Source: Methylicorpusculum sp. | GTDB taxonomy: Bacteria > Pseudomonadota > Gammaproteobacteria > Methylococcales > Methylomonadaceae | Reading direction: 5' to 3' | NCBI RefSeq assembly: GCF_030651835.1 | Contig: NZ_JAUSBX010000094.1 | Location: forward strand, 1-64,000 | DNA length: 64,000 bases | Shown here: piece by piece, positions 1 to 64,000 of the stretch | How positions within the stretch are numbered: position 1 is the first letter of the stretch | Layout of the letters: each line of letters opens with the position of its first letter | Notes under the pieces: generated by a model | Told to the model about the DNA's origin: nothing | The model's input: the letters and a program-made list of their open reading frames with translations, nothing else | The model's database searches: none | Translations under genes and position numbers: made by a program

Positions 1-100
1 GGGTGTAGGTGGTTGATTGAAAAGGCTTCTGCAACAGGGATGTTGCAGAGAGCTACAGGGACGTATTGATGCGTCCTTTGAAATCAAGCACCTACAACCT
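1..100. repeat. Palindromic intergenic element (copy 1)
   Basis: Imperfect inverted arms lie at about 2-25 and 75-99 (both carry GTAGGTG followed by TTGATT). Inside is a perfect 8-bp stem at 29-36/41-48 (CTGCAACA/TGTTGCAG) with a GGGA loop, and a second short stem (GGACG/CGTCC) at about 62-76. The nested architecture resembles the elements near 21.2 kb and 27.9 kb. The left edge may be cut by the window. Confidence 0.55.
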
Positions 101-177
101 TAATTCAAAGCGGGCGAGTAGTTACGTTGGATATTAAAAACCCAAATCATTGTAGCCCTTAGAACAATAGCTTTCGG

Positions 178-462
178 CTATGCCACATCCCGTGCGGCCT
201 CTTCAATGACGCTATCAGGAACGCCCAGTTTTTTTAATGCAGCGATCAATTTCGCTTCCTTGCTAAATGTAAATTGCGCTTCATCCCGGCGCAGCCCTTC
301 ACTAATGTATGACTTTAATAACGCCTGATAGCCTGAAAAGCCTTTATAGGGCGCAATCGTCTTCATAGACTCCACTACATCAACCGGAATACGTAAGGTA
401 ATTGAAGTCATAGGACGGTCTTTGGTTAAACGGTTTTTAAGAGTGTCAGAAATCATAGTCAT
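178..462 (-). CDS. Ribbon-helix-helix-type antitoxin (BrnA-like position)
   Basis: A 94-residue protein whose start overlaps the end of the upstream toxin gene by 17 bp, so the two are translated as a coupled pair in the usual BrnT-then-antitoxin order. The segment MTSITLRIPVDVVESMK at about residues 18-34, followed by GFSGYQALLKSYI, fits a beta-strand plus helices of a ribbon-helix-helix DNA-binding fold; the GYQxLL motif recurs in BrnA/CopG-like antitoxins. The family role is to bind and neutralise the toxin and repress the operon. It lacks the longer acidic N-terminus of typical BrnA, so the exact subfamily is uncertain. An internal Met at residue 18 could be an alternative start. Confidence 0.75.
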   Translation of the reverse strand: MTMISDTLKNRLTKDRPMTSITLRIPVDVVESMKTIAPYKGFSGYQALLKSYISEGLRRDEAQFTFSKEAKLIAALKKLGVPDSVIEEAARDVA

Positions 463-742
463 TGCGCTCAGTAATAGTAGCTTTTCTAGCCGAAATCAGT
501 CGGATAACTTCGCCTTCAACCTCAATATGCACGACAAAAAGCAATCGGCCAGACTCATCATAACCAATAACCGCATCTCGTGCTTCTTGGTTTCGCCCGG
601 CATCAACAAGCTTGAAAAAGGGATCAAAGAATACCTCGGTAGCGTGTTCGAAAGTTATTCCATCGTGTTTCTTTGGATTAGCCGTTGCTTTACGACCATT
701 CCAGGTAAAGATGATGCCATTTTTTTCAAAGCGTATATCCAT
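446..742 (-). CDS. brnT: BrnT family type II toxin (ribonuclease)
   Basis: A 98-residue protein matching BrnT along its full length: an N-terminal Phe-Thr-Trp segment, then KATANPKKHDGITFEHA, a VFFDP segment, a central IGYDESGRLLFVV strand and a C-terminal RLISARKATITER motif. BrnT toxins are RelE-fold ribonucleases that inhibit translation when free of antitoxin. It is the first gene of a two-gene operon with the RHH antitoxin. Whether it is active cannot be read from the sequence, but no conserved motif is missing and the frame is intact. Confidence 0.85.
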   Translation of the reverse strand: MDIRFEKNGIIFTWNGRKATANPKKHDGITFEHATEVFFDPFFKLVDAGRNQEARDAVIGYDESGRLLFVVHIEVEGEVIRLISARKATITERNDYDF

Positions 743-896
743 TAAACAATTTTATGCAACATATGTACATTGTCAATACATTATTGGATTGATTAACTTC
801 ACAACGAAAAATTGTTTAAAAGTACACGTAAAAACTAATTTTCTATTGGTTTTTGACAGCAATGTTCGACAGCCGAAAGGCTTAACTCACTCCGAC

Positions 897-1112
897 CTAA
901 AACCCACAAGACCCAGGAAGTTCGTGGCTTCCCGCACAAATATACAATAGCCCGCAACATTTGATATTGGTGGTTTTGTCTAGGGTAGCGATACCTCCAA
1001 AGTTAAAAGCCCAAGCAATAAAACGAGCCAAATGGCTTTCCGGAAACCAGTCATCCATTGATGAGGGTAACTGACACAGTGGTTGACGACTGGTTGGGAC
1101 AAAACGATTCAC
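897..1112 (-). pseudogene. Transposase N-terminal relic (IS1182/IS5-like)
   Basis: The first 33 or so residues of this 71-residue frame (FVPTSRQPLCQLPSSMDDW then FPESHLARFI) match the start of IS1182-type transposases, where a 'PPSLDDWLPEDHLARF' type motif precedes the DDE domain. The similarity stops abruptly after ARFI and no DDE core follows. The rest of the frame is low-quality sequence up to a stop. It is read as the remains of an insertion sequence. The imperfect inverted repeat around 1149-1181 (GCTATTTTAAC/GTTAAATAGC) may be part of the old element, but this is speculative. Confidence 0.6.
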
Positions 1113-1364
1113 AAGGCAAGCCTTTGCTGCAATTGGCCGTGAACATGTCGCTATTTTAACAAATATGATCCGTTAAATAGCAGGACATACTTATTTAGCT
1201 GCTCGCCAGACTCCTAGCCAGCGCGATCAACCTGCTGCATTTCAAATCATTCATTACCCGAAAATAAACGGCATTTTCTTTAACAATAGACATAGTTATA
1301 GACAAATTCACGTAAATTAGGGAAAATTGCCCGATAATTATAATAATTTTGAAACCTTACCTTA

Positions 1365-1811
1365 ATGTCTAAAATTTTCGTCCTCAATGGACCTAATCTA
1401 AATTTGCTGGGCGTCCGAGAACCATCGCTTTATGGCCATCAGACCCTGAAAGACATTCAAAATAACTTAGAGTTGCAAGCGGCGGAAATGGGGCATTCCC
1501 TGCACTTCTATCAGCATAATGCTGAGCATCTGATGGTGGAGCTTATCCATCAGGCCTTTGCCGAAAAGATAGACTTTATCATCATAAATCCTGCCGCTTT
1601 TACTCATACCAGCGTTGCTTTACGCGATGCTTTACTTGCTACAAAAATTCCGTTTATAGAAGTTCATCTATCTAACGTACACGCCCGTGAACCGTTTAGA
1701 AAACACTCCTATTTTTCAGATATAGCCGAAGGGATTATCTGCGGACTGGGAGCAATCGGGTACGAACTGGCTCTTAAAGCCGCTCATGAGATACTAGCCA
1801 AGAGACATTAA
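1365..1811 (+). CDS. aroQ: 3-dehydroquinate dehydratase, type II
   Basis: A 148-residue cytoplasmic enzyme of the shikimate pathway that dehydrates 3-dehydroquinate to 3-dehydroshikimate. The length is typical for the dodecameric type II family. Visible motifs are the N-terminal [18 protein letters not shown] with the catalytic loop Arg and Tyr, the [18 protein letters not shown] segment, and [17 protein letters not shown] with the conserved His and Arg. It ends 5 bp before accB, the classic aroQ-accB-accC order of many proteobacteria, which suggests cotranscription. Confidence 0.96.
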
Positions 1812-1816
1812 AGACA

Positions 1817-2275
1817 ATGGATATAAGAAAAATAAAAAAGCTGATCGAGATTATCGAAGAATCAGACATTGCAGAAATAGAAATAAGCGAAGGTGAAGAG
1901 TCAGTCAGAATCAGCCGCTATTCAAGCGCTCCTGTTGCCTATGCTCCTGCTCCGCAAGCACCTACAGCGATTAATCTGGCTCCAGCTGCTGCGCCTGCCG
2001 CAGCACCAACACCAGCAGCAGCCGTTGAAAATAAAGCAAGCGGACATGTTGTAAAGTCCCCTATGGTTGGTACTTTTTACCGAACAGCATCTCCCGGCTC
2101 CAAGGCGTTCGTCGAAATAGGCCATGCCGTAAAAGTAGGCGATACGTTATGCATCATTGAGGCAATGAAAATACTTAACCAAATTGAGGCCGACAAGAGC
2201 GGGACTATCACTCAAATTTTGGTCGAGAATGGACAACCTGTCGAATATGACCAACCTTTATTCGTTATTGAATAA
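1817..2275 (+). CDS. accB: Biotin carboxyl carrier protein of acetyl-CoA carboxylase
   Basis: A 152-residue BCCP. Residues 1-37 form the conserved N-terminal helix and strand region, residues 38-70 are an Ala/Pro-rich flexible linker, and residues 75-152 form the biotinyl (lipoyl-like) domain with the biotin-accepting Lys118 in EAMKI. It carries CO2 from biotin carboxylase (AccC) to the carboxyltransferase for malonyl-CoA synthesis, the first committed step of fatty acid synthesis. It sits between aroQ (5 bp) and accC (20 bp). The accAD partner is not in the window. Confidence 0.97.
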
Positions 2276-2295
2276 CAACACTTAGGTGCCTGATC

Positions 2296-3642
2296 ATGTT
2301 CGATAAAATTGTCATTGCCAATAGAGGCGAAATTGCTCTGCGTATTTTGCGCGCCTGTCGCGAAATGGGCATTAAGGTGGTAGCGGTCCACTCATCTGCA
2401 GACCGTGATTTGAAACATGTCCGTCTTGCCGATGAATCAGTCTGCATCGGCCCCCCATCATCCAGCGAAAGCTATCTCAACATCCCGGCCATCATCAGTG
2501 CGGCTGAAGTCACCGATGCGGAAGCAATCCATCCTGGCTATGGGTTTTTATCAGAAAATGCCGATTTTTCGGAAAAAGTCCGACAAAGTGGATTTGTTTT
2601 CATTGGCCCGAACCCTGAAACCATCCGCTTGATGGGTGATAAAATTTCCGCCAAGAAAGCCATGAAAGCCGCAGGGATTCCCTGTGTTCCCGGTAACGGC
2701 GACCCGCTAGGCGATAACAACAAGAAAAATCTCAAGATGGCTCAGGAGATCGGTTACCCGGTCATCATTAAAGCCGCAGGCGGCGGTGGCGGCCGAGGCA
2801 TGCGAACCGTCCATACGGAAGCGGCATTGGTTAATGCCATCACGATGACCAAAGCCGAAGCTGAGGTCGCTTTCGGTAATGGTACGGTATACATGGAAAA
2901 ATTTCTGGAAGACCCCCGTCACATTGAGTTTCAAGTGATGGCCGATTCGCATGGAAATGCGATTCATCTGGGTGAACGGGATTGCTCCATGCAGCGCAGA
3001 CATCAAAAAGTTGTAGAAGAGGCGCCGGCTCCCGGAATTACTAAAGAGCAGCGCAACCGAATGGGTGATCTATGCGCCAAAGCCTGCCGAGACATCGGCT
3101 ATCTGGGCGCCGGCACGTTCGAATTTTTATACGAAAAAGGCGAATTCTTTTTCATTGAAATGAACACGCGAGTCCAGGTTGAACATCCGGTCACCGAAAT
3201 GATTACCGGCTTTGATATCGTTAAGGAACAACTGCGAATCGCCTATGGCTTACCGCTTTCAATTACGCAGGATCAGGTTATATTCCGCGGCCACGCCATT
3301 GAATGCCGGTTAAACGCTGAAGATCCCAAGACATTCATGCCCTGCCCCGGCACGATCAATCAGTTCCATATGCCGGGCGGACCAGGTATTCGTTGCGAAA
3401 CGCATATTTACAACGGCTATAAAGTACCGCCTTATTACGACTCAATGATCGGTAAACTGATCGCTTTTGGTGATGACAGAAACAGCGCCATTGCCAGAAT
3501 GAATACGGCATTGAGTGAAATCATCATCGACGGGATCAAAACCAATATCGAATTGCACAAGGATATTATGGCCGACCAGGGTTTTATCAGCGGCCAAAGG
3601 AATATTCATTATCTTGAGAAAAAATTAGGCATGACCTCCTGA
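2296..3642 (+). CDS. accC: Biotin carboxylase subunit of acetyl-CoA carboxylase
   Basis: A 448-residue ATP-grasp enzyme that carboxylates biotin on BCCP using ATP and bicarbonate. Visible parts are the N-terminal preATP-grasp domain ([18 protein letters not shown]), the glycine-rich ATP loop [11 protein letters not shown], the conserved [19 protein letters not shown] segment, the metal-binding [16 protein letters not shown] motif with catalytic Glu and Arg, and the C-terminal biotin_carb domain. The length is the usual one. It is the last gene of aroQ-accB-accC and a Rho-independent-type hairpin follows about 33 bp downstream. Confidence 0.97.
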
Positions 3643-3674
3643 TGATGAAATACGCCGCGTGAAACTCTGTTTTC

Positions 3675-3701
3675 AGGCGCATCTTTAAGGATGCGCCTTT
3701 T
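3675..3701 (+). terminator. Rho-independent terminator after accC
   Basis: A 9-bp stem AGGCGCATC/GATGCGCCT with loop TTTAAG is followed directly by a short T tract. It lies 33 bp after the accC stop and closes the aroQ-accBC operon. Confidence 0.75.
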
Positions 3702-3853
3702 GCAGAAAACTACTTAATATGGCGTTATAACTTGAAACGCAATCAATTTCAGACACTCATTTCTTCACAAAACTTTTGTACTGAACAGCCCTTCAACTCA
3801 CTACCGCATAATGGAATTTTAAGTTTTAACCATTATTTTGAAGTTAACCCCAA

Positions 3854-3876
3854 AGAGCAGACATCCGTCTGCTTTT
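3854..3876 (+). terminator. Hairpin with T tract in the prmA leader (attenuator-like)
   Basis: A perfect 7-bp stem AGCAGAC/GTCTGCT with an ATCC loop is followed by a short T tract, ending about 22 bp before the prmA start. It could be a leftover terminator or an attenuator in the prmA leader. Apart from this hairpin, 3702-3898 shows nothing recognisable. Confidence 0.45.
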
Positions 3877-3898
3877 GTATTTTAGAATGTGCAAACTC

Positions 3899-4777
3899 AT
3901 GTCCTGGCACCAATTATCTGTTACCACCAATGAACATATAGCCCCCGAACTCGCTGACTATTTCAGTGAAATCGGCGCGGTCTCAGTGACCTACATGGAT
4001 GCCGAAGATCAACCGGTTTATGAACCGCTACCCGGCGAAACAATAATATGGCCCAACACCCGGGTCATTGCCTTGTTTGAACTTGAGTTTGACCCTGATC
4101 AGATAAAAACATCGGTAAATGAGCAGTTTAATAGCGGGCTTTCTCAATGGACCTATGAAAGACTGGAAGATCAGGCCTGGGAACGCAGCTGGATGGCTTA
4201 TTATCAACCGATGAAATTTGCCGACCGGCTTTGGGTCTGCCCTACCGGCCAGGAACAACACGAACCCGGAACGGTCTGCCTCACTCTCGACCCCGGACTG
4301 GCATTCGGCACAGGCACTCACCCGACCACTGCGCTGTGCCTGGAATGGCTGGCAAGTCATGATTTAACGGATAAAGTCGTGATTGATTACGGCTGCGGTT
4401 CGGGTATTTTAGCGGTAGCCGCTGTGCTGCTGGGAGCCCGCGAGGCGCATGCCATCGATATTGACCCCCAGGCACTGACAGCCACCGAAGAAAATGCCCG
4501 AAAAAACCATATCCCGGACCGCATAACCTGCTATTTGCCGGACAATTTTGTACCTTTTCAAGCCGATGTTGTCCTCGCCAACATTCTGGCTAAACCGCTG
4601 ATTGACTTATCAACGGCTATTTCCGGATTAGTCGCGCCTGCAGGTTGCCTGGTTTTATCCGGCATCTTAAATGAACAAGCGCCGTCTGTTGCAGAAGCCT
4701 ATACTCCCTTGATCGATCTAGGCCAGCCCGTGCAGCAAGATGATTGGTGCCGGCTTGATGGTATAAAAAAGGCGTGA
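3899..4777 (+). CDS. prmA: Ribosomal protein L11 methyltransferase
   Basis: A 292-residue SAM-dependent enzyme that trimethylates ribosomal protein L11. The start is placed at the ATG giving MSWHQLSV because the family begins MPWxQL; an upstream in-frame ATG would add 8 residues with no family support. The N-terminal substrate-binding domain (about 1-95) contains VSVTYMDAEDQPVYEPLPGE, and the catalytic domain shows LDPGLAFGTGTHPTT, the SAM motif VIDYGCGSGILAVAA, and VVLANILAKPL. It is followed after 3 bp by a DUF3426 gene and then an RlmI-like gene, a compact operon. Confidence 0.95.
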   Translation: MSWHQLSVTTNEHIAPELADYFSEIGAVSVTYMDAEDQPVYEPLPGETIIWPNTRVIALFELEFDPDQIKTSVNEQFNSGLSQWTYERLEDQAWERSWMAYYQPMKFADRLWVCPTGQEQHEPGTVCLTLDPGLAFGTGTHPTTALCLEWLASHDLTDKVVIDYGCGSGILAVAAVLLGAREAHAIDIDPQALTATEENARKNHIPDRITCYLPDNFVPFQADVVLANILAKPLIDLSTAISGLVAPAGCLVLSGILNEQAPSVAEAYTPLIDLGQPVQQDDWCRLDGIKKA

Positions 4778-4780
4778 ACC

Positions 4781-5431
4781 ATGTTTACTGACTGCCCTGA
4801 ATGTCAAACCCGTCAAACCCTGACTATTGAACAGCTGCGCCTTAACCGCGGTTTAATGCGCTGTTCAAATTGCAATACGCTGTTTGATGCATTAAAGCAA
4901 CTCAGCGAAAACACCTCGGAAGCACCGCAAAAAATCGAGACTAAAGAACCGGCAATCAATTGGCTGAAATCACCTGAAATACCCAATGCAAAAATTTGGG
5001 GCTCGGCTCTGGCTTTCAATTTACTGTTACTGGTCAGCCAGGGTGTTTATTTTTATGGGGACGACGTTCTACAAAATCCGTCATTAAGACAGCAACTGGA
5101 GCGAGGCTGCCAAACGCTGGGTTGCAGGCTGCCCGCCTATAAAAACCGGGATGAGCTGGTCGTGATGCAAAGTGCGTTGACCGAAAAAAACGGCTTCTAT
5201 GAATTTTCTTCGGTTATCATCAATCAGGCCGAATTTGCTCAAAATTATCCCAGCATTAAATTAACTCTGCTAAATCTTAACGGTGAGCCTTTGGCTCAAC
5301 GCATCTTTTTAGCCAAACACTACTTGAATGCAGGCAACAGCGCTATTGCCTCAAATCAATCATTTCAAGTCTCCCTAGCCATTGTCCCCACTGAAAAAAC
5401 GATCGGTGGTTACACTTTTGAGCTGATATAA
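4781..5431 (+). CDS. Zinc-ribbon / DUF3426 single-pass membrane protein
   Basis: A 216-residue protein with an N-terminal MJ0042-type zinc ribbon (CPECQT at 5-10 and CSNC at about 29-32), a charged linker, one transmembrane helix at about residues 73-92 (LAFNLLLLVSQGVYFY) and a C-terminal DUF3426 domain that should be periplasmic. Function is unknown; the family commonly sits next to prmA in gammaproteobacteria, as here (3 bp gap on either side). The zinc ribbon would face the cytoplasm. Confidence 0.85.
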   Translation: MFTDCPECQTRQTLTIEQLRLNRGLMRCSNCNTLFDALKQLSENTSEAPQKIETKEPAINWLKSPEIPNAKIWGSALAFNLLLLVSQGVYFYGDDVLQNPSLRQQLERGCQTLGCRLPAYKNRDELVVMQSALTEKNGFYEFSSVIINQAEFAQNYPSIKLTLLNLNGEPLAQRIFLAKHYLNAGNSAIASNQSFQVSLAIVPTEKTIGGYTFELI

Positions 5432-5434
5432 AAC

Positions 5435-6631
5435 ATGGCTTACCCTGAACTTTACTTAAAGAAAAACGAAGATAAACGCTTGCGAAAAGGCCATGTCTGG
5501 GTCTTTAGCAATGAAGTGGATACGCATCGCTCGCCTTTGGATCAATTTGCGCCCGGCGATCTGGTCAATATTGTCACCGATGACGGCAAACCGGTAGGCA
5601 CAGCCTATGTTAATCCTCAAACACTGATTGCAGCCCGCCTTTTATCGAGAAAGCTGAATCTATCCTGTGGTATCAATTTTTTTAAATCACGCCTGACAAC
5701 CGCGTTACGACTAAGAGAGCAACTGTTTAACAAACCTTTCTATCGATTAATTTTCGGTGAGAGTGATGGCTTACCGGGTTTAGTGATTGACCGCTTTGAC
5801 CGCGTATTTTCGGTGCAAATCACAAGTGCCGGCATTGAAAAACACAAATCTTTTTTGATGTCCGCACTCATTGAACTGTTTAATCCTGAAGCGATCGTGC
5901 TCAAAAACGAAAACAGCCAACGAGCACTTGAAGGCTTATCCCAGGAAAATGAAATCGGCTATGGAAAAATGCCCGAAGCTCTTGTCATTGAAGAAAATGG
6001 TGTAAAATTCGTCATTGATGTTTTAACCGGCCAAAAAACCGGCTGGTTTTATGACCATCGCAACAGTCGGCGTGAATTAATGGGTTTATGCCGTGATCGG
6101 ACCGTACTGGATTTATTTTCTTACACGGGAGCGTGGGCTATTCCCGCTGCAAAAAATAGGGCTGAGCATGTCACTTGTGTTGATGCTTCCGCTGCTGCAC
6201 TGGCACTTGCATCCGAAAACGCCAGACTCAATGAGGTTGAACAACGGGTTGACTGTATCCAGAGTGATGTATTTGATTTTCTTAAAACCGCGCGTTCAGA
6301 TAAGCGTAGTTTTGACATTATTGTTCTGGACCCGCCGGCATTGATCAAGCGCAAAAAAGACTTTAAACAGGGCTTTGAGGCTTACCGGAGACTGAATGAC
6401 ATGGCATTACAGATTTTGTCGCCAAACGGCATACTCATATCGGCATCTTGCTCGCATCATCTTAGCCGCGAAAATCTGCATGAACTGCTGCGCGCATCCG
6501 CACGTCACATTGACCGGCACTTGACTTTTTTTGGAACCGGAGGCCAAGGTCCTGATCATCCTATTCATCCAGGCATGCCGGAAACGGAATATCTGAAAAC
6601 CTATTTCTGCTATGTGTCGCCAAGTTTATAA
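5435..6631 (+). CDS. rlmI: Class I SAM-dependent rRNA cytosine-C5 methyltransferase, RlmI-like
   Basis: A 398-residue protein with an N-terminal PUA domain (KNEDKRLRKGHVWVFSNEV, about 8-26), an EEHUB-like middle part with FGESDGLPGLVIDRF, and a C-terminal Rossmann methyltransferase. Catalytic-domain motifs are VLDLFSYTGAWAIPAA (SAM binding), FDIIVLDPPAL, and ISASCSHHLS containing the expected catalytic Cys. The family methylates C1962 of 23S rRNA in E. coli; the specific target here is inferred from similarity. Third gene of the prmA operon. Confidence 0.85.
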   Translation: MAYPELYLKKNEDKRLRKGHVWVFSNEVDTHRSPLDQFAPGDLVNIVTDDGKPVGTAYVNPQTLIAARLLSRKLNLSCGINFFKSRLTTALRLREQLFNKPFYRLIFGESDGLPGLVIDRFDRVFSVQITSAGIEKHKSFLMSALIELFNPEAIVLKNENSQRALEGLSQENEIGYGKMPEALVIEENGVKFVIDVLTGQKTGWFYDHRNSRRELMGLCRDRTVLDLFSYTGAWAIPAAKNRAEHVTCVDASAAALALASENARLNEVEQRVDCIQSDVFDFLKTARSDKRSFDIIVLDPPALIKRKKDFKQGFEAYRRLNDMALQILSPNGILISASCSHHLSRENLHELLRASARHIDRHLTFFGTGGQGPDHPIHPGMPETEYLKTYFCYVSPSL

Positions 6632-6654
6632 CTGAATTTATAAAATAGTTACCC

Positions 6655-6849
6655 GTGACCAATAACCAAACTTCGCTTACCTGCGCACTCTGTAATCTGC
6701 CCGTCACCATTAAAGGCTTTTCTTTAAAAACCGAAGAGGGTGATATAAATTTTTGCTGCGGTGGTTGTAAAAGTATCTATGAATTACTTAACGCCGACAA
6801 GTTGATGCCATCCACTAAAACTAAAACAAAGAGAGGTCTTATCAAATGA
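6655..6849 (+). CDS. Stand-alone P-type ATPase N-terminal metal-binding domain-like protein
   Basis: A 64-residue protein starting at GTG. It has a CALCNLPV pair of cysteines at 10 and 13 and a CCGGCKSIYELLN segment near 36-48, matching the cysteine-rich putative metal-binding domain found at the N-terminus of CcoI/FixI-type copper-transporting P-type ATPases. Here the domain stands alone with no ATPase attached. Its last bases overlap the next gene as ATGA, so the two are probably translationally coupled. A metal-handling role is inference from the cysteines. Confidence 0.6.
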   Translation: MTNNQTSLTCALCNLPVTIKGFSLKTEEGDINFCCGGCKSIYELLNADKLMPSTKTKTKRGLIK

Positions 6850-7391
6850 AAACCTGTGAAACCTGTACCCATCGCGTCGAAATAGGTCGGCATTACAAAG
6901 AACAGCCCGTTTGGATACGAGGCATTGGGATGGTGCTCGTGTATTTACCGATCATTACGCTGCCTTTTGTTTTTCTCAGTGCCTACCTGACGTATTACCA
7001 TCTACGCATGATGGGTGCCAAAAATATCAAAACTTTATCGGACTTTCTGCCCAACAGAAGCAGCCACCGGTATACACTGAAAGATCAAATTACCATGGAT
7101 GCCTCATTTAAAGGCAGCACATCCCAATACAAACTGTTTTGGATATTGAACTGCACCTGGTATTGCCCGGTGAGCGTGGCGCTGTTCGAATGGCATGCCT
7201 ATATGGTCAAAATCGTTGAAAACTGGTGGTGTCCTTTTGGTCACGATAAAAAGGACGGTTACATGGAAGGCGCTATCGACCAGTCTTTTTGGCATGTTTA
7301 TCCGCATGACAAGGCTAAATTAAACCCTGAAGACCGCGACAATCCTATATGGAACGAAGAGTTTTCCTCTGAAAACAAGCCCAACAGTTAA
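6846..7391 (+). CDS. Uncharacterised Cys/Trp-rich membrane protein
   Basis: A 181-residue protein I do not recognise. It begins with a CETC pair, then has a strong hydrophobic stretch at about residues 26-52 (GIGMVLVYLPIITLPFVFL), and a second hydrophobic, Trp/Cys-rich segment at about 115-150 containing NCTWYCPVSVALFEW and WWCPFGHDKKDGY. It is coupled by an ATGA overlap to the preceding metal-binding-domain-like gene. The two CxxC-type sites and the partner suggest metal or thiol chemistry at the membrane, but this is inference only. About 125 bp without features follow. Confidence 0.6.
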   Translation: MKTCETCTHRVEIGRHYKEQPVWIRGIGMVLVYLPIITLPFVFLSAYLTYYHLRMMGAKNIKTLSDFLPNRSSHRYTLKDQITMDASFKGSTSQYKLFWILNCTWYCPVSVALFEWHAYMVKIVENWWCPFGHDKKDGYMEGAIDQSFWHVYPHDKAKLNPEDRDNPIWNEEFSSENKPNS

Positions 7392-7516
7392 CACGTGATG
7401 TTTTTCAGCGGAGCAACAAAATAAAGTTGATGCACCTTGTAGGTTGCGGTTGGCGTGACAGCTAACCCAGCCTAAACAATTACTCAGTTGTTTTTTATAT
7501 TTAACTGTCTCTGTCG

Positions 7517-8029
7517 ATGAATAGCTTGACCGGATTCGGCCCCATTGCCACTGCCGAGTCTAAAATACTGATTTTAGGCTCGATGCCCGGCGTTCAATCT
7601 TTACAAAAAACCCAGTATTACGGCCACCCACGCAACGCATTTTGGCCGATTATGGCCGCACTGTTTAATGACTTTGACTCGATTGATTATGAGGCTAAAA
7701 AACGCATGCTTGAACGAGGCGGCATTGCTGTTTGGGATGTAATCCAAAACTGTAACCGACGCGGGAGTTTGGATGCCCACATTGAAAAAACATCTATCCA
7801 ACCAAATAATTTCCGCTGTTTTTTTAATGAACACCCTAACATCACCACTGTTTTTTTTAACGGGGCTACTGCCGAAAAACTGTTTAAAAGTTTTGTTCTA
7901 TCCACGCTTGATCCGTCTATTAACACGCGCGTATACCACCGTTTACCGTCGACAAGCCCAGCCAATGCCGGCCTTTCTCTTCATGACAAGACCCGGATCT
8001 GGAAATCAGCATTAGCCGCTGTTTTATAA
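7517..8029 (+). CDS. DNA-deoxyinosine / mismatch uracil glycosylase (UDG superfamily, family 6-like)
   Basis: A 170-residue base-excision repair enzyme. It carries LILGSMPGVQSLQKTQYY followed by HPRNAFWPIMA near the N-terminus and a second active-site loop HRLPSTSPANA near residue 141, both characteristic of the hypoxanthine-DNA glycosylase branch of the uracil-DNA glycosylase superfamily. It should remove deaminated bases from DNA. The gene stands alone on the + strand, 57 bp before dusB. Confidence 0.85.
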   Translation: MNSLTGFGPIATAESKILILGSMPGVQSLQKTQYYGHPRNAFWPIMAALFNDFDSIDYEAKKRMLERGGIAVWDVIQNCNRRGSLDAHIEKTSIQPNNFRCFFNEHPNITTVFFNGATAEKLFKSFVLSTLDPSINTRVYHRLPSTSPANAGLSLHDKTRIWKSALAAVL

Positions 8030-8086
8030 ACCCCTTTTTACGTTTATTGCGGTATGATACCCGCCCTTTTTTGAATATTAATCACG

Positions 8087-9055
8087 ATGCAGATAGGCCC
8101 TTATACCCTCGACAGCCCCTTGATTCTTGCACCGATGGCCGGCGTGACTGATCTGCCGTTCAGAAATTTGTGCAAGGTATTGGGCGCAGGGCTCGCTGTA
8201 TCTGAAATGGTCACTTCAAAACCAGACTTGCAACAACATAAAAAAACGCTGCTCAAATCCGAACAAACAGGAGAAACCGGATTACGTTCCGTTCAAATTT
8301 TGGGCACGGATCCGACACACATGGCCGAAGCCGCCAAAATCAATGTTGATCGAGGCGCACAAATCATCGATATCAACATGGGCTGCCCTGCCAAAAAAGT
8401 CTGCTCAGTTGCCGCAGGTTCGGCCCTCATGAGAGATGAAGCCTTGGTTTCCCAAATTCTTGAAGCCGTTGTCAATGCAGTGTCAGTGCCTGTTACGTTA
8501 AAGATGCGGACGGGCTGGGATCCGCAAAACCGTAACGCATTAGCCATTGCAACTATTGCTGAAACTGCCGGGATAGCCGCACTGACAATTCATGGCAGAA
8601 CCCGTGCCTGTAAGTTTTCTGGTCACGCTGAATACGAAACAATAAGACAGATTAAAGAGGCCGTCAGAATTCCGGTCATCGCCAACGGCGACATCACCTG
8701 TCCGCAAAAAGCGCATGAGGTTCTTAGTTACACGGGAGCTGATGCCTTGATGATTGGCCGGGGTGCCCAAGGCAATCCCTGGATATTTAAAGAGATAGAC
8801 CATTATCTCCAAACCGGGAGTGTTCTAAAAAGACCCGATGTTTTACAATTAAAAAACACGGTTATGGAACACCTGGATCAACTCTACAGTTTCTACGGAA
8901 ACTTAACCGGTGTTAGAATAGCGAGAAAACATATCGGTTGGTATTTTGGCCATCTAGGCAGCTTACCGACTTCAATCGCAGATAAAATCAATAAGGCTCA
9001 GCAACCGCCTGAGCAGTTAGCGTCAGTTAACCTGGCCTTTACCCTCTTTACTTAA
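8087..9055 (+). CDS. dusB: tRNA-dihydrouridine synthase B
   Basis: A 322-residue FMN-dependent TIM-barrel enzyme that reduces uridine to dihydrouridine in tRNA. Diagnostic segments are LAPMAGVTDLPFRNLC at the N-terminus, IDINMGCPAKKVC with the catalytic Cys, LKMRTGWD, LTIHGRTRACKFSG, IPVIANGDI and DALMIGRGAQGNPWIF. The fis gene starts 3 bp after its stop; dusB-fis is a conserved gammaproteobacterial operon in which fis expression depends on dusB. Confidence 0.96.
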   Translation: MQIGPYTLDSPLILAPMAGVTDLPFRNLCKVLGAGLAVSEMVTSKPDLQQHKKTLLKSEQTGETGLRSVQILGTDPTHMAEAAKINVDRGAQIIDINMGCPAKKVCSVAAGSALMRDEALVSQILEAVVNAVSVPVTLKMRTGWDPQNRNALAIATIAETAGIAALTIHGRTRACKFSGHAEYETIRQIKEAVRIPVIANGDITCPQKAHEVLSYTGADALMIGRGAQGNPWIFKEIDHYLQTGSVLKRPDVLQLKNTVMEHLDQLYSFYGNLTGVRIARKHIGWYFGHLGSLPTSIADKINKAQQPPEQLASVNLAFTLFT

Positions 9056-9058
9056 GAA

Positions 9059-9355
9059 ATGAGCAGCACAATGGAAGCAATGCACAAATCCGCCAAGGTG
9101 ATCAATATTAATAGTAAAGAAACCACTCAGATCCCTCTTTCAATACATGTCAAACAAGCCGTGGAACATTATTTTGCGCAGCTAAACGGGCATGAGACAG
9201 CCGGACTTTATGCGATGGTGATCAGTGAAGTTGAAAAACCGCTGCTGGAAATTACCCTGCAACAAGCCGGATACAATCAAACCAAAGCAGCAAAGGTATT
9301 GGGACTGAGCCGGAGTACGCTCAGAAAAAAGCTTGAACAATACGGACTTTCTTAA
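9059..9355 (+). CDS. fis: Nucleoid protein / DNA-binding regulator Fis
   Basis: A 98-residue Fis homologue. The C-terminal half carries the helix-turn-helix, NQTKAAKVLGLSRSTLRKKL, typical of Fis and the NtrC C-terminal domain; the N-terminal half should contain the beta-hairpin arms and dimer helix. Fis bends DNA and regulates rRNA, tRNA and recombination sites. The 3-bp spacing to dusB shows cotranscription. Confidence 0.95.
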   Translation: MSSTMEAMHKSAKVININSKETTQIPLSIHVKQAVEHYFAQLNGHETAGLYAMVISEVEKPLLEITLQQAGYNQTKAAKVLGLSRSTLRKKLEQYGLS

Positions 9356-9484
9356 GTTAAAGCTCACAATGACCCCCCAATAAATAATGTTTGGTCTTTA
9401 TCCGTGTTTCTTTAGTTAACGTTATTGCGGTATTGATTTTTCTGCATTCCTGTTTCTTTTACGATTCTTTCTCCAGAGATATTC

Positions 9485-11044
9485 ATGAATAAAAAAATAA
9501 ATCGAGCGCTGATCAGCGTCTCGGACAAAACCGGTATTATCGATTTTTGTCGGTCTCTCAGCGCAAGCGGCATTGAACTGCTGTCCACCGGCGGTACGGC
9601 AAAACTCTTGTCCGAACAAGGCATCCCGGTCATTGAAGTATCCGACTACACCGGTTTTCCGGAAATGATGGACGGCCGGGTCAAAACTTTGCACCCTAAA
9701 ATCCATGGCGGTATTTTAGGCCGACGCGGCATCGACGATCAAATCATGGCCGCTCATGACATTCAGCCCATCGATATGGTAGTCGTGAACCTCTATCCTT
9801 TTGCCCAAACTATTGCCAAGCCTGATTGCGATCTGGAGACTGCGATTGAGAACATCGACATCGGTGGCCCGACAATGATACGTGCCGCCGCTAAAAATCA
9901 TAATGATGTGGCGGTTGTGGTTAATCCGGAAGATTACTCCCTGTTATTGGCTGAATTAGCGGCACAAGAGGGCGAGTTGACTCAAGCCACCCGCTTTAAT
10001 CTGGCGCTCAAATGTTTTGAACATACCGCAAACTACGACACCATGATAGCCACTTATCTGGCCCAGGTTAATCAACAACAGTTTCCTGAAACGCTGAACC
10101 TTCAATTCAAACGCGTTCAAACGATGCGGTACGGAGAAAATCCCCACCAGCAAGCCGCCTTTTACCGTGATCATTACCCAAAACAAGGAACCGTGGCGTC
10201 TGCCATTCAGCACCAAGGCAAAGAGCTGTCATTCAACAATATCGCAGATACGGATGCAGCCCTGGAATGCGTTAAATCGTTTCCAGAGCGTTCAGCCTGC
10301 GTCATTGTCAAGCACGCCAATCCTTGCGGTGTGGCCGTTGCCGATACTAATTTAGAAGCTTACGACTTCGCCTATGCAACCGATCCGACTTCCGCATTTG
10401 GCGGCATCATCGCTTTCAATCGTGAACTCGATAGCGCAACAGCAGCAGAAATCATCAAAAGGCAGTTTGTTGAGGTCATCATCGCTCCGGCCATTCAAAG
10501 TGAAGCACTTGCAGTGCTTGCTGCCAAGCAGAATATTCGTGTTTTAAGCTGTGGTTACTGGCAAGAAAATCAGGATCCTGCACTTGATTTCAAACGTGTT
10601 TCAGGCGGCCTGCTGGTTCAAGATAAAGACATAGGCACAATAACCGCAGCAGATTTAAAACTGGTCAGTGAGCGAGCCCCCACCGAACAGGAAATGCGCG
10701 ACCTGCTATTTGCCTGGAAAGTCGCCAAATTTGTCAAATCAAATGCCATTGTTTATGGCCAAAACGAAAGAACGATTGGCGTAGGCGCAGGGCAAATGAG
10801 CCGGGTTTATTCAGCTAAAATTGCCGGCATCAAAGCGGCCGATGAAGGTTTAAAGGTAGCAGGGTCAGTAATGGCCTCGGATGCTTTTTTTCCTTTCCGG
10901 GACGGCATTGATTCGGCAGCCGAAGCCGGTATACGTGCGGTGATTCAACCGGGTGGTTCGATGCGTGATGATGAAGTCATTGCTGCCGCCAACGAACATC
11001 ATATTGCCATGGTATTTACCGGCATGCGCCATTTCCGGCATTAA
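9485..11044 (+). CDS. purH: Bifunctional AICAR formyltransferase / IMP cyclohydrolase
   Basis: A 519-residue enzyme for the last two steps of IMP synthesis. The N-terminal MGS-like cyclohydrolase domain (about 1-195) shows [20 protein letters not shown] and [15 protein letters not shown]; the C-terminal AICARFT domain shows [35 protein letters not shown] and [14 protein letters not shown]. The length is standard. It is followed after about 185 bp by purD, the usual purHD order. Confidence 0.97.
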
Positions 11045-11084
11045 GAGACAGACAAACAGCATCATTAACGGATGAGCCCTTTGA

Positions 11085-11210
11085 TCAGCTGATAGCAGCA
11101 GCAACCTCGCGGAGTTTTCCGGTAATGGCATCGAGCTCATCCTTTAATTGATAAATACCGGCAGGTCCATAGTCATCTCGATTTTGACCTGCAATCAACG
11201 TCCAGCGCAC
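11085..11210 (-). other. Possible small ORF between purH and purD
   Basis: A GTG-initiated 41-codon frame on the strand opposite purHD reads a well-behaved sequence with DDYGPAGIYQLKDELDAI and a helical C-terminus. There is no clear ribosome binding site and I do not recognise the product. It may be a real microprotein, a gene remnant or chance; codon composition is the only support. Confidence 0.2.
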
Positions 11211-11228
11211 CCCGTGTGAGATATCATT

Positions 11229-12506
11229 ATGAAAGTATTAATCGTCGGCAATGGTGGCCGTGAACATGCCTTGGCATGGAAAGCAGCCCAGTCACCCAGA
11301 GTAAAAAAAGTTTTTGTTGCCCCCGGAAATGCCGGCACCGCACTTGAACCTCAACTCGAAAATGTCCCTATTGCGGCCGATGACCTACCTGAACTGCTGG
11401 CCTTTGCCCGGCAGCAAGGTATTGATTTAACCATCGTAGGGCCGGAAGTACCTTTGGTAAAAGGCATTGTCGATCAATTTACTGCAGCCGGACTTAACTG
11501 TTTCGGCCCAACCGCCAAAGCGGCTCAGCTAGAAGGCTCTAAGCGTTTCAGCAAAGACTTCATGGCACGGCATCATATACCTACCGCAGACTATGAAACG
11601 TTTACCGATGCGGAAAAAGCCATTGAGTACATTAAAAATAAAGGTGCACCCATAGTCGTCAAAGCTGACGGGCTTGCCGCAGGCAAAGGCGTAATCGTCG
11701 CTCAAACCGAACAAGAAGCCATCAATGCCGTAAAAGATATGTTGTCTGGCAATGTCTTTGGCGAAGCGGGTAGCCGCGTGGTTATCGAGGAATTTTTAAC
11801 GGGTGAAGAAGCCAGTTTTATCGTCATTGCCGATGGCCTGCATGCGCTACCCATGGCCACGTCTCAAGATCATAAAGCACGTGATAACGGCGACGTGGGG
11901 CCCAACACAGGCGGCATGGGAGCTTACTCCCCGGCACCGGTTGTTACGGATGCCATTCATAAACGAGTAATGCAGGAAGTTATCGCCCCTACACTTAAAG
12001 GAATGCAAGCTGACGGCAATACTTACACGGGATTTTTATATGCGGGTTTAATGATCAGTCCTGACGGCGGCATCAAAGTGCTGGAATTTAACTGCCGGTT
12101 TGGTGACCCTGAAACACAGCCTATTATGATGCGGCTGAATAGCGACTTGGTGACTCTGTGTGAAGCCGCATTAGCAGGCAATCTCGATACCATGGAGACC
12201 GAATGGGATGAGCGTCCGGCTCTGGGCGTAGTTTTGGCAGCAGGTGGATACCCTGATACGTATCAAAAAGGCGATGTGATAACAGGCTTACCCGACGCTG
12301 AAGACGCTGATTGTAAAGTGTTTCATGCCGGCACTTTGTTGCAGGAGGGCCAGGTTGTCACTAATGGGGGACGGGTATTATGCGCCTGCGCTCTGGGTGA
12401 CACAGTCAAAGCCGCGCAAGAAAAAGCCTATGCTCTGGCTCAAACGATCCATTGGGATGCCATGTATTACCGAACCGATATCGGCTTCAAGGCGATAAAG
12501 CCATAA
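11229..12506 (+). CDS. purD: Phosphoribosylamine-glycine ligase (GARS)
   Basis: A 425-residue ATP-grasp enzyme that joins glycine to phosphoribosylamine in purine synthesis. It shows VLIVGNGGREHALAWKA at the N-terminus, VGPEVPLVKGIVD, GSKRFSKDFM, the ATP-binding VVKADGLAAGKGV, SFIVIADG, ATSQDHKARDNGDVGPNT, GGMGAYSPAPV and the FNCRFGDPETQ motif. Intact and of family length. A hairpin that can terminate both purD and the convergent alkB follows. Confidence 0.97.
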   Translation: MKVLIVGNGGREHALAWKAAQSPRVKKVFVAPGNAGTALEPQLENVPIAADDLPELLAFARQQGIDLTIVGPEVPLVKGIVDQFTAAGLNCFGPTAKAAQLEGSKRFSKDFMARHHIPTADYETFTDAEKAIEYIKNKGAPIVVKADGLAAGKGVIVAQTEQEAINAVKDMLSGNVFGEAGSRVVIEEFLTGEEASFIVIADGLHALPMATSQDHKARDNGDVGPNTGGMGAYSPAPVVTDAIHKRVMQEVIAPTLKGMQADGNTYTGFLYAGLMISPDGGIKVLEFNCRFGDPETQPIMMRLNSDLVTLCEAALAGNLDTMETEWDERPALGVVLAAGGYPDTYQKGDVITGLPDAEDADCKVFHAGTLLQEGQVVTNGGRVLCACALGDTVKAAQEKAYALAQTIHWDAMYYRTDIGFKAIKP

Positions 12507-12556
12507 AACTTGCGATCATCATTTTATCCACAAACGACGATTTTAGGTTTAATGTT

Positions 12557-12590
12557 AAGGAACGGGAAGCTTAGACTTCCTGTTCCTTTT
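12557..12590. terminator. Bidirectional terminator between purD and alkB
   Basis: A 13-bp stem with one G-U pair (AAGGAACGGGAAG at 12557-12569, CTTCCTGTTCCTT at 12576-12588) with loop CTTAGA and flanking T and A runs. It lies between the convergent purD and alkB and overlaps the alkB stop codon. Confidence 0.75.
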
Positions 12591-13194
12591 CTCCCTTATC
12601 CTCATCTTTCAGCACCTGCCTGAACGTTAAATTGATGCGTTGAGTCTTAAACCGCTTTGTTTTCGGAACGCTATGACGCCAATGGTTTTGTAAACTGCCC
12701 GCCATAACGACTAAATCACCGTGTTCCAAATCTAAATCGATGCAGTATTTAGATGTGTTATGAATCAATCTGAAGCGCCTGTTGTCTCCAAAACTGACTG
12801 AAGTAATGACGGGGTTAAAGCCCAGTTCTTTTTCATTATCGGCGTGACAGCCCATCGAATCATTGCCATCACGGTACAAATTAGCCAGTACGCTGTTAAA
12901 AGAGTGACCGCACGTTTTTTCAAGCCGTTGCCGAATACCAACCAGCTCCGGAGTCCAAGGCAACGGGATATGCTCAACTTTTGAATAGGTATAGCGAGCA
13001 TTGGGGTCGCCATACCAACACATTAACCGTGGCACCTTAACCCATCGGCCAAACAGCCAAATTGATTCTTCCTGCCAGGTCAGATTGTTGATCAGGCTTT
13101 GAAATAAATGATCCGCTTCTGGTTTTGGGTAAAATCCTTTCAAGTGAAACAACTCCCCATCCATAGGGGCTAAATTGTCGCCGGCGCAGAACAT
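12571..13194 (-). CDS. alkB: Alpha-ketoglutarate-dependent DNA dealkylase, AlkB family
   Basis: A 207-residue Fe(II)/2-oxoglutarate dioxygenase that oxidatively removes 1-methyladenine and 3-methylcytosine lesions. The iron ligands appear as HADNEKELG (HxD) and HWRHSVPK (distal His), followed by a 2-oxoglutarate-binding Arg in RINLTFRQV. The LANLYRDGNDSMGCHAD and ITSVSFGDNRRF segments resemble ALKBH2/AlkB2-type proteins more than E. coli AlkB. The gene is alone, convergent with purD and 69 bp from the c-di-GMP gene on the same strand. Confidence 0.9.
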   Translation of the reverse strand: MFCAGDNLAPMDGELFHLKGFYPKPEADHLFQSLINNLTWQEESIWLFGRWVKVPRLMCWYGDPNARYTYSKVEHIPLPWTPELVGIRQRLEKTCGHSFNSVLANLYRDGNDSMGCHADNEKELGFNPVITSVSFGDNRRFRLIHNTSKYCIDLDLEHGDLVVMAGSLQNHWRHSVPKTKRFKTQRINLTFRQVLKDEDKGEKEQEV

Positions 13195-13263
13195 TTCGAG
13201 GCTAGAACCGGCAAAGTGTTGTCAGAGGAATAAGCATGCGGGTTACCGCTATTTACCGCGCAA

Positions 13264-15660
13264 TCATAGCTGGGCAAGTGGTACCGGCTTGCCAATTCCA
13301 TAACCCTGAGCGTAGTCGACACCCAATTGTTTCAATATATCGAGAATTTCATCATTCTCTACAAATTCGGCGATCGTTTTTTTATCCATGACGTGACCGA
13401 CTTCATTAATTGAGCGCACCATAGCCAAGTCAACTTTGTCATCGACGATATCCTTTACAAATAATCCGTCAATCTTGAGATAATCGACAGGCAAATTCTT
13501 TAAATAAGCAAAGGATGACAATCCGCTACCAAAATCATCCAACGAAAAAAAGCAGCCCTGCTGTTTTAACGTCCGGATAAAGTGCGTCGCATTGGACAAG
13601 CTGGCTATTGCCGCCGTTTCGGTTATTTCAAAACAAATACAATGAGTAGGAATCCTCCATTTGTTAAACTGCTCAGATATGAAGTCGAGCATGGTTTCAT
13701 CGGATAGCGATAGCCCGGATAAATTCACCGAACACATCGCTAAGTTTTCGATAAATCCGGGTCTTTTAGCCATCCATTCAAATAACGTGGAAATGACCCA
13801 TTTATCCAGTTCAGATGCCAGATTATAGCGTTCCGCTGCGGTTAAAAATGCGCCTGGTGGAATAATGTGACCCTCGGCATCCTGATAGCGAATCAATGTT
13901 TCAAAATGCAAACCTTCTTCACGACCATCAATCGGCACGATGGGCTGACCATAAAGACAAAACCGATTATTGATAATCCCTTGCTGAATTTTTTCAACCC
14001 ATTGCATTTCACCCTGACGCGAAGCTAGTTCCTGGTCATTGGGCCTGAACACATGCACCCGGTTTCGGCCTTTTTCTTTAGCGGCATAACAGGCGGCATC
14101 AGCCTCTTTAAGTGACTCGATACTGTTACCGCTGATACTGTTAATGCTGGCTATTCCAATACTGACTCCCACTCTGAAAAGACGATCTTCCCAGGCAAAT
14201 TGAAAATTCTGTACCGCATTGCGAATTTTTTCACAGGCGTTGTAAGCCTGTGATAACAAACATCCCCGCATCAAAATGCCAAATTCGTCTCCGCCCAAAC
14301 GGGCTAATAAATCATCCTGGCGGATTTGTTTTTTTAACAAGGCGCCCAGCTGCCGCAGCAATTCATCTCCCGCTATATGTCCGCAGGTATCATTAACTAC
14401 CTTAAACTGGTCCAAATCAAGGTAGCAGAGGGCATACTCAGTTCGATTGTTATGGGCGGAAAGCAAGGCTTGCTGAATTTGCCTGTCGAATTCGCTGCGA
14501 TTCAGTAATCCGGTCAATTCATCGTGCCGGGCCTGATGAGAAATTTTTTCGTTCAGCTTTCTTGTCTCAGTAATATCTTCGCAAACCAATAAAATATTCA
14601 CTTTTCCATTAGTTTGCCGGGTAGATCGGATGGCACCTCTAACCCATATCACTTTTTTGTCGACACAGATCAGCCTCAATTCCAGCTTGTGAACTTTATC
14701 CAGCTCTGCGGCACACATATTCAAGATGTGTCGCATTTCATTCCGGTCATCCGGATGAACAAAGTCAAACACTGAAAACCCATGTAAGCGGTTTGCAGTT
14801 TGACTTAGTTGACGGGCCCCAAATTTGTTGACGGATATGATCCCACCCTCTTCATCGATATTGAATATCATAGAGGGGTTATCATCAAATAAAAGAAGAT
14901 ACCGGTTTCTGGCTTCGACCAAGGCTTTGTTCTGCCTGTCAACGGTGGCCAACATATTGTTAAAGGTATCGATTAACAGACCAACCTCATCGTTATTACT
15001 TTTTTGGGCTCGCAGTTCGTAGTTTTTATCAATGCTGATTTTTTTGAGTGTCTGTACCAATCGCCCGATAGGTAAAATAATGTTCTTGTTTAAATATAAC
15101 GATAACAGATAGGTAAAAACGCTGGCCCCTGCGAGGATACCTAGAAGGCAATAAAGAACATTAAGCTGACCCCAATACAAATGACCAAGATCTGCTTCTA
15201 TAAAGACCAGACCGACTGTTTTATTCTCAAATTGAATGGGCGCTGAAATTTTGACTTTGAACCAACCCAAAACACTTTGATTCACGTCTGAATAAACGGG
15301 ACAAAAAACCAATGCTGAGGCTCTTTTGGCCAAACGGCTGTATACATTCCCGTTCGTGTCATAAATGCAAATCTGGTCTATATAGTCCAACCCTTTACTC
15401 ACCCGAAGATTTTCCTCAACTACCGCTCTATCATCCAAATTGAGAGCAGATCCGCTACGAAAACTGATATTGGTTGCAACAGCTTCCAGACCTTCAATCG
15501 TTGCTGTCCTTATGTTTGCCAAATCCTTTATTTCCATAAAAGCGCAGTTCAGTAACAAAAGAATACTGAAAGTACCAAATGTGACAAAAGAAAATTTTTG
15601 TTTGATACTTGATTTATTGATATAGCGATTATATTTTTCTCGCCATTGACTTAATCGCAC
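13264..15660 (-). CDS. Membrane PAS-GGDEF-EAL c-di-GMP enzyme
   Basis: A 798-residue protein. The start is set at GTG 15660 because GAGGGA lies about 6 nt upstream; a TTG 18 bp earlier is possible but has no such site. Order: TM1 about 25-44, periplasmic sensor about 45-164, TM2 about 165-187, HAMP about 190-245, PAS about 255-370, GGDEF with intact RLGGDEFGIL near 454-463, then EAL whose signature reads ETLIR instead of EALLR but keeps NLSGLSL, EITETAAI and DDFGSGLSSFAYLK. A diguanylate cyclase is likely active and the phosphodiesterase plausibly so. The periplasmic ligand is unknown. Confidence 0.88.
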   Translation of the reverse strand: MRLSQWREKYNRYINKSSIKQKFSFVTFGTFSILLLLNCAFMEIKDLANIRTATIEGLEAVATNISFRSGSALNLDDRAVVEENLRVSKGLDYIDQICIYDTNGNVYSRLAKRASALVFCPVYSDVNQSVLGWFKVKISAPIQFENKTVGLVFIEADLGHLYWGQLNVLYCLLGILAGASVFTYLLSLYLNKNIILPIGRLVQTLKKISIDKNYELRAQKSNNDEVGLLIDTFNNMLATVDRQNKALVEARNRYLLLFDDNPSMIFNIDEEGGIISVNKFGARQLSQTANRLHGFSVFDFVHPDDRNEMRHILNMCAAELDKVHKLELRLICVDKKVIWVRGAIRSTRQTNGKVNILLVCEDITETRKLNEKISHQARHDELTGLLNRSEFDRQIQQALLSAHNNRTEYALCYLDLDQFKVVNDTCGHIAGDELLRQLGALLKKQIRQDDLLARLGGDEFGILMRGCLLSQAYNACEKIRNAVQNFQFAWEDRLFRVGVSIGIASINSISGNSIESLKEADAACYAAKEKGRNRVHVFRPNDQELASRQGEMQWVEKIQQGIINNRFCLYGQPIVPIDGREEGLHFETLIRYQDAEGHIIPPGAFLTAAERYNLASELDKWVISTLFEWMAKRPGFIENLAMCSVNLSGLSLSDETMLDFISEQFNKWRIPTHCICFEITETAAIASLSNATHFIRTLKQQGCFFSLDDFGSGLSSFAYLKNLPVDYLKIDGLFVKDIVDDKVDLAMVRSINEVGHVMDKKTIAEFVENDEILDILKQLGVDYAQGYGIGKPVPLAQL

Positions 15661-16042
15661 AAAAATTCCCTCAAACAAGTGAAAAAATAAACTCAGGATT
15701 TGAATAATAAAAGCTTACTCGTTTATGGACTCCCGAACCCAGCGTCATCGCCATTAAGTGTAGGATCAAGCTGCTGCGGTAGTGGGGATTTATCCCTACT
15801 TTGCGAATCAATTCGCATCAGCAACAGTCACTCATGTTATGCGGACGTTATAGTTGAATTCGGCTCCATGAGAACACCTCCAGACTCACCCGTATAAAAT
15901 AAATCCACTCAACTTTTATAATTCAGCTACTTAGCTGTTATTTACATCACTTAAGAGTTTAAATCAAGACTCCAAGGCAAGTCTTCAACCGATTTTGAGA
16001 GCTGTCTAGGCTGAAATATCAGCAGTACTGCCTGTTGAAAAC
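15661..16042. other. Intergenic region with paired hairpins upstream of GGDEF-EAL gene
   Basis: This 382-bp gap between apeB and the GGDEF-EAL gene holds no gene. It contains two adjacent stems, AGTGGGGA/TCCCTACT at 15781-15800 and TGCGAA/TTCGCA at 15802-15817, possibly enclosed by GCTG/CAGC. They could be part of the 5' leader of the GGDEF-EAL gene. No recognised riboswitch consensus fits. Confidence 0.35.
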
Positions 16043-17344
16043 TCAATGGAGAAAAAACCATTTCATAACTTCAATCATTGCAGCATGGTCTTCAACCCCG
16101 GCACTTTCTCTAAGGCTGTGCATGGCCCACATCGGATTACCCACATCTACCGTGTTAATTCCCAATCTGGCAGAAGTCAGCGGGCCTATCGTACTGCCAC
16201 AGGGTAAATCTGTTCGATGTGCATACTTTTGATAACGCACATTTACGGCATCACACCAGGACGCAAACAGGGCCTCAGAAACACTATTTGTCGCATACCT
16301 ATGATTTGCATTGACTTTTATAACCGGCCCATGATTAACCAATACTTTATGATCGGGCTCGTAAGCCATTGGAAAATTCGGCTGGTAGGCATGAGCCATA
16401 TCGGCGCTGATCATAAAACTGCTTGCCAACGCACGTTGATATTGCTCGCCTTTGCACTCATCACCCGCCATGCCGATGCGTTGGAGAATATCAGACAAAA
16501 AACTGCCATCCGCGCCTTTAGATGTCGTACTGCCTATTTCTTCATGATCAAAAAACGCACAAACCAGTGTAGAGTCCGCTTTTAAAACCTGATCATCCAA
16601 CAATGCCGTGAGTCCTGCATGACAGGAAGCCAGATTATCCAACTGACTGTTCGCATAAAACTCGTCTTCCGCACCCCAAAAGGCTCCTTTTTGAGTATCA
16701 TAAACATTCAACTCCCAGGACAAAATTGCAGCGGCATCAACTTCAGCCTGTTCAGCCAATGTGGTCAAAAATTGCTGCTGGGGCGTTATTTGATCTTTAA
16801 CCAGTGAAAATATCAGAGGCAGCTCAAGCTGCTTATTTAATTTCAAACCATCTTCATTCACAGTTCGATTCATATGAATCGCCAAATTAGGTAAACGAAG
16901 CAACGGTCTTGTAAAGTCAACCAGCTTCGTTGATATACCCTGCTCGGATCGATAGCTAATTCTCCCGGCAAGGCTCAAGTCTCTGTCCGTAAACGTGGCC
17001 AAAATCGGTCCGCCATAAACTTCCACACCGATCCTGACAAAATTATCTACGGCCATGACCGGATTAGGTTTTAATCGCAATCCCGGCGAATCCGTATGGG
17101 CGCCAATGATTTTGAAACCGGTTTCCACCAGCGGTTTTTGTCCCATCACAAATAGGATGATCGAAGAATCGTCACGTACCACATAGTAACGACCTCCCTG
17201 ATTTAAGTGCCAGCGTTCCTGCTCATTCAATCTGACAAACTCACGGTCCAGAAGCTTTTTCTGGATCGTGTTGACAGCATGCCATGGACTCGGGCTTACA
17301 TCGATAAAGTCTAGTAAATTTTTAACCCTGTGTTTACTGTTCAT
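16043..17344 (-). CDS. apeB: M18 family aminopeptidase (aspartyl aminopeptidase-like)
   Basis: A 433-residue zinc metallopeptidase. Visible active-site segments are GAHTDSPGLRLKPNP with the first metal His and Asp, NSQLDNLASCHA, FFDHEEIGSTTSKGA with the catalytic Glu pair, ISADMAHAYQPNF, and DVGNPMWAMHSLRESAG with the terminal His. Family members form large tetrahedral complexes and release N-terminal acidic or other residues from peptides. Its ATG overlaps the msrB stop (ATGA), so the two are coupled. Confidence 0.93.
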   Translation of the reverse strand: MNSKHRVKNLLDFIDVSPSPWHAVNTIQKKLLDREFVRLNEQERWHLNQGGRYYVVRDDSSIILFVMGQKPLVETGFKIIGAHTDSPGLRLKPNPVMAVDNFVRIGVEVYGGPILATFTDRDLSLAGRISYRSEQGISTKLVDFTRPLLRLPNLAIHMNRTVNEDGLKLNKQLELPLIFSLVKDQITPQQQFLTTLAEQAEVDAAAILSWELNVYDTQKGAFWGAEDEFYANSQLDNLASCHAGLTALLDDQVLKADSTLVCAFFDHEEIGSTTSKGADGSFLSDILQRIGMAGDECKGEQYQRALASSFMISADMAHAYQPNFPMAYEPDHKVLVNHGPVIKVNANHRYATNSVSEALFASWCDAVNVRYQKYAHRTDLPCGSTIGPLTSARLGINTVDVGNPMWAMHSLRESAGVEDHAAMIEVMKWFFLH

Positions 17345-17736
17345 GATCTTTCTTGCAAGTCCAGCGATGCTGAATTAATGCAATAACGCAGTCCCGTTGG
17401 TTCTGGTCCGTCATTAAAAACATGCCCCAAGTGCGAACCACAGCTTTTACAGATTATTTCTACTCGTCTCATCCCATGACTGGTGTCGGTGATTTGATCG
17501 AGGCTGTTATCAGAGATTACATCCCAAAAGCTGGGCCAACCGGAACCCGAATCATATTTGGCAGCAGAATCAAAAAGCGCATTGCCGCAGCACACACAAT
17601 GATAGATCCCCTCTTTTTTGCAGTCTGCATATTTCCCGGTAAAAGGGGGTTCGGTGCCTTTATTCCAGCAGACATTAAACTGTTCCGGGGTCAGCTTATC
17701 TTGCCACTCATCCGTTTTGTCTATTTGTTTAGTCAT
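17341..17736 (-). CDS. msrB: Peptide-methionine (R)-S-oxide reductase
   Basis: A 131-residue repair enzyme that reduces methionine-R-sulfoxide in proteins. Two CxxC-type zinc pairs are visible (CVCC near residue 48 and CKSC near 97), together with YDSGSGWPSFWD and the catalytic RYCINSASL motif. Cytoplasmic, no signal peptide. It is the first gene of a two-gene operon with apeB and is divergent from oadG. Confidence 0.95.
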   Translation of the reverse strand: MTKQIDKTDEWQDKLTPEQFNVCWNKGTEPPFTGKYADCKKEGIYHCVCCGNALFDSAAKYDSGSGWPSFWDVISDNSLDQITDTSHGMRRVEIICKSCGSHLGHVFNDGPEPTGLRYCINSASLDLQERS

Positions 17737-18246
17737 TATCTCAACCTATTATTTGAATATACTTAACCACATTAACTGGATAGTTTATTATCCGCTTTCA
17801 AAATTGACGATCATAAAAAAGCTTTTTGTGCCGCCTACCGTCAATTTAAACAACCAATTCCTACTAACGAATATACTTTTTCATAGTCAGTCGCCGTTCG
17901 ATCAATACCGTTAAACTGCGCATTAAACATTGATGACAAAATCAATCGACTGATAGTTTCAATCGTTAAATAAACACATCCGCCTTGTCGAGAACGCCAT
18001 AAACAGCAGACTCTGTTGCCGAGTCAAAATAATTAAAGACAAACTAATAAACATTTTGGCACTAAACTTCTGGTTTTATAAGGGTATGCTCGTAAAACTT
18101 TCCTGATTGTGTTGGAACAGTTATTAAAACAAAGCCATCGCGGCATCAATCCATCTCTATATGGCCTTGAAAAACAGCTCAAAACCCCTGTAACCCTTTA
18201 TGATACAATTTTGCAACTGGTTAATTTTTTACTTTGGTCATTAGTT
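17737..18246. other. Divergent intergenic region msrB/oadG
   Basis: About 510 bp, AT-rich, must hold the promoters of msrB (-) and oadGA (+). A 46-codon in-frame extension upstream of oadG exists but its sequence does not match OadG and is probably non-coding. No other feature is recognised. Confidence 0.4.
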
Positions 18247-18498
18247 ATGAACGAAATGTTAGAGAACGGCGTTGAACTAATGCTGATAGGCATGGGCATT
18301 GTATTCTTGTTTTTAACGTTACTGGTGGTTGCAATTAAAGTGATGTCTTCCCTCATCACCCGTTTTTTCCCGGAACCCATCGCTGTCCCGCCGCCAATTC
18401 CAAGCCTTGTAGCCAAGAAAAAACCGATTGACTCCGGCGTGATCGCAGCAATTTCAGCAGCTGTTCATCACTATAAAAAACAGCATTCACAACAATAA
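18247..18498 (+). CDS. oadG: Oxaloacetate decarboxylase gamma subunit
   Basis: An 83-residue single-pass membrane protein. The start is set at the ATG giving MNEMLENGVELMLIGMG because OadG proteins begin immediately before their N-terminal transmembrane helix, here about residues 10-33 (LMLIGMGIVFLFLTLLVVAI). The C-terminal tail PPPIPSL...ISAAVHHYKKQ is Pro-rich with His residues, as in OadG, which binds zinc and tethers OadA to the OadB membrane subunit. oadA follows 89 bp downstream. Confidence 0.85.
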   Translation: MNEMLENGVELMLIGMGIVFLFLTLLVVAIKVMSSLITRFFPEPIAVPPPIPSLVAKKKPIDSGVIAAISAAVHHYKKQHSQQ

Positions 18499-18587
18499 GT
18501 GAGTGTTGGTCAGACTTTTAAATCGTTATCTTAACAGCACACATTGATAGCTCGGTCAAGCGAATCTCCATTCTCAGAGAAAAAAGC

Positions 18588-20369
18588 ATGAATGATCAAA
18601 ATACCCAATCCTTAGGCATAACCGAAGTTGTTCTGAGAGACGCACACCAATCGCTACTGGCGACTCGTCTGCGCATTGAAGATATGCTGCCTATTTGCGC
18701 CAAACTCGATCAGATTGGTTTCTGGTCATTGGAAACATGGGGGGGCGCGACTTTTGATGCCTGCATCCGCTATTTAGGTGAAGACCCATGGGAACGCCTT
18801 CGTTCACTGAAAGCCGCGATGCCTCGCACACCCCAGCAAATGCTGTTAAGAGGTCAAAATTTACTCGGTTACAGGCATTATGCCGATGACGTTGTAGATA
18901 AGTTCGTCGAACGTAGCGCCGTCAATGGTATTGATGTTTTTCGTATCTTTGATGCGATGAACGACATGCGGAATATCGAGCGAGCTATCAAAGCCGTTCT
19001 TAGCACTGATGCTCACGCACAGGGTACTATTTCCTATACCGTCAGCCCTGTTCACACCCAAGCCATGTGGGTTACGCAAGGCAAACAAATTGAAGATATG
19101 GGTGCTCATTCGGTCTGCATCAAAGACATGGCGGGACTATTAACGCCTTATGACGCTTATGAGTTAGTCAGCCAATTGAAAAAAAGCCTGTCTATTCCTG
19201 TCCACTTGCATTGTCATGCCACGACCGGACTCAGTGTTGCAACCTTGCTAAAAGCGGCCGAAGCGGGAGTGGATAATGTCGACACCGCCATTTCATCAAT
19301 GAGCATGACGTATGGCCATAGTCCAACTGAAACCATAGTCGCCGCACTCACCGGACAGCCCCGAGATACCGGGCTACCCATCAAACCCCTCGAAGATATT
19401 GCCGCTTATTTTCGCGACATCCGCAAAAAATATGCGCAATTTGAAGGCAACCTCAAAGGCGTAGACAGCCGCATTCTGGTCAGCCAGGTTCCTGGAGGCA
19501 TGCTCACTAACATGGAAAGCCAGCTAAAAGAACAAGGTGCTGCGGACCGCTTTGATGAGGTACTTGCCGAAATTCCACGCGTTAGGGAAGATCTCGGCTT
19601 TCTGCCGCTGGTAACGCCCACGTCACAGATTGTCGGCAGTCAGGCTGTCATCAATATTCTGACCGGGGAACGTTATAAAAGCATCACCAAAGAATCCGCC
19701 GGCGTTTTAAAAGGTGAATATGGCGCCACGCCTGCACCCGTAAACAAAGCCCTGCAAGATCGTGTGCTTGAGGGAGCCGCCCCCATTACCTGCAGACCCG
19801 CTGATTTATTGGCGCCGGAAATGGATAAATTGATTGCTGAAGTTAAGGCCAAAGCCCTGACCGAACAGGTCAAACTGGCTGACAACATTGAAGAAGATGC
19901 TTTAATTAACGGCATGTTTGCTCAAATCGGCTGGAAATTCATTGCCAATCGGGGCAAAACCGATGCTTTTGAGCCTGCACCCGGTTCAGCATCAGCTAAA
20001 CCTGCAACGGCCAGCCAGCCCCATGCAACTGAAAGCTACTCTGTCAATGTTGACGGGCGTAATTACAATGTTGTTGTAGCTCCTGGTGGTGCAGGGCTTG
20101 TTATTCAACAGTCCGCCGAAACCCAGCAAACTGTTGCGACGCCCCCCGCAATTACGACGGGCGAAATCGTACGTGCGCCCATGGCAGGTAACATTCTGAA
20201 AATTAATGTAGGTATAGGTAGTATCGTAAAAGAGGGCGATGTGGTTGTGATCATGGAAGCCATGAAAATGGAAACCGAAGTTCGCGTTAAAAACAGCGGC
20301 ACAGTAAGTGCGATAAATGTCAAAGATGGTGCTGCTGTTGCTGTGGGTGATGCGTTGATTTCTTTATAA
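18588..20369 (+). CDS. oadA: Oxaloacetate decarboxylase alpha subunit (biotin-containing)
   Basis: A 593-residue carboxyltransferase. The N-terminal TIM barrel shows [48 protein letters not shown] with the active-site Lys, and HLHCHATTG with metal ligands; a conserved PYC_OADA domain occupies about 295-490; the C-terminal biotinyl domain carries [12 protein letters not shown] with the biotin Lys. It transfers carboxyl from oxaloacetate to biotin. The adjacent OadG supports OAD rather than pyruvate carboxylase subunit B. No oadB sodium-pump gene follows: the next gene is convergent and unrelated. Confidence 0.9.
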
Positions 20370-20384
20370 CCCTTCAATTGAATC

Positions 20385-20411
20385 GAGGCCGGAATTTTTT
20401 GCTCCGGCCTC
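20385..20411. terminator. Hairpin between convergent oadA and lipoprotein gene
   Basis: A perfect 9-bp stem GAGGCCGGA/TCCGGCCTC with a T-rich loop sits 15 bp after oadA and 14 bp after the end of the opposite gene. The lack of a strong T run on either side makes it a weaker terminator candidate. Confidence 0.55.
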
Positions 20412-20424
20412 AAGCCACACCGAT

Positions 20425-21111
20425 CTATTCACGCCGACCGCCTCTTTCATTTCTTCCTTCTCTTTCTGGCCTCTCCATTCTCTGTTCTTGCTGTCTTGGT
20501 TCGCGCTGATTAAATTGAGCATTTCGGGCAATCGTTTGACTTTCGTTTCTTTCGTTTCTTTCGTTTCTTTCGTTTCTTTCGTTTCTTTCGTTTCTTTCGT
20601 TTCTTTCGTTTCTTTCGTTTCTTTCGTTTCTTTCGTTTCTTTCGTTTCTTTCGCTGCTTCCTTCTCGCCGATTGAATGAAGGCCTATCGCCGCGATTGCT
20701 CGCTTGCGGTGTGACTCGATCACTTCGTGACCCTTCTCGCCTATCATTTCGAACTTCGACTCTACGACGGTCTTTATCGTCTTCTTTGCGAGAGTAATCA
20801 AAACCATCTTTTCTCCGATCATTCCCATGATCGTATCTATCCGGCTTACCTTGCCATTTTGGTACCGGCCTAATGACCTCAACCCTTTTGTTGATTACCG
20901 TAACCGGAGTTCTGCGCTCAATTATTCGCACAGGAGCAGGTGCGTAATATTCTCGGTAGGCAGGCCGGGCCGAATAATAACTGCTGTAAATACGGGTATC
21001 AGAACGAGGGTAAACGGGATAATACTCGGTACTTTGATAAACTCCGCGGGATGCACAACCGGAAACTGTTATGAGCACGGCCAATAGGATTAGTTTTCTA
21101 ATGCTGTTCAT
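20425..21111 (-). CDS. Lipoprotein with Glu-Arg-Asn tandem repeats
   Basis: A 228-residue protein. The start is set at the ATG giving MNSIRKLILLAVLITVSGC, a clear signal peptide with lipobox VSGC; an upstream in-frame extension is ignored. The mature part has a Tyr-rich stretch, a VINKRVEVIRPVPKW segment, then a very Arg/Asp-rich region, twelve perfect ERN repeats at DNA 20541-20648, and an Arg/Glu-rich C-terminus. No known domain is recognised. It is probably a periplasm-facing or surface lipoprotein with a disordered polyampholyte tail. Confidence 0.7.
   Translation of the reverse strand: MNSIRKLILLAVLITVSGCASRGVYQSTEYYPVYPRSDTRIYSSYYSARPAYREYYAPAPVRIIERRTPVTVINKRVEVIRPVPKWQGKPDRYDHGNDRRKDGFDYSRKEDDKDRRRVEVRNDRREGSRSDRVTPQASNRGDRPSFNRREGSSERNERNERNERNERNERNERNERNERNERNERNERNESQTIARNAQFNQREPRQQEQRMERPEREGRNERGGRRE
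20541..20648. repeat. Twelve perfect 9-bp tandem repeats
   Basis: The unit TTTCGTTTC (GAAACGAAA on the coding strand, read as Glu-Arg-Asn in the gene phase) is repeated 12 times without mismatch, plus a partial unit. The unit is a multiple of three, so copy-number changes keep the frame. Confidence 0.95.
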
Positions 21112-21212
21112 TTGCTTATCCTTCCTCTTTGAAGTATGGATAAAGTTTGCTCCGAACAGCATGAATCAGAAGTGAATGCCAAGACAACATCGAATTAAAT
21201 TTATGCGCGTGG

Positions 21213-21387
21213 GTTTACCGCAGTAATTCCCAGTTTGACGATAAAAAAAGGGGGGCTTAAGCTGAGGATGTCGGCAGCAGGGATGCTGCCGTCAAGCCCT
21301 CATAGATGGGTCTACGGCATTCCTCGCAAGGCTTACGCCACTCCTTGATGACATATTAAAAGTTCAAACTGGGAATTGCTGGGTTCA
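21213..21387. repeat. Palindromic intergenic element (copy 2)
   Basis: Inverted 14-bp arms AATTCCCAGTTTGA (21225-21238) and TCAAACTGGGAATT (21364-21377), with partial extension outward, enclose a perfect 8-bp stem CGGCAGCA/TGCTGCCG with a GGGA loop at 21272-21291. The same GGGA-loop hairpin design occurs at the left end of the window. It lies between the repeat lipoprotein gene and the FMN reductase gene. Confidence 0.7.
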
Positions 21388-21397
21388 CCGCCAAAAT

Positions 21398-21973
21398 TCA
21401 ATCTGCTTTTAATTTTGATGAATACTTAACCAGTTCTGCACCAAGCGCCAGAACCGTTGCATTGTTTTGGTCATCGCTTAATGTTCCATTAGTTAAAAAT
21501 GCTTGGCCGGCATGAGTCAAAGCAAATTGACCGGGTAAAACCACAATACCGATATTAGCCAATAGCATTCTTAAAAACACCAAGCCTCTTAACCCGCCTA
21601 ATGCACCGGGTGAAGCTGACATAATCGCTGCACATTTACCTCGATAAGCGACCAAGGGTTGCTCATCGCCCTCTTTTCGGGAAGCCCAATCCAGAACATT
21701 TTTCAGCAAGGGGGTAAAAGCGCTGTTGTATTCAGGTGAAGCAATTAAAAAGCCGTCATGCTCTATTAAAAGTTTTTTAAATGCTTTGACTGTTTCAGGC
21801 ATACCTTGTTCAGCTTCAAAATCCTGATCAAAAATCGGCATCGGATAATCGGCCAGATTGACGACGGTAACTTCCCCACCAGCTTTTCCGGCGCCTTCCG
21901 CAGCCAACTTAACTAATTTCTGATTAAAAGAATCTTTCCTTGCACTCCCCGAAAAAGCCAGAATTTTTACCAT
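21398..21973 (-). CDS. NAD(P)H-dependent FMN reductase, flavodoxin-like fold
   Basis: A 191-residue protein of the NADPH-dependent FMN reductase family (ChrR/YieF/SsuE-like). It shows the N-terminal FMN phosphate loop SGSARKDSFNQKL, a middle IASPEYNSAFTPLLKNVLDW motif that contacts the flavin, and SASPGALGGLRG. Members reduce quinones, chromate or azo compounds or supply reduced flavin; the substrate cannot be told. A good ribosome binding site (AGGGGA) precedes the ATG. It lies downstream of the AGCS transporter gene on the same strand, 29 bp away. Confidence 0.88.
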   Translation of the reverse strand: MVKILAFSGSARKDSFNQKLVKLAAEGAGKAGGEVTVVNLADYPMPIFDQDFEAEQGMPETVKAFKKLLIEHDGFLIASPEYNSAFTPLLKNVLDWASRKEGDEQPLVAYRGKCAAIMSASPGALGGLRGLVFLRMLLANIGIVVLPGQFALTHAGQAFLTNGTLSDDQNNATVLALGAELVKYSSKLKAD

Positions 21974-22002
21974 TTAAATTCCCCTGTAATTAAAAAGATT
22001 CT

Positions 22003-23352
22003 TCATTTTGTTGATCCGCTACTGATGTGATAATCCGATGTCAATCGAAAAACAACAGGACTTAAAAGCGCCAACGCAATCAAATTGGGGATTGCCATCA
22101 ATCCGTTCATGATGTCGGCTAATAACCATATCGTACTCAATTTCCCCATCGCGCCCAAGGGAACAGCACAAATCCACAGAACTCGAAACGGAAGAATTAC
22201 TTTGATACCAAACAAAAATTCGGCACACCGTTCGCCGTAATAACTCCAGCCAACAAGGGTTGTAAACGCAAAAATCACAATTCCAAAAGCAACAATATAG
22301 CCGCCCCAACCGGGCAAAGCGCTATTGAAAGCGAATGCCGTCAAGGCCGCACCGGTCTCACCGCTATCCCATGAATCGGTAATGACAATGACCAACGCGG
22401 TCATCGTACAAATAACCAGTGTATCTATAAACGTTCCCAGCATCGCAATAGTTCCCTGCTGCACTGGGTTATGGGTTTTAGCTGCCGCATGGGCAATAGG
22501 CGCACTTCCAAGTCCCGCCTCATTGGAAAAAATGCCTCTTGCTACGCCGTATCGCACTGCCGCCCATACGCCCACTCCGGCAAATCCGCCTGTCGCAGCC
22601 GTTGGATTAAATGCGCTGTGAATTATCGTCATAAATGCGGCTGGCACGGCCTCAATATTGATACCGATAACCAGAAGAGCCCCGGCGACATAGCCAATCG
22701 CCATGAAAGGGACCAACTTTTCAGCCACTTCGGCAATACGGGTAATTCCGCCCAAAATTACAAAGGCAACCAGAACGGTCAGGATTACAGCCGTCACTTC
22801 ATTTGGCATACTAAATTGTAGCGAGACGGCACTGGCAACTGAATTTGCCTGAACCATATTCCCTATTCCAAATGAAGCCAAAGTACCGAATGTAGCAAAC
22901 AACGGGGCTAACCAATACCATCGCTTTCCCAAACCATTTTTAATGTAGTACATGGGACCACCGACATGCTTGCCCAAATGATCGGTCTCTCTATACTTAA
23001 CGGCCAGCAAAGACTCCGCATACTTGGTAGACATCCCGAATAAAGCGGTCATCCACATCCAGAAAACCGCGCCTGGCCCCCCCATATAGATAGCGGTTGC
23101 AACTCCGGCAATGTTTCCTGTACCTATTGTGGCGGATAAAGCCGTCATGAGGGCTTGATAAGGCGTAATGTCACCTTCTTGCTCGGACTTTCTTCCCCGC
23201 CAAAGCGAAACAAACGCATGCGGCGTGTTAAGCCAGGTAAAGGCTTTAAGCCCCAATGTCAGGTAAATACCCATACCCAGTAATAGAGCCATCGTAGCAG
23301 GCCCCCAAACAAAACCACTGAGTTGATTAAGCCAATCATGAAAGACATCCAT
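22003..23352 (-). CDS. Sodium:alanine/glycine symporter, AGCS family
   Basis: A 449-residue inner membrane transporter with about 11 predicted hydrophobic segments. Family markers are SATIGTGNIAGVATAIYMGG near the N-terminal third, GGPMYYIKNGLGKRW, and GIFSNEAGLGSAPIAHAAA with the conserved Asn-Glu-Ala. It imports alanine or glycine with sodium. Its start overlaps the stop of the DUF502 gene by 1 bp (TGATG), so translation is coupled. Confidence 0.93.
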   Translation of the reverse strand: MDVFHDWLNQLSGFVWGPATMALLLGMGIYLTLGLKAFTWLNTPHAFVSLWRGRKSEQEGDITPYQALMTALSATIGTGNIAGVATAIYMGGPGAVFWMWMTALFGMSTKYAESLLAVKYRETDHLGKHVGGPMYYIKNGLGKRWYWLAPLFATFGTLASFGIGNMVQANSVASAVSLQFSMPNEVTAVILTVLVAFVILGGITRIAEVAEKLVPFMAIGYVAGALLVIGINIEAVPAAFMTIIHSAFNPTAATGGFAGVGVWAAVRYGVARGIFSNEAGLGSAPIAHAAAKTHNPVQQGTIAMLGTFIDTLVICTMTALVIVITDSWDSGETGAALTAFAFNSALPGWGGYIVAFGIVIFAFTTLVGWSYYGERCAEFLFGIKVILPFRVLWICAVPLGAMGKLSTIWLLADIMNGLMAIPNLIALALLSPVVFRLTSDYHISSGSTK

Positions 23353-23942
23353 CAGGATAACTTATTCACTTCAGCGATCTTGTCATAATCCACTCCGACA
23401 CTGATTATAAAACTGGTAGCCTCCTCAACATTCATCTCTGATTTAATCACTCTGCTCTTATCGACGATAACGGTAAAACCGGAGGTGGGATTGGGTGAAG
23501 TTGGAACAAACAAAATATAACTATCTTCAAATTTGTTGGTTACATAGGCAGGCACCCAAAGCCCTTCTTTTGGATATTCCACATACACCACTTCACGCGC
23601 ATCTTTTCTATCGTGAGAGGAAAACATATTGATCACTTTTTTAGTGACACGATAGATGCTGTTTAAGAGCGGAATTCTGTCAATGATGAAATCAAATGCG
23701 GCAATAGCCCAAAACTTACCTTCTTTGACTATTTTATGGCCAATTAACACCAACAACAGAAAACTGACTGCAAAAACCATGGATGTATACAAGTAACTGT
23801 CGGCATAACCATAGACCAGCCCAAAAAGATCGGCCACCCTGTCTTTAACAAAAATGACAATCTGCAGCACTATAACGATGGGGATAACGGCAAAAATACC
23901 GATTAGAAAATTATTAAATATTTTCTTTAAAGAAACATTCAT
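23352..23942 (-). CDS. DUF502 family membrane protein
   Basis: A 196-residue protein with two N-terminal transmembrane helices (about 9-32 and 52-70) followed by a soluble domain with IPLLNSIYRVTKKVINMF, VVYVEYPKEGLWVPAYVTN and a FVPTSPNPTSGFTVIV motif characteristic of DUF502. The biochemical function is unknown. It is translationally coupled to the sodium:alanine symporter gene. Confidence 0.88.
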   Translation of the reverse strand: MNVSLKKIFNNFLIGIFAVIPIVIVLQIVIFVKDRVADLFGLVYGYADSYLYTSMVFAVSFLLLVLIGHKIVKEGKFWAIAAFDFIIDRIPLLNSIYRVTKKVINMFSSHDRKDAREVVYVEYPKEGLWVPAYVTNKFEDSYILFVPTSPNPTSGFTVIVDKSRVIKSEMNVEEATSFIISVGVDYDKIAEVNKLS

Positions 23943-24446
23943 ATCACTTTTCTCATTAAATTAGACGTTAAAAAAGTCAATATAGCTATTTGAGAGCTTT
24001 ATATTGACTGACTCGAATATCGGAATGGTTATTACCGTAGATAAAGCCATTCTATTCTGAAAAACATGGACAACGTTAAAATGACAGCACTCATTGAACG
24101 AGACCCGTTTTGCTTTTTTAATTATAGATATGCCAATAGGAACAAAATAAAGATGACCATTGGGCCGTTCAGCCATCCATTTAAGGTATTTAAATTTTCA
24201 CGCTTTCAGGTAAGTACTGAATTTGAAGTACACTTTAACTATAACCACTTAAATTTAGTTAAGCGAGGATAAGCCATAGCGTTTTTCGAGGCAAGTACAA
24301 GCGGATATTATCGCCTGTTCTGTAAGAAAATTATGCGGGATATTTCTGAGGACTTGGGCGGATAAAATCCACTGCGAGATTCAATCCGGATGGGGAAATT
24401 AAATAACAGCAGATCAAATGAGAAACTGCCTGGCCAAAAATTAAAC
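23943..24446. other. Intergenic region, no gene seen
   Basis: About 500 AT-rich bases between the DUF502 gene and the PEP-CTERM gene. Short frames are present but none has a family match or a ribosome binding site. The promoter of the DUF502-AGCS pair must lie at its left side. Confidence 0.4.
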
Positions 24447-24470
24447 AAAAAAAAGGGGCGCAAGCGCCCC
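24447..24470 (-). terminator. Rho-independent terminator of PEP-CTERM gene
   Basis: Read on the - strand, a perfect 7-bp GC-rich stem GGGGCGC/GCGCCCC with a two-base loop is followed by a run of eight T. It lies 21 bp after the stop of the PEP-CTERM protein gene. Confidence 0.92.
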
Positions 24471-24491
24471 CTTCTAAACTGGATACAAGAA

Positions 24492-25016
24492 TTATGCAGT
24501 CACAACGTTAGCTGAAATGCGTTTTTTGCGTCCAACACTTGATAAAAGACCTACTAAACCAGCGCCGAACATCCAGATTGCAGATGGTACAGGAATCGGA
24601 GCAGTAGCTTCAAAAGGTGTAATATCAGTTGCATATAAAATGGTAAAACTGGTTCCAGCTAAAAATACAAACTGATAGGTATCAGCTACATTTAAAACTG
24701 GCCCTACTGAAAAAGGCAGATACCAGCTACCGGCAGATTTCCAAGCAACTTGGAAATCACTAGCAACTGAACTTGCTGGTGAAGAACCCCAATTAATCGT
24801 TGAAGCGGGTTCTAAAAATTCACCAGAAAACGTCAGAAGAGGAGCATCTGTAGAAATATCTGCAGATCCACCAAAAATTCCGAACGTATCTGTCAATGGT
24901 GTAAATGCATTGATAGATATAAATGCACTGCTACCGTCTGTTGCAGCCCAGTTTGCCGAAGCAACACTGGTCACAACCATTAAAATTAAAACACTAAGAG
25001 ATTTTTTAAGAAACAT
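24492..25016 (-). CDS. PEP-CTERM-type sorted secreted protein
   Basis: A 174-residue protein. The start is set at the ATG giving MFLKKSLSVLILMVV, which has GGGTG about 6 nt upstream and begins directly with a signal peptide ending near SVASA. The C-terminus PIPVPSAIWMFGAGLVG followed by a Leu-rich helix and RKKR is a PEP-CTERM-type sorting signal recognised by an exosortase. The middle contains no recognised domain. It is a single gene with its own strong terminator, probably a surface or matrix protein. No exosortase gene is in the window. Confidence 0.8.
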   Translation of the reverse strand: MFLKKSLSVLILMVVTSVASANWAATDGSSAFISINAFTPLTDTFGIFGGSADISTDAPLLTFSGEFLEPASTINWGSSPASSVASDFQVAWKSAGSWYLPFSVGPVLNVADTYQFVFLAGTSFTILYATDITPFEATAPIPVPSAIWMFGAGLVGLLSSVGRKKRISANVVTA

Positions 25017-25557
25017 AATTACACCCATTTTGAAAAGTGCGACCAGACTGTCTGAACAGGTCAATCATGATTCAGACTCTTGGCTTTCCGTCCCTACCTC
25101 ACGATAGGTTTAGCCTGACTTATACGATTACTAAAGAATCCCTTTGTTTAAAATTGAATCATACATTCAAGTTAAAAAACGTATGATCTATAATCCAAAT
25201 ATGGTCCTTCACATTTGGCATTATCCCTAGCTTGTATTAAATAGACCTTAATAGAATACCAAGCGGTTGAACATAAAAAATTACTCATTTATTCAGCAGC
25301 GATCGAACCAACCCACCAACATAATTCGTAAGCTTATGTTTTACAGTAACTATTTATAAAACCCCACCCCCTCAGCGCTTGCTCAAAGAAGACTTTTTAA
25401 GGGTTAGATTGAAATGTTACATTTTTATTTTGATTAAAATTTGAGGGGGATTTAAGTTAATTTATATTTACAGCTACATTATTACCTAAAAAACAACTTA
25501 TTAAAATTGTACTAAAGTGCTAAGCATTAACACTGTAAACAATTTCACTTTTTGAAA
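25017..25557. other. Intergenic region upstream of PEP-CTERM gene
   Basis: About 540 AT-rich bases between phoR and the PEP-CTERM gene, both on the - strand. It must contain the PEP-CTERM gene promoter and leader. No gene or clear regulatory motif is recognised. Confidence 0.4.
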
Positions 25558-26844
25558 TCACTCCTGCTCATAACAGATGACGCTCTCCGGAAACACACAG
25601 CTAAAACAACTGCCTTTTCCTAATTCACTGGCTATTTCCAGGCGTGCATTATGATTTAGCAATACATGCTTGACGATCGCAAGACCCAAACCGGTACCGC
25701 TTAGTTTACGATTTCGCTTAACGTCGACACGATAAAAACGCTCAGTAATCCTTGGAATCTCAAGCGGAGCAACACCTTCCCCATGATCGACCACATCAAG
25801 CCTGACCTCATTGCCGTCCCTATACCAGCGAACGCTTACCAATGATTCTTCTGGCGAATATTTCAATGCATTGATAAGGAGATTACTGAAGGCACTTCGT
25901 AAGTCTTCCTGGACACCTATAAGCCCTTTCGGCGTCTCCAATAACAACTGTATTCTTTCGGAGGCGCTTTTAAGATTTCCCTCTTCATTGCAAATAGCTG
26001 TCAAGAGCCCGCATACATCAACACAGACTGTTTTTTTTCTTTGCGTTTCCAACCGAGTCAGCAGCAGCAAATCATCAACCAGGTGCTCCATTCTTTCTGT
26101 CTGGTTTTGCATTTGGCGCAGCGAATTGGTGAGTAAAGGTGAATCCTGATCATCCATGTCCTTTAAGGTCTCCAGATAGCCCTTAAGCACCGTCAGAGGC
26201 GTTCTCAGTTCGTGCGATACATTTGCGACAAAATCCTTACGCATACTCTCCATCTTTTTTAATTGCGTAACATCCTGCGCCAACAGGAGTCGCAACCCAG
26301 CACCGTAGGCGACAACTCTAACAGACAAAATAATGCCGCTATCTACGGGCGAGGGAATGATGATGGCATTGTCAAAACTACCCATCTTCAAATAACTGAG
26401 AAAATCGGGATGACGAAATAAATTAATAATTCGCTGCCCTTTGTCGGCTCTTTGTAAACCAAGCACTCTCATGGCTGATTTATTGGCCCATTCAATTTCA
26501 TCGTGCCCGCCTAAAACAACTGCCGCATCGGGCAATGCTTCAGTCGATTTACGAAACTGATCAATCATTTTGGTCAGCTTTTTTTTACGCTTTTTTTGAC
26601 TTTTTCTGAGCCTGTAAACGTGATAGTAAATATCGCCCCAAATCCCGTTATTTTCCGGATACTTTCCTGCACCACCAAACTTGATCCATTTTTCAAACCG
26701 GTAAACCTGAATATACTGACGTAAAAGCAGAAGACTGAGAGCAACTAAATAAAGAAGGAAGAAGTGCCCTATAAAAACACCCAAAAGCCCTAAAAGAATC
26801 AATAAGGTAATTAGCAACAGAATTTCTTTATGCCATAGCGTCAT
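25558..26844 (-). CDS. phoR: Phosphate regulon sensor histidine kinase
   Basis: A 428-residue kinase with two closely spaced N-terminal transmembrane helices (about 8-42), a short cytoplasmic linker, a PAS domain (about 95-195), HisKA with the phosphorylated His211 in FVANVSHELRTPLTVLKG, and an HATPase domain with NLLINALKYSP and GTGLGLAIVKHVL. This layout, with almost no periplasmic loop, is that of PhoR, which reads phosphate status through the Pst-PhoU complex. It begins 4 bp after phoB. Confidence 0.93.
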   Translation of the reverse strand: MTLWHKEILLLITLLILLGLLGVFIGHFFLLYLVALSLLLLRQYIQVYRFEKWIKFGGAGKYPENNGIWGDIYYHVYRLRKSQKKRKKKLTKMIDQFRKSTEALPDAAVVLGGHDEIEWANKSAMRVLGLQRADKGQRIINLFRHPDFLSYLKMGSFDNAIIIPSPVDSGIILSVRVVAYGAGLRLLLAQDVTQLKKMESMRKDFVANVSHELRTPLTVLKGYLETLKDMDDQDSPLLTNSLRQMQNQTERMEHLVDDLLLLTRLETQRKKTVCVDVCGLLTAICNEEGNLKSASERIQLLLETPKGLIGVQEDLRSAFSNLLINALKYSPEESLVSVRWYRDGNEVRLDVVDHGEGVAPLEIPRITERFYRVDVKRNRKLSGTGLGLAIVKHVLLNHNARLEIASELGKGSCFSCVFPESVICYEQE

Positions 26845-26848
26845 ACAG

Positions 26849-27541
26849 TCAGTCTATTAATGAAAACCGGTAACCAAAGCCACGAACTGTCTGAACCAAG
26901 TCCTCACGACCGTATTCTGCCAATATCTTTCTTAAGCGCCGGATATGGACATCCACTGTTCGCTCTTCGATATAAACGCTTCTTCCCCAGACTTGATCAA
27001 GCAATTGCGTGCGGCTATAGACTTTATCCGGATGAGTCATAAAAAATTGCATAAGACGGAATTCGGTTGGACTGACTTCCAATTGTTTGTCACCGAGGGT
27101 AAGACGGTGCTGCTCGGTATCCAAAATGATATCGCCCAAACTAATCTGGGCTAAATCCTGAATTTTACCGGCTCTTCGCAGCACTGCGCGAATTCTGGCC
27201 ACCAATTCTTTTGGCGAAAAAGGTTTGGTCATGTAATCATCCGCGCCTATTTCCAGGCCTCGTACTTTATCCTCTTCCTCGCCCCGGGCAGTCAGCAAAA
27301 TAATGGGAATCTCCCGGCAAAACTGATCTTTTTTTAAGCGCCTGGCCCATTCGACACCGGACATACCGGGCAACATCCAATCCAGCACAATCAGATCTGG
27401 TTGATGATCACTTAATGATTTGTTGGCCTGCTCGGCATCGGAGATCCCTGTTGCATGAAATCCAGCCTGCTCCAAAACCATCACCAGCATGTCCCTGATA
27501 GCATCTTCATCTTCAACAACAAGAACCGATATCCTAGTCAT
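26849..27541 (-). CDS. phoB: Phosphate regulon response regulator
   Basis: A 230-residue OmpR-family regulator. The receiver has the acidic pair in VVEDEDAIRD, phosphoacceptor Asp54 in IVLDWMLPG and the Lys of KPFSPKELVARI; the C-terminal winged helix shows SPTEFRLMQFFMTHP, VYSRTQLLDQVWG and RTVDVHIRRLRKIL. It activates phosphate-starvation genes. A Pho-box-like sequence lies about 46-63 bp upstream of its start, consistent with autoactivation. Confidence 0.95.
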   Translation of the reverse strand: MTRISVLVVEDEDAIRDMLVMVLEQAGFHATGISDAEQANKSLSDHQPDLIVLDWMLPGMSGVEWARRLKKDQFCREIPIILLTARGEEEDKVRGLEIGADDYMTKPFSPKELVARIRAVLRRAGKIQDLAQISLGDIILDTEQHRLTLGDKQLEVSPTEFRLMQFFMTHPDKVYSRTQLLDQVWGRSVYIEERTVDVHIRRLRKILAEYGREDLVQTVRGFGYRFSLID

Positions 27542-27586
27542 AAATACACATGTTTCGCTTTAATGCTTGATTTTAACAGTTAGTGT

Positions 27587-27604
27587 ATTACATTTTTATG
27601 ACAA
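27587..27604 (-). promoter_or_regulatory. Pho-box-like PhoB binding site upstream of phoB
   Basis: On the - strand the 18-mer TTGTCATAAAAATGTAAT closely matches the Pho box consensus of two CTGTCAT half-sites separated by a 4-bp A/T spacer. A TTAAAAT candidate -10 lies about 10-12 bp downstream, as expected when the Pho box replaces the -35. Confidence 0.7.
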
Positions 27605-27833
27605 GACTCATCAGCACTCAGTTAAAACACAAGAACTTATGCTCAAAAGCCGTCTGATGAGCTCCCTGGGTGGTTGATGTCTGATGGGAAAATGCAAAGC
27701 GTGGAAAATCAGTATTGATGATGCTTGAAGGAATAATCGCCGAAAGCGGCAATTAAGAATAACCAAACACGAGAGCATGAAGGCCAAAACGAGGTTTTAT
27801 GCATCCTTGCACAAATATCCTGCCAAAACATAA

Positions 27834-27996
27834 CCTGATTATAAAGATCAATCAGCTCAGTCAAAAATCGTCATCTCGGCAGGGATTGCCGAGATCCAGG
27901 TGCCATGGATGGCGAGCGCCGAACACATCCTTGTGCTCTAGATTCCGGCAATCCCTGCCGGAAAGACGTTGTTGCTGAAGCATCTTTATAATCAGG
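27834..27996. repeat. Nested palindromic element (copy 3)
   Basis: Perfect 15-bp inverted arms CCTGATTATAAAGAT (27834-27848) and its complement (27982-27996) enclose two hairpins: ATCTCGGCA/TGCCGAGAT at 27873-27895 and TTCCGGCA/TGCCGGAA at 27943-27963. The two hairpins are themselves inverted copies of each other over GGCAGGGATTGCC. The loop again contains GGGA or its complement. It ends 13 bp before the end of the diiron protein gene and may act as a terminator for the long che operon. Confidence 0.8.
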
Positions 27997-28009
27997 AAAC
28001 ATAATGACT

Positions 28010-28738
28010 TTATACAGCGACGCCCACATCCAGCGCTTCAAACCAATCCAGAAAGCGTTTTACGTCATCACCCTTGAATACACGGCCATGCTGAGGCGCC
28101 ATAATATCGATTTCCAGTTTACGAACGCGCTCAATCCAAACACGTTTTGCCTGATTTGATGGCATCCAGCGCTGATGAAAATAACGCATATGTTCGGTAT
28201 GTGCATCAAAATTATCAACATAAATGGGCGCACCTGACGGCTCCAGTGCAGCCCCTACATCGCCCGACATCAAAATCTTGGCTTGTGCATCATAGATATG
28301 AAAATTGGCGGAAGAATGAAGATAATGCGCGGGTATGATTTTTAATTCGGTAGAATCCAATTTGATACTGCCGCCATTATCGGGAATACCGACATATTCA
28401 ATGGATTCACAACCGAAATGCCGGATAAAACCTTCCCACAATTTGGACGCATGCAGCTTGGCTTTAGGTAAAGCCTGATCCCATAAACCCAAGGAGGAAA
28501 TGATATCGGGATCTTGATGGGACGCAAACAAATCGGTAATTTCTTCAACCGGAGCGTGGTGCAAGACGGCGGCCAACATCGGCGCAAACAATTCGACACC
28601 ACCCGGGTCCATCAATAGACATCGTCTGGCCGTCCTGACCATATACTGATTGGTATCAATGATGTTAGCGGGTTTATTGACATCTCTGCCAAACATGATC
28701 CACTGGTAATTTCCTTCATAAATCTTGGTCATTTTCAT
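28010..28738 (-). CDS. Diiron metallo-beta-lactamase-fold protein, ODP-like oxygen/iron sensor
   Basis: A 242-residue soluble protein with the fold of the N-terminal domain of flavodiiron proteins but no flavodoxin domain. Metal ligands can be placed as H74-x-D76-x-D78 (ASHQDPDII), H138 or H141 (PAHYLHSS), D160 (SGDVG) and H217 (APQHGRV). The usual Glu is Asp and the following His of the motif is Ile, as in oxygen-binding diiron (ODP) relatives. In Treponema denticola an ODP protein is part of a chemotaxis system. Here it is the last gene of the che operon, after a soluble MCP-like protein. An oxygen- or iron-sensing role is inferred. Confidence 0.75.
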   Translation of the reverse strand: MKMTKIYEGNYQWIMFGRDVNKPANIIDTNQYMVRTARRCLLMDPGGVELFAPMLAAVLHHAPVEEITDLFASHQDPDIISSLGLWDQALPKAKLHASKLWEGFIRHFGCESIEYVGIPDNGGSIKLDSTELKIIPAHYLHSSANFHIYDAQAKILMSGDVGAALEPSGAPIYVDNFDAHTEHMRYFHQRWMPSNQAKRVWIERVRKLEIDIMAPQHGRVFKGDDVKRFLDWFEALDVGVAV

Positions 28739-28761
28739 GACGATTCAAGGCCTCTAAATTG

Positions 28762-29391
28762 TTATTTTTCTGAAAAATTAATCACTATTAATGCACTTCG
28801 ACAACCCTGAACATTGTCATGAATAATTTGTGCGGCATGATCTACGCTCTCTGCTACAGCCTGTAAACTTTGCAAATATTCTCCGGCTTGAGACGCCTCA
28901 ATTCTGGAATTAGCGGCAATCACACGTGCGGCCCGGGCAGGATGCATCACTTCCTGTAATTGATCCAATAGTTGGTCGATATTAACCTGAAACCTTTTAC
29001 GGCAGTCATGCATCCGCTGTTGCACTAAATCTGACGAAGCTTTAAGAGAGCTTTCATTGGCAGAACCCTGTGCTAAGCGAATGACTTCCTCAAATTTATT
29101 AAAAGCATCCGTAGTTCGATATTCCTCAACCGTTAATTGATAGAGCAACATCGCATGTTCATTTATCCTGTTGACCTTCTCAATTGTTTCTTTAGCCAAT
29201 TCATTGATGAAATCCGTGATGGGTTGAAAACCTCTGGCCTTTTCTCCCGCTCTAAATGCGATCGCTTTAGCATTAGCGGCTGCCAGCGAGATTTCTTTGG
29301 CAACATCCATTACCTCACTTAACTCGGCCGCAATGGATGCAACAGCTACAAATTTGGATTTAGTCTGGCTTGTTTTCTTTTTCATAACCAT
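28762..29391 (-). CDS. Soluble protein with MCP-type hairpin-tip similarity
   Basis: A 209-residue, largely helical protein without transmembrane segments. Residues about 30-56 (AKEISLAAANAKAIAFRAGE then KARGFQPI) resemble the highly conserved receptor tip (LLALNAAIEAARAGE then GRGFAVVA), and a second segment ARVIAANSRIEASQAGEYLQ near 158-177 echoes it. It overlaps the preceding HsbR-like gene by 1 bp. No CheR/CheB tail is present. It could dock on CheA/CheW or on the neighbouring diiron protein; this is inference. Confidence 0.55.
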   Translation of the reverse strand: MVMKKKTSQTKSKFVAVASIAAELSEVMDVAKEISLAAANAKAIAFRAGEKARGFQPITDFINELAKETIEKVNRINEHAMLLYQLTVEEYRTTDAFNKFEEVIRLAQGSANESSLKASSDLVQQRMHDCRKRFQVNIDQLLDQLQEVMHPARAARVIAANSRIEASQAGEYLQSLQAVAESVDHAAQIIHDNVQGCRSALIVINFSEK

Positions 29392-31145
29392 TAAGACTCA
29401 TGCTGAGTGTTTAACATCGTCCATTCGTAAGTGGCCTTTACCTGATTTCCACTTCCGATATATTCAAAGCTTTGACATAACTTTTTCAATAAAATCATGC
29501 CTCGGCCATAGTAGGTATCCATACAGTTATCGTTTAAAGCTTCCGGATTAAAATCAAAACCTTTTCCTGAGTCCTGAACCTCAATAATTAGCTGACCTCC
29601 CTGACTGACCGGCAAATGACTGAGTGAAATCGTGATTTTTCCTTCTGATAATTGTTGTAATTGTTGCTCACGCAATTCGTAAAATCGCATAGAGCCATCA
29701 GGCGTTTGCTTTAAAGAAGAATCAAGACCCAATAAACCATGCTCCAGAGCATTGGTAAATAACTCACTCACAATGACATAAAGGGCTTCCCGGTGAGCTT
29801 TTAGCCCTTGAATTTCCATTAATGAATTCATGACAATGGGAACAGGATTTACTTTTCGAAGCGCAGACGGCTCAAATTCCAGAGACGTTTTCCAAGCCAA
29901 AGGCACGACATCAATACTGGTGCGCTCTGTTTGCGTAATAGCCCAAATCGGATTTAAAGAATTGCAATGTAATTCAACCAGGGTTAAATCATCTTTTTGA
30001 TCCTGGCCTTGCGTAAACCGATGAAAAGCATCAAGTACTTGCTTAAAACCCGGCCCCTTAACACTCAAGCAAGCTTTGATGCGTTCAGTGCCAAACTCAT
30101 CGCCTCCTTCTCCAAGAGCCTCGATAATGCCATCGGTAAACAAATAAAGATAAGTCTGCACGCTGGTTTGAAAAACCTGTTCCTGCGGCAGATAAGAACT
30201 GAGTATGCCCAACGGCACATTATTCGAGAGAATAGTAATAATTTCCCCCGTTTCATGATTAACCAAATAATGATCCGGTAAACCGCAGTTAATTAATTTA
30301 ACGGTCTGAGAATCAGGATATAAAGCCAAAATAGTCGCCGCTAAAAAAAAATTGGCCGGCATGATCATCATTAATTTACGATTAATCTCAACCGTGATCT
30401 CGTTAATACTGAACCCTTTCTGAGCCATTCCATAAAATATTTCAGCGGTTGGACCGGCACCCATAGCCGCGGATAAGCCATGCCCGGTAAAATCACCTAG
30501 TAAAACATATAACAAATTCCCAGGGGTTCTCGCTGACAACAAGATATCACCGTTGAATAAGGCCATAGGCGATAAAAGGTAACGCAAGGCCTGTGTTTCA
30601 AAAAAACCCGCATTAATAAAGTTTTTATAAATTGAGGCGGCAATTTCCTGATCCTGCTGAGCCAATTGCCGAAAATGCTCCAATTGTTTGGCCTGAGTGA
30701 CCTGGTCATGATAGAGCTTTTTAACTCGAAGCAAAGAAGCGATCTTCGCTGAGAGCAAACGGTGATTAAACGGCTTACTGATAATATCGTCACCACCGAG
30801 CGCATGACATTCGTCTAGTTTTTCTTCGGCATCAAGCCCGGTCAGAAAAATAATAGGAATGTATTCGCCAAAAAGAAACTCCCTTATATGCTTTGCTGCA
30901 TTGATGCCATCGCAAACAGGCATGATAATATCCAAAATGACCAGATCCGGCCTGTATTCCTTAAATAATTCAAAGGCTTGATATCCATCAGAGCACTCGA
31001 TAACTTCATGGCCAAACGCTTCGATTAATGCAGTCAGCATTTTCCGTTGCGAAATACTGTCCTCCGCAATTAAAATTTTCGCTTTAAGCTGAGGTGCGGC
31101 ATCAGCAGTACCGCAGTTTACAGGATGAAAAGAAGCAGCCATCAT
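29391..31145 (-). CDS. HsbR-like response regulator: REC, PP2C phosphatase, anti-sigma-type kinase
   Basis: A 584-residue protein with a receiver domain (Asp72 in VILDIIMP, Lys in SKPFNHR), a linker helix (about 145-165), a SpoIIE/PP2C phosphatase domain with LLGDFTGHGLSAAMG (about 215-230), and a C-terminal RsbW-like HATPase domain with ELFTNALEHGLLG and EVQDSGKGFDF. This order matches HsbR of Pseudomonas, which phosphorylates or dephosphorylates the STAS protein HsbA in response to an Hpt protein. The STAS gene is directly upstream with a 1-bp overlap. It could link CheA phosphate flow to partner switching. Confidence 0.85.
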   Translation of the reverse strand: MMAASFHPVNCGTADAAPQLKAKILIAEDSISQRKMLTALIEAFGHEVIECSDGYQAFELFKEYRPDLVILDIIMPVCDGINAAKHIREFLFGEYIPIIFLTGLDAEEKLDECHALGGDDIISKPFNHRLLSAKIASLLRVKKLYHDQVTQAKQLEHFRQLAQQDQEIAASIYKNFINAGFFETQALRYLLSPMALFNGDILLSARTPGNLLYVLLGDFTGHGLSAAMGAGPTAEIFYGMAQKGFSINEITVEINRKLMMIMPANFFLAATILALYPDSQTVKLINCGLPDHYLVNHETGEIITILSNNVPLGILSSYLPQEQVFQTSVQTYLYLFTDGIIEALGEGGDEFGTERIKACLSVKGPGFKQVLDAFHRFTQGQDQKDDLTLVELHCNSLNPIWAITQTERTSIDVVPLAWKTSLEFEPSALRKVNPVPIVMNSLMEIQGLKAHREALYVIVSELFTNALEHGLLGLDSSLKQTPDGSMRFYELREQQLQQLSEGKITISLSHLPVSQGGQLIIEVQDSGKGFDFNPEALNDNCMDTYYGRGMILLKKLCQSFEYIGSGNQVKATYEWTMLNTQHES

Positions 31146-31450
31146 TAACCAATCGTAAACAATTGATCAAAATTGGCAATCTGAAAAATCTTCTTCACGT
31201 CCGGTTTGGCATGAATCAGGTGAATTGCATTTTTGTTATTATTAATTTTTTCACGTAAAACCAATAACATACCCAATGCAGAACTATCAAGATAATCCGT
31301 CTTGCTCAAATCGATTATAATCCGGTCAATAGCTTGTTTATCCATGTCCGATACTTTCCGGAAATCCTGGTGCAGGCTAAAATCAAATCGGCCGGTCACT
31401 CGAATCACCAGTTCTTTTTTATCTTTATTGTATTGACTGCTTACAGACAT
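31145..31450 (-). CDS. STAS anti-sigma factor antagonist, HsbA-like
   Basis: A 101-residue single-domain STAS protein. The segment IIIDLSKTDYLDSSALGMLLVL (here residues about 43-64) contains the expected phosphorylated Ser in the DSSALG motif. In partner-switching modules such proteins are substrates of the adjacent kinase/phosphatase; HsbA additionally binds FlgM or a diguanylate cyclase in Pseudomonas. It is the immediate upstream neighbour of the HsbR-like gene. Confidence 0.88.
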   Translation of the reverse strand: MSVSSQYNKDKKELVIRVTGRFDFSLHQDFRKVSDMDKQAIDRIIIDLSKTDYLDSSALGMLLVLREKINNNKNAIHLIHAKPDVKKIFQIANFDQLFTIG

Positions 31451-31477
31451 TAGCTGTTGCTCCTTGAAATATCTTTA

Positions 31478-32680
31478 TCAAAATAACTCTATATCGCCTT
31501 CGTCAAGAGAATGCTGCCCGACAGCCTTGGCAGAACTGGTTCTATGTTCCCATTGTTCCTTCAACTCACTCAACCGTTTAACACCATCATTCAAGACCTG
31601 AACACTCTGGGTTTGATCTCCTGATTTAAAGGTCTCAAAACTAAAGTGAATTTCATCTAACAATAGTTGGAAATGATCAATGTTGCCTTGCACATAATCA
31701 AGAAGCTGTCTAGCCATATCCTCGAATTGCAAAGCTCTCACGGCATTATTGACGTGCGAATCAATCTGTTCGGAGAGACCCGATACGTCATATAGTTTGG
31801 TTGCGATCAAGCTATTCATTTTGTCGATATCCTGCAGCATCTCGTCAATATTCGCCTTTGATGTAATCGCCACATTCATATCTTTTGAAGCCATCAATTC
31901 AATCATCTGCCTGGCTTCAGCAATGCTTGTTTTGGATTCGATAACCACTTTTCTAATTTCTTCGCTGAACTTGTCGGAATTTTTAGACAATTTCCGCACT
32001 TCATCAGCGACAACCGCAAAACCTCGCCCCGCATCTCCGGCTCTGGCCGCTTCAATAGCCGCGTTTAATGCCAATAAATTGGTTTGATCGGCAATCGTTT
32101 GAACATCATTCACCAGTTTTCTGATGAGTTCCATCCGGCTATCAACGTCACTGACGACATTCACCATCGACATACTTTGTTTACTGACGCTGATGATGTG
32201 CTCTATAAAACTGGTTAATACACTTTCGGTTTCAAGGGCGAAATCTTTAAAATTTATGGTTTGAGTGTCATTTTCGGAGCCGCCTCCTTGTACATTTGCC
32301 ATCAAGGAATGGACCAATCCGGTTTGATTTTCCGTCAATCGGTGAAGCCCCTGAAAGCTTTCCGTCATTGTTCCAACGCCATCAGCAATCACCTTCTTGA
32401 CCTGTATCAAATCTTCTCGCAAAACAGTCATTTCTTTAGTGGCACATTGCTCTAACTCAGCCAGATAATTATCAATCGCCCCATCAATCAAGTAGCCTTC
32501 ATTATTTTTCAGCGACTCCTTATCACTGGCTGGCTGGTTTTGCATAAAAACAGACAGGCACCAGCAACAACCGAACAGCGGAATCATGATCCAATACAAG
32601 GTCTGAACGGGAAGCAGAAAAGGCGCAATAAGTCCTGTAGAAGTTAATGCGATGGCCGTCCAATAGGTTTGTCTTTTCAT
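31478..32680 (-). CDS. Methyl-accepting chemotaxis protein without periplasmic sensor
   Basis: A 400-residue receptor. ATG 32680 is preferred because GGAT lies at proper spacing; GTG 9 bp upstream is an alternative. Two N-terminal hydrophobic helices (about 8-45) are separated by only a few residues, so there is no periplasmic ligand domain. The signalling hairpin shows QTIADQTNLLALNAAIEAAR and AGDAGRGFAVVADEVRKL. A C-terminal helical extension ends in GDIELF, a tail also seen on CheD of this operon. It may sense cytoplasmic cues or act as a scaffold for its neighbours. Confidence 0.85.
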   Translation of the reverse strand: MKRQTYWTAIALTSTGLIAPFLLPVQTLYWIMIPLFGCCWCLSVFMQNQPASDKESLKNNEGYLIDGAIDNYLAELEQCATKEMTVLREDLIQVKKVIADGVGTMTESFQGLHRLTENQTGLVHSLMANVQGGGSENDTQTINFKDFALETESVLTSFIEHIISVSKQSMSMVNVVSDVDSRMELIRKLVNDVQTIADQTNLLALNAAIEAARAGDAGRGFAVVADEVRKLSKNSDKFSEEIRKVVIESKTSIAEARQMIELMASKDMNVAITSKANIDEMLQDIDKMNSLIATKLYDVSGLSEQIDSHVNNAVRALQFEDMARQLLDYVQGNIDHFQLLLDEIHFSFETFKSGDQTQSVQVLNDGVKRLSELKEQWEHRTSSAKAVGQHSLDEGDIELF

Positions 32681-32699
32681 TTTATCCACACTAGTGCCG

Positions 32700-33788
32700 C
32701 TATGCTTTTAAGGCCAAAATTTGGGCTGGAATCCGCTCTAGCGGTTGAACGTAATCGACTGCACCCAATCGGTATGCCTCACCGGGCATACCCCAAACCA
32801 CACTGGACGATTCGTCTTGAATAATATTAATCGCTCCGGAATCATGCATTTCCACCATACCTTTAGCACCATCAACCCCCATTCCCGTGAGCATGACACC
32901 AATCGCATGAGAACCCACATTCTGCGCGACCGAGTGAAACAAAATATCCACAGAGGGTTTATGCCGGTTAACCGGAGGTCCATCATCTAATTGACACACA
33001 TAGTGCGCACCTTTGGTGATAACCATCAAATGCTTGTCGCCCGGCGCAATATAAATGTTACCGGGAAGTATCTCTTGCCCATGTTTAGCAACACAGGCAT
33101 TCATTTCACTCGCCTGATTGACATGATTGGCAAAAGACTGACTGAATGCTATCGGCAAGTGCTGAGTAATCACAATCGCCGGGGAGCTTGCCGGCATTTT
33201 ACTGACAACATACTTGATGGCTTCAGTTCCCCCCGTTGACGCACCTAAGGCTATCAGTTGAGCTTTCAACCGATTCATCTGTTTTTTAGGCGAACCAGTA
33301 ATAATAGGGTCAAGTTTTGCCGTTGAAATACCACCCGAATTAGGGGAGTTCTCAGATGAAAGCATAGCTGCATCCAATGTCCGCACCTGGACAGTTGAAG
33401 CCATAAGGACCTTATTAATTATCTCATCGGCATATTCGTTCAATCGATTGGCTACGTCTACTTTAGGCTTGGATATAAAATCAACGGCCCCATAAGCTAA
33501 AGCATCCAAAGTCACATGAGCACCTTGTTCGGTGAGCGTCGACACCATAACAACCGGCATAGGACGTAAGCGCATCAAATTGCGCAAAAACGTCAAGCCA
33601 TCCATCTTGGGCATTTCTATATCCAGGGTAAGCACATCCGGATTAAGCTTTTTAATTTTTTCTCTTGCCATATAAGGATCGGAAGCCGTTCCTACCACCT
33701 CAATAAGGGGTGAGCTGGATAAAATCTGGCTAAGCAAATTTCTTATCAAAGCCGAGTCATCAACAATTAAAACTGTTATCTTACGCAT
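32700..33788 (-). CDS. cheB: Protein-glutamate methylesterase / glutamine deamidase
   Basis: A 362-residue CheB: receiver domain with Asp56 in LTLDIEMPKMDG, a linker (about 125-170), and a catalytic domain with the triad Ser184 (LGASTGGTEA), His210 (ITQHLPIAFS) and Asp306 (TGMGVDGAKG). It removes methyl groups from receptors in response to CheA phosphorylation. It sits between cheD and the downstream receptor gene. Confidence 0.96.
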   Translation of the reverse strand: MRKITVLIVDDSALIRNLLSQILSSSPLIEVVGTASDPYMAREKIKKLNPDVLTLDIEMPKMDGLTFLRNLMRLRPMPVVMVSTLTEQGAHVTLDALAYGAVDFISKPKVDVANRLNEYADEIINKVLMASTVQVRTLDAAMLSSENSPNSGGISTAKLDPIITGSPKKQMNRLKAQLIALGASTGGTEAIKYVVSKMPASSPAIVITQHLPIAFSQSFANHVNQASEMNACVAKHGQEILPGNIYIAPGDKHLMVITKGAHYVCQLDDGPPVNRHKPSVDILFHSVAQNVGSHAIGVMLTGMGVDGAKGMVEMHDSGAINIIQDESSSVVWGMPGEAYRLGAVDYVQPLERIPAQILALKA

Positions 33789-33797
33789 CCCTGAATC

Positions 33798-34442
33798 CTA
33801 AAATAGTTCAATTTCGCTTTCTATTGGAACGTCTTTAAGTTTTTTGCGATATTCAAACTCCCGGGTCACGATAGTTTGATTGTGCAAATCACTGATTTTT
33901 TTCATCCTGACCCGGCCTGTCATAGGATAGAAATTCACTTTCCGTGGATAAATATCCCCTAGATCCTGAGCCAACAACACTAAACTTTCGGTTTCGATAT
34001 ATTCCAGGACAAAAGCAATATTTCTCAATCCAACATCGCTTAAAGTAGGAATAATCTTGCCTCCGCCAAACAATTTAACCTCCAGGTTTTTTCGCTTTCC
34101 ACCATGCGCCAAAATACTGTTGATCAAATGCTCCATCGCATAGTTACCGTAGCGCATAGCATTACCCACAACGGCATCTATGCCTCGGGCCAACCTGTTT
34201 TCAGAGGTTTCCGGCAACATAAAATGATTCATGCCACCTATATTCAACTCTTTGTCACGCACACAGGCGGCGATACAGGATCCTAAAACGGTTGTAATCA
34301 ATTCATCTTCCTTAGTCACATATAATTCGCCAGGCATAATCTTGGCGGCCACTATTTGATTTTCAGGATCCCAATAACGGTTAACTTTTTCAAAACCGTT
34401 TAAAGAGGGCAGGATAATTGAACCGGTTAATGACTTAGACAC
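33798..34442 (-). CDS. cheD: Chemoreceptor glutamine deamidase
   Basis: A 214-residue CheD. The catalytic Cys56 and His73 lie in TVLGSCIAACVRD and GGMNHFMLPE, and VKLFGGGKIIP is a family segment. The protein has an extended N-terminus and an extra C-terminal tail ending in SEIELF, nearly the same as the end of the small receptor in this operon. It overlaps cheR by 8 bp. Confidence 0.93.
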   Translation of the reverse strand: MSKSLTGSIILPSLNGFEKVNRYWDPENQIVAAKIMPGELYVTKEDELITTVLGSCIAACVRDKELNIGGMNHFMLPETSENRLARGIDAVVGNAMRYGNYAMEHLINSILAHGGKRKNLEVKLFGGGKIIPTLSDVGLRNIAFVLEYIETESLVLLAQDLGDIYPRKVNFYPMTGRVRMKKISDLHNQTIVTREFEYRKKLKDVPIESEIELF

Positions 34443-35286
34443 GCTTCGATACCTTTTTGTAAATGGTATGGCCTATTAATTCAAAATCGGTATTGCCATG
34501 CTGTATAGTCTCACTGTGCCCAATAAAGAGATAGGCATCCATCGGCAGCAAGCTACTGTATCGCTGAGCAATGGTACATTTCGTCTCACGATCAAAATAA
34601 ATAAAAACGTTACGACAAAATATAAAATCAAACGGTTGTTGCATCGGCCACTCTTGCATTAAATTCAGTTGCCGAAATCGAATACAAGCCTGTAATTCAG
34701 CCTTGACTTTAACTTTATTAATCTGAGCGCCTTTTCCATTATGAAACCAACGTTTAAGCCGGGCTTCTGAAATATTGGTAACCGTTTCCCTAGAATAAAT
34801 ACCATTTGCCGCCGTTTCCAATACCTTCGTATCCAAATCGGTAGCCAACAATTTGACTTCCCAGTTTGACGGCAAATTTTCCAACAATGTCATTACAATC
34901 GAATAAGGTTCTTCCCCCGTTGAGCATCCTGCAGACCAGGCTTTTATGACCTTGGTTGACTGGTTTTTTTTAATCAACTCAGGTATCAGCTTGTCTTTCA
35001 GAAATTCAAAATGATGCTTTTCTCTAAAGAAAGAGGTCAAATTCGTGGTAATCGCATTAATAAATTCTGTAAATTCTGCGTCATGATTGTTTTTCAGAAA
35101 ATTGCTGTAACTTTTAAAATCCGATAAACCCAAGACTCTGATGCGCTTTGAAAGCCTGGAATAGAACATATCGAATTTTTCATCGGGCACCAAAATGCCG
35201 GAATATTCAGAAGATAATTTTCTCAGAAAATTAAAATCGTCCCAGGTAAATTCAAATTCGCGTTGTTTATCGTGCGTTGACATCAA
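34435..35286 (-). CDS. cheR: Chemotaxis protein methyltransferase
   Basis: A 283-residue SAM-dependent receptor methyltransferase. The N-terminal helical domain covers about 1-85; the catalytic domain shows TTNLTSFFREKHHFEFLK, the SAM loop KAWSAGCSTGEEPYSI, LLATDLDTKVLETA and PFDFIFCRNVFIYFD. It pairs with cheB and cheD for adaptation; the PAS receptor upstream ends in EWEEF, a typical CheR tether pentapeptide. Confidence 0.96.
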   Translation of the reverse strand: MMSTHDKQREFEFTWDDFNFLRKLSSEYSGILVPDEKFDMFYSRLSKRIRVLGLSDFKSYSNFLKNNHDAEFTEFINAITTNLTSFFREKHHFEFLKDKLIPELIKKNQSTKVIKAWSAGCSTGEEPYSIVMTLLENLPSNWEVKLLATDLDTKVLETAANGIYSRETVTNISEARLKRWFHNGKGAQINKVKVKAELQACIRFRQLNLMQEWPMQQPFDFIFCRNVFIYFDRETKCTIAQRYSSLLPMDAYLFIGHSETIQHGNTDFELIGHTIYKKVSKRV

Positions 35287-35384
35287 TAATGCAAAACCTG
35301 ATTGTTAGTTTCAGAATCGAATAAACCACATAACTTGCCGATCAGTTAATCGGCCGTGGGGTGAAAACCTGAAGGAACCCGCCG

Positions 35385-35888
35385 TCAAAACAAACCTGAA
35401 ACCGGTTTATCCACTTCCAACAGTTTCGATAAGCCCAGCAATTCGGAAGCTTCAATAAACCGGTCAGATGGAAAATCAATAGTGACTTGTTTACCCTGCT
35501 TCAATGCCTGTTGTTTAAACACTACCAAACACTGGAGCACCGACGTATCGACTGTTTTTACCGCGGAAGCATCGATTTCCATGTTATCGACTGAGGTCAA
35601 AAGAGTTCGCAATTGCTCAAATAGTGTTTGCACGTTTTGAATCGTATTGATTTCTTCCAATATCAAACAATTTTCAGTCTGAAAGGCATCTGTTACCTGA
35701 ACGTCCTTATTCTGCTCATCAGGACTGCCGTTGCCGGGTTCGGCCTGCATATCGACCTCCTGCGGATTATTATCGGTATCGGGTATTGGCAAAGACGCGC
35801 CATCTAATTCCTGACTTTGTGAAGCATTGTTCATCCAGGCTAAAGGATCGAACCCGATCAGACTAGGGGTATCTTTGGAAGCCATCAC
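35385..35888 (-). CDS. STAS domain protein of the chemotaxis operon
   Basis: A 167-residue protein with an acidic, low-complexity N-terminal half (about 1-75) and a C-terminal STAS domain (about 80-167) containing DASAVKTVDTSVLQCLVVFK and EASELLGLSKLLEV. Its start overlaps the parA stop (ATGA). Similar STAS genes follow parA in several proteobacterial che operons. The role is unknown; interaction with ParA or CheW is a guess. Confidence 0.75.
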   Translation of the reverse strand: MMASKDTPSLIGFDPLAWMNNASQSQELDGASLPIPDTDNNPQEVDMQAEPGNGSPDEQNKDVQVTDAFQTENCLILEEINTIQNVQTLFEQLRTLLTSVDNMEIDASAVKTVDTSVLQCLVVFKQQALKQGKQVTIDFPSDRFIEASELLGLSKLLEVDKPVSGLF

Positions 35889-36646
35889 ATTACCTTGCCT
35901 TCAATAAAATTATTTGCCAGCTTTGCAAAATCCTTGGCTACAGGACTTTTTGGCTGATATTCCAGAATCGTTTTACCAAAACCGGGGCATTCTGCGAGCG
36001 ATGCAGTTTCACGTATCACGGTTGCCAATACTTGCCCGGGAAAATGCTTGAGCAGCGTATCCAGGACTTCCTTAGATAATCTTCGGGTTGATGCATAACG
36101 GGACATGACTAATAACGTTTTGTATTTTTTTTTCAGGACTTGCTCAAAGCGCTTAATTGTAGCGACCAAATGTGAAAGCCCCTGCAGTGACAGAAAATCA
36201 CTGCACATGGGGATTAACAACTCATCAGCGGCAAACAAGGCATTTGCGGCCAATATTCCGGAAGACGGTGGGCAATCCATAAATATAAAGTCCTGGTCTT
36301 TCAACTGATTTTGTAAGGACAATCTCAACAAATCGCCTCTTGCAACACCGCCTTCGGTTAACTGCTCAATTTCCCGCAATTTTGGCCCCGAAACGATGAG
36401 TTGAAGGTTGTCTCTTACGGGAATCACCTGCGTTTCAATATCGCTATGCCCCAACAACACTTCATCGATTCCCGACTTCGCCGCGTCAACAACTCCAAGA
36501 GAAACAGCAAGATGCCCTTGAGGGTCCAAATCGATGAGCGTGACTTTTTTTCCCATCATTGCCAGCGCGTGGCAAAGATTGGAAGAAGTTGTCGTTTTAC
36601 CGACGCCGCCTTTTTGGTTGATAACGGCGATAATTCGTGGGTTCAT
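35885..36646 (-). CDS. ParA/Soj family ATPase, ParC-type chemotaxis positioning protein
   Basis: A 253-residue deviant Walker ATPase with VINQKGGVGKTTTSSNL (Walker A with signature Lys), FMDCPPSSGILAANAL (Walker B region) and DLDPQGHLAVSLG. Within che operons such ParA proteins (ParC in Vibrio, PpfA in Rhodobacter) position and partition chemoreceptor arrays. It overlaps both the cheW before it and the STAS gene after it by 4 bp. Confidence 0.88.
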   Translation of the reverse strand: MNPRIIAVINQKGGVGKTTTSSNLCHALAMMGKKVTLIDLDPQGHLAVSLGVVDAAKSGIDEVLLGHSDIETQVIPVRDNLQLIVSGPKLREIEQLTEGGVARGDLLRLSLQNQLKDQDFIFMDCPPSSGILAANALFAADELLIPMCSDFLSLQGLSHLVATIKRFEQVLKKKYKTLLVMSRYASTRRLSKEVLDTLLKHFPGQVLATVIRETASLAECPGFGKTILEYQPKSPVAKDFAKLANNFIEGKVM

Positions 36647-37140
36647 AACAAACTTTCAATCTTGGTTAAGTCGTCGACATCAAGTAATTTATCCACATCC
36701 AGCAACATGATCATGCCTTGCTTGGCAACATAAATGCCGCGCATGTATCGAGTATCAATGTTGACCCCGAAGTTGGGTGCCGGCTTGATATCAGCCAGAT
36801 TTAGATCCAGCACATCGGATACGGTATCGGCAATGACACCTAAAACCATCGGATGGTCATTATTATTAATGGATAACACAATCACAACCGTTACCGGTGT
36901 GTACTCGACATTCTCAAGACCGAATCGCTCTCGTAAATCCAGTACGGGAACAATGGTGCCGCGCAAGTTCAAAGCGCCTTTGATAAACCCCGGCGTATTA
37001 GGTATCTTTCTGACCGGCTCCCAACCCCTGATTTCCTGAACTTTAAGTATTTCAACGGCGTAAGAGTCCCCTGCCAGTTCAAATGTTAAAAACTGATTGA
37101 CTTCTTTATCGTTTGGGCTGGGTTGATTTTCGCTTTTCAT
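36643..37140 (-). CDS. cheW: Chemotaxis coupling protein CheW (second copy)
   Basis: A 165-residue CheW: FLTFELAGDSYAVEILKVQE, the EIRGWEPVRKIPNTPGFIKG segment, NLRGTIVPVLDLRERFGL and a final domain with AVSDVLDL-like sequence. It links receptors to CheA. Two different CheW proteins flank the PAS receptor in this operon, which suggests distinct array roles. It overlaps parA by 4 bp. Confidence 0.94.
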   Translation of the reverse strand: MKSENQPSPNDKEVNQFLTFELAGDSYAVEILKVQEIRGWEPVRKIPNTPGFIKGALNLRGTIVPVLDLRERFGLENVEYTPVTVVIVLSINNNDHPMVLGVIADTVSDVLDLNLADIKPAPNFGVNIDTRYMRGIYVAKQGMIMLLDVDKLLDVDDLTKIESLL

Positions 37141-37192
37141 AATGAAGTGAAGCCTTTGTCCTGTCTATCAACAAACCGGATTATCGTTGTCA

Positions 37193-39532
37193 TTAAAACT
37201 CTTCCCATTCATCCTTATCGGCAGTTGCCGAAAATCCGGAAGCGGGTCCCGCTTTTACCGGAGCAGGATTCACTCTGGCCTTAACCGGTGCAGACGAAAC
37301 CGGAGCACGACTTACTTTTTCGGGGCGTTTTTCGGAGACTTGATCCAGTTTGAAAAAATTCAGCAAATCAGCCATTGTTGTGGCCTGATCGCTCATTGAA
37401 ACACTTGCAGCTGAAGCTTCTTCAGCCAACGCGGCATTTTGTTGCGTGATTTCGTCCATTTGAGAAACCGCCTGATTGACCTGCTGTATGCCTTGGGCTT
37501 GTTCGGTGCTGGCCGAAGCTATTTCAGAAATAATGTCGCCGACTTTCTTAACGCTAATGACAATTTCTTGCAGCGCTGCGCCTGTCTCATTGACAAACTC
37601 AGTACCGGAGCGCACTTTCTGAACGCTGTTTTGAATCAATTCCTTACTTTCTTTGGCCGCAACTGCACTTCGCTGCGCCAAATTACGCACTTCTGTCGCA
37701 ACCACTGAAAACCCTCGGCCATGCTCACCTGCTCTCGCCGCTTCAACCGAAGCATTCAGTGCCAATAAATTGGTTTGGAAAGCGATCTCATCGATAACGC
37801 CGATAATTTCGGCAATTTTGTTACTACTTTCATTGATCTCAGCCATCGCAGTGACTGCCGAGTTAACCACGGTGCCGCCTTTTTCAGCCAACTGCCTTGC
37901 CATATTAGCCACTTGATTAGCTTGTTGTGCATTGTCGGCATTGTTTTTCACAGTACCCGTCAGCTGCTCCATACTGGATGCCGTTTCTTCCAGACTTGAC
38001 GCTTGAGTTTCAACCCGTTGTGACAGGTTGTTATTACCGCTGGCAATTTCATGCGAGGTATTGCTGATAAAATCAGCTGAGCTTCTGATATGGCTGACAA
38101 TTTCGCTTAATTTATCAACAGTTTCATTGATATCATTTTTACATTGAGCATAAACACCTTGGTAATCCGTCGTTATGCTTTGGGTCAAATCTCCTGCCGA
38201 CATGGCTTTCATCACGCGAGCGACATCACCGAACGCGGTCTCGATCACATCGGTCAGTTCATTGATACCTAAACTTAACGTCGCAAAAAATCCCTCCTTT
38301 TGGTCCATTGCTATTCGGCCGTTCAACACACCCGACTTGACCTGATCAACAATATCAGCGATTTCCCTCTGAATGCTGACTTCTTCACTCCGGTCTATCC
38401 ATTCCACGACAGTACCCAGACGCGTCTCGTTGGCGTAGACCGGGGTCGCAATGACGACCATGGTTCTGCCGCCAATACTCAATTCAGCTCTGAAGGTTTG
38501 CGTCAATTTCGCCAGCATTCCTCTTTGATGTGCCGGGTTTTTGTGGAAAACATCGATGTTCGCGCCGATCAAAGCATCCGCATTGTAATCCGGCAAATCG
38601 CGTCTAAAGGCCGTTTCATTTTGCTTAAACATGCGTTTTGCGGCATTGTTCATGTAGATAATGTTCAATTCCGCGTCGGCCATCATCACGTTGCCGGTAA
38701 CCTGATCCAGCGCTTGCTTAATTCTTTCTGTTGATGCGCCGGCCTCCAAACTTGCAGAGAAATCGGAATTCAACTTAACCTGCATCGATTGCAGCGCGCG
38801 ATTGAGATTACCGATTTGATCCAGACGGTTGATATCGACCTGATTGCGAAAAAATCCGGCCGCCGCTTTATCGCAGAAGCCAATGGTCTGCTCGATTGAA
38901 CGGCTCATTATCCGGTAAGTATGAACAGCCAAAAAAAGGCCTACTAATGCGCTGGTAGACACTGAAGCGAGCAAAATGTAATTGCCGGCAACAACCGCTT
39001 GATAAGCGCCATAAAACACGGGTAATAACAGCATTAACAAGGACAAACCGGCTTTTTTCCAAAGCGCCATTTGTTTGATTGCATTAATTTTTGCACTTAA
39101 ACCGGCAGGCCTCAGTGCCGCCTGATTGGCGCTCACTTTTTGATAAAGCGCTTCAGCCTGATTGATCTGATCTCTCGTCGGCGGCTGGCGAACGGACAGA
39201 TAGCCCGCTACCTGTTTATTCTCGTAATAAGGCGTGACATTGGCCTCAACCCAGTAATAATCGCCTGATTTGGTCCGGTTTTTAACTAACGCTATCCAAG
39301 GATTTCCCGCTTTTACGGTATCCCATAAATCTTTAAATGCGGCGGGTGGCATATCAGGATGGCGAACCATATTATGATTCGAACCAATCAGCTCATTTCT
39401 GGTGAAACCACTGATTTCAACGAACGCATCGTTAGCGTAGGTGATACTGCCTTTTAAATCAGTTTTGGTAACCAGTATCGTGCCTTTTTTCATCACGATT
39501 TCGCGATCGGTTACAGGCATATTTATTTTCAT
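37193..39532 (-). CDS. Aer-like PAS methyl-accepting chemotaxis protein
   Basis: A 779-residue receptor. An Aer-type PAS domain at about 15-125 (KGSITYANDAFVEISGF, HNMVRHPDMPPAAFKDLW, YWVEANVTPYYEN) is followed by a hydrophobic membrane segment at about 165-205, HAMP-like regions, a second PAS (about 275-400), and a signalling hairpin with EIAFQTNLLALNASVEAARA. The C-terminus is DEWEEF, a CheR/CheB tether. The Aer PAS suggests FAD-linked redox or energy sensing. It lies between two cheW genes. Confidence 0.92.
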   Translation of the reverse strand: MKINMPVTDREIVMKKGTILVTKTDLKGSITYANDAFVEISGFTRNELIGSNHNMVRHPDMPPAAFKDLWDTVKAGNPWIALVKNRTKSGDYYWVEANVTPYYENKQVAGYLSVRQPPTRDQINQAEALYQKVSANQAALRPAGLSAKINAIKQMALWKKAGLSLLMLLLPVFYGAYQAVVAGNYILLASVSTSALVGLFLAVHTYRIMSRSIEQTIGFCDKAAAGFFRNQVDINRLDQIGNLNRALQSMQVKLNSDFSASLEAGASTERIKQALDQVTGNVMMADAELNIIYMNNAAKRMFKQNETAFRRDLPDYNADALIGANIDVFHKNPAHQRGMLAKLTQTFRAELSIGGRTMVVIATPVYANETRLGTVVEWIDRSEEVSIQREIADIVDQVKSGVLNGRIAMDQKEGFFATLSLGINELTDVIETAFGDVARVMKAMSAGDLTQSITTDYQGVYAQCKNDINETVDKLSEIVSHIRSSADFISNTSHEIASGNNNLSQRVETQASSLEETASSMEQLTGTVKNNADNAQQANQVANMARQLAEKGGTVVNSAVTAMAEINESSNKIAEIIGVIDEIAFQTNLLALNASVEAARAGEHGRGFSVVATEVRNLAQRSAVAAKESKELIQNSVQKVRSGTEFVNETGAALQEIVISVKKVGDIISEIASASTEQAQGIQQVNQAVSQMDEITQQNAALAEEASAASVSMSDQATTMADLLNFFKLDQVSEKRPEKVSRAPVSSAPVKARVNPAPVKAGPASGFSATADKDEWEEF

Positions 39533-39574
39533 TGTAAAGGCTCCCCGCTAACTTCAATATTCAATAGTTCACTG

Positions 39575-40087
39575 TTAATTTTCATCATCATCCACGCCAT
39601 CTAATTTAAGCAATTTGTTAACATCCAACAGCATCACCATGCGCCCATTCACCGTTATCAGGCCGTTGATATACTCGGTGCTGACTTTGCTGCCAAAATT
39701 AGGCGCGCTCTGTACCGATTTTTTATCGACATCAATGACGTTCGACACGGCATCGACCACCACTCCCATCACCCGCGTTTTATTTCCGATCATGGCCTGC
39801 AATACCATGACCACAGTCAAAGCACTGTAATGGCCATGCCCCAAATGGAAGCGCTCGCGTAAATCAATAATGGGAACGATAGCCCCACGCAAGTTCACTA
39901 CACCTTTTTCGTAAGAAGGCACATTAGGAATGCGAGATACCGGTTCCCAGCTTCTGATTTCCTGAACACTGAGGATATCGACGCCATACTCTTCATTACC
40001 CAACGTAAAGCTGAGAAATTGGGAGCTGGAAGCCAAGCGCTTCTTTTCAGCCCGTTCTATTTCATTATTTTCGGCTACTTGTGACAT
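39575..40087 (-). CDS. cheW: Chemotaxis coupling protein CheW (first copy)
   Basis: A 170-residue CheW with FLSFTLGNEEYGVDILSVQE, IRSWEPVSRIPNVPSYEKG, NLRGAIVPIIDLRERFHLG and a VVDAVSNVIDV segment. The core is close to the other CheW of this operon. It is located between cheA (10 bp) and the PAS receptor. Confidence 0.95.
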   Translation of the reverse strand: MSQVAENNEIERAEKKRLASSSQFLSFTLGNEEYGVDILSVQEIRSWEPVSRIPNVPSYEKGVVNLRGAIVPIIDLRERFHLGHGHYSALTVVMVLQAMIGNKTRVMGVVVDAVSNVIDVDKKSVQSAPNFGSKVSTEYINGLITVNGRMVMLLDVNKLLKLDGVDDDEN

Positions 40088-40097
40088 AACGTGATTT

Positions 40098-42176
40098 TTA
40101 CTGATTTGCCAGGCGGACGAGCCCTGGAATGTCGAGAATTAATGCAACGGAGCCATCGCCCAGTATGGTTGCACCGGAGACACCTTCGATACGCCGATAG
40201 TTGGCTTCCAACGATTTGATAACGACCTGTTGCTGCCCCAGAAGATCGTCAACAAACAATCCGCAGCGAACACCCTGGCCTTCGACAACCACCAATAATC
40301 CTTCACTAAGCTTTGTGGTTTTAACATTCGGCACTTTAAAAATTTCATGCATTCGAATGATGGGCAAATATTCGCTGCGCAGCAGAAACGTTTCACCTTT
40401 GTCAGCCACACGGTTAATGCGTTCTTCTTTGATATGAAGGGATTCGATGATTGAACCTAGCGGCACAATGTAAGTTTCATCGCCCACCGCAATAGATTGA
40501 CCGTCAAGAATAGCCAATGTCAGCGGTAAATGAATGGAGATGGTGGAACCTTTCCCCAATTCAGAAATGATTTCTATATTACCGCCCAAGGCCTGAATAT
40601 TACGTCGCACCACATCCATTCCGACGCCGCGCCCGGAAATATCCGTCAGTTGTTCTGCCGTAGAAAACCCCGGCATGAAAATCAGTTCAAAAGTCTGCTT
40701 GTCAGTCAGAATGGCATCTTCATCCAGCAAGCCTTTTTCAATGGCTTTAGCCCTAAGCCTGTCTTTATCCAGTCCCTTACCGTCGTCACTGACTTCAATA
40801 ACGATGTTACCGCCTCGGTGGTAAGCTTCGAGTGTCACGGTACCCGTCTCAGGCTTACCGACCGCGACACGCTCATCAGGCATTTCTATGCCGTGATCAA
40901 GACTGTTTCTGACCAAGTGAACCAGAGGATCGCTGATTAGCTCTACGACGGTCTTATCAACTTCGGTATGCTCGCCAATAAGCTTTAGATCAATTTTTTT
41001 ACCCAATTTATTGGACAGGTCATGCACAAGACGGGAAAAACGGCTAAAAACCGAATTGATAGGCATCATGCGAATATTCATGACACTTTCTTGCAATTCG
41101 CGGGTGTGTCTTTCCAGCTGAGCCAAACCATTTTTCAGCTGATCCTGCTTGCTCATATCAAAGTGCTCACCGATCAAACTCAACATTGATTGAGTAATGA
41201 CCAGTTCACCTACCATATTAATCAGCGTATCAATCTTGCTGGTATCCACCCGAATGGATGTAGAACCCTTGTTCTTGGCTTCATCACCCGGCGCTTTTTC
41301 TTTGATGACCACCGGCGTGCTGATTTCTGCTGGTTTACTAACACCGGCCTGAACAACGTGCTCCGCCGCAGGATGCTGCGCCCGGTTAGCGGAAACCTGG
41401 TTTTCAGCGCCAGGTACTAAAAGGGATAAATCATCGGCTTGATAAAGCGGTTGAATAGCCAGATCGCAATCATCTTCAACCCAAGCGAAAGCCTCATCGA
41501 TTGGAGCACGGTCAATATCGCCTTTAAGCACCAAATTCCATGACAAGTGGCATTCTTCCGGGTCAAGCTGATAAAAATCAGGCACACCCCTGAAATCTGC
41601 GGTGACTTCCAATTCACCCAGCACACTTAACTCCCTGAACATCCTGACGGGATCATTGCCGGTTTTTAACAAATCGGTATGCGGACTAAAAGCAATATGC
41701 CAGCCTATTACTTTAGAGTCCGATTGATGGGCCTGATTGGAAAGCGGTTCGTGTGCAGATAAAGACTTATCCTGTTGGCTTGAACCCGACTTCTGCTGCT
41801 CCAGGTCTAAGGCATGCTTATGCTCTGCAACCCGTTCAGCATCGATGGCTTGTCCTTCTTTGACCGCAAAAAGCATTTCTCTTAAACAATCGACAGACCC
41901 CAGCAACAGGTTTACCGCAGCCTGAGTAATCTGTCTTCGGCCATCACGCATTTCATCCATGAGTGTTTCCATGACATGGGTGAAATCTGAAATTTCGGTA
42001 AAACCGAAGGTTCCACTTCCGCCCTTGATGGAATGTGCTGCCCTGAAGATACTGTTAATTGCTTCACTGTCAGGTTCACCCGGACTAAGGTTCAAAAGGC
42101 CGGACTCCATGATATCCAGCCCTTCAAAGCTTTCTTCAAAAAACACTTGATGAAACTGCGCCATATCGATGGACAT
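40098..42176 (-). CDS. cheA: Chemotaxis histidine kinase CheA
   Basis: A 692-residue kinase. P1/Hpt with phosphorylated His48 in FRAAHSIKGGSGTFGF; a P2-like insert at about 150-250 with GNDPVRMFRELSVLGELEV; P3 dimerisation about 300-370; P4 ATPase with LVHLVRNSLDHGIEMPDER and GRGVGMDVVRRNI; P5 CheW-like C-terminus. It is the central kinase feeding CheY, CheB and possibly the HsbR-like receiver. A good ribosome binding site (AAGGATC) precedes the start, 15 bp after cheY. Confidence 0.96.
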   Translation of the reverse strand: MSIDMAQFHQVFFEESFEGLDIMESGLLNLSPGEPDSEAINSIFRAAHSIKGGSGTFGFTEISDFTHVMETLMDEMRDGRRQITQAAVNLLLGSVDCLREMLFAVKEGQAIDAERVAEHKHALDLEQQKSGSSQQDKSLSAHEPLSNQAHQSDSKVIGWHIAFSPHTDLLKTGNDPVRMFRELSVLGELEVTADFRGVPDFYQLDPEECHLSWNLVLKGDIDRAPIDEAFAWVEDDCDLAIQPLYQADDLSLLVPGAENQVSANRAQHPAAEHVVQAGVSKPAEISTPVVIKEKAPGDEAKNKGSTSIRVDTSKIDTLINMVGELVITQSMLSLIGEHFDMSKQDQLKNGLAQLERHTRELQESVMNIRMMPINSVFSRFSRLVHDLSNKLGKKIDLKLIGEHTEVDKTVVELISDPLVHLVRNSLDHGIEMPDERVAVGKPETGTVTLEAYHRGGNIVIEVSDDGKGLDKDRLRAKAIEKGLLDEDAILTDKQTFELIFMPGFSTAEQLTDISGRGVGMDVVRRNIQALGGNIEIISELGKGSTISIHLPLTLAILDGQSIAVGDETYIVPLGSIIESLHIKEERINRVADKGETFLLRSEYLPIIRMHEIFKVPNVKTTKLSEGLLVVVEGQGVRCGLFVDDLLGQQQVVIKSLEANYRRIEGVSGATILGDGSVALILDIPGLVRLANQ

Positions 42177-42191
42177 TGATAGATCCTTTTT

Positions 42192-42554
42192 TTACCCAAG
42201 AACCTTACTAATGGTCTTTAACAACTGATCAGGATTGAAAGGCTTAACAATCCAACCCGTTGCACCGGCCTCTTTACCTTGTTGTTTTTTGTCCATTCCA
42301 GACTCTGTAGTCAGTAATAACAAAGGCACAAACTTGTAATTAGGCAATGCTCGCAAATCCCTGATCAGCGTTATTCCATCCTTATTCGGCATATTGACAT
42401 CGGTCACCACGCAATCGAATTTTCTGGCTTTTGCCTTGTTTAAAGCATCACTTCCATCTACCGCTTCAACAACATCATAACCGGCGCCCTTCAATGTGAA
42501 AGAAACCATTTGCCTCATAGAGGCGGAATCATCCACTGCTAAAATACTTGCCAT
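42192..42554 (-). CDS. cheY: Chemotaxis response regulator CheY
   Basis: A 120-residue single receiver. ATG 42554 (MASILAVDDSASMRQ) is preferred because GGAG lies 6 nt upstream; an ATG one codon earlier is equally in frame. The acidic pair is in AVDDS, the phosphoacceptor in CVVTDVNMPNKDG, and the Lys in IVKPFNPDQLL. It is the first gene of the che operon and is the likely flagellar motor or pilus output. No CheZ, CheC or CheX phosphatase is seen. Confidence 0.94.
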   Translation of the reverse strand: MASILAVDDSASMRQMVSFTLKGAGYDVVEAVDGSDALNKAKARKFDCVVTDVNMPNKDGITLIRDLRALPNYKFVPLLLLTTESGMDKKQQGKEAGATGWIVKPFNPDQLLKTISKVLG

Positions 42555-43064
42555 CATTTGCTCCAAAAAAGTAAAAAATTAAAGTTAGAAAATAGAAACC
42601 GCGGTTCAACCAAGTAAACGAGAGTCCTGATTAATTTTTCCCATCACACCCGTTTTTTGGGTTTTTCTAACTCATTAAAACTTGAATTTTAGATCAGACT
42701 TCATGTGCGACTGAACTGCAGACGCTCTAACAATTTGTAATAGTCAGAATTTAAATTGATGTGACGAGTATAGTTAGTATCCTTACAAAAACCAGGAAAC
42801 ACAGACCTAATTTAAACAGGTCTAAAATTACGCATTACAAGTCTTGACTCTTTAAGTTTTCATGGCATGCATGTTAAAGAAAGAGCGCTCAGATCTAAAA
42901 CCAGATAACCATTAACACACAAACGGCTGCTTGCAGCCGTAAGTCCACGCCCCGAAGCGCAGGCCTAGGCTGTAGTGGTTGAAAAATAAGACCCGGTAAC
43001 TGATTGAACGGGTCGCCATAAACAAACTCTGCGTCTAATAGTCCGCGCATAAGTCGCGACCGTC
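42555..43064. other. Intergenic region upstream of the che operon
   Basis: About 510 bases must hold the che operon promoter. A perfect short hairpin ACGGCTGC/GCAGCCGT lies at about 42923-42940, followed by GC-rich mobile-element-like sequence. No gene is recognised. Confidence 0.4.
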
Positions 43065-43151
43065 CGTCTTCGGTTGAAGCCCCTTGAGTTTCAGATGTTT
43101 GAGATGAGTTTGATAGTTTTGCTTGAAATCAAATGCGGATAATGCTGTCAT
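43065..43151 (-). pseudogene. Tyrosine integrase N-terminal relic
   Basis: A frame of about 29 residues, with DFKQNYQTHLKHLKLKGLQ then PKT, matches the N-terminal core-binding domain of tyrosine recombinases associated with IS91-like elements. Similarity ends abruptly after PKT and no catalytic domain follows. It marks past mobile DNA at the left border of the signalling block. Confidence 0.6.
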
Positions 43152-43295
43152 TGACTTGTAACCACATGATTCGTGGAGAATGCCGTCTAGAAAGGGTTTG
43201 ATGTTACATTTTAAAGTCAATCAAATAGAGAGGGCTTTCCCCGCGTTAGCGGCTTCGTCCAGCAATACCTTCATTTATAAACCCATGGACAAACC

Positions 43296-46283
43296 ATGAT
43301 GTCAACTATCAGGCTCGGATTCAAAACTCCTGAAGAAGAAATTAATTTGCTTTATGGGATAATTAATTGCCTTAAGGATGCCGTTGTTGTGCTTGATCCG
43401 GAGCTCAATGTCAACTTCCTAAATAAGGCGGCTACATTACTTTATGGGCTTGAGCTTAGCCAGAAACCACCAGAGCACAAAGGCCAGCTTAGCGGTATAT
43501 TTTCAACTGATCGCATCACACCGTATTCATTAAAAGAGCTGCCGTTCTTATTAGCAGACCAAAGTGATGCAGCTGCTGAACTGGAGCTGTACGTGCAACG
43601 CCCCGATGGCACAGGCACCCCAGTTTGCACTGATTGTCGAACTTTGCTGGATAAAGACGGGGACATGCAAGGTTGGTTGGTAACATTTACCGATATAACC
43701 TTGCAAAAACAACGAGAACACGAGCTATGCCAACGCACCGAACATCTTGAAGACGCGGCGATGATTGCGAATATTGGCAGTTGGTCGTGGGATGTGCTTA
43801 ATGACAGGGTCTACTGGTCGGACGAACTCTACCGAATCTTTGGCCTGGATACACAATCGCCTGCACCTAGTTATTCGAAGCACCCGCATTTATATACGCC
43901 TGAAAGTTTTGCCCGCTTGAACGATGCCGTTCAAACAGCGCTTAACGCCGGATTGCCTTATGAGCTTGACCTGAATGCTCTACATGCAGATGGCACAATT
44001 AGAACGTTGATAGCGCGTGGCCAAGTTAAACGCGATCAAGCCGGACAAATTGTCGTGCTCAACGGCGTAGCCATCGATATTTCTAATCGCAAGCGCGTTG
44101 ACGAACAACTGAAACTGATCATTGACATGATCCCGATGCCGGTTTTTGTGAAAGATGCCGACAGCCGTTTTCTCCTTGCCAACAAAGCAAGCGAAGAGCA
44201 ATGGGGATATTCAGCTAACGACTTACGAGGAACAGACGGGAGTCAATTCTTTCCGGCTGAGCAAATGCAAGTGTTTTTGGCTAAGGATCGCGAAGTATGG
44301 GAAAGCCGGTCTTTGATAAGCAATGAAGAATTCGTGTGGAGCGATAAATTTAAAGAAAACAGACTTTGCATTACTTTGAAAAAACCGATCTTCGATAGCT
44401 TTGGTAATCCACTTTATCTGATTGGAACCATAGAGGACATTACCGAACGTCGGCATGCTGAAAATTCTCTTAGGGTAACATTGGCAAGATTAAGGGCTGT
44501 GTATGATAACTTGCCTTTTTTGGCCTGGATGAAAGATCTGGAAGGCCGGTATCTTTTAGCTAATAAGCATTGGTCCCAAGCTGTCGGGATCGATGACCGG
44601 ATCAATTTAAACGGCATTACCGATTACGATATTTGGCCAAAAGAATTAGCCGATCATTACCGGTCGCTCGACCAACAAGTCATAACAAGCCGCCAACAGA
44701 TAGTATTGACTGAGAAAGCTTTGGATGACGACCGGGAAACCTGGATAGAAACCATCAAAGCCCCCATACTTGATGATAATGAACAAGTATTAGGTACTAC
44801 TAGCCTTGCCCGCGACGTTACTGAGATCCTAAGCACTGAACAACAACTAAAGAAATACAGTGAACGCTTACGCCTGGCTTCCAAAGCAGCGGCTATTGGC
44901 ATCTGTGAGTGGGATATCAGCACGGGGCTGGCAGAATGGGATGAGCGCAACTACGAAATTTTTGGCATCCCCTATGGCACACCGATCGATTATCGGACAT
45001 GGGCAAAATTGGTCCTTCCTGAGGATTTATCCAACACCACCATTAAACTGCGCAAATTACTTAAAATGAAGCAGGAAATATACTGGGAGTTTCGTATCCA
45101 TCGCCAGAGCGATGGTGCGTTGCGCTACATTCAGGGATCTGCGATTCCTGCGTGCAAATCAAACGGTGAAGTCCATAAAATTGTTGGCGCTAACCTGGAT
45201 ATCACCGCTTTCAAACAAGTCGAAGCTGAACTTGAAGAGAAGAGATCTCACCTTTCGGAGGCTCAGGCTTTAGCAAATCTAGGTAGCTGGTCGCTTGATA
45301 TGGTCAACAATGAACTGACATGGTCCGACGAAAATTACCGAATTTTCGAAATTGCCAGGGGAACAACGCTAAGCTATGAGAGCTTTTTAGCCCTAGTGCA
45401 CCCGGATGACCGAGTGTATGTGAATGCCAAATGGGCTGCCGCTTTACAAGGAGAATCCTATGACATCCTTCATCGTATTGTGGTAGATAGTAAGGTTAAA
45501 TGGATTCGGGAGCGTGCGGAATTGGAGTTTTCTTCTGATGGTCGTCCTTTACGCGCAGTCGGCACGTCTCAGGACATCACTAAACTCAAGTTAATTGAAA
45601 GCGAACTTGAAGCCTCCCGTTTGCAATTACGACAACTTGCTGCTCGCCGCGAAAGAACCAGGGAAGAAGAGCGCAAGCGCATCGCTCTCGACATTCACGA
45701 TAATTTGGGCCAAATGTTGAGCTCGCTACGCATGGAAATTGCTCTATTACGTATCAATTTCGCCGGGGACAATCTACCACTTTTAGAAAGCATCCGAAGC
45801 CTTACCCAGCTGGTGGATAACACTATTGAGATAACACGTGAGGTAGCGACAAAATTAAGGCCCACGGTGCTCGAAATGGGTATTGGGCCAGCGCTGGAAT
45901 GGCTTGTGAAAACTACCGCATTGCGATCCGGTATTGAATTCAACATTTCCTATACCGAGAGCGAACTGGATTTGAATGAGGAAAAAGCAGTCGTCTTATT
46001 TAGGATCGTCCAGGAGTCCATCAACAATGTGTTAAAACATGCCCAAGCAAGCAAAGTGAATATTTCCATGAAAATGGAGTCCGACAATTATGTATTAGAA
46101 ATCGCTGATAACGGCAAAGGCTTTGACTACGCAGAATCCAGGGAAGTCAACTCTCTGGGGCTGATTGGCGTAAAGGAACGCGCCATTATGCTAGGAGGAG
46201 AAGCTTGCATCTCAAGTTCACAGGGCAATGGCACGCTTATCCGGGTGCGGATCCCGGTGAGTAATGCGGAGCATCGGCAATGA
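43296..46283 (+). CDS. Multi-PAS sensor histidine kinase, NarL/DegS type
   Basis: A 995-residue cytoplasmic kinase without obvious transmembrane helices. It contains about six PAS/PAC repeats (for example LKDAVVVLDPELNVNFLN, DDAAMIANIGSW-like and LANLGSWSLDMVNNELTWSD segments), then a HisKA_3 domain with His801 in RIALDIHDNLGQML and an HATPase domain with VQESINNVLKHAQAS and LGLIGVKERAIMLGG. The adjacent LuxR-type regulator overlaps by 4 bp, so the two are a cognate pair. The signal is unknown. Confidence 0.92.
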   Translation: MMSTIRLGFKTPEEEINLLYGIINCLKDAVVVLDPELNVNFLNKAATLLYGLELSQKPPEHKGQLSGIFSTDRITPYSLKELPFLLADQSDAAAELELYVQRPDGTGTPVCTDCRTLLDKDGDMQGWLVTFTDITLQKQREHELCQRTEHLEDAAMIANIGSWSWDVLNDRVYWSDELYRIFGLDTQSPAPSYSKHPHLYTPESFARLNDAVQTALNAGLPYELDLNALHADGTIRTLIARGQVKRDQAGQIVVLNGVAIDISNRKRVDEQLKLIIDMIPMPVFVKDADSRFLLANKASEEQWGYSANDLRGTDGSQFFPAEQMQVFLAKDREVWESRSLISNEEFVWSDKFKENRLCITLKKPIFDSFGNPLYLIGTIEDITERRHAENSLRVTLARLRAVYDNLPFLAWMKDLEGRYLLANKHWSQAVGIDDRINLNGITDYDIWPKELADHYRSLDQQVITSRQQIVLTEKALDDDRETWIETIKAPILDDNEQVLGTTSLARDVTEILSTEQQLKKYSERLRLASKAAAIGICEWDISTGLAEWDERNYEIFGIPYGTPIDYRTWAKLVLPEDLSNTTIKLRKLLKMKQEIYWEFRIHRQSDGALRYIQGSAIPACKSNGEVHKIVGANLDITAFKQVEAELEEKRSHLSEAQALANLGSWSLDMVNNELTWSDENYRIFEIARGTTLSYESFLALVHPDDRVYVNAKWAAALQGESYDILHRIVVDSKVKWIRERAELEFSSDGRPLRAVGTSQDITKLKLIESELEASRLQLRQLAARRERTREEERKRIALDIHDNLGQMLSSLRMEIALLRINFAGDNLPLLESIRSLTQLVDNTIEITREVATKLRPTVLEMGIGPALEWLVKTTALRSGIEFNISYTESELDLNEEKAVVLFRIVQESINNVLKHAQASKVNISMKMESDNYVLEIADNGKGFDYAESREVNSLGLIGVKERAIMLGGEACISSSQGNGTLIRVRIPVSNAEHRQ

Positions 46284-46918
46284 TCCGACTCATTATTGCC
46301 GATGATCATCCTATTATTCGTACCGGGCTTAAGCATTTATTTCAATTATCAGTGGATATTGATATCGTTGCTGAAACAGACAACAGTCAGCAGCTGTTGG
46401 ATCTTCTGAAGGATAAGGTTGATGAAGTCGATCTGCTATTGCTTGATTTGAATATGCCAGGCTTCAGCGGGATAGAATCTATCACCTACGTGCGCAAACA
46501 CTATCCTGATTTACCGATTCTTATTTTGAGCATGCATAATGAGTTACAAATTGTCACACGTGCTTTAAAAGCCGGCGCATCGGGCTATCTTACTAAAGAT
46601 AGTGAGCCTGAAATCTTACTAAGTGCTATCCGCAAAGTAGCGGCTGGTGGACGTTTTATCGACCCTAAACTTGCCGAAAAATTGGTCTTCGAATTTGAAG
46701 GTTCACACGAAAAAAAACCACACGAAAAGCTATCCGAACGAGAGTTTGAAGTCATGCAATTGTTGGCTAACGGCAAGAGTGTCAACGAAATTGCAAACGC
46801 GCTTTTTATTAGCAACAAAACCGTCAGCACTCACAAAACCCACCTGTTGAAAAAGTTGCATCTCAACAATATCACCGAACTGATCCGCTATTTCGATGCG
46901 CAAGACTGGCATAAATAA
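46280..46918 (+). CDS. LuxR/NarL-family response regulator
   Basis: A 212-residue regulator. The receiver has DDH near the N-terminus, phosphoacceptor Asp56 in LLLLDLNMPGFSG and GYLTKDSEPEIL; the C-terminal HTH (about 147-205) shows LSEREFEVMQLLANGKSVNE and ISNKTVSTHKTHLLKKL. It overlaps the end of the multi-PAS kinase gene by 4 bp. Its targets are not evident. Confidence 0.95.
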   Translation: MIRLIIADDHPIIRTGLKHLFQLSVDIDIVAETDNSQQLLDLLKDKVDEVDLLLLDLNMPGFSGIESITYVRKHYPDLPILILSMHNELQIVTRALKAGASGYLTKDSEPEILLSAIRKVAAGGRFIDPKLAEKLVFEFEGSHEKKPHEKLSEREFEVMQLLANGKSVNEIANALFISNKTVSTHKTHLLKKLHLNNITELIRYFDAQDWHK

Positions 46919-47071
46919 TCGTGATGTAAACATTGGTTGTTCTCAGTCTTAGGGATTTTCCTATATTTTCATCAGGAATTTCTGTTTAAAAATCCGAATC
47001 GCACGATGTTCAATCACGCCCTCTTTGCCTAACATTGAAACGATGGCTTAATCGATTAAGTGGAGGCGAAA

Positions 47072-47464
47072 ATGCGCGTATCAGTGGCAGATACTGAGAT
47101 TGAAGTCACTATTAAAAATTTAGATTTTAGTAGCACACAAAACCTTTTGCTGTGCTGTAAAAGCCATGCAAATTTGCATCCGGCGGCAAGTGCTAAGCTT
47201 CGTCTTGAAAATGTAACCAACATCAATAGTTGCGGTATTGCCGCGATATCACTGATTGCCGATTGGATGCCTGGCGGTTTTGAGATAACTCTCAGTCAAT
47301 GCAGCCGAGAAGTTCACCAATGGATTGACTATTGCCAAGGTAAAGACTTTTTAAGTACGCCTCCGAATTTATCCTGTTCTTTAATCTGTACTAGCTGTTT
47401 TGACAATAACGACTATCTGAGTTTTGGGGATAGCGTTCACTCTTCTGCACAATCGGAGTGCTAA
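47072..47464 (+). CDS. STAS-like anti-sigma factor antagonist domain protein
   Basis: A 130-residue protein. ATG 47072 is preferred over GTG 47060 because a GGAGG lies 5 nt upstream. The region ASAKLRLENVTNINSCGIAA at about 50-69 fits a STAS/anti-anti-sigma fold with Ser at the usual phosphorylation position. The C-terminal part is Cys-rich (CSLICTSC). It ends 2 bp before an ETR1-like GGDEF-EAL gene. Partner switching is suggested but the kinase partner is unknown; the REC-PP2C protein at 51.9 kb is a candidate phosphatase. Confidence 0.6.
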   Translation: MRVSVADTEIEVTIKNLDFSSTQNLLLCCKSHANLHPAASAKLRLENVTNINSCGIAAISLIADWMPGGFEITLSQCSREVHQWIDYCQGKDFLSTPPNLSCSLICTSCFDNNDYLSFGDSVHSSAQSEC

Positions 47465-47466
47465 GG

Positions 47467-49974
47467 ATGGCCTTATCAGATCTATTCAATTTGGGTGAAA
47501 TGGTCCCGCACGGTTTCTGTATTAAGTGGACACCGGGTCTGCTTTGGTCCTATGTAGCTGCCGATACATTAATTGCACTATCCTATTTCTCCATTCCATT
47601 CTCACTTTACTACTTTGTCTCGCGCCGTAAAGACCTGCAATTCCGCCGGATTTTCCTGATGTTCAGCGCATTCATCTTGGCCTGTGGCACCACCCACTTA
47701 TTTTCGATCCTGTTGTTGTGGCAACCGTTTTACTGGGTGGATGCCATTTTAAAAGCCATCACGGCAGTTATCTCTTTTGTCACCGCGATTTATCTGGCGA
47801 GAATCATTCCGCAAGCTTTGTCTTTACCGTCTCCGGCAGCGCTCGAAAGGGAAATTGAACAACGAAAACAATACCAACTTGAACTGCAAGGCAGCGAGAG
47901 CAATCTGCGCATTCTTACCGATCAGCTCACGACGCTAATAGAGTCCATCCCGGACACCATTTTTTTTAAGGATGGCGAGGGTCGCTTGCTAATTGCGAAT
48001 GAATGCGCTAGACAGCTTTTCAAGCTTCATGAGGTTGCCTGGCAAGGTAAGACAAAATTGCAACTGGTCGCTGAACAACCAGACTTACATGAGTTATACG
48101 AGAAGTGCTTTAACGATGACGAGTCCACATGGAATATCCACGATCGGCTAGTTTGCGAAGAGAATGTTATTATCGGTGATGGTAATGTTCATAAATTCGA
48201 GGTCCGTAAAACTGCAGTTTTCAATGATGACAGCGAACGCAAGGGTCTGGTCGTCATCGTGCGCGATATCACTGATCGTTGGCTGGCCGAGCGAGAATTA
48301 CGTATTGCCGCCACCACCATCGAATCGCAAGAGGGCATCATGGTGACGGATGAAAAAAATCGTATCCTGCGGATCAATCGTGCCTTTACCCGATTAACCG
48401 GCTACATCCCGGCAGAAGTCATCGGCAAAACTCCCGCCATACTGAAGTCAGGTCGTCATGACAAAGCTTTTTATCAGGCGATGTGGGAGAAATTAATCTC
48501 GGAGAAGCACTGGCAGGGCGAAGTGTGGGATCGGCGCAAAAGCGGTGAAATTTATCCCAAGTGGCTAACTATCAATGCCGTGACCGACCCAACCGGGCAA
48601 GTCACCAATTACGTCGGCGCATTTTCCGATCTGAGCGAACACAAGGATGCTGAGGCGGCCATCCATCGACTTGCCTTTTATGATCCTCTCACCGATCTTC
48701 CCAACCGAAGATTGCTAAACGATCGTCTGGAACTGGCAATGATGGTGAGTGACCGCAACCAAGCCCATTGTGCAATGCTGCTGATCGATCTGGATAACTT
48801 CAAGATCATCAATGACACCAAGGGCCACGGTATCGGCGATCTGCTGTTGATAGAAGTGGGGAAACGCTTGAAATCCTGTGTGCGCCAAGGCGACACAGTC
48901 GCCCGACTAGGCGGCGACGAATTCGTCATCATGCTGGAGAATCTGGATGCTGAGCTAGAGACCGCAGTTGTCCAAGCCGAACGCGTGGGTGAAAAAATCA
49001 TCCAATCGTTCACTCAGTCTCACCTATTGGATGGGAAGGAACACCATAGTTCTGCCAGTATCGGCATTAGTTTATTTTTCGGCAGCCAATTAACTAGTGA
49101 AGAAATCATGAAGCACGCCGATACGGCGATGTATGAGGCTAAACAAGCGGGACGCAATGCGCTACGATTTTTCGATCCAGATATGCATGCAACACTGGAA
49201 GCACGGGTGACCTTGGAGTCAGATTTACGCCATGCCCTGGAGCTCGATCAACTTCGGCTTTACTATCAGCTGCAGATCGACAATACTGGACGCGTGCTCG
49301 GTGCAGAAGTATTGTTGCGCTGGCAGCATCCGCAACACGGCATGATTTCCCCTGCCCAATTTATTCCGATCGCCGAGGAATCCGGGCTGATTGTGCCGAT
49401 TGGCGAGTGGGTATTACACTCTGCCTGCATGCAATTGAAAGCATGGGAAAACGACCCGCTCACCAAGGATTTACACCTTGCCGTCAATGTCAGTGTCCGT
49501 CAGTTTAGACACCCTAACTTTGTCGAGCAGATGTGGAATATTCTAAAACATACCGGTGCGGACGGACTCAAGCTTAAGTTGGAACTTACAGAAAGTCTCG
49601 TGATGCAAAACGTGAGGGACACCATTGATAAGATGGAGGAGATGCAACTGTTTGGTATCCATTTCTCGATGGACGATTTCGGTACCGGCTATTCCTCCCT
49701 CAGTTACCTGAAGAGATTACCGCTATCCCAGTTAAAAATCGATCAATCCTTCGTCAGAGACCTCATCTACGACACATGTGATGCAGCCATTATCCAAACC
49801 ATCATCGGCATGGCCCACAATCTCGGACTAAATGTGATTGCTGAAGGCGTGGAGACCGAAGAGCAGCGCGCCTGTCTGGAATGTTTGGGCTGCTTTTCCT
49901 ATCAGGGTTATTTATTCAGTAAACCGGTGCCTCGAGTGGAGTTTGAAGCGTTATTGAAAGCCCGATCTACTTAG
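47467..49974 (+). CDS. GGDEF-EAL protein with ethylene-receptor-like membrane domain
   Basis: An 835-residue protein (ATG 47467, preceded by CGGAG). The N-terminal about 110 residues form three transmembrane helices and resemble the ethylene-binding domain of plant ETR1: TLIALSYFSIPFSLYYFV, FSAFILACGTTHLFS with Cys73 and His77 in the place of the ETR1 copper ligands, and ITAVISFVTAIYLARIIP. Then come two PAS domains (about 145-280 and 285-400), GGDEF with RLGGDEFVIML, and EAL with EVLLRWQHP and DDFGTGYSSLSYL. Both c-di-GMP motifs are intact. Confidence 0.88.
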   Translation: MALSDLFNLGEMVPHGFCIKWTPGLLWSYVAADTLIALSYFSIPFSLYYFVSRRKDLQFRRIFLMFSAFILACGTTHLFSILLLWQPFYWVDAILKAITAVISFVTAIYLARIIPQALSLPSPAALEREIEQRKQYQLELQGSESNLRILTDQLTTLIESIPDTIFFKDGEGRLLIANECARQLFKLHEVAWQGKTKLQLVAEQPDLHELYEKCFNDDESTWNIHDRLVCEENVIIGDGNVHKFEVRKTAVFNDDSERKGLVVIVRDITDRWLAERELRIAATTIESQEGIMVTDEKNRILRINRAFTRLTGYIPAEVIGKTPAILKSGRHDKAFYQAMWEKLISEKHWQGEVWDRRKSGEIYPKWLTINAVTDPTGQVTNYVGAFSDLSEHKDAEAAIHRLAFYDPLTDLPNRRLLNDRLELAMMVSDRNQAHCAMLLIDLDNFKIINDTKGHGIGDLLLIEVGKRLKSCVRQGDTVARLGGDEFVIMLENLDAELETAVVQAERVGEKIIQSFTQSHLLDGKEHHSSASIGISLFFGSQLTSEEIMKHADTAMYEAKQAGRNALRFFDPDMHATLEARVTLESDLRHALELDQLRLYYQLQIDNTGRVLGAEVLLRWQHPQHGMISPAQFIPIAEESGLIVPIGEWVLHSACMQLKAWENDPLTKDLHLAVNVSVRQFRHPNFVEQMWNILKHTGADGLKLKLELTESLVMQNVRDTIDKMEEMQLFGIHFSMDDFGTGYSSLSYLKRLPLSQLKIDQSFVRDLIYDTCDAAIIQTIIGMAHNLGLNVIAEGVETEEQRACLECLGCFSYQGYLFSKPVPRVEFEALLKARST

Positions 49975-50116
49975 ATGCGTGAGTTGTCCTTGCGGATTGT
50001 TTTAGAAACGTACCTTTATTTTAACCAGGAAAAAACAGGTTATTTGTGGAGCTCAATATACCGGTAACCGACAAAGGAATTCAAATGAATAAAGATGGCA
50101 TGTTGGACACGCGAAT

Positions 50117-50478
50117 CGATTGCTACCGGGAGAGCTGAATCAAGTCATACTGAACCTGATCATCAACGCTGCTCATGCCATTGAGGCTAAATCCTCAGGT
50201 ACCTGTTTGATTCGTGTCGGCAGAGGCAAGTTAAACGCCAATGAAGTGGAATTAACATTGCCGATAACATCATCGACATTCCGGTAGACATTCAGGAAAA
50301 ATTATTTTTAACCTGTTTTTTAAGGCCAAGCCAGTGGGCAAAGCGACAGGCCAAGGCCCCGTCTGGCTCACAATATCGTAGTGAAAATGCATCGTGCCAA
50401 ACTTTTTTTGAGTCCCTGTTGAATAAGGGAACGACCTTTCATATTCACTTACCCATTCAAGTCCAAAAGCAGACATGA
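50117..50478 (+). pseudogene. Histidine kinase C-terminal relic
   Basis: The sequence reads LPGELNQVILNLIINAAHAI (ATPase N-box) in one frame, then after a frameshift DIPVDIQEKLF, then in another frame KPVGKATGQG and LAHNIVVKMH, and finally LNKGTTFHIHLP, which are successive parts of a HATPase domain. Several frameshifts and internal stops show it is dead. It resembles the ATPase domain of the intact kinase at 54.0-55.4 kb. Confidence 0.8.
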
Positions 50479-50482
50479 AAGC

Positions 50483-51706
50483 ATGATCAAGAAAAACATC
50501 CTGTTTGTCGACGACAATGAAAATATACTCAGCGGCATTCAACGCCAACTGCACCCATACCGTGAGCAATGGCAATTATTTTTTGCCCACAATGGCTCCC
50601 AAGCTCTGGAATTGATGGCTAAACAACCAATAGACCTGATCGTCAGCGACATGCAGCTGCCCTATGTCCGGGGCGACCAGCTTCTAAAACAAGTCAGCGA
50701 GCTGTATCCAGCCACAGTCCGCATAATTTTGAGCGGTTATGCCGATGATGAAAACTTGAAAGCAGGGCTTGAGGTCGCACACCAGTACGTCAGCAAACCT
50801 TGCAGTGCCGAAATGCTGAGGGAAGTGATCGCCCAAGTATTTAAAATCCAGGCCTGCGTTACCAATCCAAAAATCATTTCCGGTATCGGCGATATTAACC
50901 AGTTGCCCAGCTTGCCAAAAATTTATAACGAACTTAACGCCATCATCACCAAAGAAAATACAACCAGCCGGGATATTGCGGAGATTTTTGCCAGAGACAT
51001 GGTGTTATCCGCCAAATTACTGCAATTGGTTAACTCGCCGTATTTTGGTTTATATCGCAAAATTTCAAGCCTCACAGAAGCAATCAACCTGATTGGCGTC
51101 AAAAAATTGAATAGCCTGATGCTGTCTGCCCATGTCAAAAGTGCGTTTCCGGTCATCAACCCGCAAACGCAGCGGTACATGGAATATATTTGGCAGGATG
51201 CCGCCAGAGTGTCGGACCTTTCAAAACTGATCGCCCTGTCTGAACAACAAATGGAGGACCGCCCTGACCAGGCTTACCTGGGCGGTCTTTTACATAACCT
51301 GGGGCTACTGCTATTTCTATCTCGCGACGGCGACAAACTCAACGCCTTGATAGAACAGACAAAAAATACCCACATACCGGTCAGCGAGCTGGAAACGAGC
51401 ATATTCGGTTTTAACCGCTGCGAGGCAGCCGCTTATGTACTGAGTTTATGGAAGATTCCTCCGCGTATCATAGAAGCCATTTTGCTGCAAAAAACACCCA
51501 ATGATAGCGATTACGACGGTTTCAATGCTCTGACTGCGGTTCATACCGCTAGCTGCTTGCTCAAACCTTCGGTCATGGAAGGCTGTGACCGCCTGTTCGA
51601 AATCGATCTGGACTTCAGCTATTTAGAACGCATCAACAAACTGGAACGACTAACTCATTGGCAATCACTGGCTGAAAAAGTGCTGGCTCACTATGCGGAT
51701 AAGTAA
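50483..51706 (+). CDS. Response regulator with HDOD domain
   Basis: A 407-residue protein: receiver with Asp56 in DLIVSDMQLPYVRG and Lys in VSKPCSAEML, then an HDOD domain (about 150-345) with LPSLPKIYNELNAIITKEN, LLQLVNSPYFGLYRKISSL, EAINLIGVKKLNSLML and a later LGGLLHNLGLLLF. HDOD output domains are regulators often tied to c-di-GMP or stress signalling; no nuclease activity is implied. It starts 4 bp after the histidine kinase relic. Confidence 0.9.
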   Translation: MIKKNILFVDDNENILSGIQRQLHPYREQWQLFFAHNGSQALELMAKQPIDLIVSDMQLPYVRGDQLLKQVSELYPATVRIILSGYADDENLKAGLEVAHQYVSKPCSAEMLREVIAQVFKIQACVTNPKIISGIGDINQLPSLPKIYNELNAIITKENTTSRDIAEIFARDMVLSAKLLQLVNSPYFGLYRKISSLTEAINLIGVKKLNSLMLSAHVKSAFPVINPQTQRYMEYIWQDAARVSDLSKLIALSEQQMEDRPDQAYLGGLLHNLGLLLFLSRDGDKLNALIEQTKNTHIPVSELETSIFGFNRCEAAAYVLSLWKIPPRIIEAILLQKTPNDSDYDGFNALTAVHTASCLLKPSVMEGCDRLFEIDLDFSYLERINKLERLTHWQSLAEKVLAHYADK

Positions 51707-51865
51707 TGCCGGCAATCATTGGAATGTATTGAAGACGCTTATCACAAAGCGATTGGACTCCTTTCAAAATCGGCTTGTGCAACAAAAGCAGGGGGTTAAG
51801 AGAGTTATCTGCAGGCTTTAGGACAAACCTTTCAAACCATCGAATCTACGACGGAGTATCTCGTA

Positions 51866-53092
51866 ATGATGACTAAACAAACTGACAAAATTCTCTTTAT
51901 AGATGATGAAGAGAATATGCTGCATATGTTTCATCGCGCGCTTGGCCGTCAGTTTAGTATTACTACGGCTAACGGCAGTGAGCAGGCTTTGAGCTTACTG
52001 CAAGAAAACGGCCCTTTCGCAGTGATTGTCGCTGATTACAATATGCCTGATATCAACGGGGTTGAATTACTCAACCGGGCCTTCACGCTTTCACCGAATA
52101 CCGTGCAAATCATGCTGACCGGTAATATCCAGCTGGATGTAGCGATCAACGCCATCAACGAAACCAATGTCTTCCGTTACCTTCCCAAGCCCTGCCCTAT
52201 GGATGTCCTGCGCAAAGTGATTGATGATGCGCTGGATCAATTCCACTTAATCCGGGATAAACAAAGGCTGACCAGCGAAATAGAGCAAAAAAACCTGCAA
52301 TTGGCCGCCATGAACGATGAATTAACCCGGCAAAAATATATGCTGGAATATGAATTGGAAATGGCTAAATCCGTCTATGGCAACATCGTGCTCTTCGAAG
52401 AAAATGAGCCCGATGGACTGGATTATTATTCTGCGCCCAAGGAAACAGTGGGCGGAGATTTTTTGCTGAGTCACATCAGCAAAGGTCATGAATTTTTTTA
52501 TCTGATGGTAGGCGACATCACCGGGCATGGTCTTCAATCCGCATTAGTGGTCTCATTGATTAGCAATGTATTTGACGACCTGAACAACAACCTCATCAGT
52601 ATTGAGGAACTGGCTCAGAATATTAACGGCAAAATGTGCAACAAGCTGCCAACCGGCCTGTTTTGCTCTGCAGTTCTGGCAAAGCTAGACAAAAACACCG
52701 ACAGTATCACCCTTTGGCAAGGCGGAATGCCCAACGCCTTCCTGCTTGATGCGGCAGGAAATATTGTGGAAACGCTAACTTCAAATAATCTGCCTCTAGG
52801 TGTGCTGGCTGAGCAGGATTTCAGCCGAAGTACCCGGTGCTACCCATTAAGCCATGCCAATTCACTGTTCGTTTACAGTGATGGTGTCACCGAACAAATG
52901 AATCAAGACCAGGTCATGTTCGGTGAAGATCGCTTACAGACTGCTTTGCGTAGCGGACCATCAGGACCAAAACGGGTAGACGCTGTCATCTCAGCCTTGC
53001 AAGCCTATCAGCAAGGCGAGCCTCAAGCTGATGACATTTCCATGATGGAAATGAACTTTGCCCGAGTTGCTCAAGCCCTGGCTCAAATATGA
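51866..53092 (+). CDS. Response regulator with SpoIIE-type PP2C phosphatase domain
   Basis: A 408-residue protein: receiver with Asp57 in VIVADYNMPDINGVE and Lys in LPKPCPMDVL, a coiled coil (about 130-165), then a PPM/PP2C domain with SAPKETVGGDFLLS, MVGDITGHGLQSAL, SDGVTEQMNQDQ and QADDISMM. Unlike the HsbR-like protein of the che operon it lacks an ATPase domain. It should dephosphorylate a STAS protein; the STAS-like protein at 47.1 kb is a candidate. A 34-bp region at its end overlaps the frame of the next gene. Confidence 0.9.
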   Translation: MMTKQTDKILFIDDEENMLHMFHRALGRQFSITTANGSEQALSLLQENGPFAVIVADYNMPDINGVELLNRAFTLSPNTVQIMLTGNIQLDVAINAINETNVFRYLPKPCPMDVLRKVIDDALDQFHLIRDKQRLTSEIEQKNLQLAAMNDELTRQKYMLEYELEMAKSVYGNIVLFEENEPDGLDYYSAPKETVGGDFLLSHISKGHEFFYLMVGDITGHGLQSALVVSLISNVFDDLNNNLISIEELAQNINGKMCNKLPTGLFCSAVLAKLDKNTDSITLWQGGMPNAFLLDAAGNIVETLTSNNLPLGVLAEQDFSRSTRCYPLSHANSLFVYSDGVTEQMNQDQVMFGEDRLQTALRSGPSGPKRVDAVISALQAYQQGEPQADDISMMEMNFARVAQALAQI

Positions 53093-54015
53093 GCGACTCA
53101 ACCACCGCACCGCTATCAGCCAAAAAATTCTATTTGTTGACGATGAAATGCTGTTGCTTGAGGGGATAAAACGCCAACTCAGACGCGAGTTTGACATCAG
53201 CGTAGCAGTAGGTGGCGAGGCAGCATTGGCCTTAACTGCAGAACAAGGCCCCTTTGCTGTCATCGTATCGGATTACAACATGCCGGGCATGGACGGCATT
53301 GCTTTTCTGAAAACCGTTTATCAACATTACCCGCAGACAATACTGATTATGCTCACCGGCCGGGCCGAACTGGATGTAGCAATCAGCGCCCTGCACAATG
53401 CTCATATCTCCCGTTTTCTCAACAAACCCTGCCCCAGGGAAATTCTGCTGGAAACCTTGGTGGATGGTTTGGAGCAATACCGCCTGAAAAAAGCCGAGGA
53501 GATTCTGCAAATACAATTGCAGGCAGCTAATCAGCAGCTTAACCAAATGAATGATCAACTGGAAATGCTGGTCGATAAAAAAACCAGGGCGCTGCAATTG
53601 CAATACCGTTATGCCGCCAGCATGGCGCAGATGACTTATTCGTCAGCGGTTATGGATGCTTTTATCCAGGCAGTCATTGAATTGACAGCCATTCAAAGCC
53701 TCAGTTTATGGTTAAGCCCTCAACAAAACGGTCAATTTACCTGCCATTATCCCGACAATTCTTCGCTGCCGGATTTTGACAGTAAAAACTGCCCGGCCGG
53801 ATTGATCGCCAGCACGCTCAGTCAAAAAATAATCTGGCGGCAAGACAACGGAGCGTCAAAAACAGTCACCCTTTTCGATCCATCGGTATTTAGGGGAAAA
53901 CCGTATTATTGCCGAAGGCCAAGGCGTCCATTTCGATCCGGATATCGTTTCGGCATTTTTAACGAATGAAGCCGAGTTTTACAAAATTGCTGAAGAATAT
54001 GCCGACCTCATCTAA
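53089..54015 (+). pseudogene. Response regulator / HD-GYP-type gene, broken by two frameshifts
   Basis: ATG 53089 overlaps the previous stop (ATGA) and gives MSDSTTAPLSAKK, but the frame then loses the receiver. One extra A in the A6 run at 53122-53127 would join it to ILFVDDEMLLLEGI. The receiver (VIVSDYNMPGMDG) and a coiled coil follow in one frame to about 53897; thereafter the family-like end GVHFDPDIVSAFL then FYKIAEEYADLI, typical of an HD-GYP C-terminus, is in another frame and ends at 54015. No HD-GYP catalytic core is present, so a central deletion is likely. A TTG-started frame 53058-53969 remains open but is probably not the original gene. Confidence 0.7.
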
Positions 54016-54039
54016 CATCAAAAATAACAATAATTAAGC

Positions 54040-55371
54040 ATGTTTATTAACATTGATGAAAAATCAGCCGTTCTGGTCGTTGATCCGGATCCTTCATTAC
54101 GGAGTCACCTGGATGCTATGTTCAACGCGAGTGCCGACGCAAGCCTTGGCGACAACGATGAGAATCTGACTTATCTTATCCATGGTTGCACTCAGAGCGA
54201 AACGGCAAAAGAAAAAGTCATGAGCCGACTGGCTAATGGAGTACCCTATGAACTACTGTTTATTGAAAGCCAGATCGAGGATGGCAGCGGACTGGAATTG
54301 ATCAGCCATCTTTGGCAGATCGACCCGGACCTGCATGTGGTTTTATGCAGCGCAGATAAGGCTTTGAACTGGCAACTCATTGTTAATAAACTGGGTGAAA
54401 GCGACCAATTGCTTATTTTACAAAAGCCCTTCAGCGATCTGGCCTTAAGGCAGACAGTCCACGCCATGTTAAGAAAATGGCAACTCGGCAAACAATCACA
54501 AAACGTGATGCAATTTATGGAAGCTCAAATCAACCAGCGAACGCTTGAAATTCAGGAAGCCAACAACAACCTGCTGCAAGCAGAAAAACTGGCTGCGGTG
54601 GGCCAACTCGCCGCGGGTATTGCCCACGAAATAAACACCCCGGCCCAATACGTTGGGGATAATATCAAAGCGATAGGTGATTTTTTCGAAAGTATCACTC
54701 GCTTGCTAGCGTTATACCGGCAACTGCTCAGCGAGCAACAACAACCGGAGCTTATGGAACAAGTCCATGACCTGGAGGAAAAAGAAGATCTGGCCTACAT
54801 TCTGGAAGATATGCCTCTGGCAATAGCCCAGTCATTGGAAGGCATGTCGCAAATCGTTCGGATTGTCCAGGCCATGAAAGGTTTTTCTCACGTAGGCCCG
54901 AGCCGCATCGCTAATATTAACGTCAATCAGGCACTGGAAAACACCTTAGTAGTTTCACGCAGTAGTTATAAGTACTTTGCCGATGTTGTCACCGAATTCG
55001 GTGACATTCCATTAATTGAATGTTATCCGGGGGAGTTGAATCAGGTCTTTTTAAACATCATCGTCAATGCCGCTCAGGCCATAGAAGACAGCCGTAAAGG
55101 CCGCGGCAATATAACAGTGGTAACTGCCCCAAAGGAAAACGGTGTGGAAATTCGTATCAGCGATACCGGTAACGGCATCCCGGAACCCATTCGCAGCCGT
55201 GTTTTTGATCCCTTTTTCACTACCAAAGATCTGGACAGAGGCAGTGGCCAGGGTCTTAATATCGCTTACCGCATTATTCATCAGCAACATCGCGGCACCT
55301 TGACATTTAATACCGAAACCGGTGTCGGTACGACTTTCATCATCAATCTGCATCGCTATTTGCCGATTTAG
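54040..55371 (+). CDS. Hybrid histidine kinase with atypical receiver-like N-terminus
   Basis: A 443-residue protein. The N-terminal about 145 residues have a receiver fold, but the phosphoacceptor position reads LLFIESQIEDG with Glu76 instead of Asp. A HisKA domain follows with His196 in LAAGIAHEINTPAQYVG, then a HATPase domain with NQVFLNIIVNAAQAIED and TTKDLDRGSGQGLNIAYRI. A cytoplasmic NtrB/HupT-like kinase is suggested. It may phosphorylate the neighbouring receiver proteins. Its ATPase domain resembles the relic at 50.1 kb. Confidence 0.88.
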   Translation: MFINIDEKSAVLVVDPDPSLRSHLDAMFNASADASLGDNDENLTYLIHGCTQSETAKEKVMSRLANGVPYELLFIESQIEDGSGLELISHLWQIDPDLHVVLCSADKALNWQLIVNKLGESDQLLILQKPFSDLALRQTVHAMLRKWQLGKQSQNVMQFMEAQINQRTLEIQEANNNLLQAEKLAAVGQLAAGIAHEINTPAQYVGDNIKAIGDFFESITRLLALYRQLLSEQQQPELMEQVHDLEEKEDLAYILEDMPLAIAQSLEGMSQIVRIVQAMKGFSHVGPSRIANINVNQALENTLVVSRSSYKYFADVVTEFGDIPLIECYPGELNQVFLNIIVNAAQAIEDSRKGRGNITVVTAPKENGVEIRISDTGNGIPEPIRSRVFDPFFTTKDLDRGSGQGLNIAYRIIHQQHRGTLTFNTETGVGTTFIINLHRYLPI

Positions 55372-55506
55372 AATTGGTCGGCAATAACCTCCTGATGGCA
55401 TGAAATTAAGCACTGTTCTCGTGAGGTTACGGCGTCGTCCCGGCAACTATTAATGCAAACAAAGTTCTTCAACCAGTCTGGACAACCCTATAAAAACAGG
55501 GAAACT

Positions 55507-57168
55507 TCAGCTTTTTAAATACTTAACAACAGCATCCCAGACCGGCGCACCTGATAACGGCTCACCCACGCCTGCCCATCCGGCTACTTTGTAGGTTTTA
55601 TTCACTTGCAGCAGCGAACTGCCGGTCAAGGCAAGATCGGAAATCCGACTGCCCATAGCCGCACCCGGATTGCAACGAAACGTCATCCCACCCACCCGAA
55701 CCATATCGCCGCCCTGCCGGTAATAGGGATCCTTATTAAACAAATTATCCGCCACATCCTCCAGGATGCTTTTTATTTCATGCCCCTTAAGCCTTCTTAT
55801 AGAGGTCTCAGGATAGGTAATCGCGGTATGGTTCATGATATCTTCGAAAGTAATTTCATCCCCCGGCAGCACAGTATGGCCCCAACGGAAACCAGGAGAA
55901 AAAGCGATTTCGGCGTCATGGACCGTCATCAATGCGTCTAATATCAGTTGATCGAAAGTGCCGTGAAAATTGTCCCGCCTGAACAGCAACTGGTCTGCCA
56001 CCGCAACCGGTGTTTTCAGTTTAGTCAGATAGGGCGCCCTGATCGAGTCGATTAAACCCTGCATGTCCGGATCAGACGGCAGCAAATTGGCAAAAACCGG
56101 CAATAACCGGTAACGAAAATCGCATAACCGACCATTAACAATATCCAAATCCAGCACCGCTAAAAACTTGCCATGACTGCCCGCATTGGTGACCCAGGTT
56201 TGACCGCCCCGATTTTTGACTGAAAACGGTTTTGGCAAAGCATCGTGCGTATGCCCGCCCAAGATAAAATCCAGTCCGGAAACCTGAGAAGCCAGCTTCA
56301 CATCAACATCCAAACCGTTATGAGACAGCAACACAATCACATCAGCCGCTTTAAGCCGCTTGATTTCATCGATAGTAAGCTGCAGATTCTGCTCTTCAAT
56401 ACCAAATTGCCAATCAGGCACAAAGCGCTTGGGATTGGCTATCGCCGTGTAAGGAAAAGCCTGACCGATGACCGCAACGCGGGCCTGGCCCAGTTGCTTG
56501 ATGACATATGATTTAAAAACGCCGGGGTTCTCTAAATCCCGCTCAAACAGAGCTTCCTCGGTCAATGCGATATTCTGGGCGACAAATTCCCCGTTAAATG
56601 ATTTTAGATTCTCCATGACCTGAACCGGGCCATAAGTAAATTCCCAGTGCCCGGTCATAATGTCGACACCCAATAAATTGGCCGCAGCGACCATGTCCCG
56701 ACCCTGCGTCCAAAGCGCAGTTGCCGAACCCTGCCAACTGTCGCCGCCATCTAACAACAGGGTATTTTCAACGCCTCGCTCTGCTGTTAGTTTTTTGACC
56801 AGCGCCGCCAAATGAGCAAAACCGCCGACTTTTCCATAAACACGCGCCGCTTCGACAAAATCAAGGTGCGTAAAAGCATGCGCCTCTATTGACTGCGGCC
56901 TGAATCCATAATGATCCAGCAAGGCTTGACCTGCCAGATGAGGCGGCTGACCCAACCCCTCCCCTGCACCAAAACTGACATCCGGTTCACGGTAATAAAC
57001 CGGCATCAATTGCGCGTGACAATCGGTGAGGTGAAGCAGAGAGGCATTTCCAAACGAAGGAATTTCATATAAATCAGATTTTTCCAATACCTTTAATATG
57101 CTTCTAGTTTGGCAACCAGAGAGGGCAATGACCGAGGAAACGATCTGAATGAATTCGCGGCGGTTCAT
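55507..57168 (-). CDS. soxB: Thiosulfohydrolase SoxB
   Basis: A 553-residue protein of the 5'-nucleotidase/metallophosphatase family, matching SoxB: an N-terminal MNRREFIQ (twin-arginine-like) and hydrophobic signal, LLHLTDCHAQLMPVYYREP, GQPPHLAGQALLDHYGF, EAHAFTHLDFVEAARVYGK, LLDGGDSWQGSA, TGHWEFTYGP, LLSHNGLDV and LGGHTHDALP. SoxB removes sulfate from SoxYZ-bound intermediates in periplasmic thiosulfate oxidation and uses a manganese pair. No other sox gene is in the window. The lipobox-like LSGC near residue 17-20 could mean lipidation. Confidence 0.92.
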   Translation of the reverse strand: MNRREFIQIVSSVIALSGCQTRSILKVLEKSDLYEIPSFGNASLLHLTDCHAQLMPVYYREPDVSFGAGEGLGQPPHLAGQALLDHYGFRPQSIEAHAFTHLDFVEAARVYGKVGGFAHLAALVKKLTAERGVENTLLLDGGDSWQGSATALWTQGRDMVAAANLLGVDIMTGHWEFTYGPVQVMENLKSFNGEFVAQNIALTEEALFERDLENPGVFKSYVIKQLGQARVAVIGQAFPYTAIANPKRFVPDWQFGIEEQNLQLTIDEIKRLKAADVIVLLSHNGLDVDVKLASQVSGLDFILGGHTHDALPKPFSVKNRGGQTWVTNAGSHGKFLAVLDLDIVNGRLCDFRYRLLPVFANLLPSDPDMQGLIDSIRAPYLTKLKTPVAVADQLLFRRDNFHGTFDQLILDALMTVHDAEIAFSPGFRWGHTVLPGDEITFEDIMNHTAITYPETSIRRLKGHEIKSILEDVADNLFNKDPYYRQGGDMVRVGGMTFRCNPGAAMGSRISDLALTGSSLLQVNKTYKVAGWAGVGEPLSGAPVWDAVVKYLKS

Positions 57169-57505
57169 AAATTTAAATGGTAAACCCCATAGATACTGAC
57201 ACTTTTAGCATTTCAACTGACAAAACTGTCAGGTTCCATACATTCTTTTTTAAGCATAATCACCATCCTTAACCAGGACATTATTTGGCATTTAAATTGC
57301 TTATTTTTTGTTAGTCAAAAAAATTACTTACCTTCTTGATATAAGGAGCTAGGTAGACGCAAGAATCTATTTATCCCTAAAACTATGATCAATGATTTTG
57401 TCGAGCTTGATTTATAATTACGAACTACGCTTTCAGGCTGCAATTCCAAAAAAACCATTATGGACTTGTCAACTTCTCTTTCTCACAAAAGACCGGTAAA
57501 ACCCA
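57169..57505. other. Divergent intergenic region soxB/choice-of-anchor gene
   Basis: About 337 AT-rich bases holding both promoters. The only motif seen is a palindrome CTGACA-AAAC-TGTCAG at 57217-57232, 49-64 bp upstream of soxB, which could be an operator. Nothing else is recognised. Confidence 0.4.
57217..57232. promoter_or_regulatory. Palindromic operator candidate upstream of soxB
   Basis: CTGACA and TGTCAG half-sites with a 4-bp spacer form a perfect dyad. Its position fits an operator; the cognate regulator is unknown and it may be chance. Confidence 0.3.
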
Positions 57506-58546
57506 ATGAAAATGACTAAGCATTCCAAGTGTATACAGCGAAGCCTTGTATTCAGTTGTTTGATATTTCTATCGTTTTTCCATCATGCTCAGGCAAATTT
57601 CTTAGATTTAGGCCAAGCAGGCGGCTTTAATGCTTTCATATTAGGTGACATGACTGGATATGGCTCGGATGTTGAGGGCCGCCTCGCTGTCGGAGGAAAT
57701 CTTAAATTAAATCATTTCTCAGTCGCGATGGAACTGAGTTCTGCCTGGGATCAGCAAGACACTTTGGTTGTTGGCGGTAATCTTGAGTACACCAATGGCA
57801 GAGTCTACCATGGCAATGCTAGAATCGGCGGGACGGTATCTATCAATGAAACGGTCGGTTTTTATAGCGGAGAGAACCCTGCACAAACTAATGGCAGCCT
57901 CATTAACAACAATGACGTGGATTTTGATGCACTAAGCCAGCAGATTATTAATAAATCGCAAAATTGGGCTAATTTTGCTGCTAATGGTAACGTTAACTTG
58001 GAATACAGCCAATTGACATTAACAGGTGAAAATAGCGGATTGAATATTTTTTCAATAACTTCTGACCATTTAGCATCCACACAAAAGTTTACACTGAATA
58101 TACCTACAGATGCCTGGGCATTGATTAATGTAAGCGGTACTTCAGTCACCATGAACAACTTCGGATTTTTCCGTACTATCAACGGAGAAACCAATCAATT
58201 ACAAGACAACGCGCCACCTGTAAGACACGATGGAAGTCTCACCCAAAAAGTTTTATTTAACCTGACGGATGCAACATCTTTATTGTTACATTCCATAGGT
58301 ATCAAAGGCAGTTTACTTGCCCCTCTCGCCGATACAGTTTTCTATAATGGCCATATAGACGGCAATTTGTTAGTCGGCTCGTTACAAGGCAAAGAAGGTG
58401 AATATACAGGTCAAGTTAATCTATATCCTTTAACACCTGGTAGTCAAAACACTTCACCTGTTCCAATTCCAGGGATGTTGCCTATCTTAACTTTTGCTAT
58501 AAGCAGTTTGCTACTGTTAAGAAGACGTAAAAATATGATTGGTTAA
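57506..58546 (+). CDS. Choice-of-anchor A family secreted protein
   Basis: A 346-residue protein with an N-terminal signal peptide (SLVFSCLIFLSFFHHAQA). The domain starting FLDLGQAGGFNAFILGDMTG with GSDVEGRLAVGGNL and TLVVGGNLEYTNG matches the choice-of-anchor A family. The C-terminus has SPVPIPGMLPIL, a hydrophobic helix and RRRK, a degenerate PEP-CTERM-like sorting signal. It is probably an exported surface or extracellular matrix protein. It is divergent from soxB, convergent with bcsC. Confidence 0.85.
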   Translation: MKMTKHSKCIQRSLVFSCLIFLSFFHHAQANFLDLGQAGGFNAFILGDMTGYGSDVEGRLAVGGNLKLNHFSVAMELSSAWDQQDTLVVGGNLEYTNGRVYHGNARIGGTVSINETVGFYSGENPAQTNGSLINNNDVDFDALSQQIINKSQNWANFAANGNVNLEYSQLTLTGENSGLNIFSITSDHLASTQKFTLNIPTDAWALINVSGTSVTMNNFGFFRTINGETNQLQDNAPPVRHDGSLTQKVLFNLTDATSLLLHSIGIKGSLLAPLADTVFYNGHIDGNLLVGSLQGKEGEYTGQVNLYPLTPGSQNTSPVPIPGMLPILTFAISSLLLLRRRKNMIG

Positions 58547-58559
58547 AAGCTGAAACTTA

Positions 58560-58587
58560 CAACATCCTTGCCCCAGCAAGGATGTTG
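58560..58587. terminator. Terminator hairpin between choice-of-anchor gene and bcsC
   Basis: A perfect 12-bp stem CAACATCCTTGC/GCAAGGATGTTG with a CCCA loop, 13 bp after the choice-of-anchor gene and followed by a T-rich stretch. The convergent layout suggests it may serve both genes. Confidence 0.75.
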
Positions 58588-58639
58588 AATATCTTGAATT
58601 TTTGGCACCCGTAATCTCTAGGTAAAATAGTTATAACGA

Positions 58640-61108
58640 CTAATACATCTGCATATTACTGAACATACCCTCCGGTATGTCCGTACTATAAGATGCCTTT
58701 CTTTCTTCGAAGAAGTAACGAATAAATAATCCACCGGTGTAATCTTCGAAGTTGTTGGCGTGGCGAATCGCGGCTCCTGCACCAAATTGAATATTAGGCG
58801 TTGCTAACCAAACACCTTTTAATTCAAAATCCAAGGCTTGGCCCACATCCTTTTGTTTATCATAACGGCCTCTACCTGGATCAACTAGAGGGAACCAAGG
58901 CGTACTGGATTCATTAACGATTTGCGCTCCAGCCACAGCACGACCTTTTATAACAAATGACTTACCCTCATCAGTTAAAAAATTAACGCCGAAACCGGCA
59001 TTGATATAATGATCCGGACTGAAATAACCACCATGTCCTAACGTAAATTGGCTTAAGTTTTTCTCGTAATGCTCATACATTATCGACGGACCTATAGAAA
59101 AATAGTCAAATCCCCTAATTTTAATATTCCTGCCCAACCCTAACGAAGCAGCTAATGAAGTATTGTCAGCTACTTTGCTTCCGGTCAACATAACAATTTC
59201 GGCCGAACCGTTAAAATTCCATCTTTCGTTAAACTGATGATAACCTGATGCTTTAACACCTGAACGTAAAACTCGACCCCATTCCAAATCACTGTTACTT
59301 GCAGGAAGCGGAGAATTTAATTGATTCGCATAGGGATCACGAATACCTGTGTAGGAAAGAATGGATTGCCTGACCGGTTGCGAATAAACATTTAAACCCC
59401 AATGACCGGACTGGGTTTGCTGAATAAAACCAACATCAAACGTGATAGCTGGATCGACGACCCCACTGATCGGCGTACTACCCAGTCTGATAGAGGGACT
59501 AAACCACCCATCCTTACGGTATAAAAAATCGATTTCTAAGGCTTCGCTAAGCTTTTCAGTTGGCGAGAAGGGGCTTTTACATCCATTTAGAGTTGGATCG
59601 AGACTACCTATTGCCGACCTGCAGAAACCGGGGCTTCCTGAATGCAGCCCTATCCGACTGAGTGACAACTTGAAATTATGGACTCCGCCCACGGTGTAAG
59701 AACCGGTTACCACTGGCAACCTTAATAAATCGAGACGACCCAATCCATCTTCACCTGATTTATGACGACCATAAGCACCTGCATCTATATAAGCCGAGTC
59801 AATATTGGCCAAATCAGGAAAAAGATCGGGTGCCAATTGATAAGCCGATAGAAACTGCTTTCGGTAATAGAGTTCTTGAGCATGAAAATTTTTATATTCA
59901 TCAAACAGTAAACCGCCTTCTTGTCTGGCTTTTTTCTCCAACAAATCTCGACTGACCTGGGCCTGATTTTGAACATAAGCACTTGCATAGTTCTTGGATG
60001 GGTTTTGTTGATAGAGCCCATCAAACAGTTGAGCCGCTTTTTTATAGTCTCCCGAATTATTTGCAATCCACGCGTTTAACTCTTGTGTCTCGGCATCACT
60101 TCCGGTTGCGGCCTCTGCATGTTGAACGTATCCCGATGCGGCAATCGGATTATTAGCGTCAATTTCTTGCCAAGCTTTTGCCTTGTATATCCGTGCTACT
60201 ATTTTTTGTATTTCGATGTCAGCGTTATCGGATGCCTCGGTGATGGCTAGCGCTTTGTTTAACTCGCCTTGTTTCTCAAAACTAAGCGCTTGGCCGAGTC
60301 TTGCATTCTCATTAGAGGGGTTCCATTTTGCAGCTTTTTCAAACCATAGCTGGGCATTAGGGTAATCTTTTAAATCAAAAAAACGCCATCCTATAAGGCT
60401 GGCAATATTATCATCGTTAAAATGTTCAACCCAATGTGTTAATTGCTCAAAACTCTGCTGCTGAACATTTAAATCTGATTTCTGCTGGTTCAAATAATCG
60501 TCCTTCAGCCACTCATATTCCAACCTGTCAACATAATCACCTAACAGATAACTGCGTCCAATTTCGGCCAATTGCATAAAATCTTCATAATCCAAAACTG
60601 TGCGAGCCTTATCCAGAGTCGTCATCCTAAATGCAGTGTTTTGGCATTCTTGCAAGATAGTTTCATAGATGGATAGGCCAGCATGAGCATTATCTTGCTG
60701 GACCAGATTTTCAGCGCGATCCCACTTTGCCCCTAAATCACTACATGGTCCTACAGACTTTACTTTCTTGGGGCGCGCTTTAAGGGGTTTGGTAACTCGG
60801 TTATGTGAAAAACTTACCGAACCACTAACCCTGCTGCTACTTTGCATAGCATTTTGTAAATCAACAGGAACTTGCCAATTAGGAAAACGTTGTTTGAGCT
60901 GATTGATTTGCTGTTCAAGCGCTTTAAATTTTTTGGCTTCGTATAAGGCCCATAGGATGCTTTCGTCGGGTTGTTCCGCATGACTTGGTCGAAACAAAGG
61001 TAAGGCGTCAGGCTGACTTCCTGGTTTTTGTTCGATGCTTAAAGGCGCTGTATAACCCAGCGCAGGAAACAGCAGCACTAAAAAATAAAAAAAGCCGGAT
61101 TTGTTCAT
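58640..61108 (-). CDS. bcsC: Cellulose synthase outer-membrane subunit BcsC-like
   Basis: An 822-residue protein with a signal peptide (FYFLVLLFPALGYTAP), TPR-rich periplasmic region (about 120-400) with repeats such as NPSNENARLGQALSFEKQG and AAQLFDGLYQQNPSKN, and a C-terminal outer membrane beta-barrel (about 470-822) of the BcsC type ending GGLFIRYFFEERKA. It is shorter than the roughly 1150-residue E. coli BcsC, with fewer TPRs. It exports cellulose across the outer membrane. Its ATG overlaps the bcsZ stop by 1 bp. Confidence 0.85.
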   Translation of the reverse strand: MNKSGFFYFLVLLFPALGYTAPLSIEQKPGSQPDALPLFRPSHAEQPDESILWALYEAKKFKALEQQINQLKQRFPNWQVPVDLQNAMQSSSRVSGSVSFSHNRVTKPLKARPKKVKSVGPCSDLGAKWDRAENLVQQDNAHAGLSIYETILQECQNTAFRMTTLDKARTVLDYEDFMQLAEIGRSYLLGDYVDRLEYEWLKDDYLNQQKSDLNVQQQSFEQLTHWVEHFNDDNIASLIGWRFFDLKDYPNAQLWFEKAAKWNPSNENARLGQALSFEKQGELNKALAITEASDNADIEIQKIVARIYKAKAWQEIDANNPIAASGYVQHAEAATGSDAETQELNAWIANNSGDYKKAAQLFDGLYQQNPSKNYASAYVQNQAQVSRDLLEKKARQEGGLLFDEYKNFHAQELYYRKQFLSAYQLAPDLFPDLANIDSAYIDAGAYGRHKSGEDGLGRLDLLRLPVVTGSYTVGGVHNFKLSLSRIGLHSGSPGFCRSAIGSLDPTLNGCKSPFSPTEKLSEALEIDFLYRKDGWFSPSIRLGSTPISGVVDPAITFDVGFIQQTQSGHWGLNVYSQPVRQSILSYTGIRDPYANQLNSPLPASNSDLEWGRVLRSGVKASGYHQFNERWNFNGSAEIVMLTGSKVADNTSLAASLGLGRNIKIRGFDYFSIGPSIMYEHYEKNLSQFTLGHGGYFSPDHYINAGFGVNFLTDEGKSFVIKGRAVAGAQIVNESSTPWFPLVDPGRGRYDKQKDVGQALDFELKGVWLATPNIQFGAGAAIRHANNFEDYTGGLFIRYFFEERKASYSTDIPEGMFSNMQMY

Positions 61109-62139
61109 TAGAGCGTTTTTTTGGTTTGCTGATAAGTCAGCTTACTGAACAGCAAAAGCGTTGACGAATAGTAATCTTGATCGTCATCAAGAGTTACCTT
61201 GTCAAAATTATTTTTTCGACCCGATGACCATAAGGCCATCTCTTTGACTGAAGAAATTCCGTCGCTTGCACCAAATGAATCCATAATATTTTCATTTAGC
61301 GCAATCCATGCCGGAGTAAAAGACTGATAAAACGACCAATAGTCAGCAAAAACATCCAGTGCTTCGTTATCGATTTTTGCCATCATCAAATAAAGCGGCA
61401 CTCTTATCGCGTCATAACCAAAACGCTGATTTTTACTGGGAAACATCGTCTTGTCGCTATTGAGTTGCAACCAGTCCGGAGGAAGTTGCCAGCGACCGAA
61501 CCGGGCTCTTTTCAACAATTTTTGGCCGCTTGCTGTCAAACTTACCCATACTGGATCATTATCAAACGATTGAAAAGTGAGCAAAGCGGGGAAAACCCAA
61601 TAGGAAAGATTTATTACCGTGGCATCCGATGTTTTAAAGCCATATTCTCCAGGCAGAAAGATAGGTAATCCATCCCAGGAATCAACCAGCTTTTGCTTGA
61701 TATCCTGCATGATGTCTTTAGCTTCCTTTTCATAGTCAGGTAAAGACCATAACCTTGAGGCTTCCAATAAAGCCCATGCAATCAAAATATCTCCATCAGT
61801 TGCATTGTTAGGGTCTTCATCCGACAAAGGTAATTCAGCACGTCTTCGCCACATGAAAAGTTTATCTTTTCTGACTTGTAAATTCATTTGGGTCCATTGC
61901 CAAATCTGATTAAATGAATCTTTATCATTGTTTTTGACCGCTAAAATCATCCCATAGCCTTGCCCCTCCGAATGCGAGACATTCTGATTGCCAGTATCGA
62001 TAATTCTGCCGTCACTCGCTAAAAACTTGGATTTATACTGCTGCCAATCATCTTTGATGGACATATCCGGTTGCAGTTGACAAGCCGTAAGCAGAAAAAG
62101 AAAAGAGAGTAAGGCGCCTCTTAATATTACTGAAATCAT
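61108..62139 (-). CDS. bcsZ: Cellulose-synthesis endoglucanase BcsZ (GH8)
   Basis: A 343-residue family 8 glycoside hydrolase. The motif NQNVSHSEGQGYGM holds the catalytic Glu58, and ATDGDILIAWALLEAS holds a conserved Asp. BcsZ cuts disordered cellulose chains in the periplasm to aid export. The N-terminus LLSFLFLLTACQLQPD has a clear lipobox (LTAC, Cys20), suggesting lipidation, whereas E. coli BcsZ has a normal cleaved signal. It overlaps bcsB by 4 bp. Confidence 0.93.
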   Translation of the reverse strand: MISVILRGALLSFLFLLTACQLQPDMSIKDDWQQYKSKFLASDGRIIDTGNQNVSHSEGQGYGMILAVKNNDKDSFNQIWQWTQMNLQVRKDKLFMWRRRAELPLSDEDPNNATDGDILIAWALLEASRLWSLPDYEKEAKDIMQDIKQKLVDSWDGLPIFLPGEYGFKTSDATVINLSYWVFPALLTFQSFDNDPVWVSLTASGQKLLKRARFGRWQLPPDWLQLNSDKTMFPSKNQRFGYDAIRVPLYLMMAKIDNEALDVFADYWSFYQSFTPAWIALNENIMDSFGASDGISSVKEMALWSSGRKNNFDKVTLDDDQDYYSSTLLLFSKLTYQQTKKTL

Positions 62140-64000
62140 GAGTGAGTAGCTTTTTTATATCGGCTTAAGAACTTATGTATCAACCAAGCTGTAAATAGCA
62201 ATATACTAAAAATTAATCCCAGCCATTGCCAAGGATACTTGGAGAAATGCATGATCCATGTCATTTTTAGACTGTCGTCTCCAGACATAATTGATTCACC
62301 TTGCCGCTCCCAATGGAACTTGCCGTTTTTATCCCAAACAAAGATGTTACCCTGCACTTGCGACCATAATCCGGTTGAAAAAAGCTCTGTAAGACCAGAA
62401 TACAACTCAGTGCTGCCTTCGCTAAGTAATGCCAACACTACACCGTCGCGTTTTTGAGATAAATAGGACATCATTAGAAAACTATTACCCAAACCGGCAG
62501 TCTGCGAAATGACGACATTTTCGCGCTCAGTTGCTACTGGTTTATTTATCATATTATTATCAAATAATACGCGTTCGAACCTTTCAATCAGTGACTCGTT
62601 CTGAGCTAATTGTCTCTCTTTAAAACGATAGGGAAATAAGTTAGTCTTGCCCAGCTTAACGGGAGCTCCGTCTAATATAGGCGGTATGTTTTTAGCCGAA
62701 ATCTTGCCAATTAAGGCAATATTTTTCTTATCGTAATTGTCACTCTGCGTAATATTTAAGTCAAAAACAGGCGTGCCCTGATAACTGACCAATTGAGCAA
62801 TCAAATACCAAGCCGAGGCAATGGAATCTGAAGAAGTATCCAACATTTTGAATACTGTATTATCGCCTGAGGCATTGTTTAGCAACGGGAAACCGGTTCT
62901 CTCAAGCAATTTAAGATCCGGTAAATTTGCTACTCGGCCCGTTTCTGGAAATGATAGGGTGGAATCTTCATAAACGTTGGCCAGTAAGTTTTCTCGCTGG
63001 ACAAATGCGCACTCTCCGTATTCTGATGGAGTCAATACTGATTTAAAAGTCAGGGTATTGAGCCCAGGTTTAAAATTTCTTAATGGAACAGAAATTTGAT
63101 AATTTCGATAATGGGCCCCGCTTTCCTCTTTAAGCTGAATAGCGTGCACAAAACCATTATTAAGACTAATGTTGATCACCGAATCTTTGCGCATTGCCGC
63201 GCCATAAGCCAAGTTAAGATTCAATTTAACCAAGGTCTCTTCAGTGCTATAAAGATCGGCCGGCAACCTAAATTCCAACCTTGCTTCTGAGCTTTGAATA
63301 TCCATAAATTGGTTATAAAAATCCAAACTGGAAAAAGTATACGTATTTCCCGGAATAATTGATTTATCTGGCAAAAGAGGTTCGGCGACTGGAAAGTTCA
63401 ACGCGTTTATAACTGTTTGCTGAGCATCAGGAAAAGAAGCATTCAACAATGCGAACGATTGGACAGCCGATTTAACCTCATCGTCTGTTTGCCCGGAAAT
63501 CACCAGAATAAATTGATGTGTATTGGGATGTTGTTGAAACAAACCCAGGTAAGGACCTTCAATTGCTTGAGCTACGTGATCGGGCAGTAGTTGTTTAATC
63601 TGATCTTTGTTACCGACGATTACTGCATCGTTATTAAGTTGATCCATGTCGATTTTAAATTGCCCTATACCCGTGTTCCCCTCAACACTAACAGTTGACT
63701 CCATATAGCTTTCTTCGAGCTTCAGCGGCACGTATTTCAAACGTAATTTCACACCTTGCGCAATTATTGATCCCCAATATAGATAATCGTCTGAAACCGC
63801 CTTATCACCTCTAATGATGGTCAGAGAATAATGTTCTAGTCTGTCATTTATTAAGCTATTTAATTTAGATAATTTTTCTGTAATAGGTAGATTCTGGTAA
63901 TTTAGTGTTAATGAAGATTTTACTGCATCAAATTGAGTCCATAATTCAGGTGCACTCCAGTCTTCACATTCCGAATCAGTATAATGCTGAGCAGCTTTGA
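62136..64000 (-). CDS. bcsB: Cellulose synthase periplasmic subunit BcsB (partial, 5' end outside window)
   Basis: The frame stays open to the right edge, so the N-terminus lies outside the window; an internal GTG at 63752 is not the start. About 621 residues are visible, including ALLNASFPDAQQTVINA, QFILVISGQTDDEVKSAV, SSLDFYNQFMDIQSSEARLE, FVHAIQLKEESGAHYRNYQI, NLTFKSVLTPSEYGECAF-like segments and a C-terminal transmembrane helix near LGLIFSILLFTAWLIHKFL. BcsB guides the glucan chain through the periplasm with BcsA. bcsA should lie to the right. Confidence 0.88.
   Translation of the reverse strand, partial: KAAQHYTDSECEDWSAPELWTQFDAVKSSLTLNYQNLPITEKLSKLNSLINDRLEHYSLTIIRGDKAVSDDYLYWGSIIAQGVKLRLKYVPLKLEESYMESTVSVEGNTGIGQFKIDMDQLNNDAVIVGNKDQIKQLLPDHVAQAIEGPYLGLFQQHPNTHQFILVISGQTDDEVKSAVQSFALLNASFPDAQQTVINALNFPVAEPLLPDKSIIPGNTYTFSSLDFYNQFMDIQSSEARLEFRLPADLYSTEETLVKLNLNLAYGAAMRKDSVINISLNNGFVHAIQLKEESGAHYRNYQISVPLRNFKPGLNTLTFKSVLTPSEYGECAFVQRENLLANVYEDSTLSFPETGRVANLPDLKLLERTGFPLLNNASGDNTVFKMLDTSSDSIASAWYLIAQLVSYQGTPVFDLNITQSDNYDKKNIALIGKISAKNIPPILDGAPVKLGKTNLFPYRFKERQLAQNESLIERFERVLFDNNMINKPVATERENVVISQTAGLGNSFLMMSYLSQKRDGVVLALLSEGSTELYSGLTELFSTGLWSQVQGNIFVWDKNGKFHWERQGESIMSGDDSLKMTWIMHFSKYPWQWLGLIFSILLFTAWLIHKFLSRYKKATHS

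Follow-up and report, generated by a model that had tools for sequence, protein, structure and literature searches.

An ETR1-type ethylene-binding domain joined to a GGDEF-EAL module in the genome of a probable gammaproteobacterial methanotroph

Introduction

Plants sense the ripening gas ethylene with a copper-and-ethylene-binding module. The 64,000-nucleotide stretch of DNA analysed here (the window) encodes an 835-aa protein that resembles this module at its N-terminus and c-di-GMP enzymes at its C-terminus, raising the question of whether an ethylene-receptor-type domain has come to act on c-di-GMP and, if so, which signal it might report.

Results and Discussion

Domain architecture of the 835-aa protein

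The frame at 47467-49974 on the plus strand is free of stops and encodes 835 aa, with a GTG 9 bases upstream as an alternative start. Its layout is as follows.

47467..49974, plus strand: EBD-PAS-PAS-GGDEF-EAL protein, 835 aa (open frame and Pfam domains)
47539..47826, plus strand: ETR1_N ethylene-binding-type membrane domain, residues 25-120 (PF25487 match, modelled helices)
47833..47910, plus strand: predicted helix, residues 123-148, joining the membrane domain to PAS domain 1 (AlphaFold2 model)
47941..48279, plus strand: PAS domain 1 (PAS_4), residues 159-271 (Pfam)
48325..48630, plus strand: PAS domain 2, residues 287-388 (Pfam)
48673..49158, plus strand: GGDEF domain, residues 403-564, with GGDEF motif and RxxD site intact (Pfam, alignment)
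49222..49926, plus strand: EAL domain, residues 586-820 (Pfam, alignment, fold comparison)

ETR1_N, both PAS domains, GGDEF and EAL each score above the Pfam cut-off; for ETR1_N (PF25487) the score is 126.7 bits against a curated cut-off of 27, with E-values of 3.4e-38 in the genome search and 4.4e-37 in the protein scan. A sequence-only reading of this DNA had likened residues 30-115 to the ethylene-binding domain of plant ETR1 and had placed two PAS domains with intact GGDEF and EAL domains behind it, in place of a histidine kinase. The Pfam match at residues 25-120 and the domains and motifs that follow bear out both points; no kinase domain is detected in the protein by Pfam, and the output is GGDEF-EAL. 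The presence of an ethylene-receptor-type domain on a c-di-GMP enzyme is confirmed as an observation.

Binding-site residues and model of the membrane domain

Three positions of the membrane domain are central to the comparison with ETR1.

47563..47565, plus strand: Asp33, equivalent of ETR1 Asp25 (alignments)
47683..47697, plus strand: CGTTH motif, Cys73 to His77, equivalents of ETR1 Cys65 and His69 (alignments)
47752..47754, plus strand: Lys96, equivalent of a conserved lysine, presumably ETR1 Lys91 (alignments)

The alignment uses what we take to be the letters of ETR1 and the list of its seven required residues. Judged by these, the 835-aa protein retains 7/7 (Asp25, Tyr32, Ile35, Pro36, Ile62, Cys65 and His69 of ETR1), together with the Lys91 equivalent. 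The seven lie at Asp33, Tyr40, Ile43, Pro44, Ile70, Cys73 and His77, the positions implied by the earlier alignment, whose pairing of Cys73 and His77 with Cys65 and His69 we reproduce. The number of seven, and the places of Asp25, Cys65 and His69 among them, agree with PMC11819568, and an aspartate-lysine salt bridge is described, without residue numbers, in PMC13012798. Cys73, His77 and Asp33 are invariant in our alignments of 44 chosen domains and 10 full-length proteins; the 44 rows were picked from the window and 80 named loci (81 in all) and share 48-73% identity with the window's domain.

Built on these 44 rows, the AlphaFold2 model of residues 1-149 has a mean pLDDT of 86.6 and contains long helices at residues 23-53, 60-85 and 89-119 (block pLDDT 85-94), followed by a helix at 123-148. 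The membrane domain is predicted to have three transmembrane helices, the number put forward in the sequence-only reading. The model of the whole protein is of low quality (pLDDT 69.9, pTM 0.38). No solved structure matched the membrane domain by sequence, and in the fold comparison none of 140 matches stood at E 0.001 or better.

c-di-GMP output domains

The GGDEF motif lies at residue 482 and the RxxD site at residue 473, five residues ahead of the motif. In the EAL domain, EVLLR at residue 614 replaces EALLR, and the stretches NVS, ELTES, DDFGTGYSS, LKID, IAEGVE and QGYLFSKP are found; the roles assigned to the GGDEF and EAL motif stretches are those that we presume them to have. The closest solved sequence for the output region is MorA (E 3.3e-114), and the top fold matches are BifA, PA0575 and MucR, with Z 33.3 and an rmsd of 2.0 over 253 residues for the EAL fold match to BifA. 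Among the NCBIfam matches listed, the best is phosphodiesterase DibA (NF045675) over residues 269-825, at 636 bits below the 980-bit equivalog cut-off, which leaves the protein outside that family. As a low-confidence guess, it may act as a net phosphodiesterase. Since its genome holds 42 GGDEF matches, the enzyme is one of many c-di-GMP proteins of the host. A second GGDEF-EAL protein (804 aa) is encoded in the window at 13264-15678 on the minus strand; the matches listed for it at E 1e-10 do not include ETR1_N.

Comparison with known receptors and enzymes

Plant ETR1, in the letters assumed above, has the same Pfam domain and binding residues as the 835-aa protein; unlike the latter, it signals through GAF, kinase and receiver domains, and its N-terminus has two cysteines where the 835-aa protein has one aligned. 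By its GGDEF-EAL module the protein resembles enzymes of the MorA, BifA, DibA and DosP type. DosP is an oxygen sensor that works through haem, and we know of no ETR1_N domain in any of the four.

A plasmid of Azospirillum brasilense Sp7 (H6, L185) has a 525-aa frame that overlaps a receiver-domain-like frame behind it, the arrangement published for AzoEtr1. This part of the record is unannotated, and the frame was matched to AzoEtr1 because strain, length and context agree. Over 148 aa the domains of AzoEtr1 and of the window's protein are 46% identical and share FILACGTTH, and the two proteins have the same membrane domain, the same seven residues and PAS behind the domain; unlike the window's protein, AzoEtr1 has a histidine kinase and response regulator as its output, not GGDEF-EAL (PMC11819568). 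Residues 1-130 of AzoEtr1 expressed in yeast gave saturable ethylene binding, disruption of AzoEtr1 left cells with little or no ethylene binding, and ETR1_N-type receptors affect how A. brasilense and Synechocystis form biofilms (PMC11819568). SynEtr1/UirS/Slr1212 of Synechocystis is likewise a bacterial ethylene receptor with an extra cytosolic sensor domain and affects motility and biofilm; unlike the 835-aa protein, it combines a cyanobacteriochrome with a histidine kinase and takes light as a second input (PMC6682694, PMC5812497).

The histidine kinase output of characterised ethylene receptors is absent from the 835-aa protein, which departs by its c-di-GMP output from the known bacterial ethylene receptors, histidine kinases in the portions of the literature examined. 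In general terms both this domain family and the variety of its outputs were known already, bacterial ethylene-binding domains carrying a wide range of putative outputs (PMC7700396). The literature searched, accessible in part and limited in reach, yielded no description of an ethylene-binding-domain/GGDEF-EAL fusion, no test of direct coupling between an ethylene receptor and c-di-GMP, and nothing on topic for ethylene receptors in methanotrophs; the word 'ethylene' has 0 occurrences in the main text of a 2022 census of c-di-GMP inputs (PMC8846402).

Orthologues and gene neighbourhood

Nine loci among the matches listed align with the 835-aa protein over 819-832 aa at 60-71% identity. Three of them (L100, L101 and L102, titled Methylobacter or Methylococcaceae) reach 70-71%, and six (L104, L107, L108, L112, L113 and L120) about 60%; L037, L041 and L046 are more distant, at 38-42% over 810-826 aa. 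Carriers of orthologues include Methylobacter and Methylomonas, L112 being from Methylomonas sp. LW13. The Pro36 position is Ala in L104 and in four Methylomonas copies (L108, L112, L113 and L120), leaving Pro in 5/10 full-length proteins (the window's and its nine orthologues); because five of the nine orthologues have Ala there, the ethylene site is not strictly conserved among them. In two further genomes of the same genus, ETR1_N was found only in kinase-like proteins (by motif), and the ETR1_N-GGDEF-EAL gene therefore seems accessory.

Three genes precede the receptor gene on the same strand.

43296..46283, plus strand: multi-PAS histidine kinase, syntenic neighbour (Pfam, locus comparison)
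46280..46918, plus strand: LuxR-type response regulator, syntenic neighbour (Pfam, locus comparison)
47060..47464, plus strand: small STAS-like protein, 2 bases upstream of the receptor gene (sub-threshold STAS match)

The order of histidine kinase, LuxR-type regulator, STAS-like protein and receptor recurs in L108, L112, L113 and L120; the STAS match is below threshold in the window's protein (E 0.15), and the Methylomonas homologue gives E 0.016. L107 has a STAS-like neighbour that is 28% identical, no neighbour matching the window's was found at L100 and L102, and L101 and L104, with fewer than 800 bases upstream in their records, fall outside the synteny comparison. Downstream of the receptor gene, the plus strand codes at 50483-53092 for response regulators that carry HDOD and SpoIIE phosphatase domains.

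Cellulose synthesis genes (BcsC-type, GH8, BcsB) occupy 58640-63752 on the minus strand, 8.7-13.8 kb downstream of the receptor gene; a BcsA-like glycosyltransferase lies just beyond the window (L186:1379-3646, minus strand) and an adhesin-like protein (PF20597) at 57506-58546. In Komagataeibacter, cellulose increases in response to ethylene (PMC4686702). A search for BcsB was positive in only 1/9 orthologue-holding genomes (2/11 searched in all), several of them draft or metagenome-assembled, and a linkage between receptor and cellulose is not claimed.

Distribution of ETR1_N and of its outputs

ETR1_N is widespread in bacteria, not rare: it was detected in 19/41 relatives (18 above the cut-off), in 29/398 genomes of a phylum draw (28 above the cut-off), in 16/61 genomes around G227 and at no fewer than 579 loci in named genomes, the carriers among the matches listed including cyanobacteria (Nostoc), Methylotenera, Burkholderia and others. 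Plasmid records gave 19 matches, A. brasilense among them, and phage records none. In a 278,859-base IMG/VR record, ETR1_N is fused to an HWE histidine kinase (L097:4950-6065, plus strand, 371 aa); a terminase search of the three ETR1_N-bearing IMG/VR records returned one sub-threshold match, and none clear in the L097 record.

The window's own genome has three ETR1_N loci. In the protein on contig C39 (L033:125-1237, minus strand) Gly replaces Asp25, and its frame of 371 aa compares with 925-938 aa in the same-genus copies L047 and L048; it may be truncated and may bind ethylene poorly. The protein on contig C112 (L032:6599-8086, plus strand) has an EBD-PAS-HisKA-HATPase layout in which Val replaces Ile62 and Arg the conserved lysine, and is a possible kinase counterpart of the window's receptor.

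Residues were surveyed in 116 proteins, comprising 33 from the own genome and relatives, the best 80 of at least 579 named loci, and 3 IMG/VR records; 33 of the 34 ETR1_N matches of relatives (the window genome's three included) were used, the sub-cut-off G022 match being omitted, and the fragments L062 and L063 were counted as they stand. All seven residues are kept in 89/116 proteins, and by position the counts are 115 for Tyr32, 114 each for Cys and His, 108 for Asp and 105 for Pro36. GGDEF output, detected by a profile built from these proteins or by phmmer, is present in 27/116: 15/33 proteins of the own genome and relatives (14 with EAL) and 12/80 named loci, the best of at least 579 (9 with EAL). 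The seven residues are all kept in 17/27 GGDEF-type proteins versus 72/89 others, which speaks against a role in ethylene sensing that is fixed across the GGDEF class but leaves the window's copy unaffected. In a 116-row tree (L062 and L063 omitted, AzoEtr1 and the presumed ETR1 sequence added), the GGDEF label changes 13 times, at least six of these being forced by well-supported branches, with few columns and 51/112 inner branches open; c-di-GMP outputs have therefore been gained or lost several times by the ETR1_N domain.

Host, pMMO and ethylene

Two PF02461 genes (pMMO/AMO A-subunit type) are present in the window's genome, PF02461 matches occur in 35/41 relatives, and Methylobacter and Methylomonas are among the nearest named orthologue carriers listed; the host is therefore taken to be a gammaproteobacterial methanotroph, in keeping with the methanotroph-like host first suspected.

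ETR1_N is commoner in the relatives (18/40, the window's genome left out) than in the phylum draw (28/397; Fisher p 2e-9), as it also is in a genus of another class, where 29/37 genomes have PF02461 and 13/37 have ETR1_N (p 5e-6); counts in both sets are at E 0.001 and each includes one sub-cut-off match (G022, G435), G227 of the latter genus also sits in the phylum draw, and the tests ignore kinship, genomes of one clade not being independent. Within the sets, no significant tie between PF02461 and ETR1_N was found, either among the 41 relatives (17/35 with and 2/6 without PF02461, p 0.67) or in the 37-genome genus (12/29 with and 1/8 without, p 0.22). PF02461 is above the cut-off in 3/398 phylum-draw genomes, the window's own, G142 and G227, and in the latter two ETR1_N was not found despite PF02461. 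A tie of ETR1_N to copper need or pMMO was rejected on these counts and is only a lead. Of the sequence-only reading, the domain, the copper-ligand pair, the GGDEF-EAL output and the host type hold; its explanation of the domain by the host's copper need does not, as the domain also occurs in cyanobacteria, Methylotenera and Burkholderia and does not track PF02461.

pMMO co-oxidises ethylene to epoxyethane, to which the inhibition of methanotrophs is ascribed; ethylene can stand at 1-15 ppm in soil gas and inhibits soil methane oxidation (PMC11507031). Poisoning through pMMO is therefore a plausible reason for a methanotroph to sense ethylene, not evidence that the 835-aa protein does so.

Proposed function and alternatives

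A gas-sensor function for the 835-aa protein appears well grounded by homology to AzoEtr1, and we consider it rather probable that the protein is a Cu(I)-dependent ethylene receptor with c-di-GMP output. The three-helix membrane domain would form a dimer in which Cys73 and His77 hold Cu(I), and ethylene would bind at this site. Binding would shift the helix bundle and be relayed through the linking helix to the two PAS domains, altering the balance between diguanylate cyclase and phosphodiesterase. A methanotroph meeting ethylene, which pMMO turns into toxic epoxyethane, might thus change its attachment or motility.

GGDEF proteins often have MASE domains as their membrane input, and the membrane stretch could in principle be an unrelated MASE-type sensor with a chance likeness to ETR1. 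This is hardly conceivable given that the nine Pfam matches of the protein (E 0.001) contain no MASE domain and assign the membrane stretch to ETR1_N only, that no MASE model stands among the 25/41 NCBIfam matches listed, that 0/14 control genomes match ETR1_N, and that the stretch is 46% identical to the AzoEtr1 domain; the profile check on which the sequence-only reading had staked its claim came out in its favour. A membrane domain that serves mainly as an anchor, with input through the two PAS domains, is quite improbable: a PAS-GGDEF-EAL protein can be a sensory enzyme in its own right, as the sub-cut-off DibA match illustrates, but an anchor would not need Asp33, Cys73 and His77 inside its helices, invariant as they are across domains only 48-73% identical.

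It is also unlikely, if worth more weight than the anchor, that the domain binds copper but reports copper supply, redox state or another Cu(I) ligand (CO, acetylene). Few residues of the survey are as constant as the Cys and His ligands, while Pro36 varies even in close orthologues; the weaker retention of the seven residues in GGDEF-type proteins and the pMMO/AMO-type genes of the host point the same way. However, the domain is common in Nostoc and Methylotenera, groups for which we know of no pMMO, and the window's copy retains all seven residues. The experimentally tested bacterial domain compared here, that of AzoEtr1, binds ethylene (PMC11819568).

Beyond the ethylene-receptor reading, we offer more tentatively, as an idea that may well prove wrong, that methanotrophs took up ETR1_N as an alarm for a gas made poisonous by their own methane monooxygenase, with one class signalling to c-di-GMP directly, without a phosphorelay, and a hydrocarbon gas as a primary c-di-GMP input. 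Should receptors of this class bind ethylene, the biofilm-motility switch would respond directly to a gas hormone that is also common in soil, and, because ethylene inhibits soil methane oxidation (PMC11507031), an ethylene receptor in methanotrophs would bear on the methane sink.
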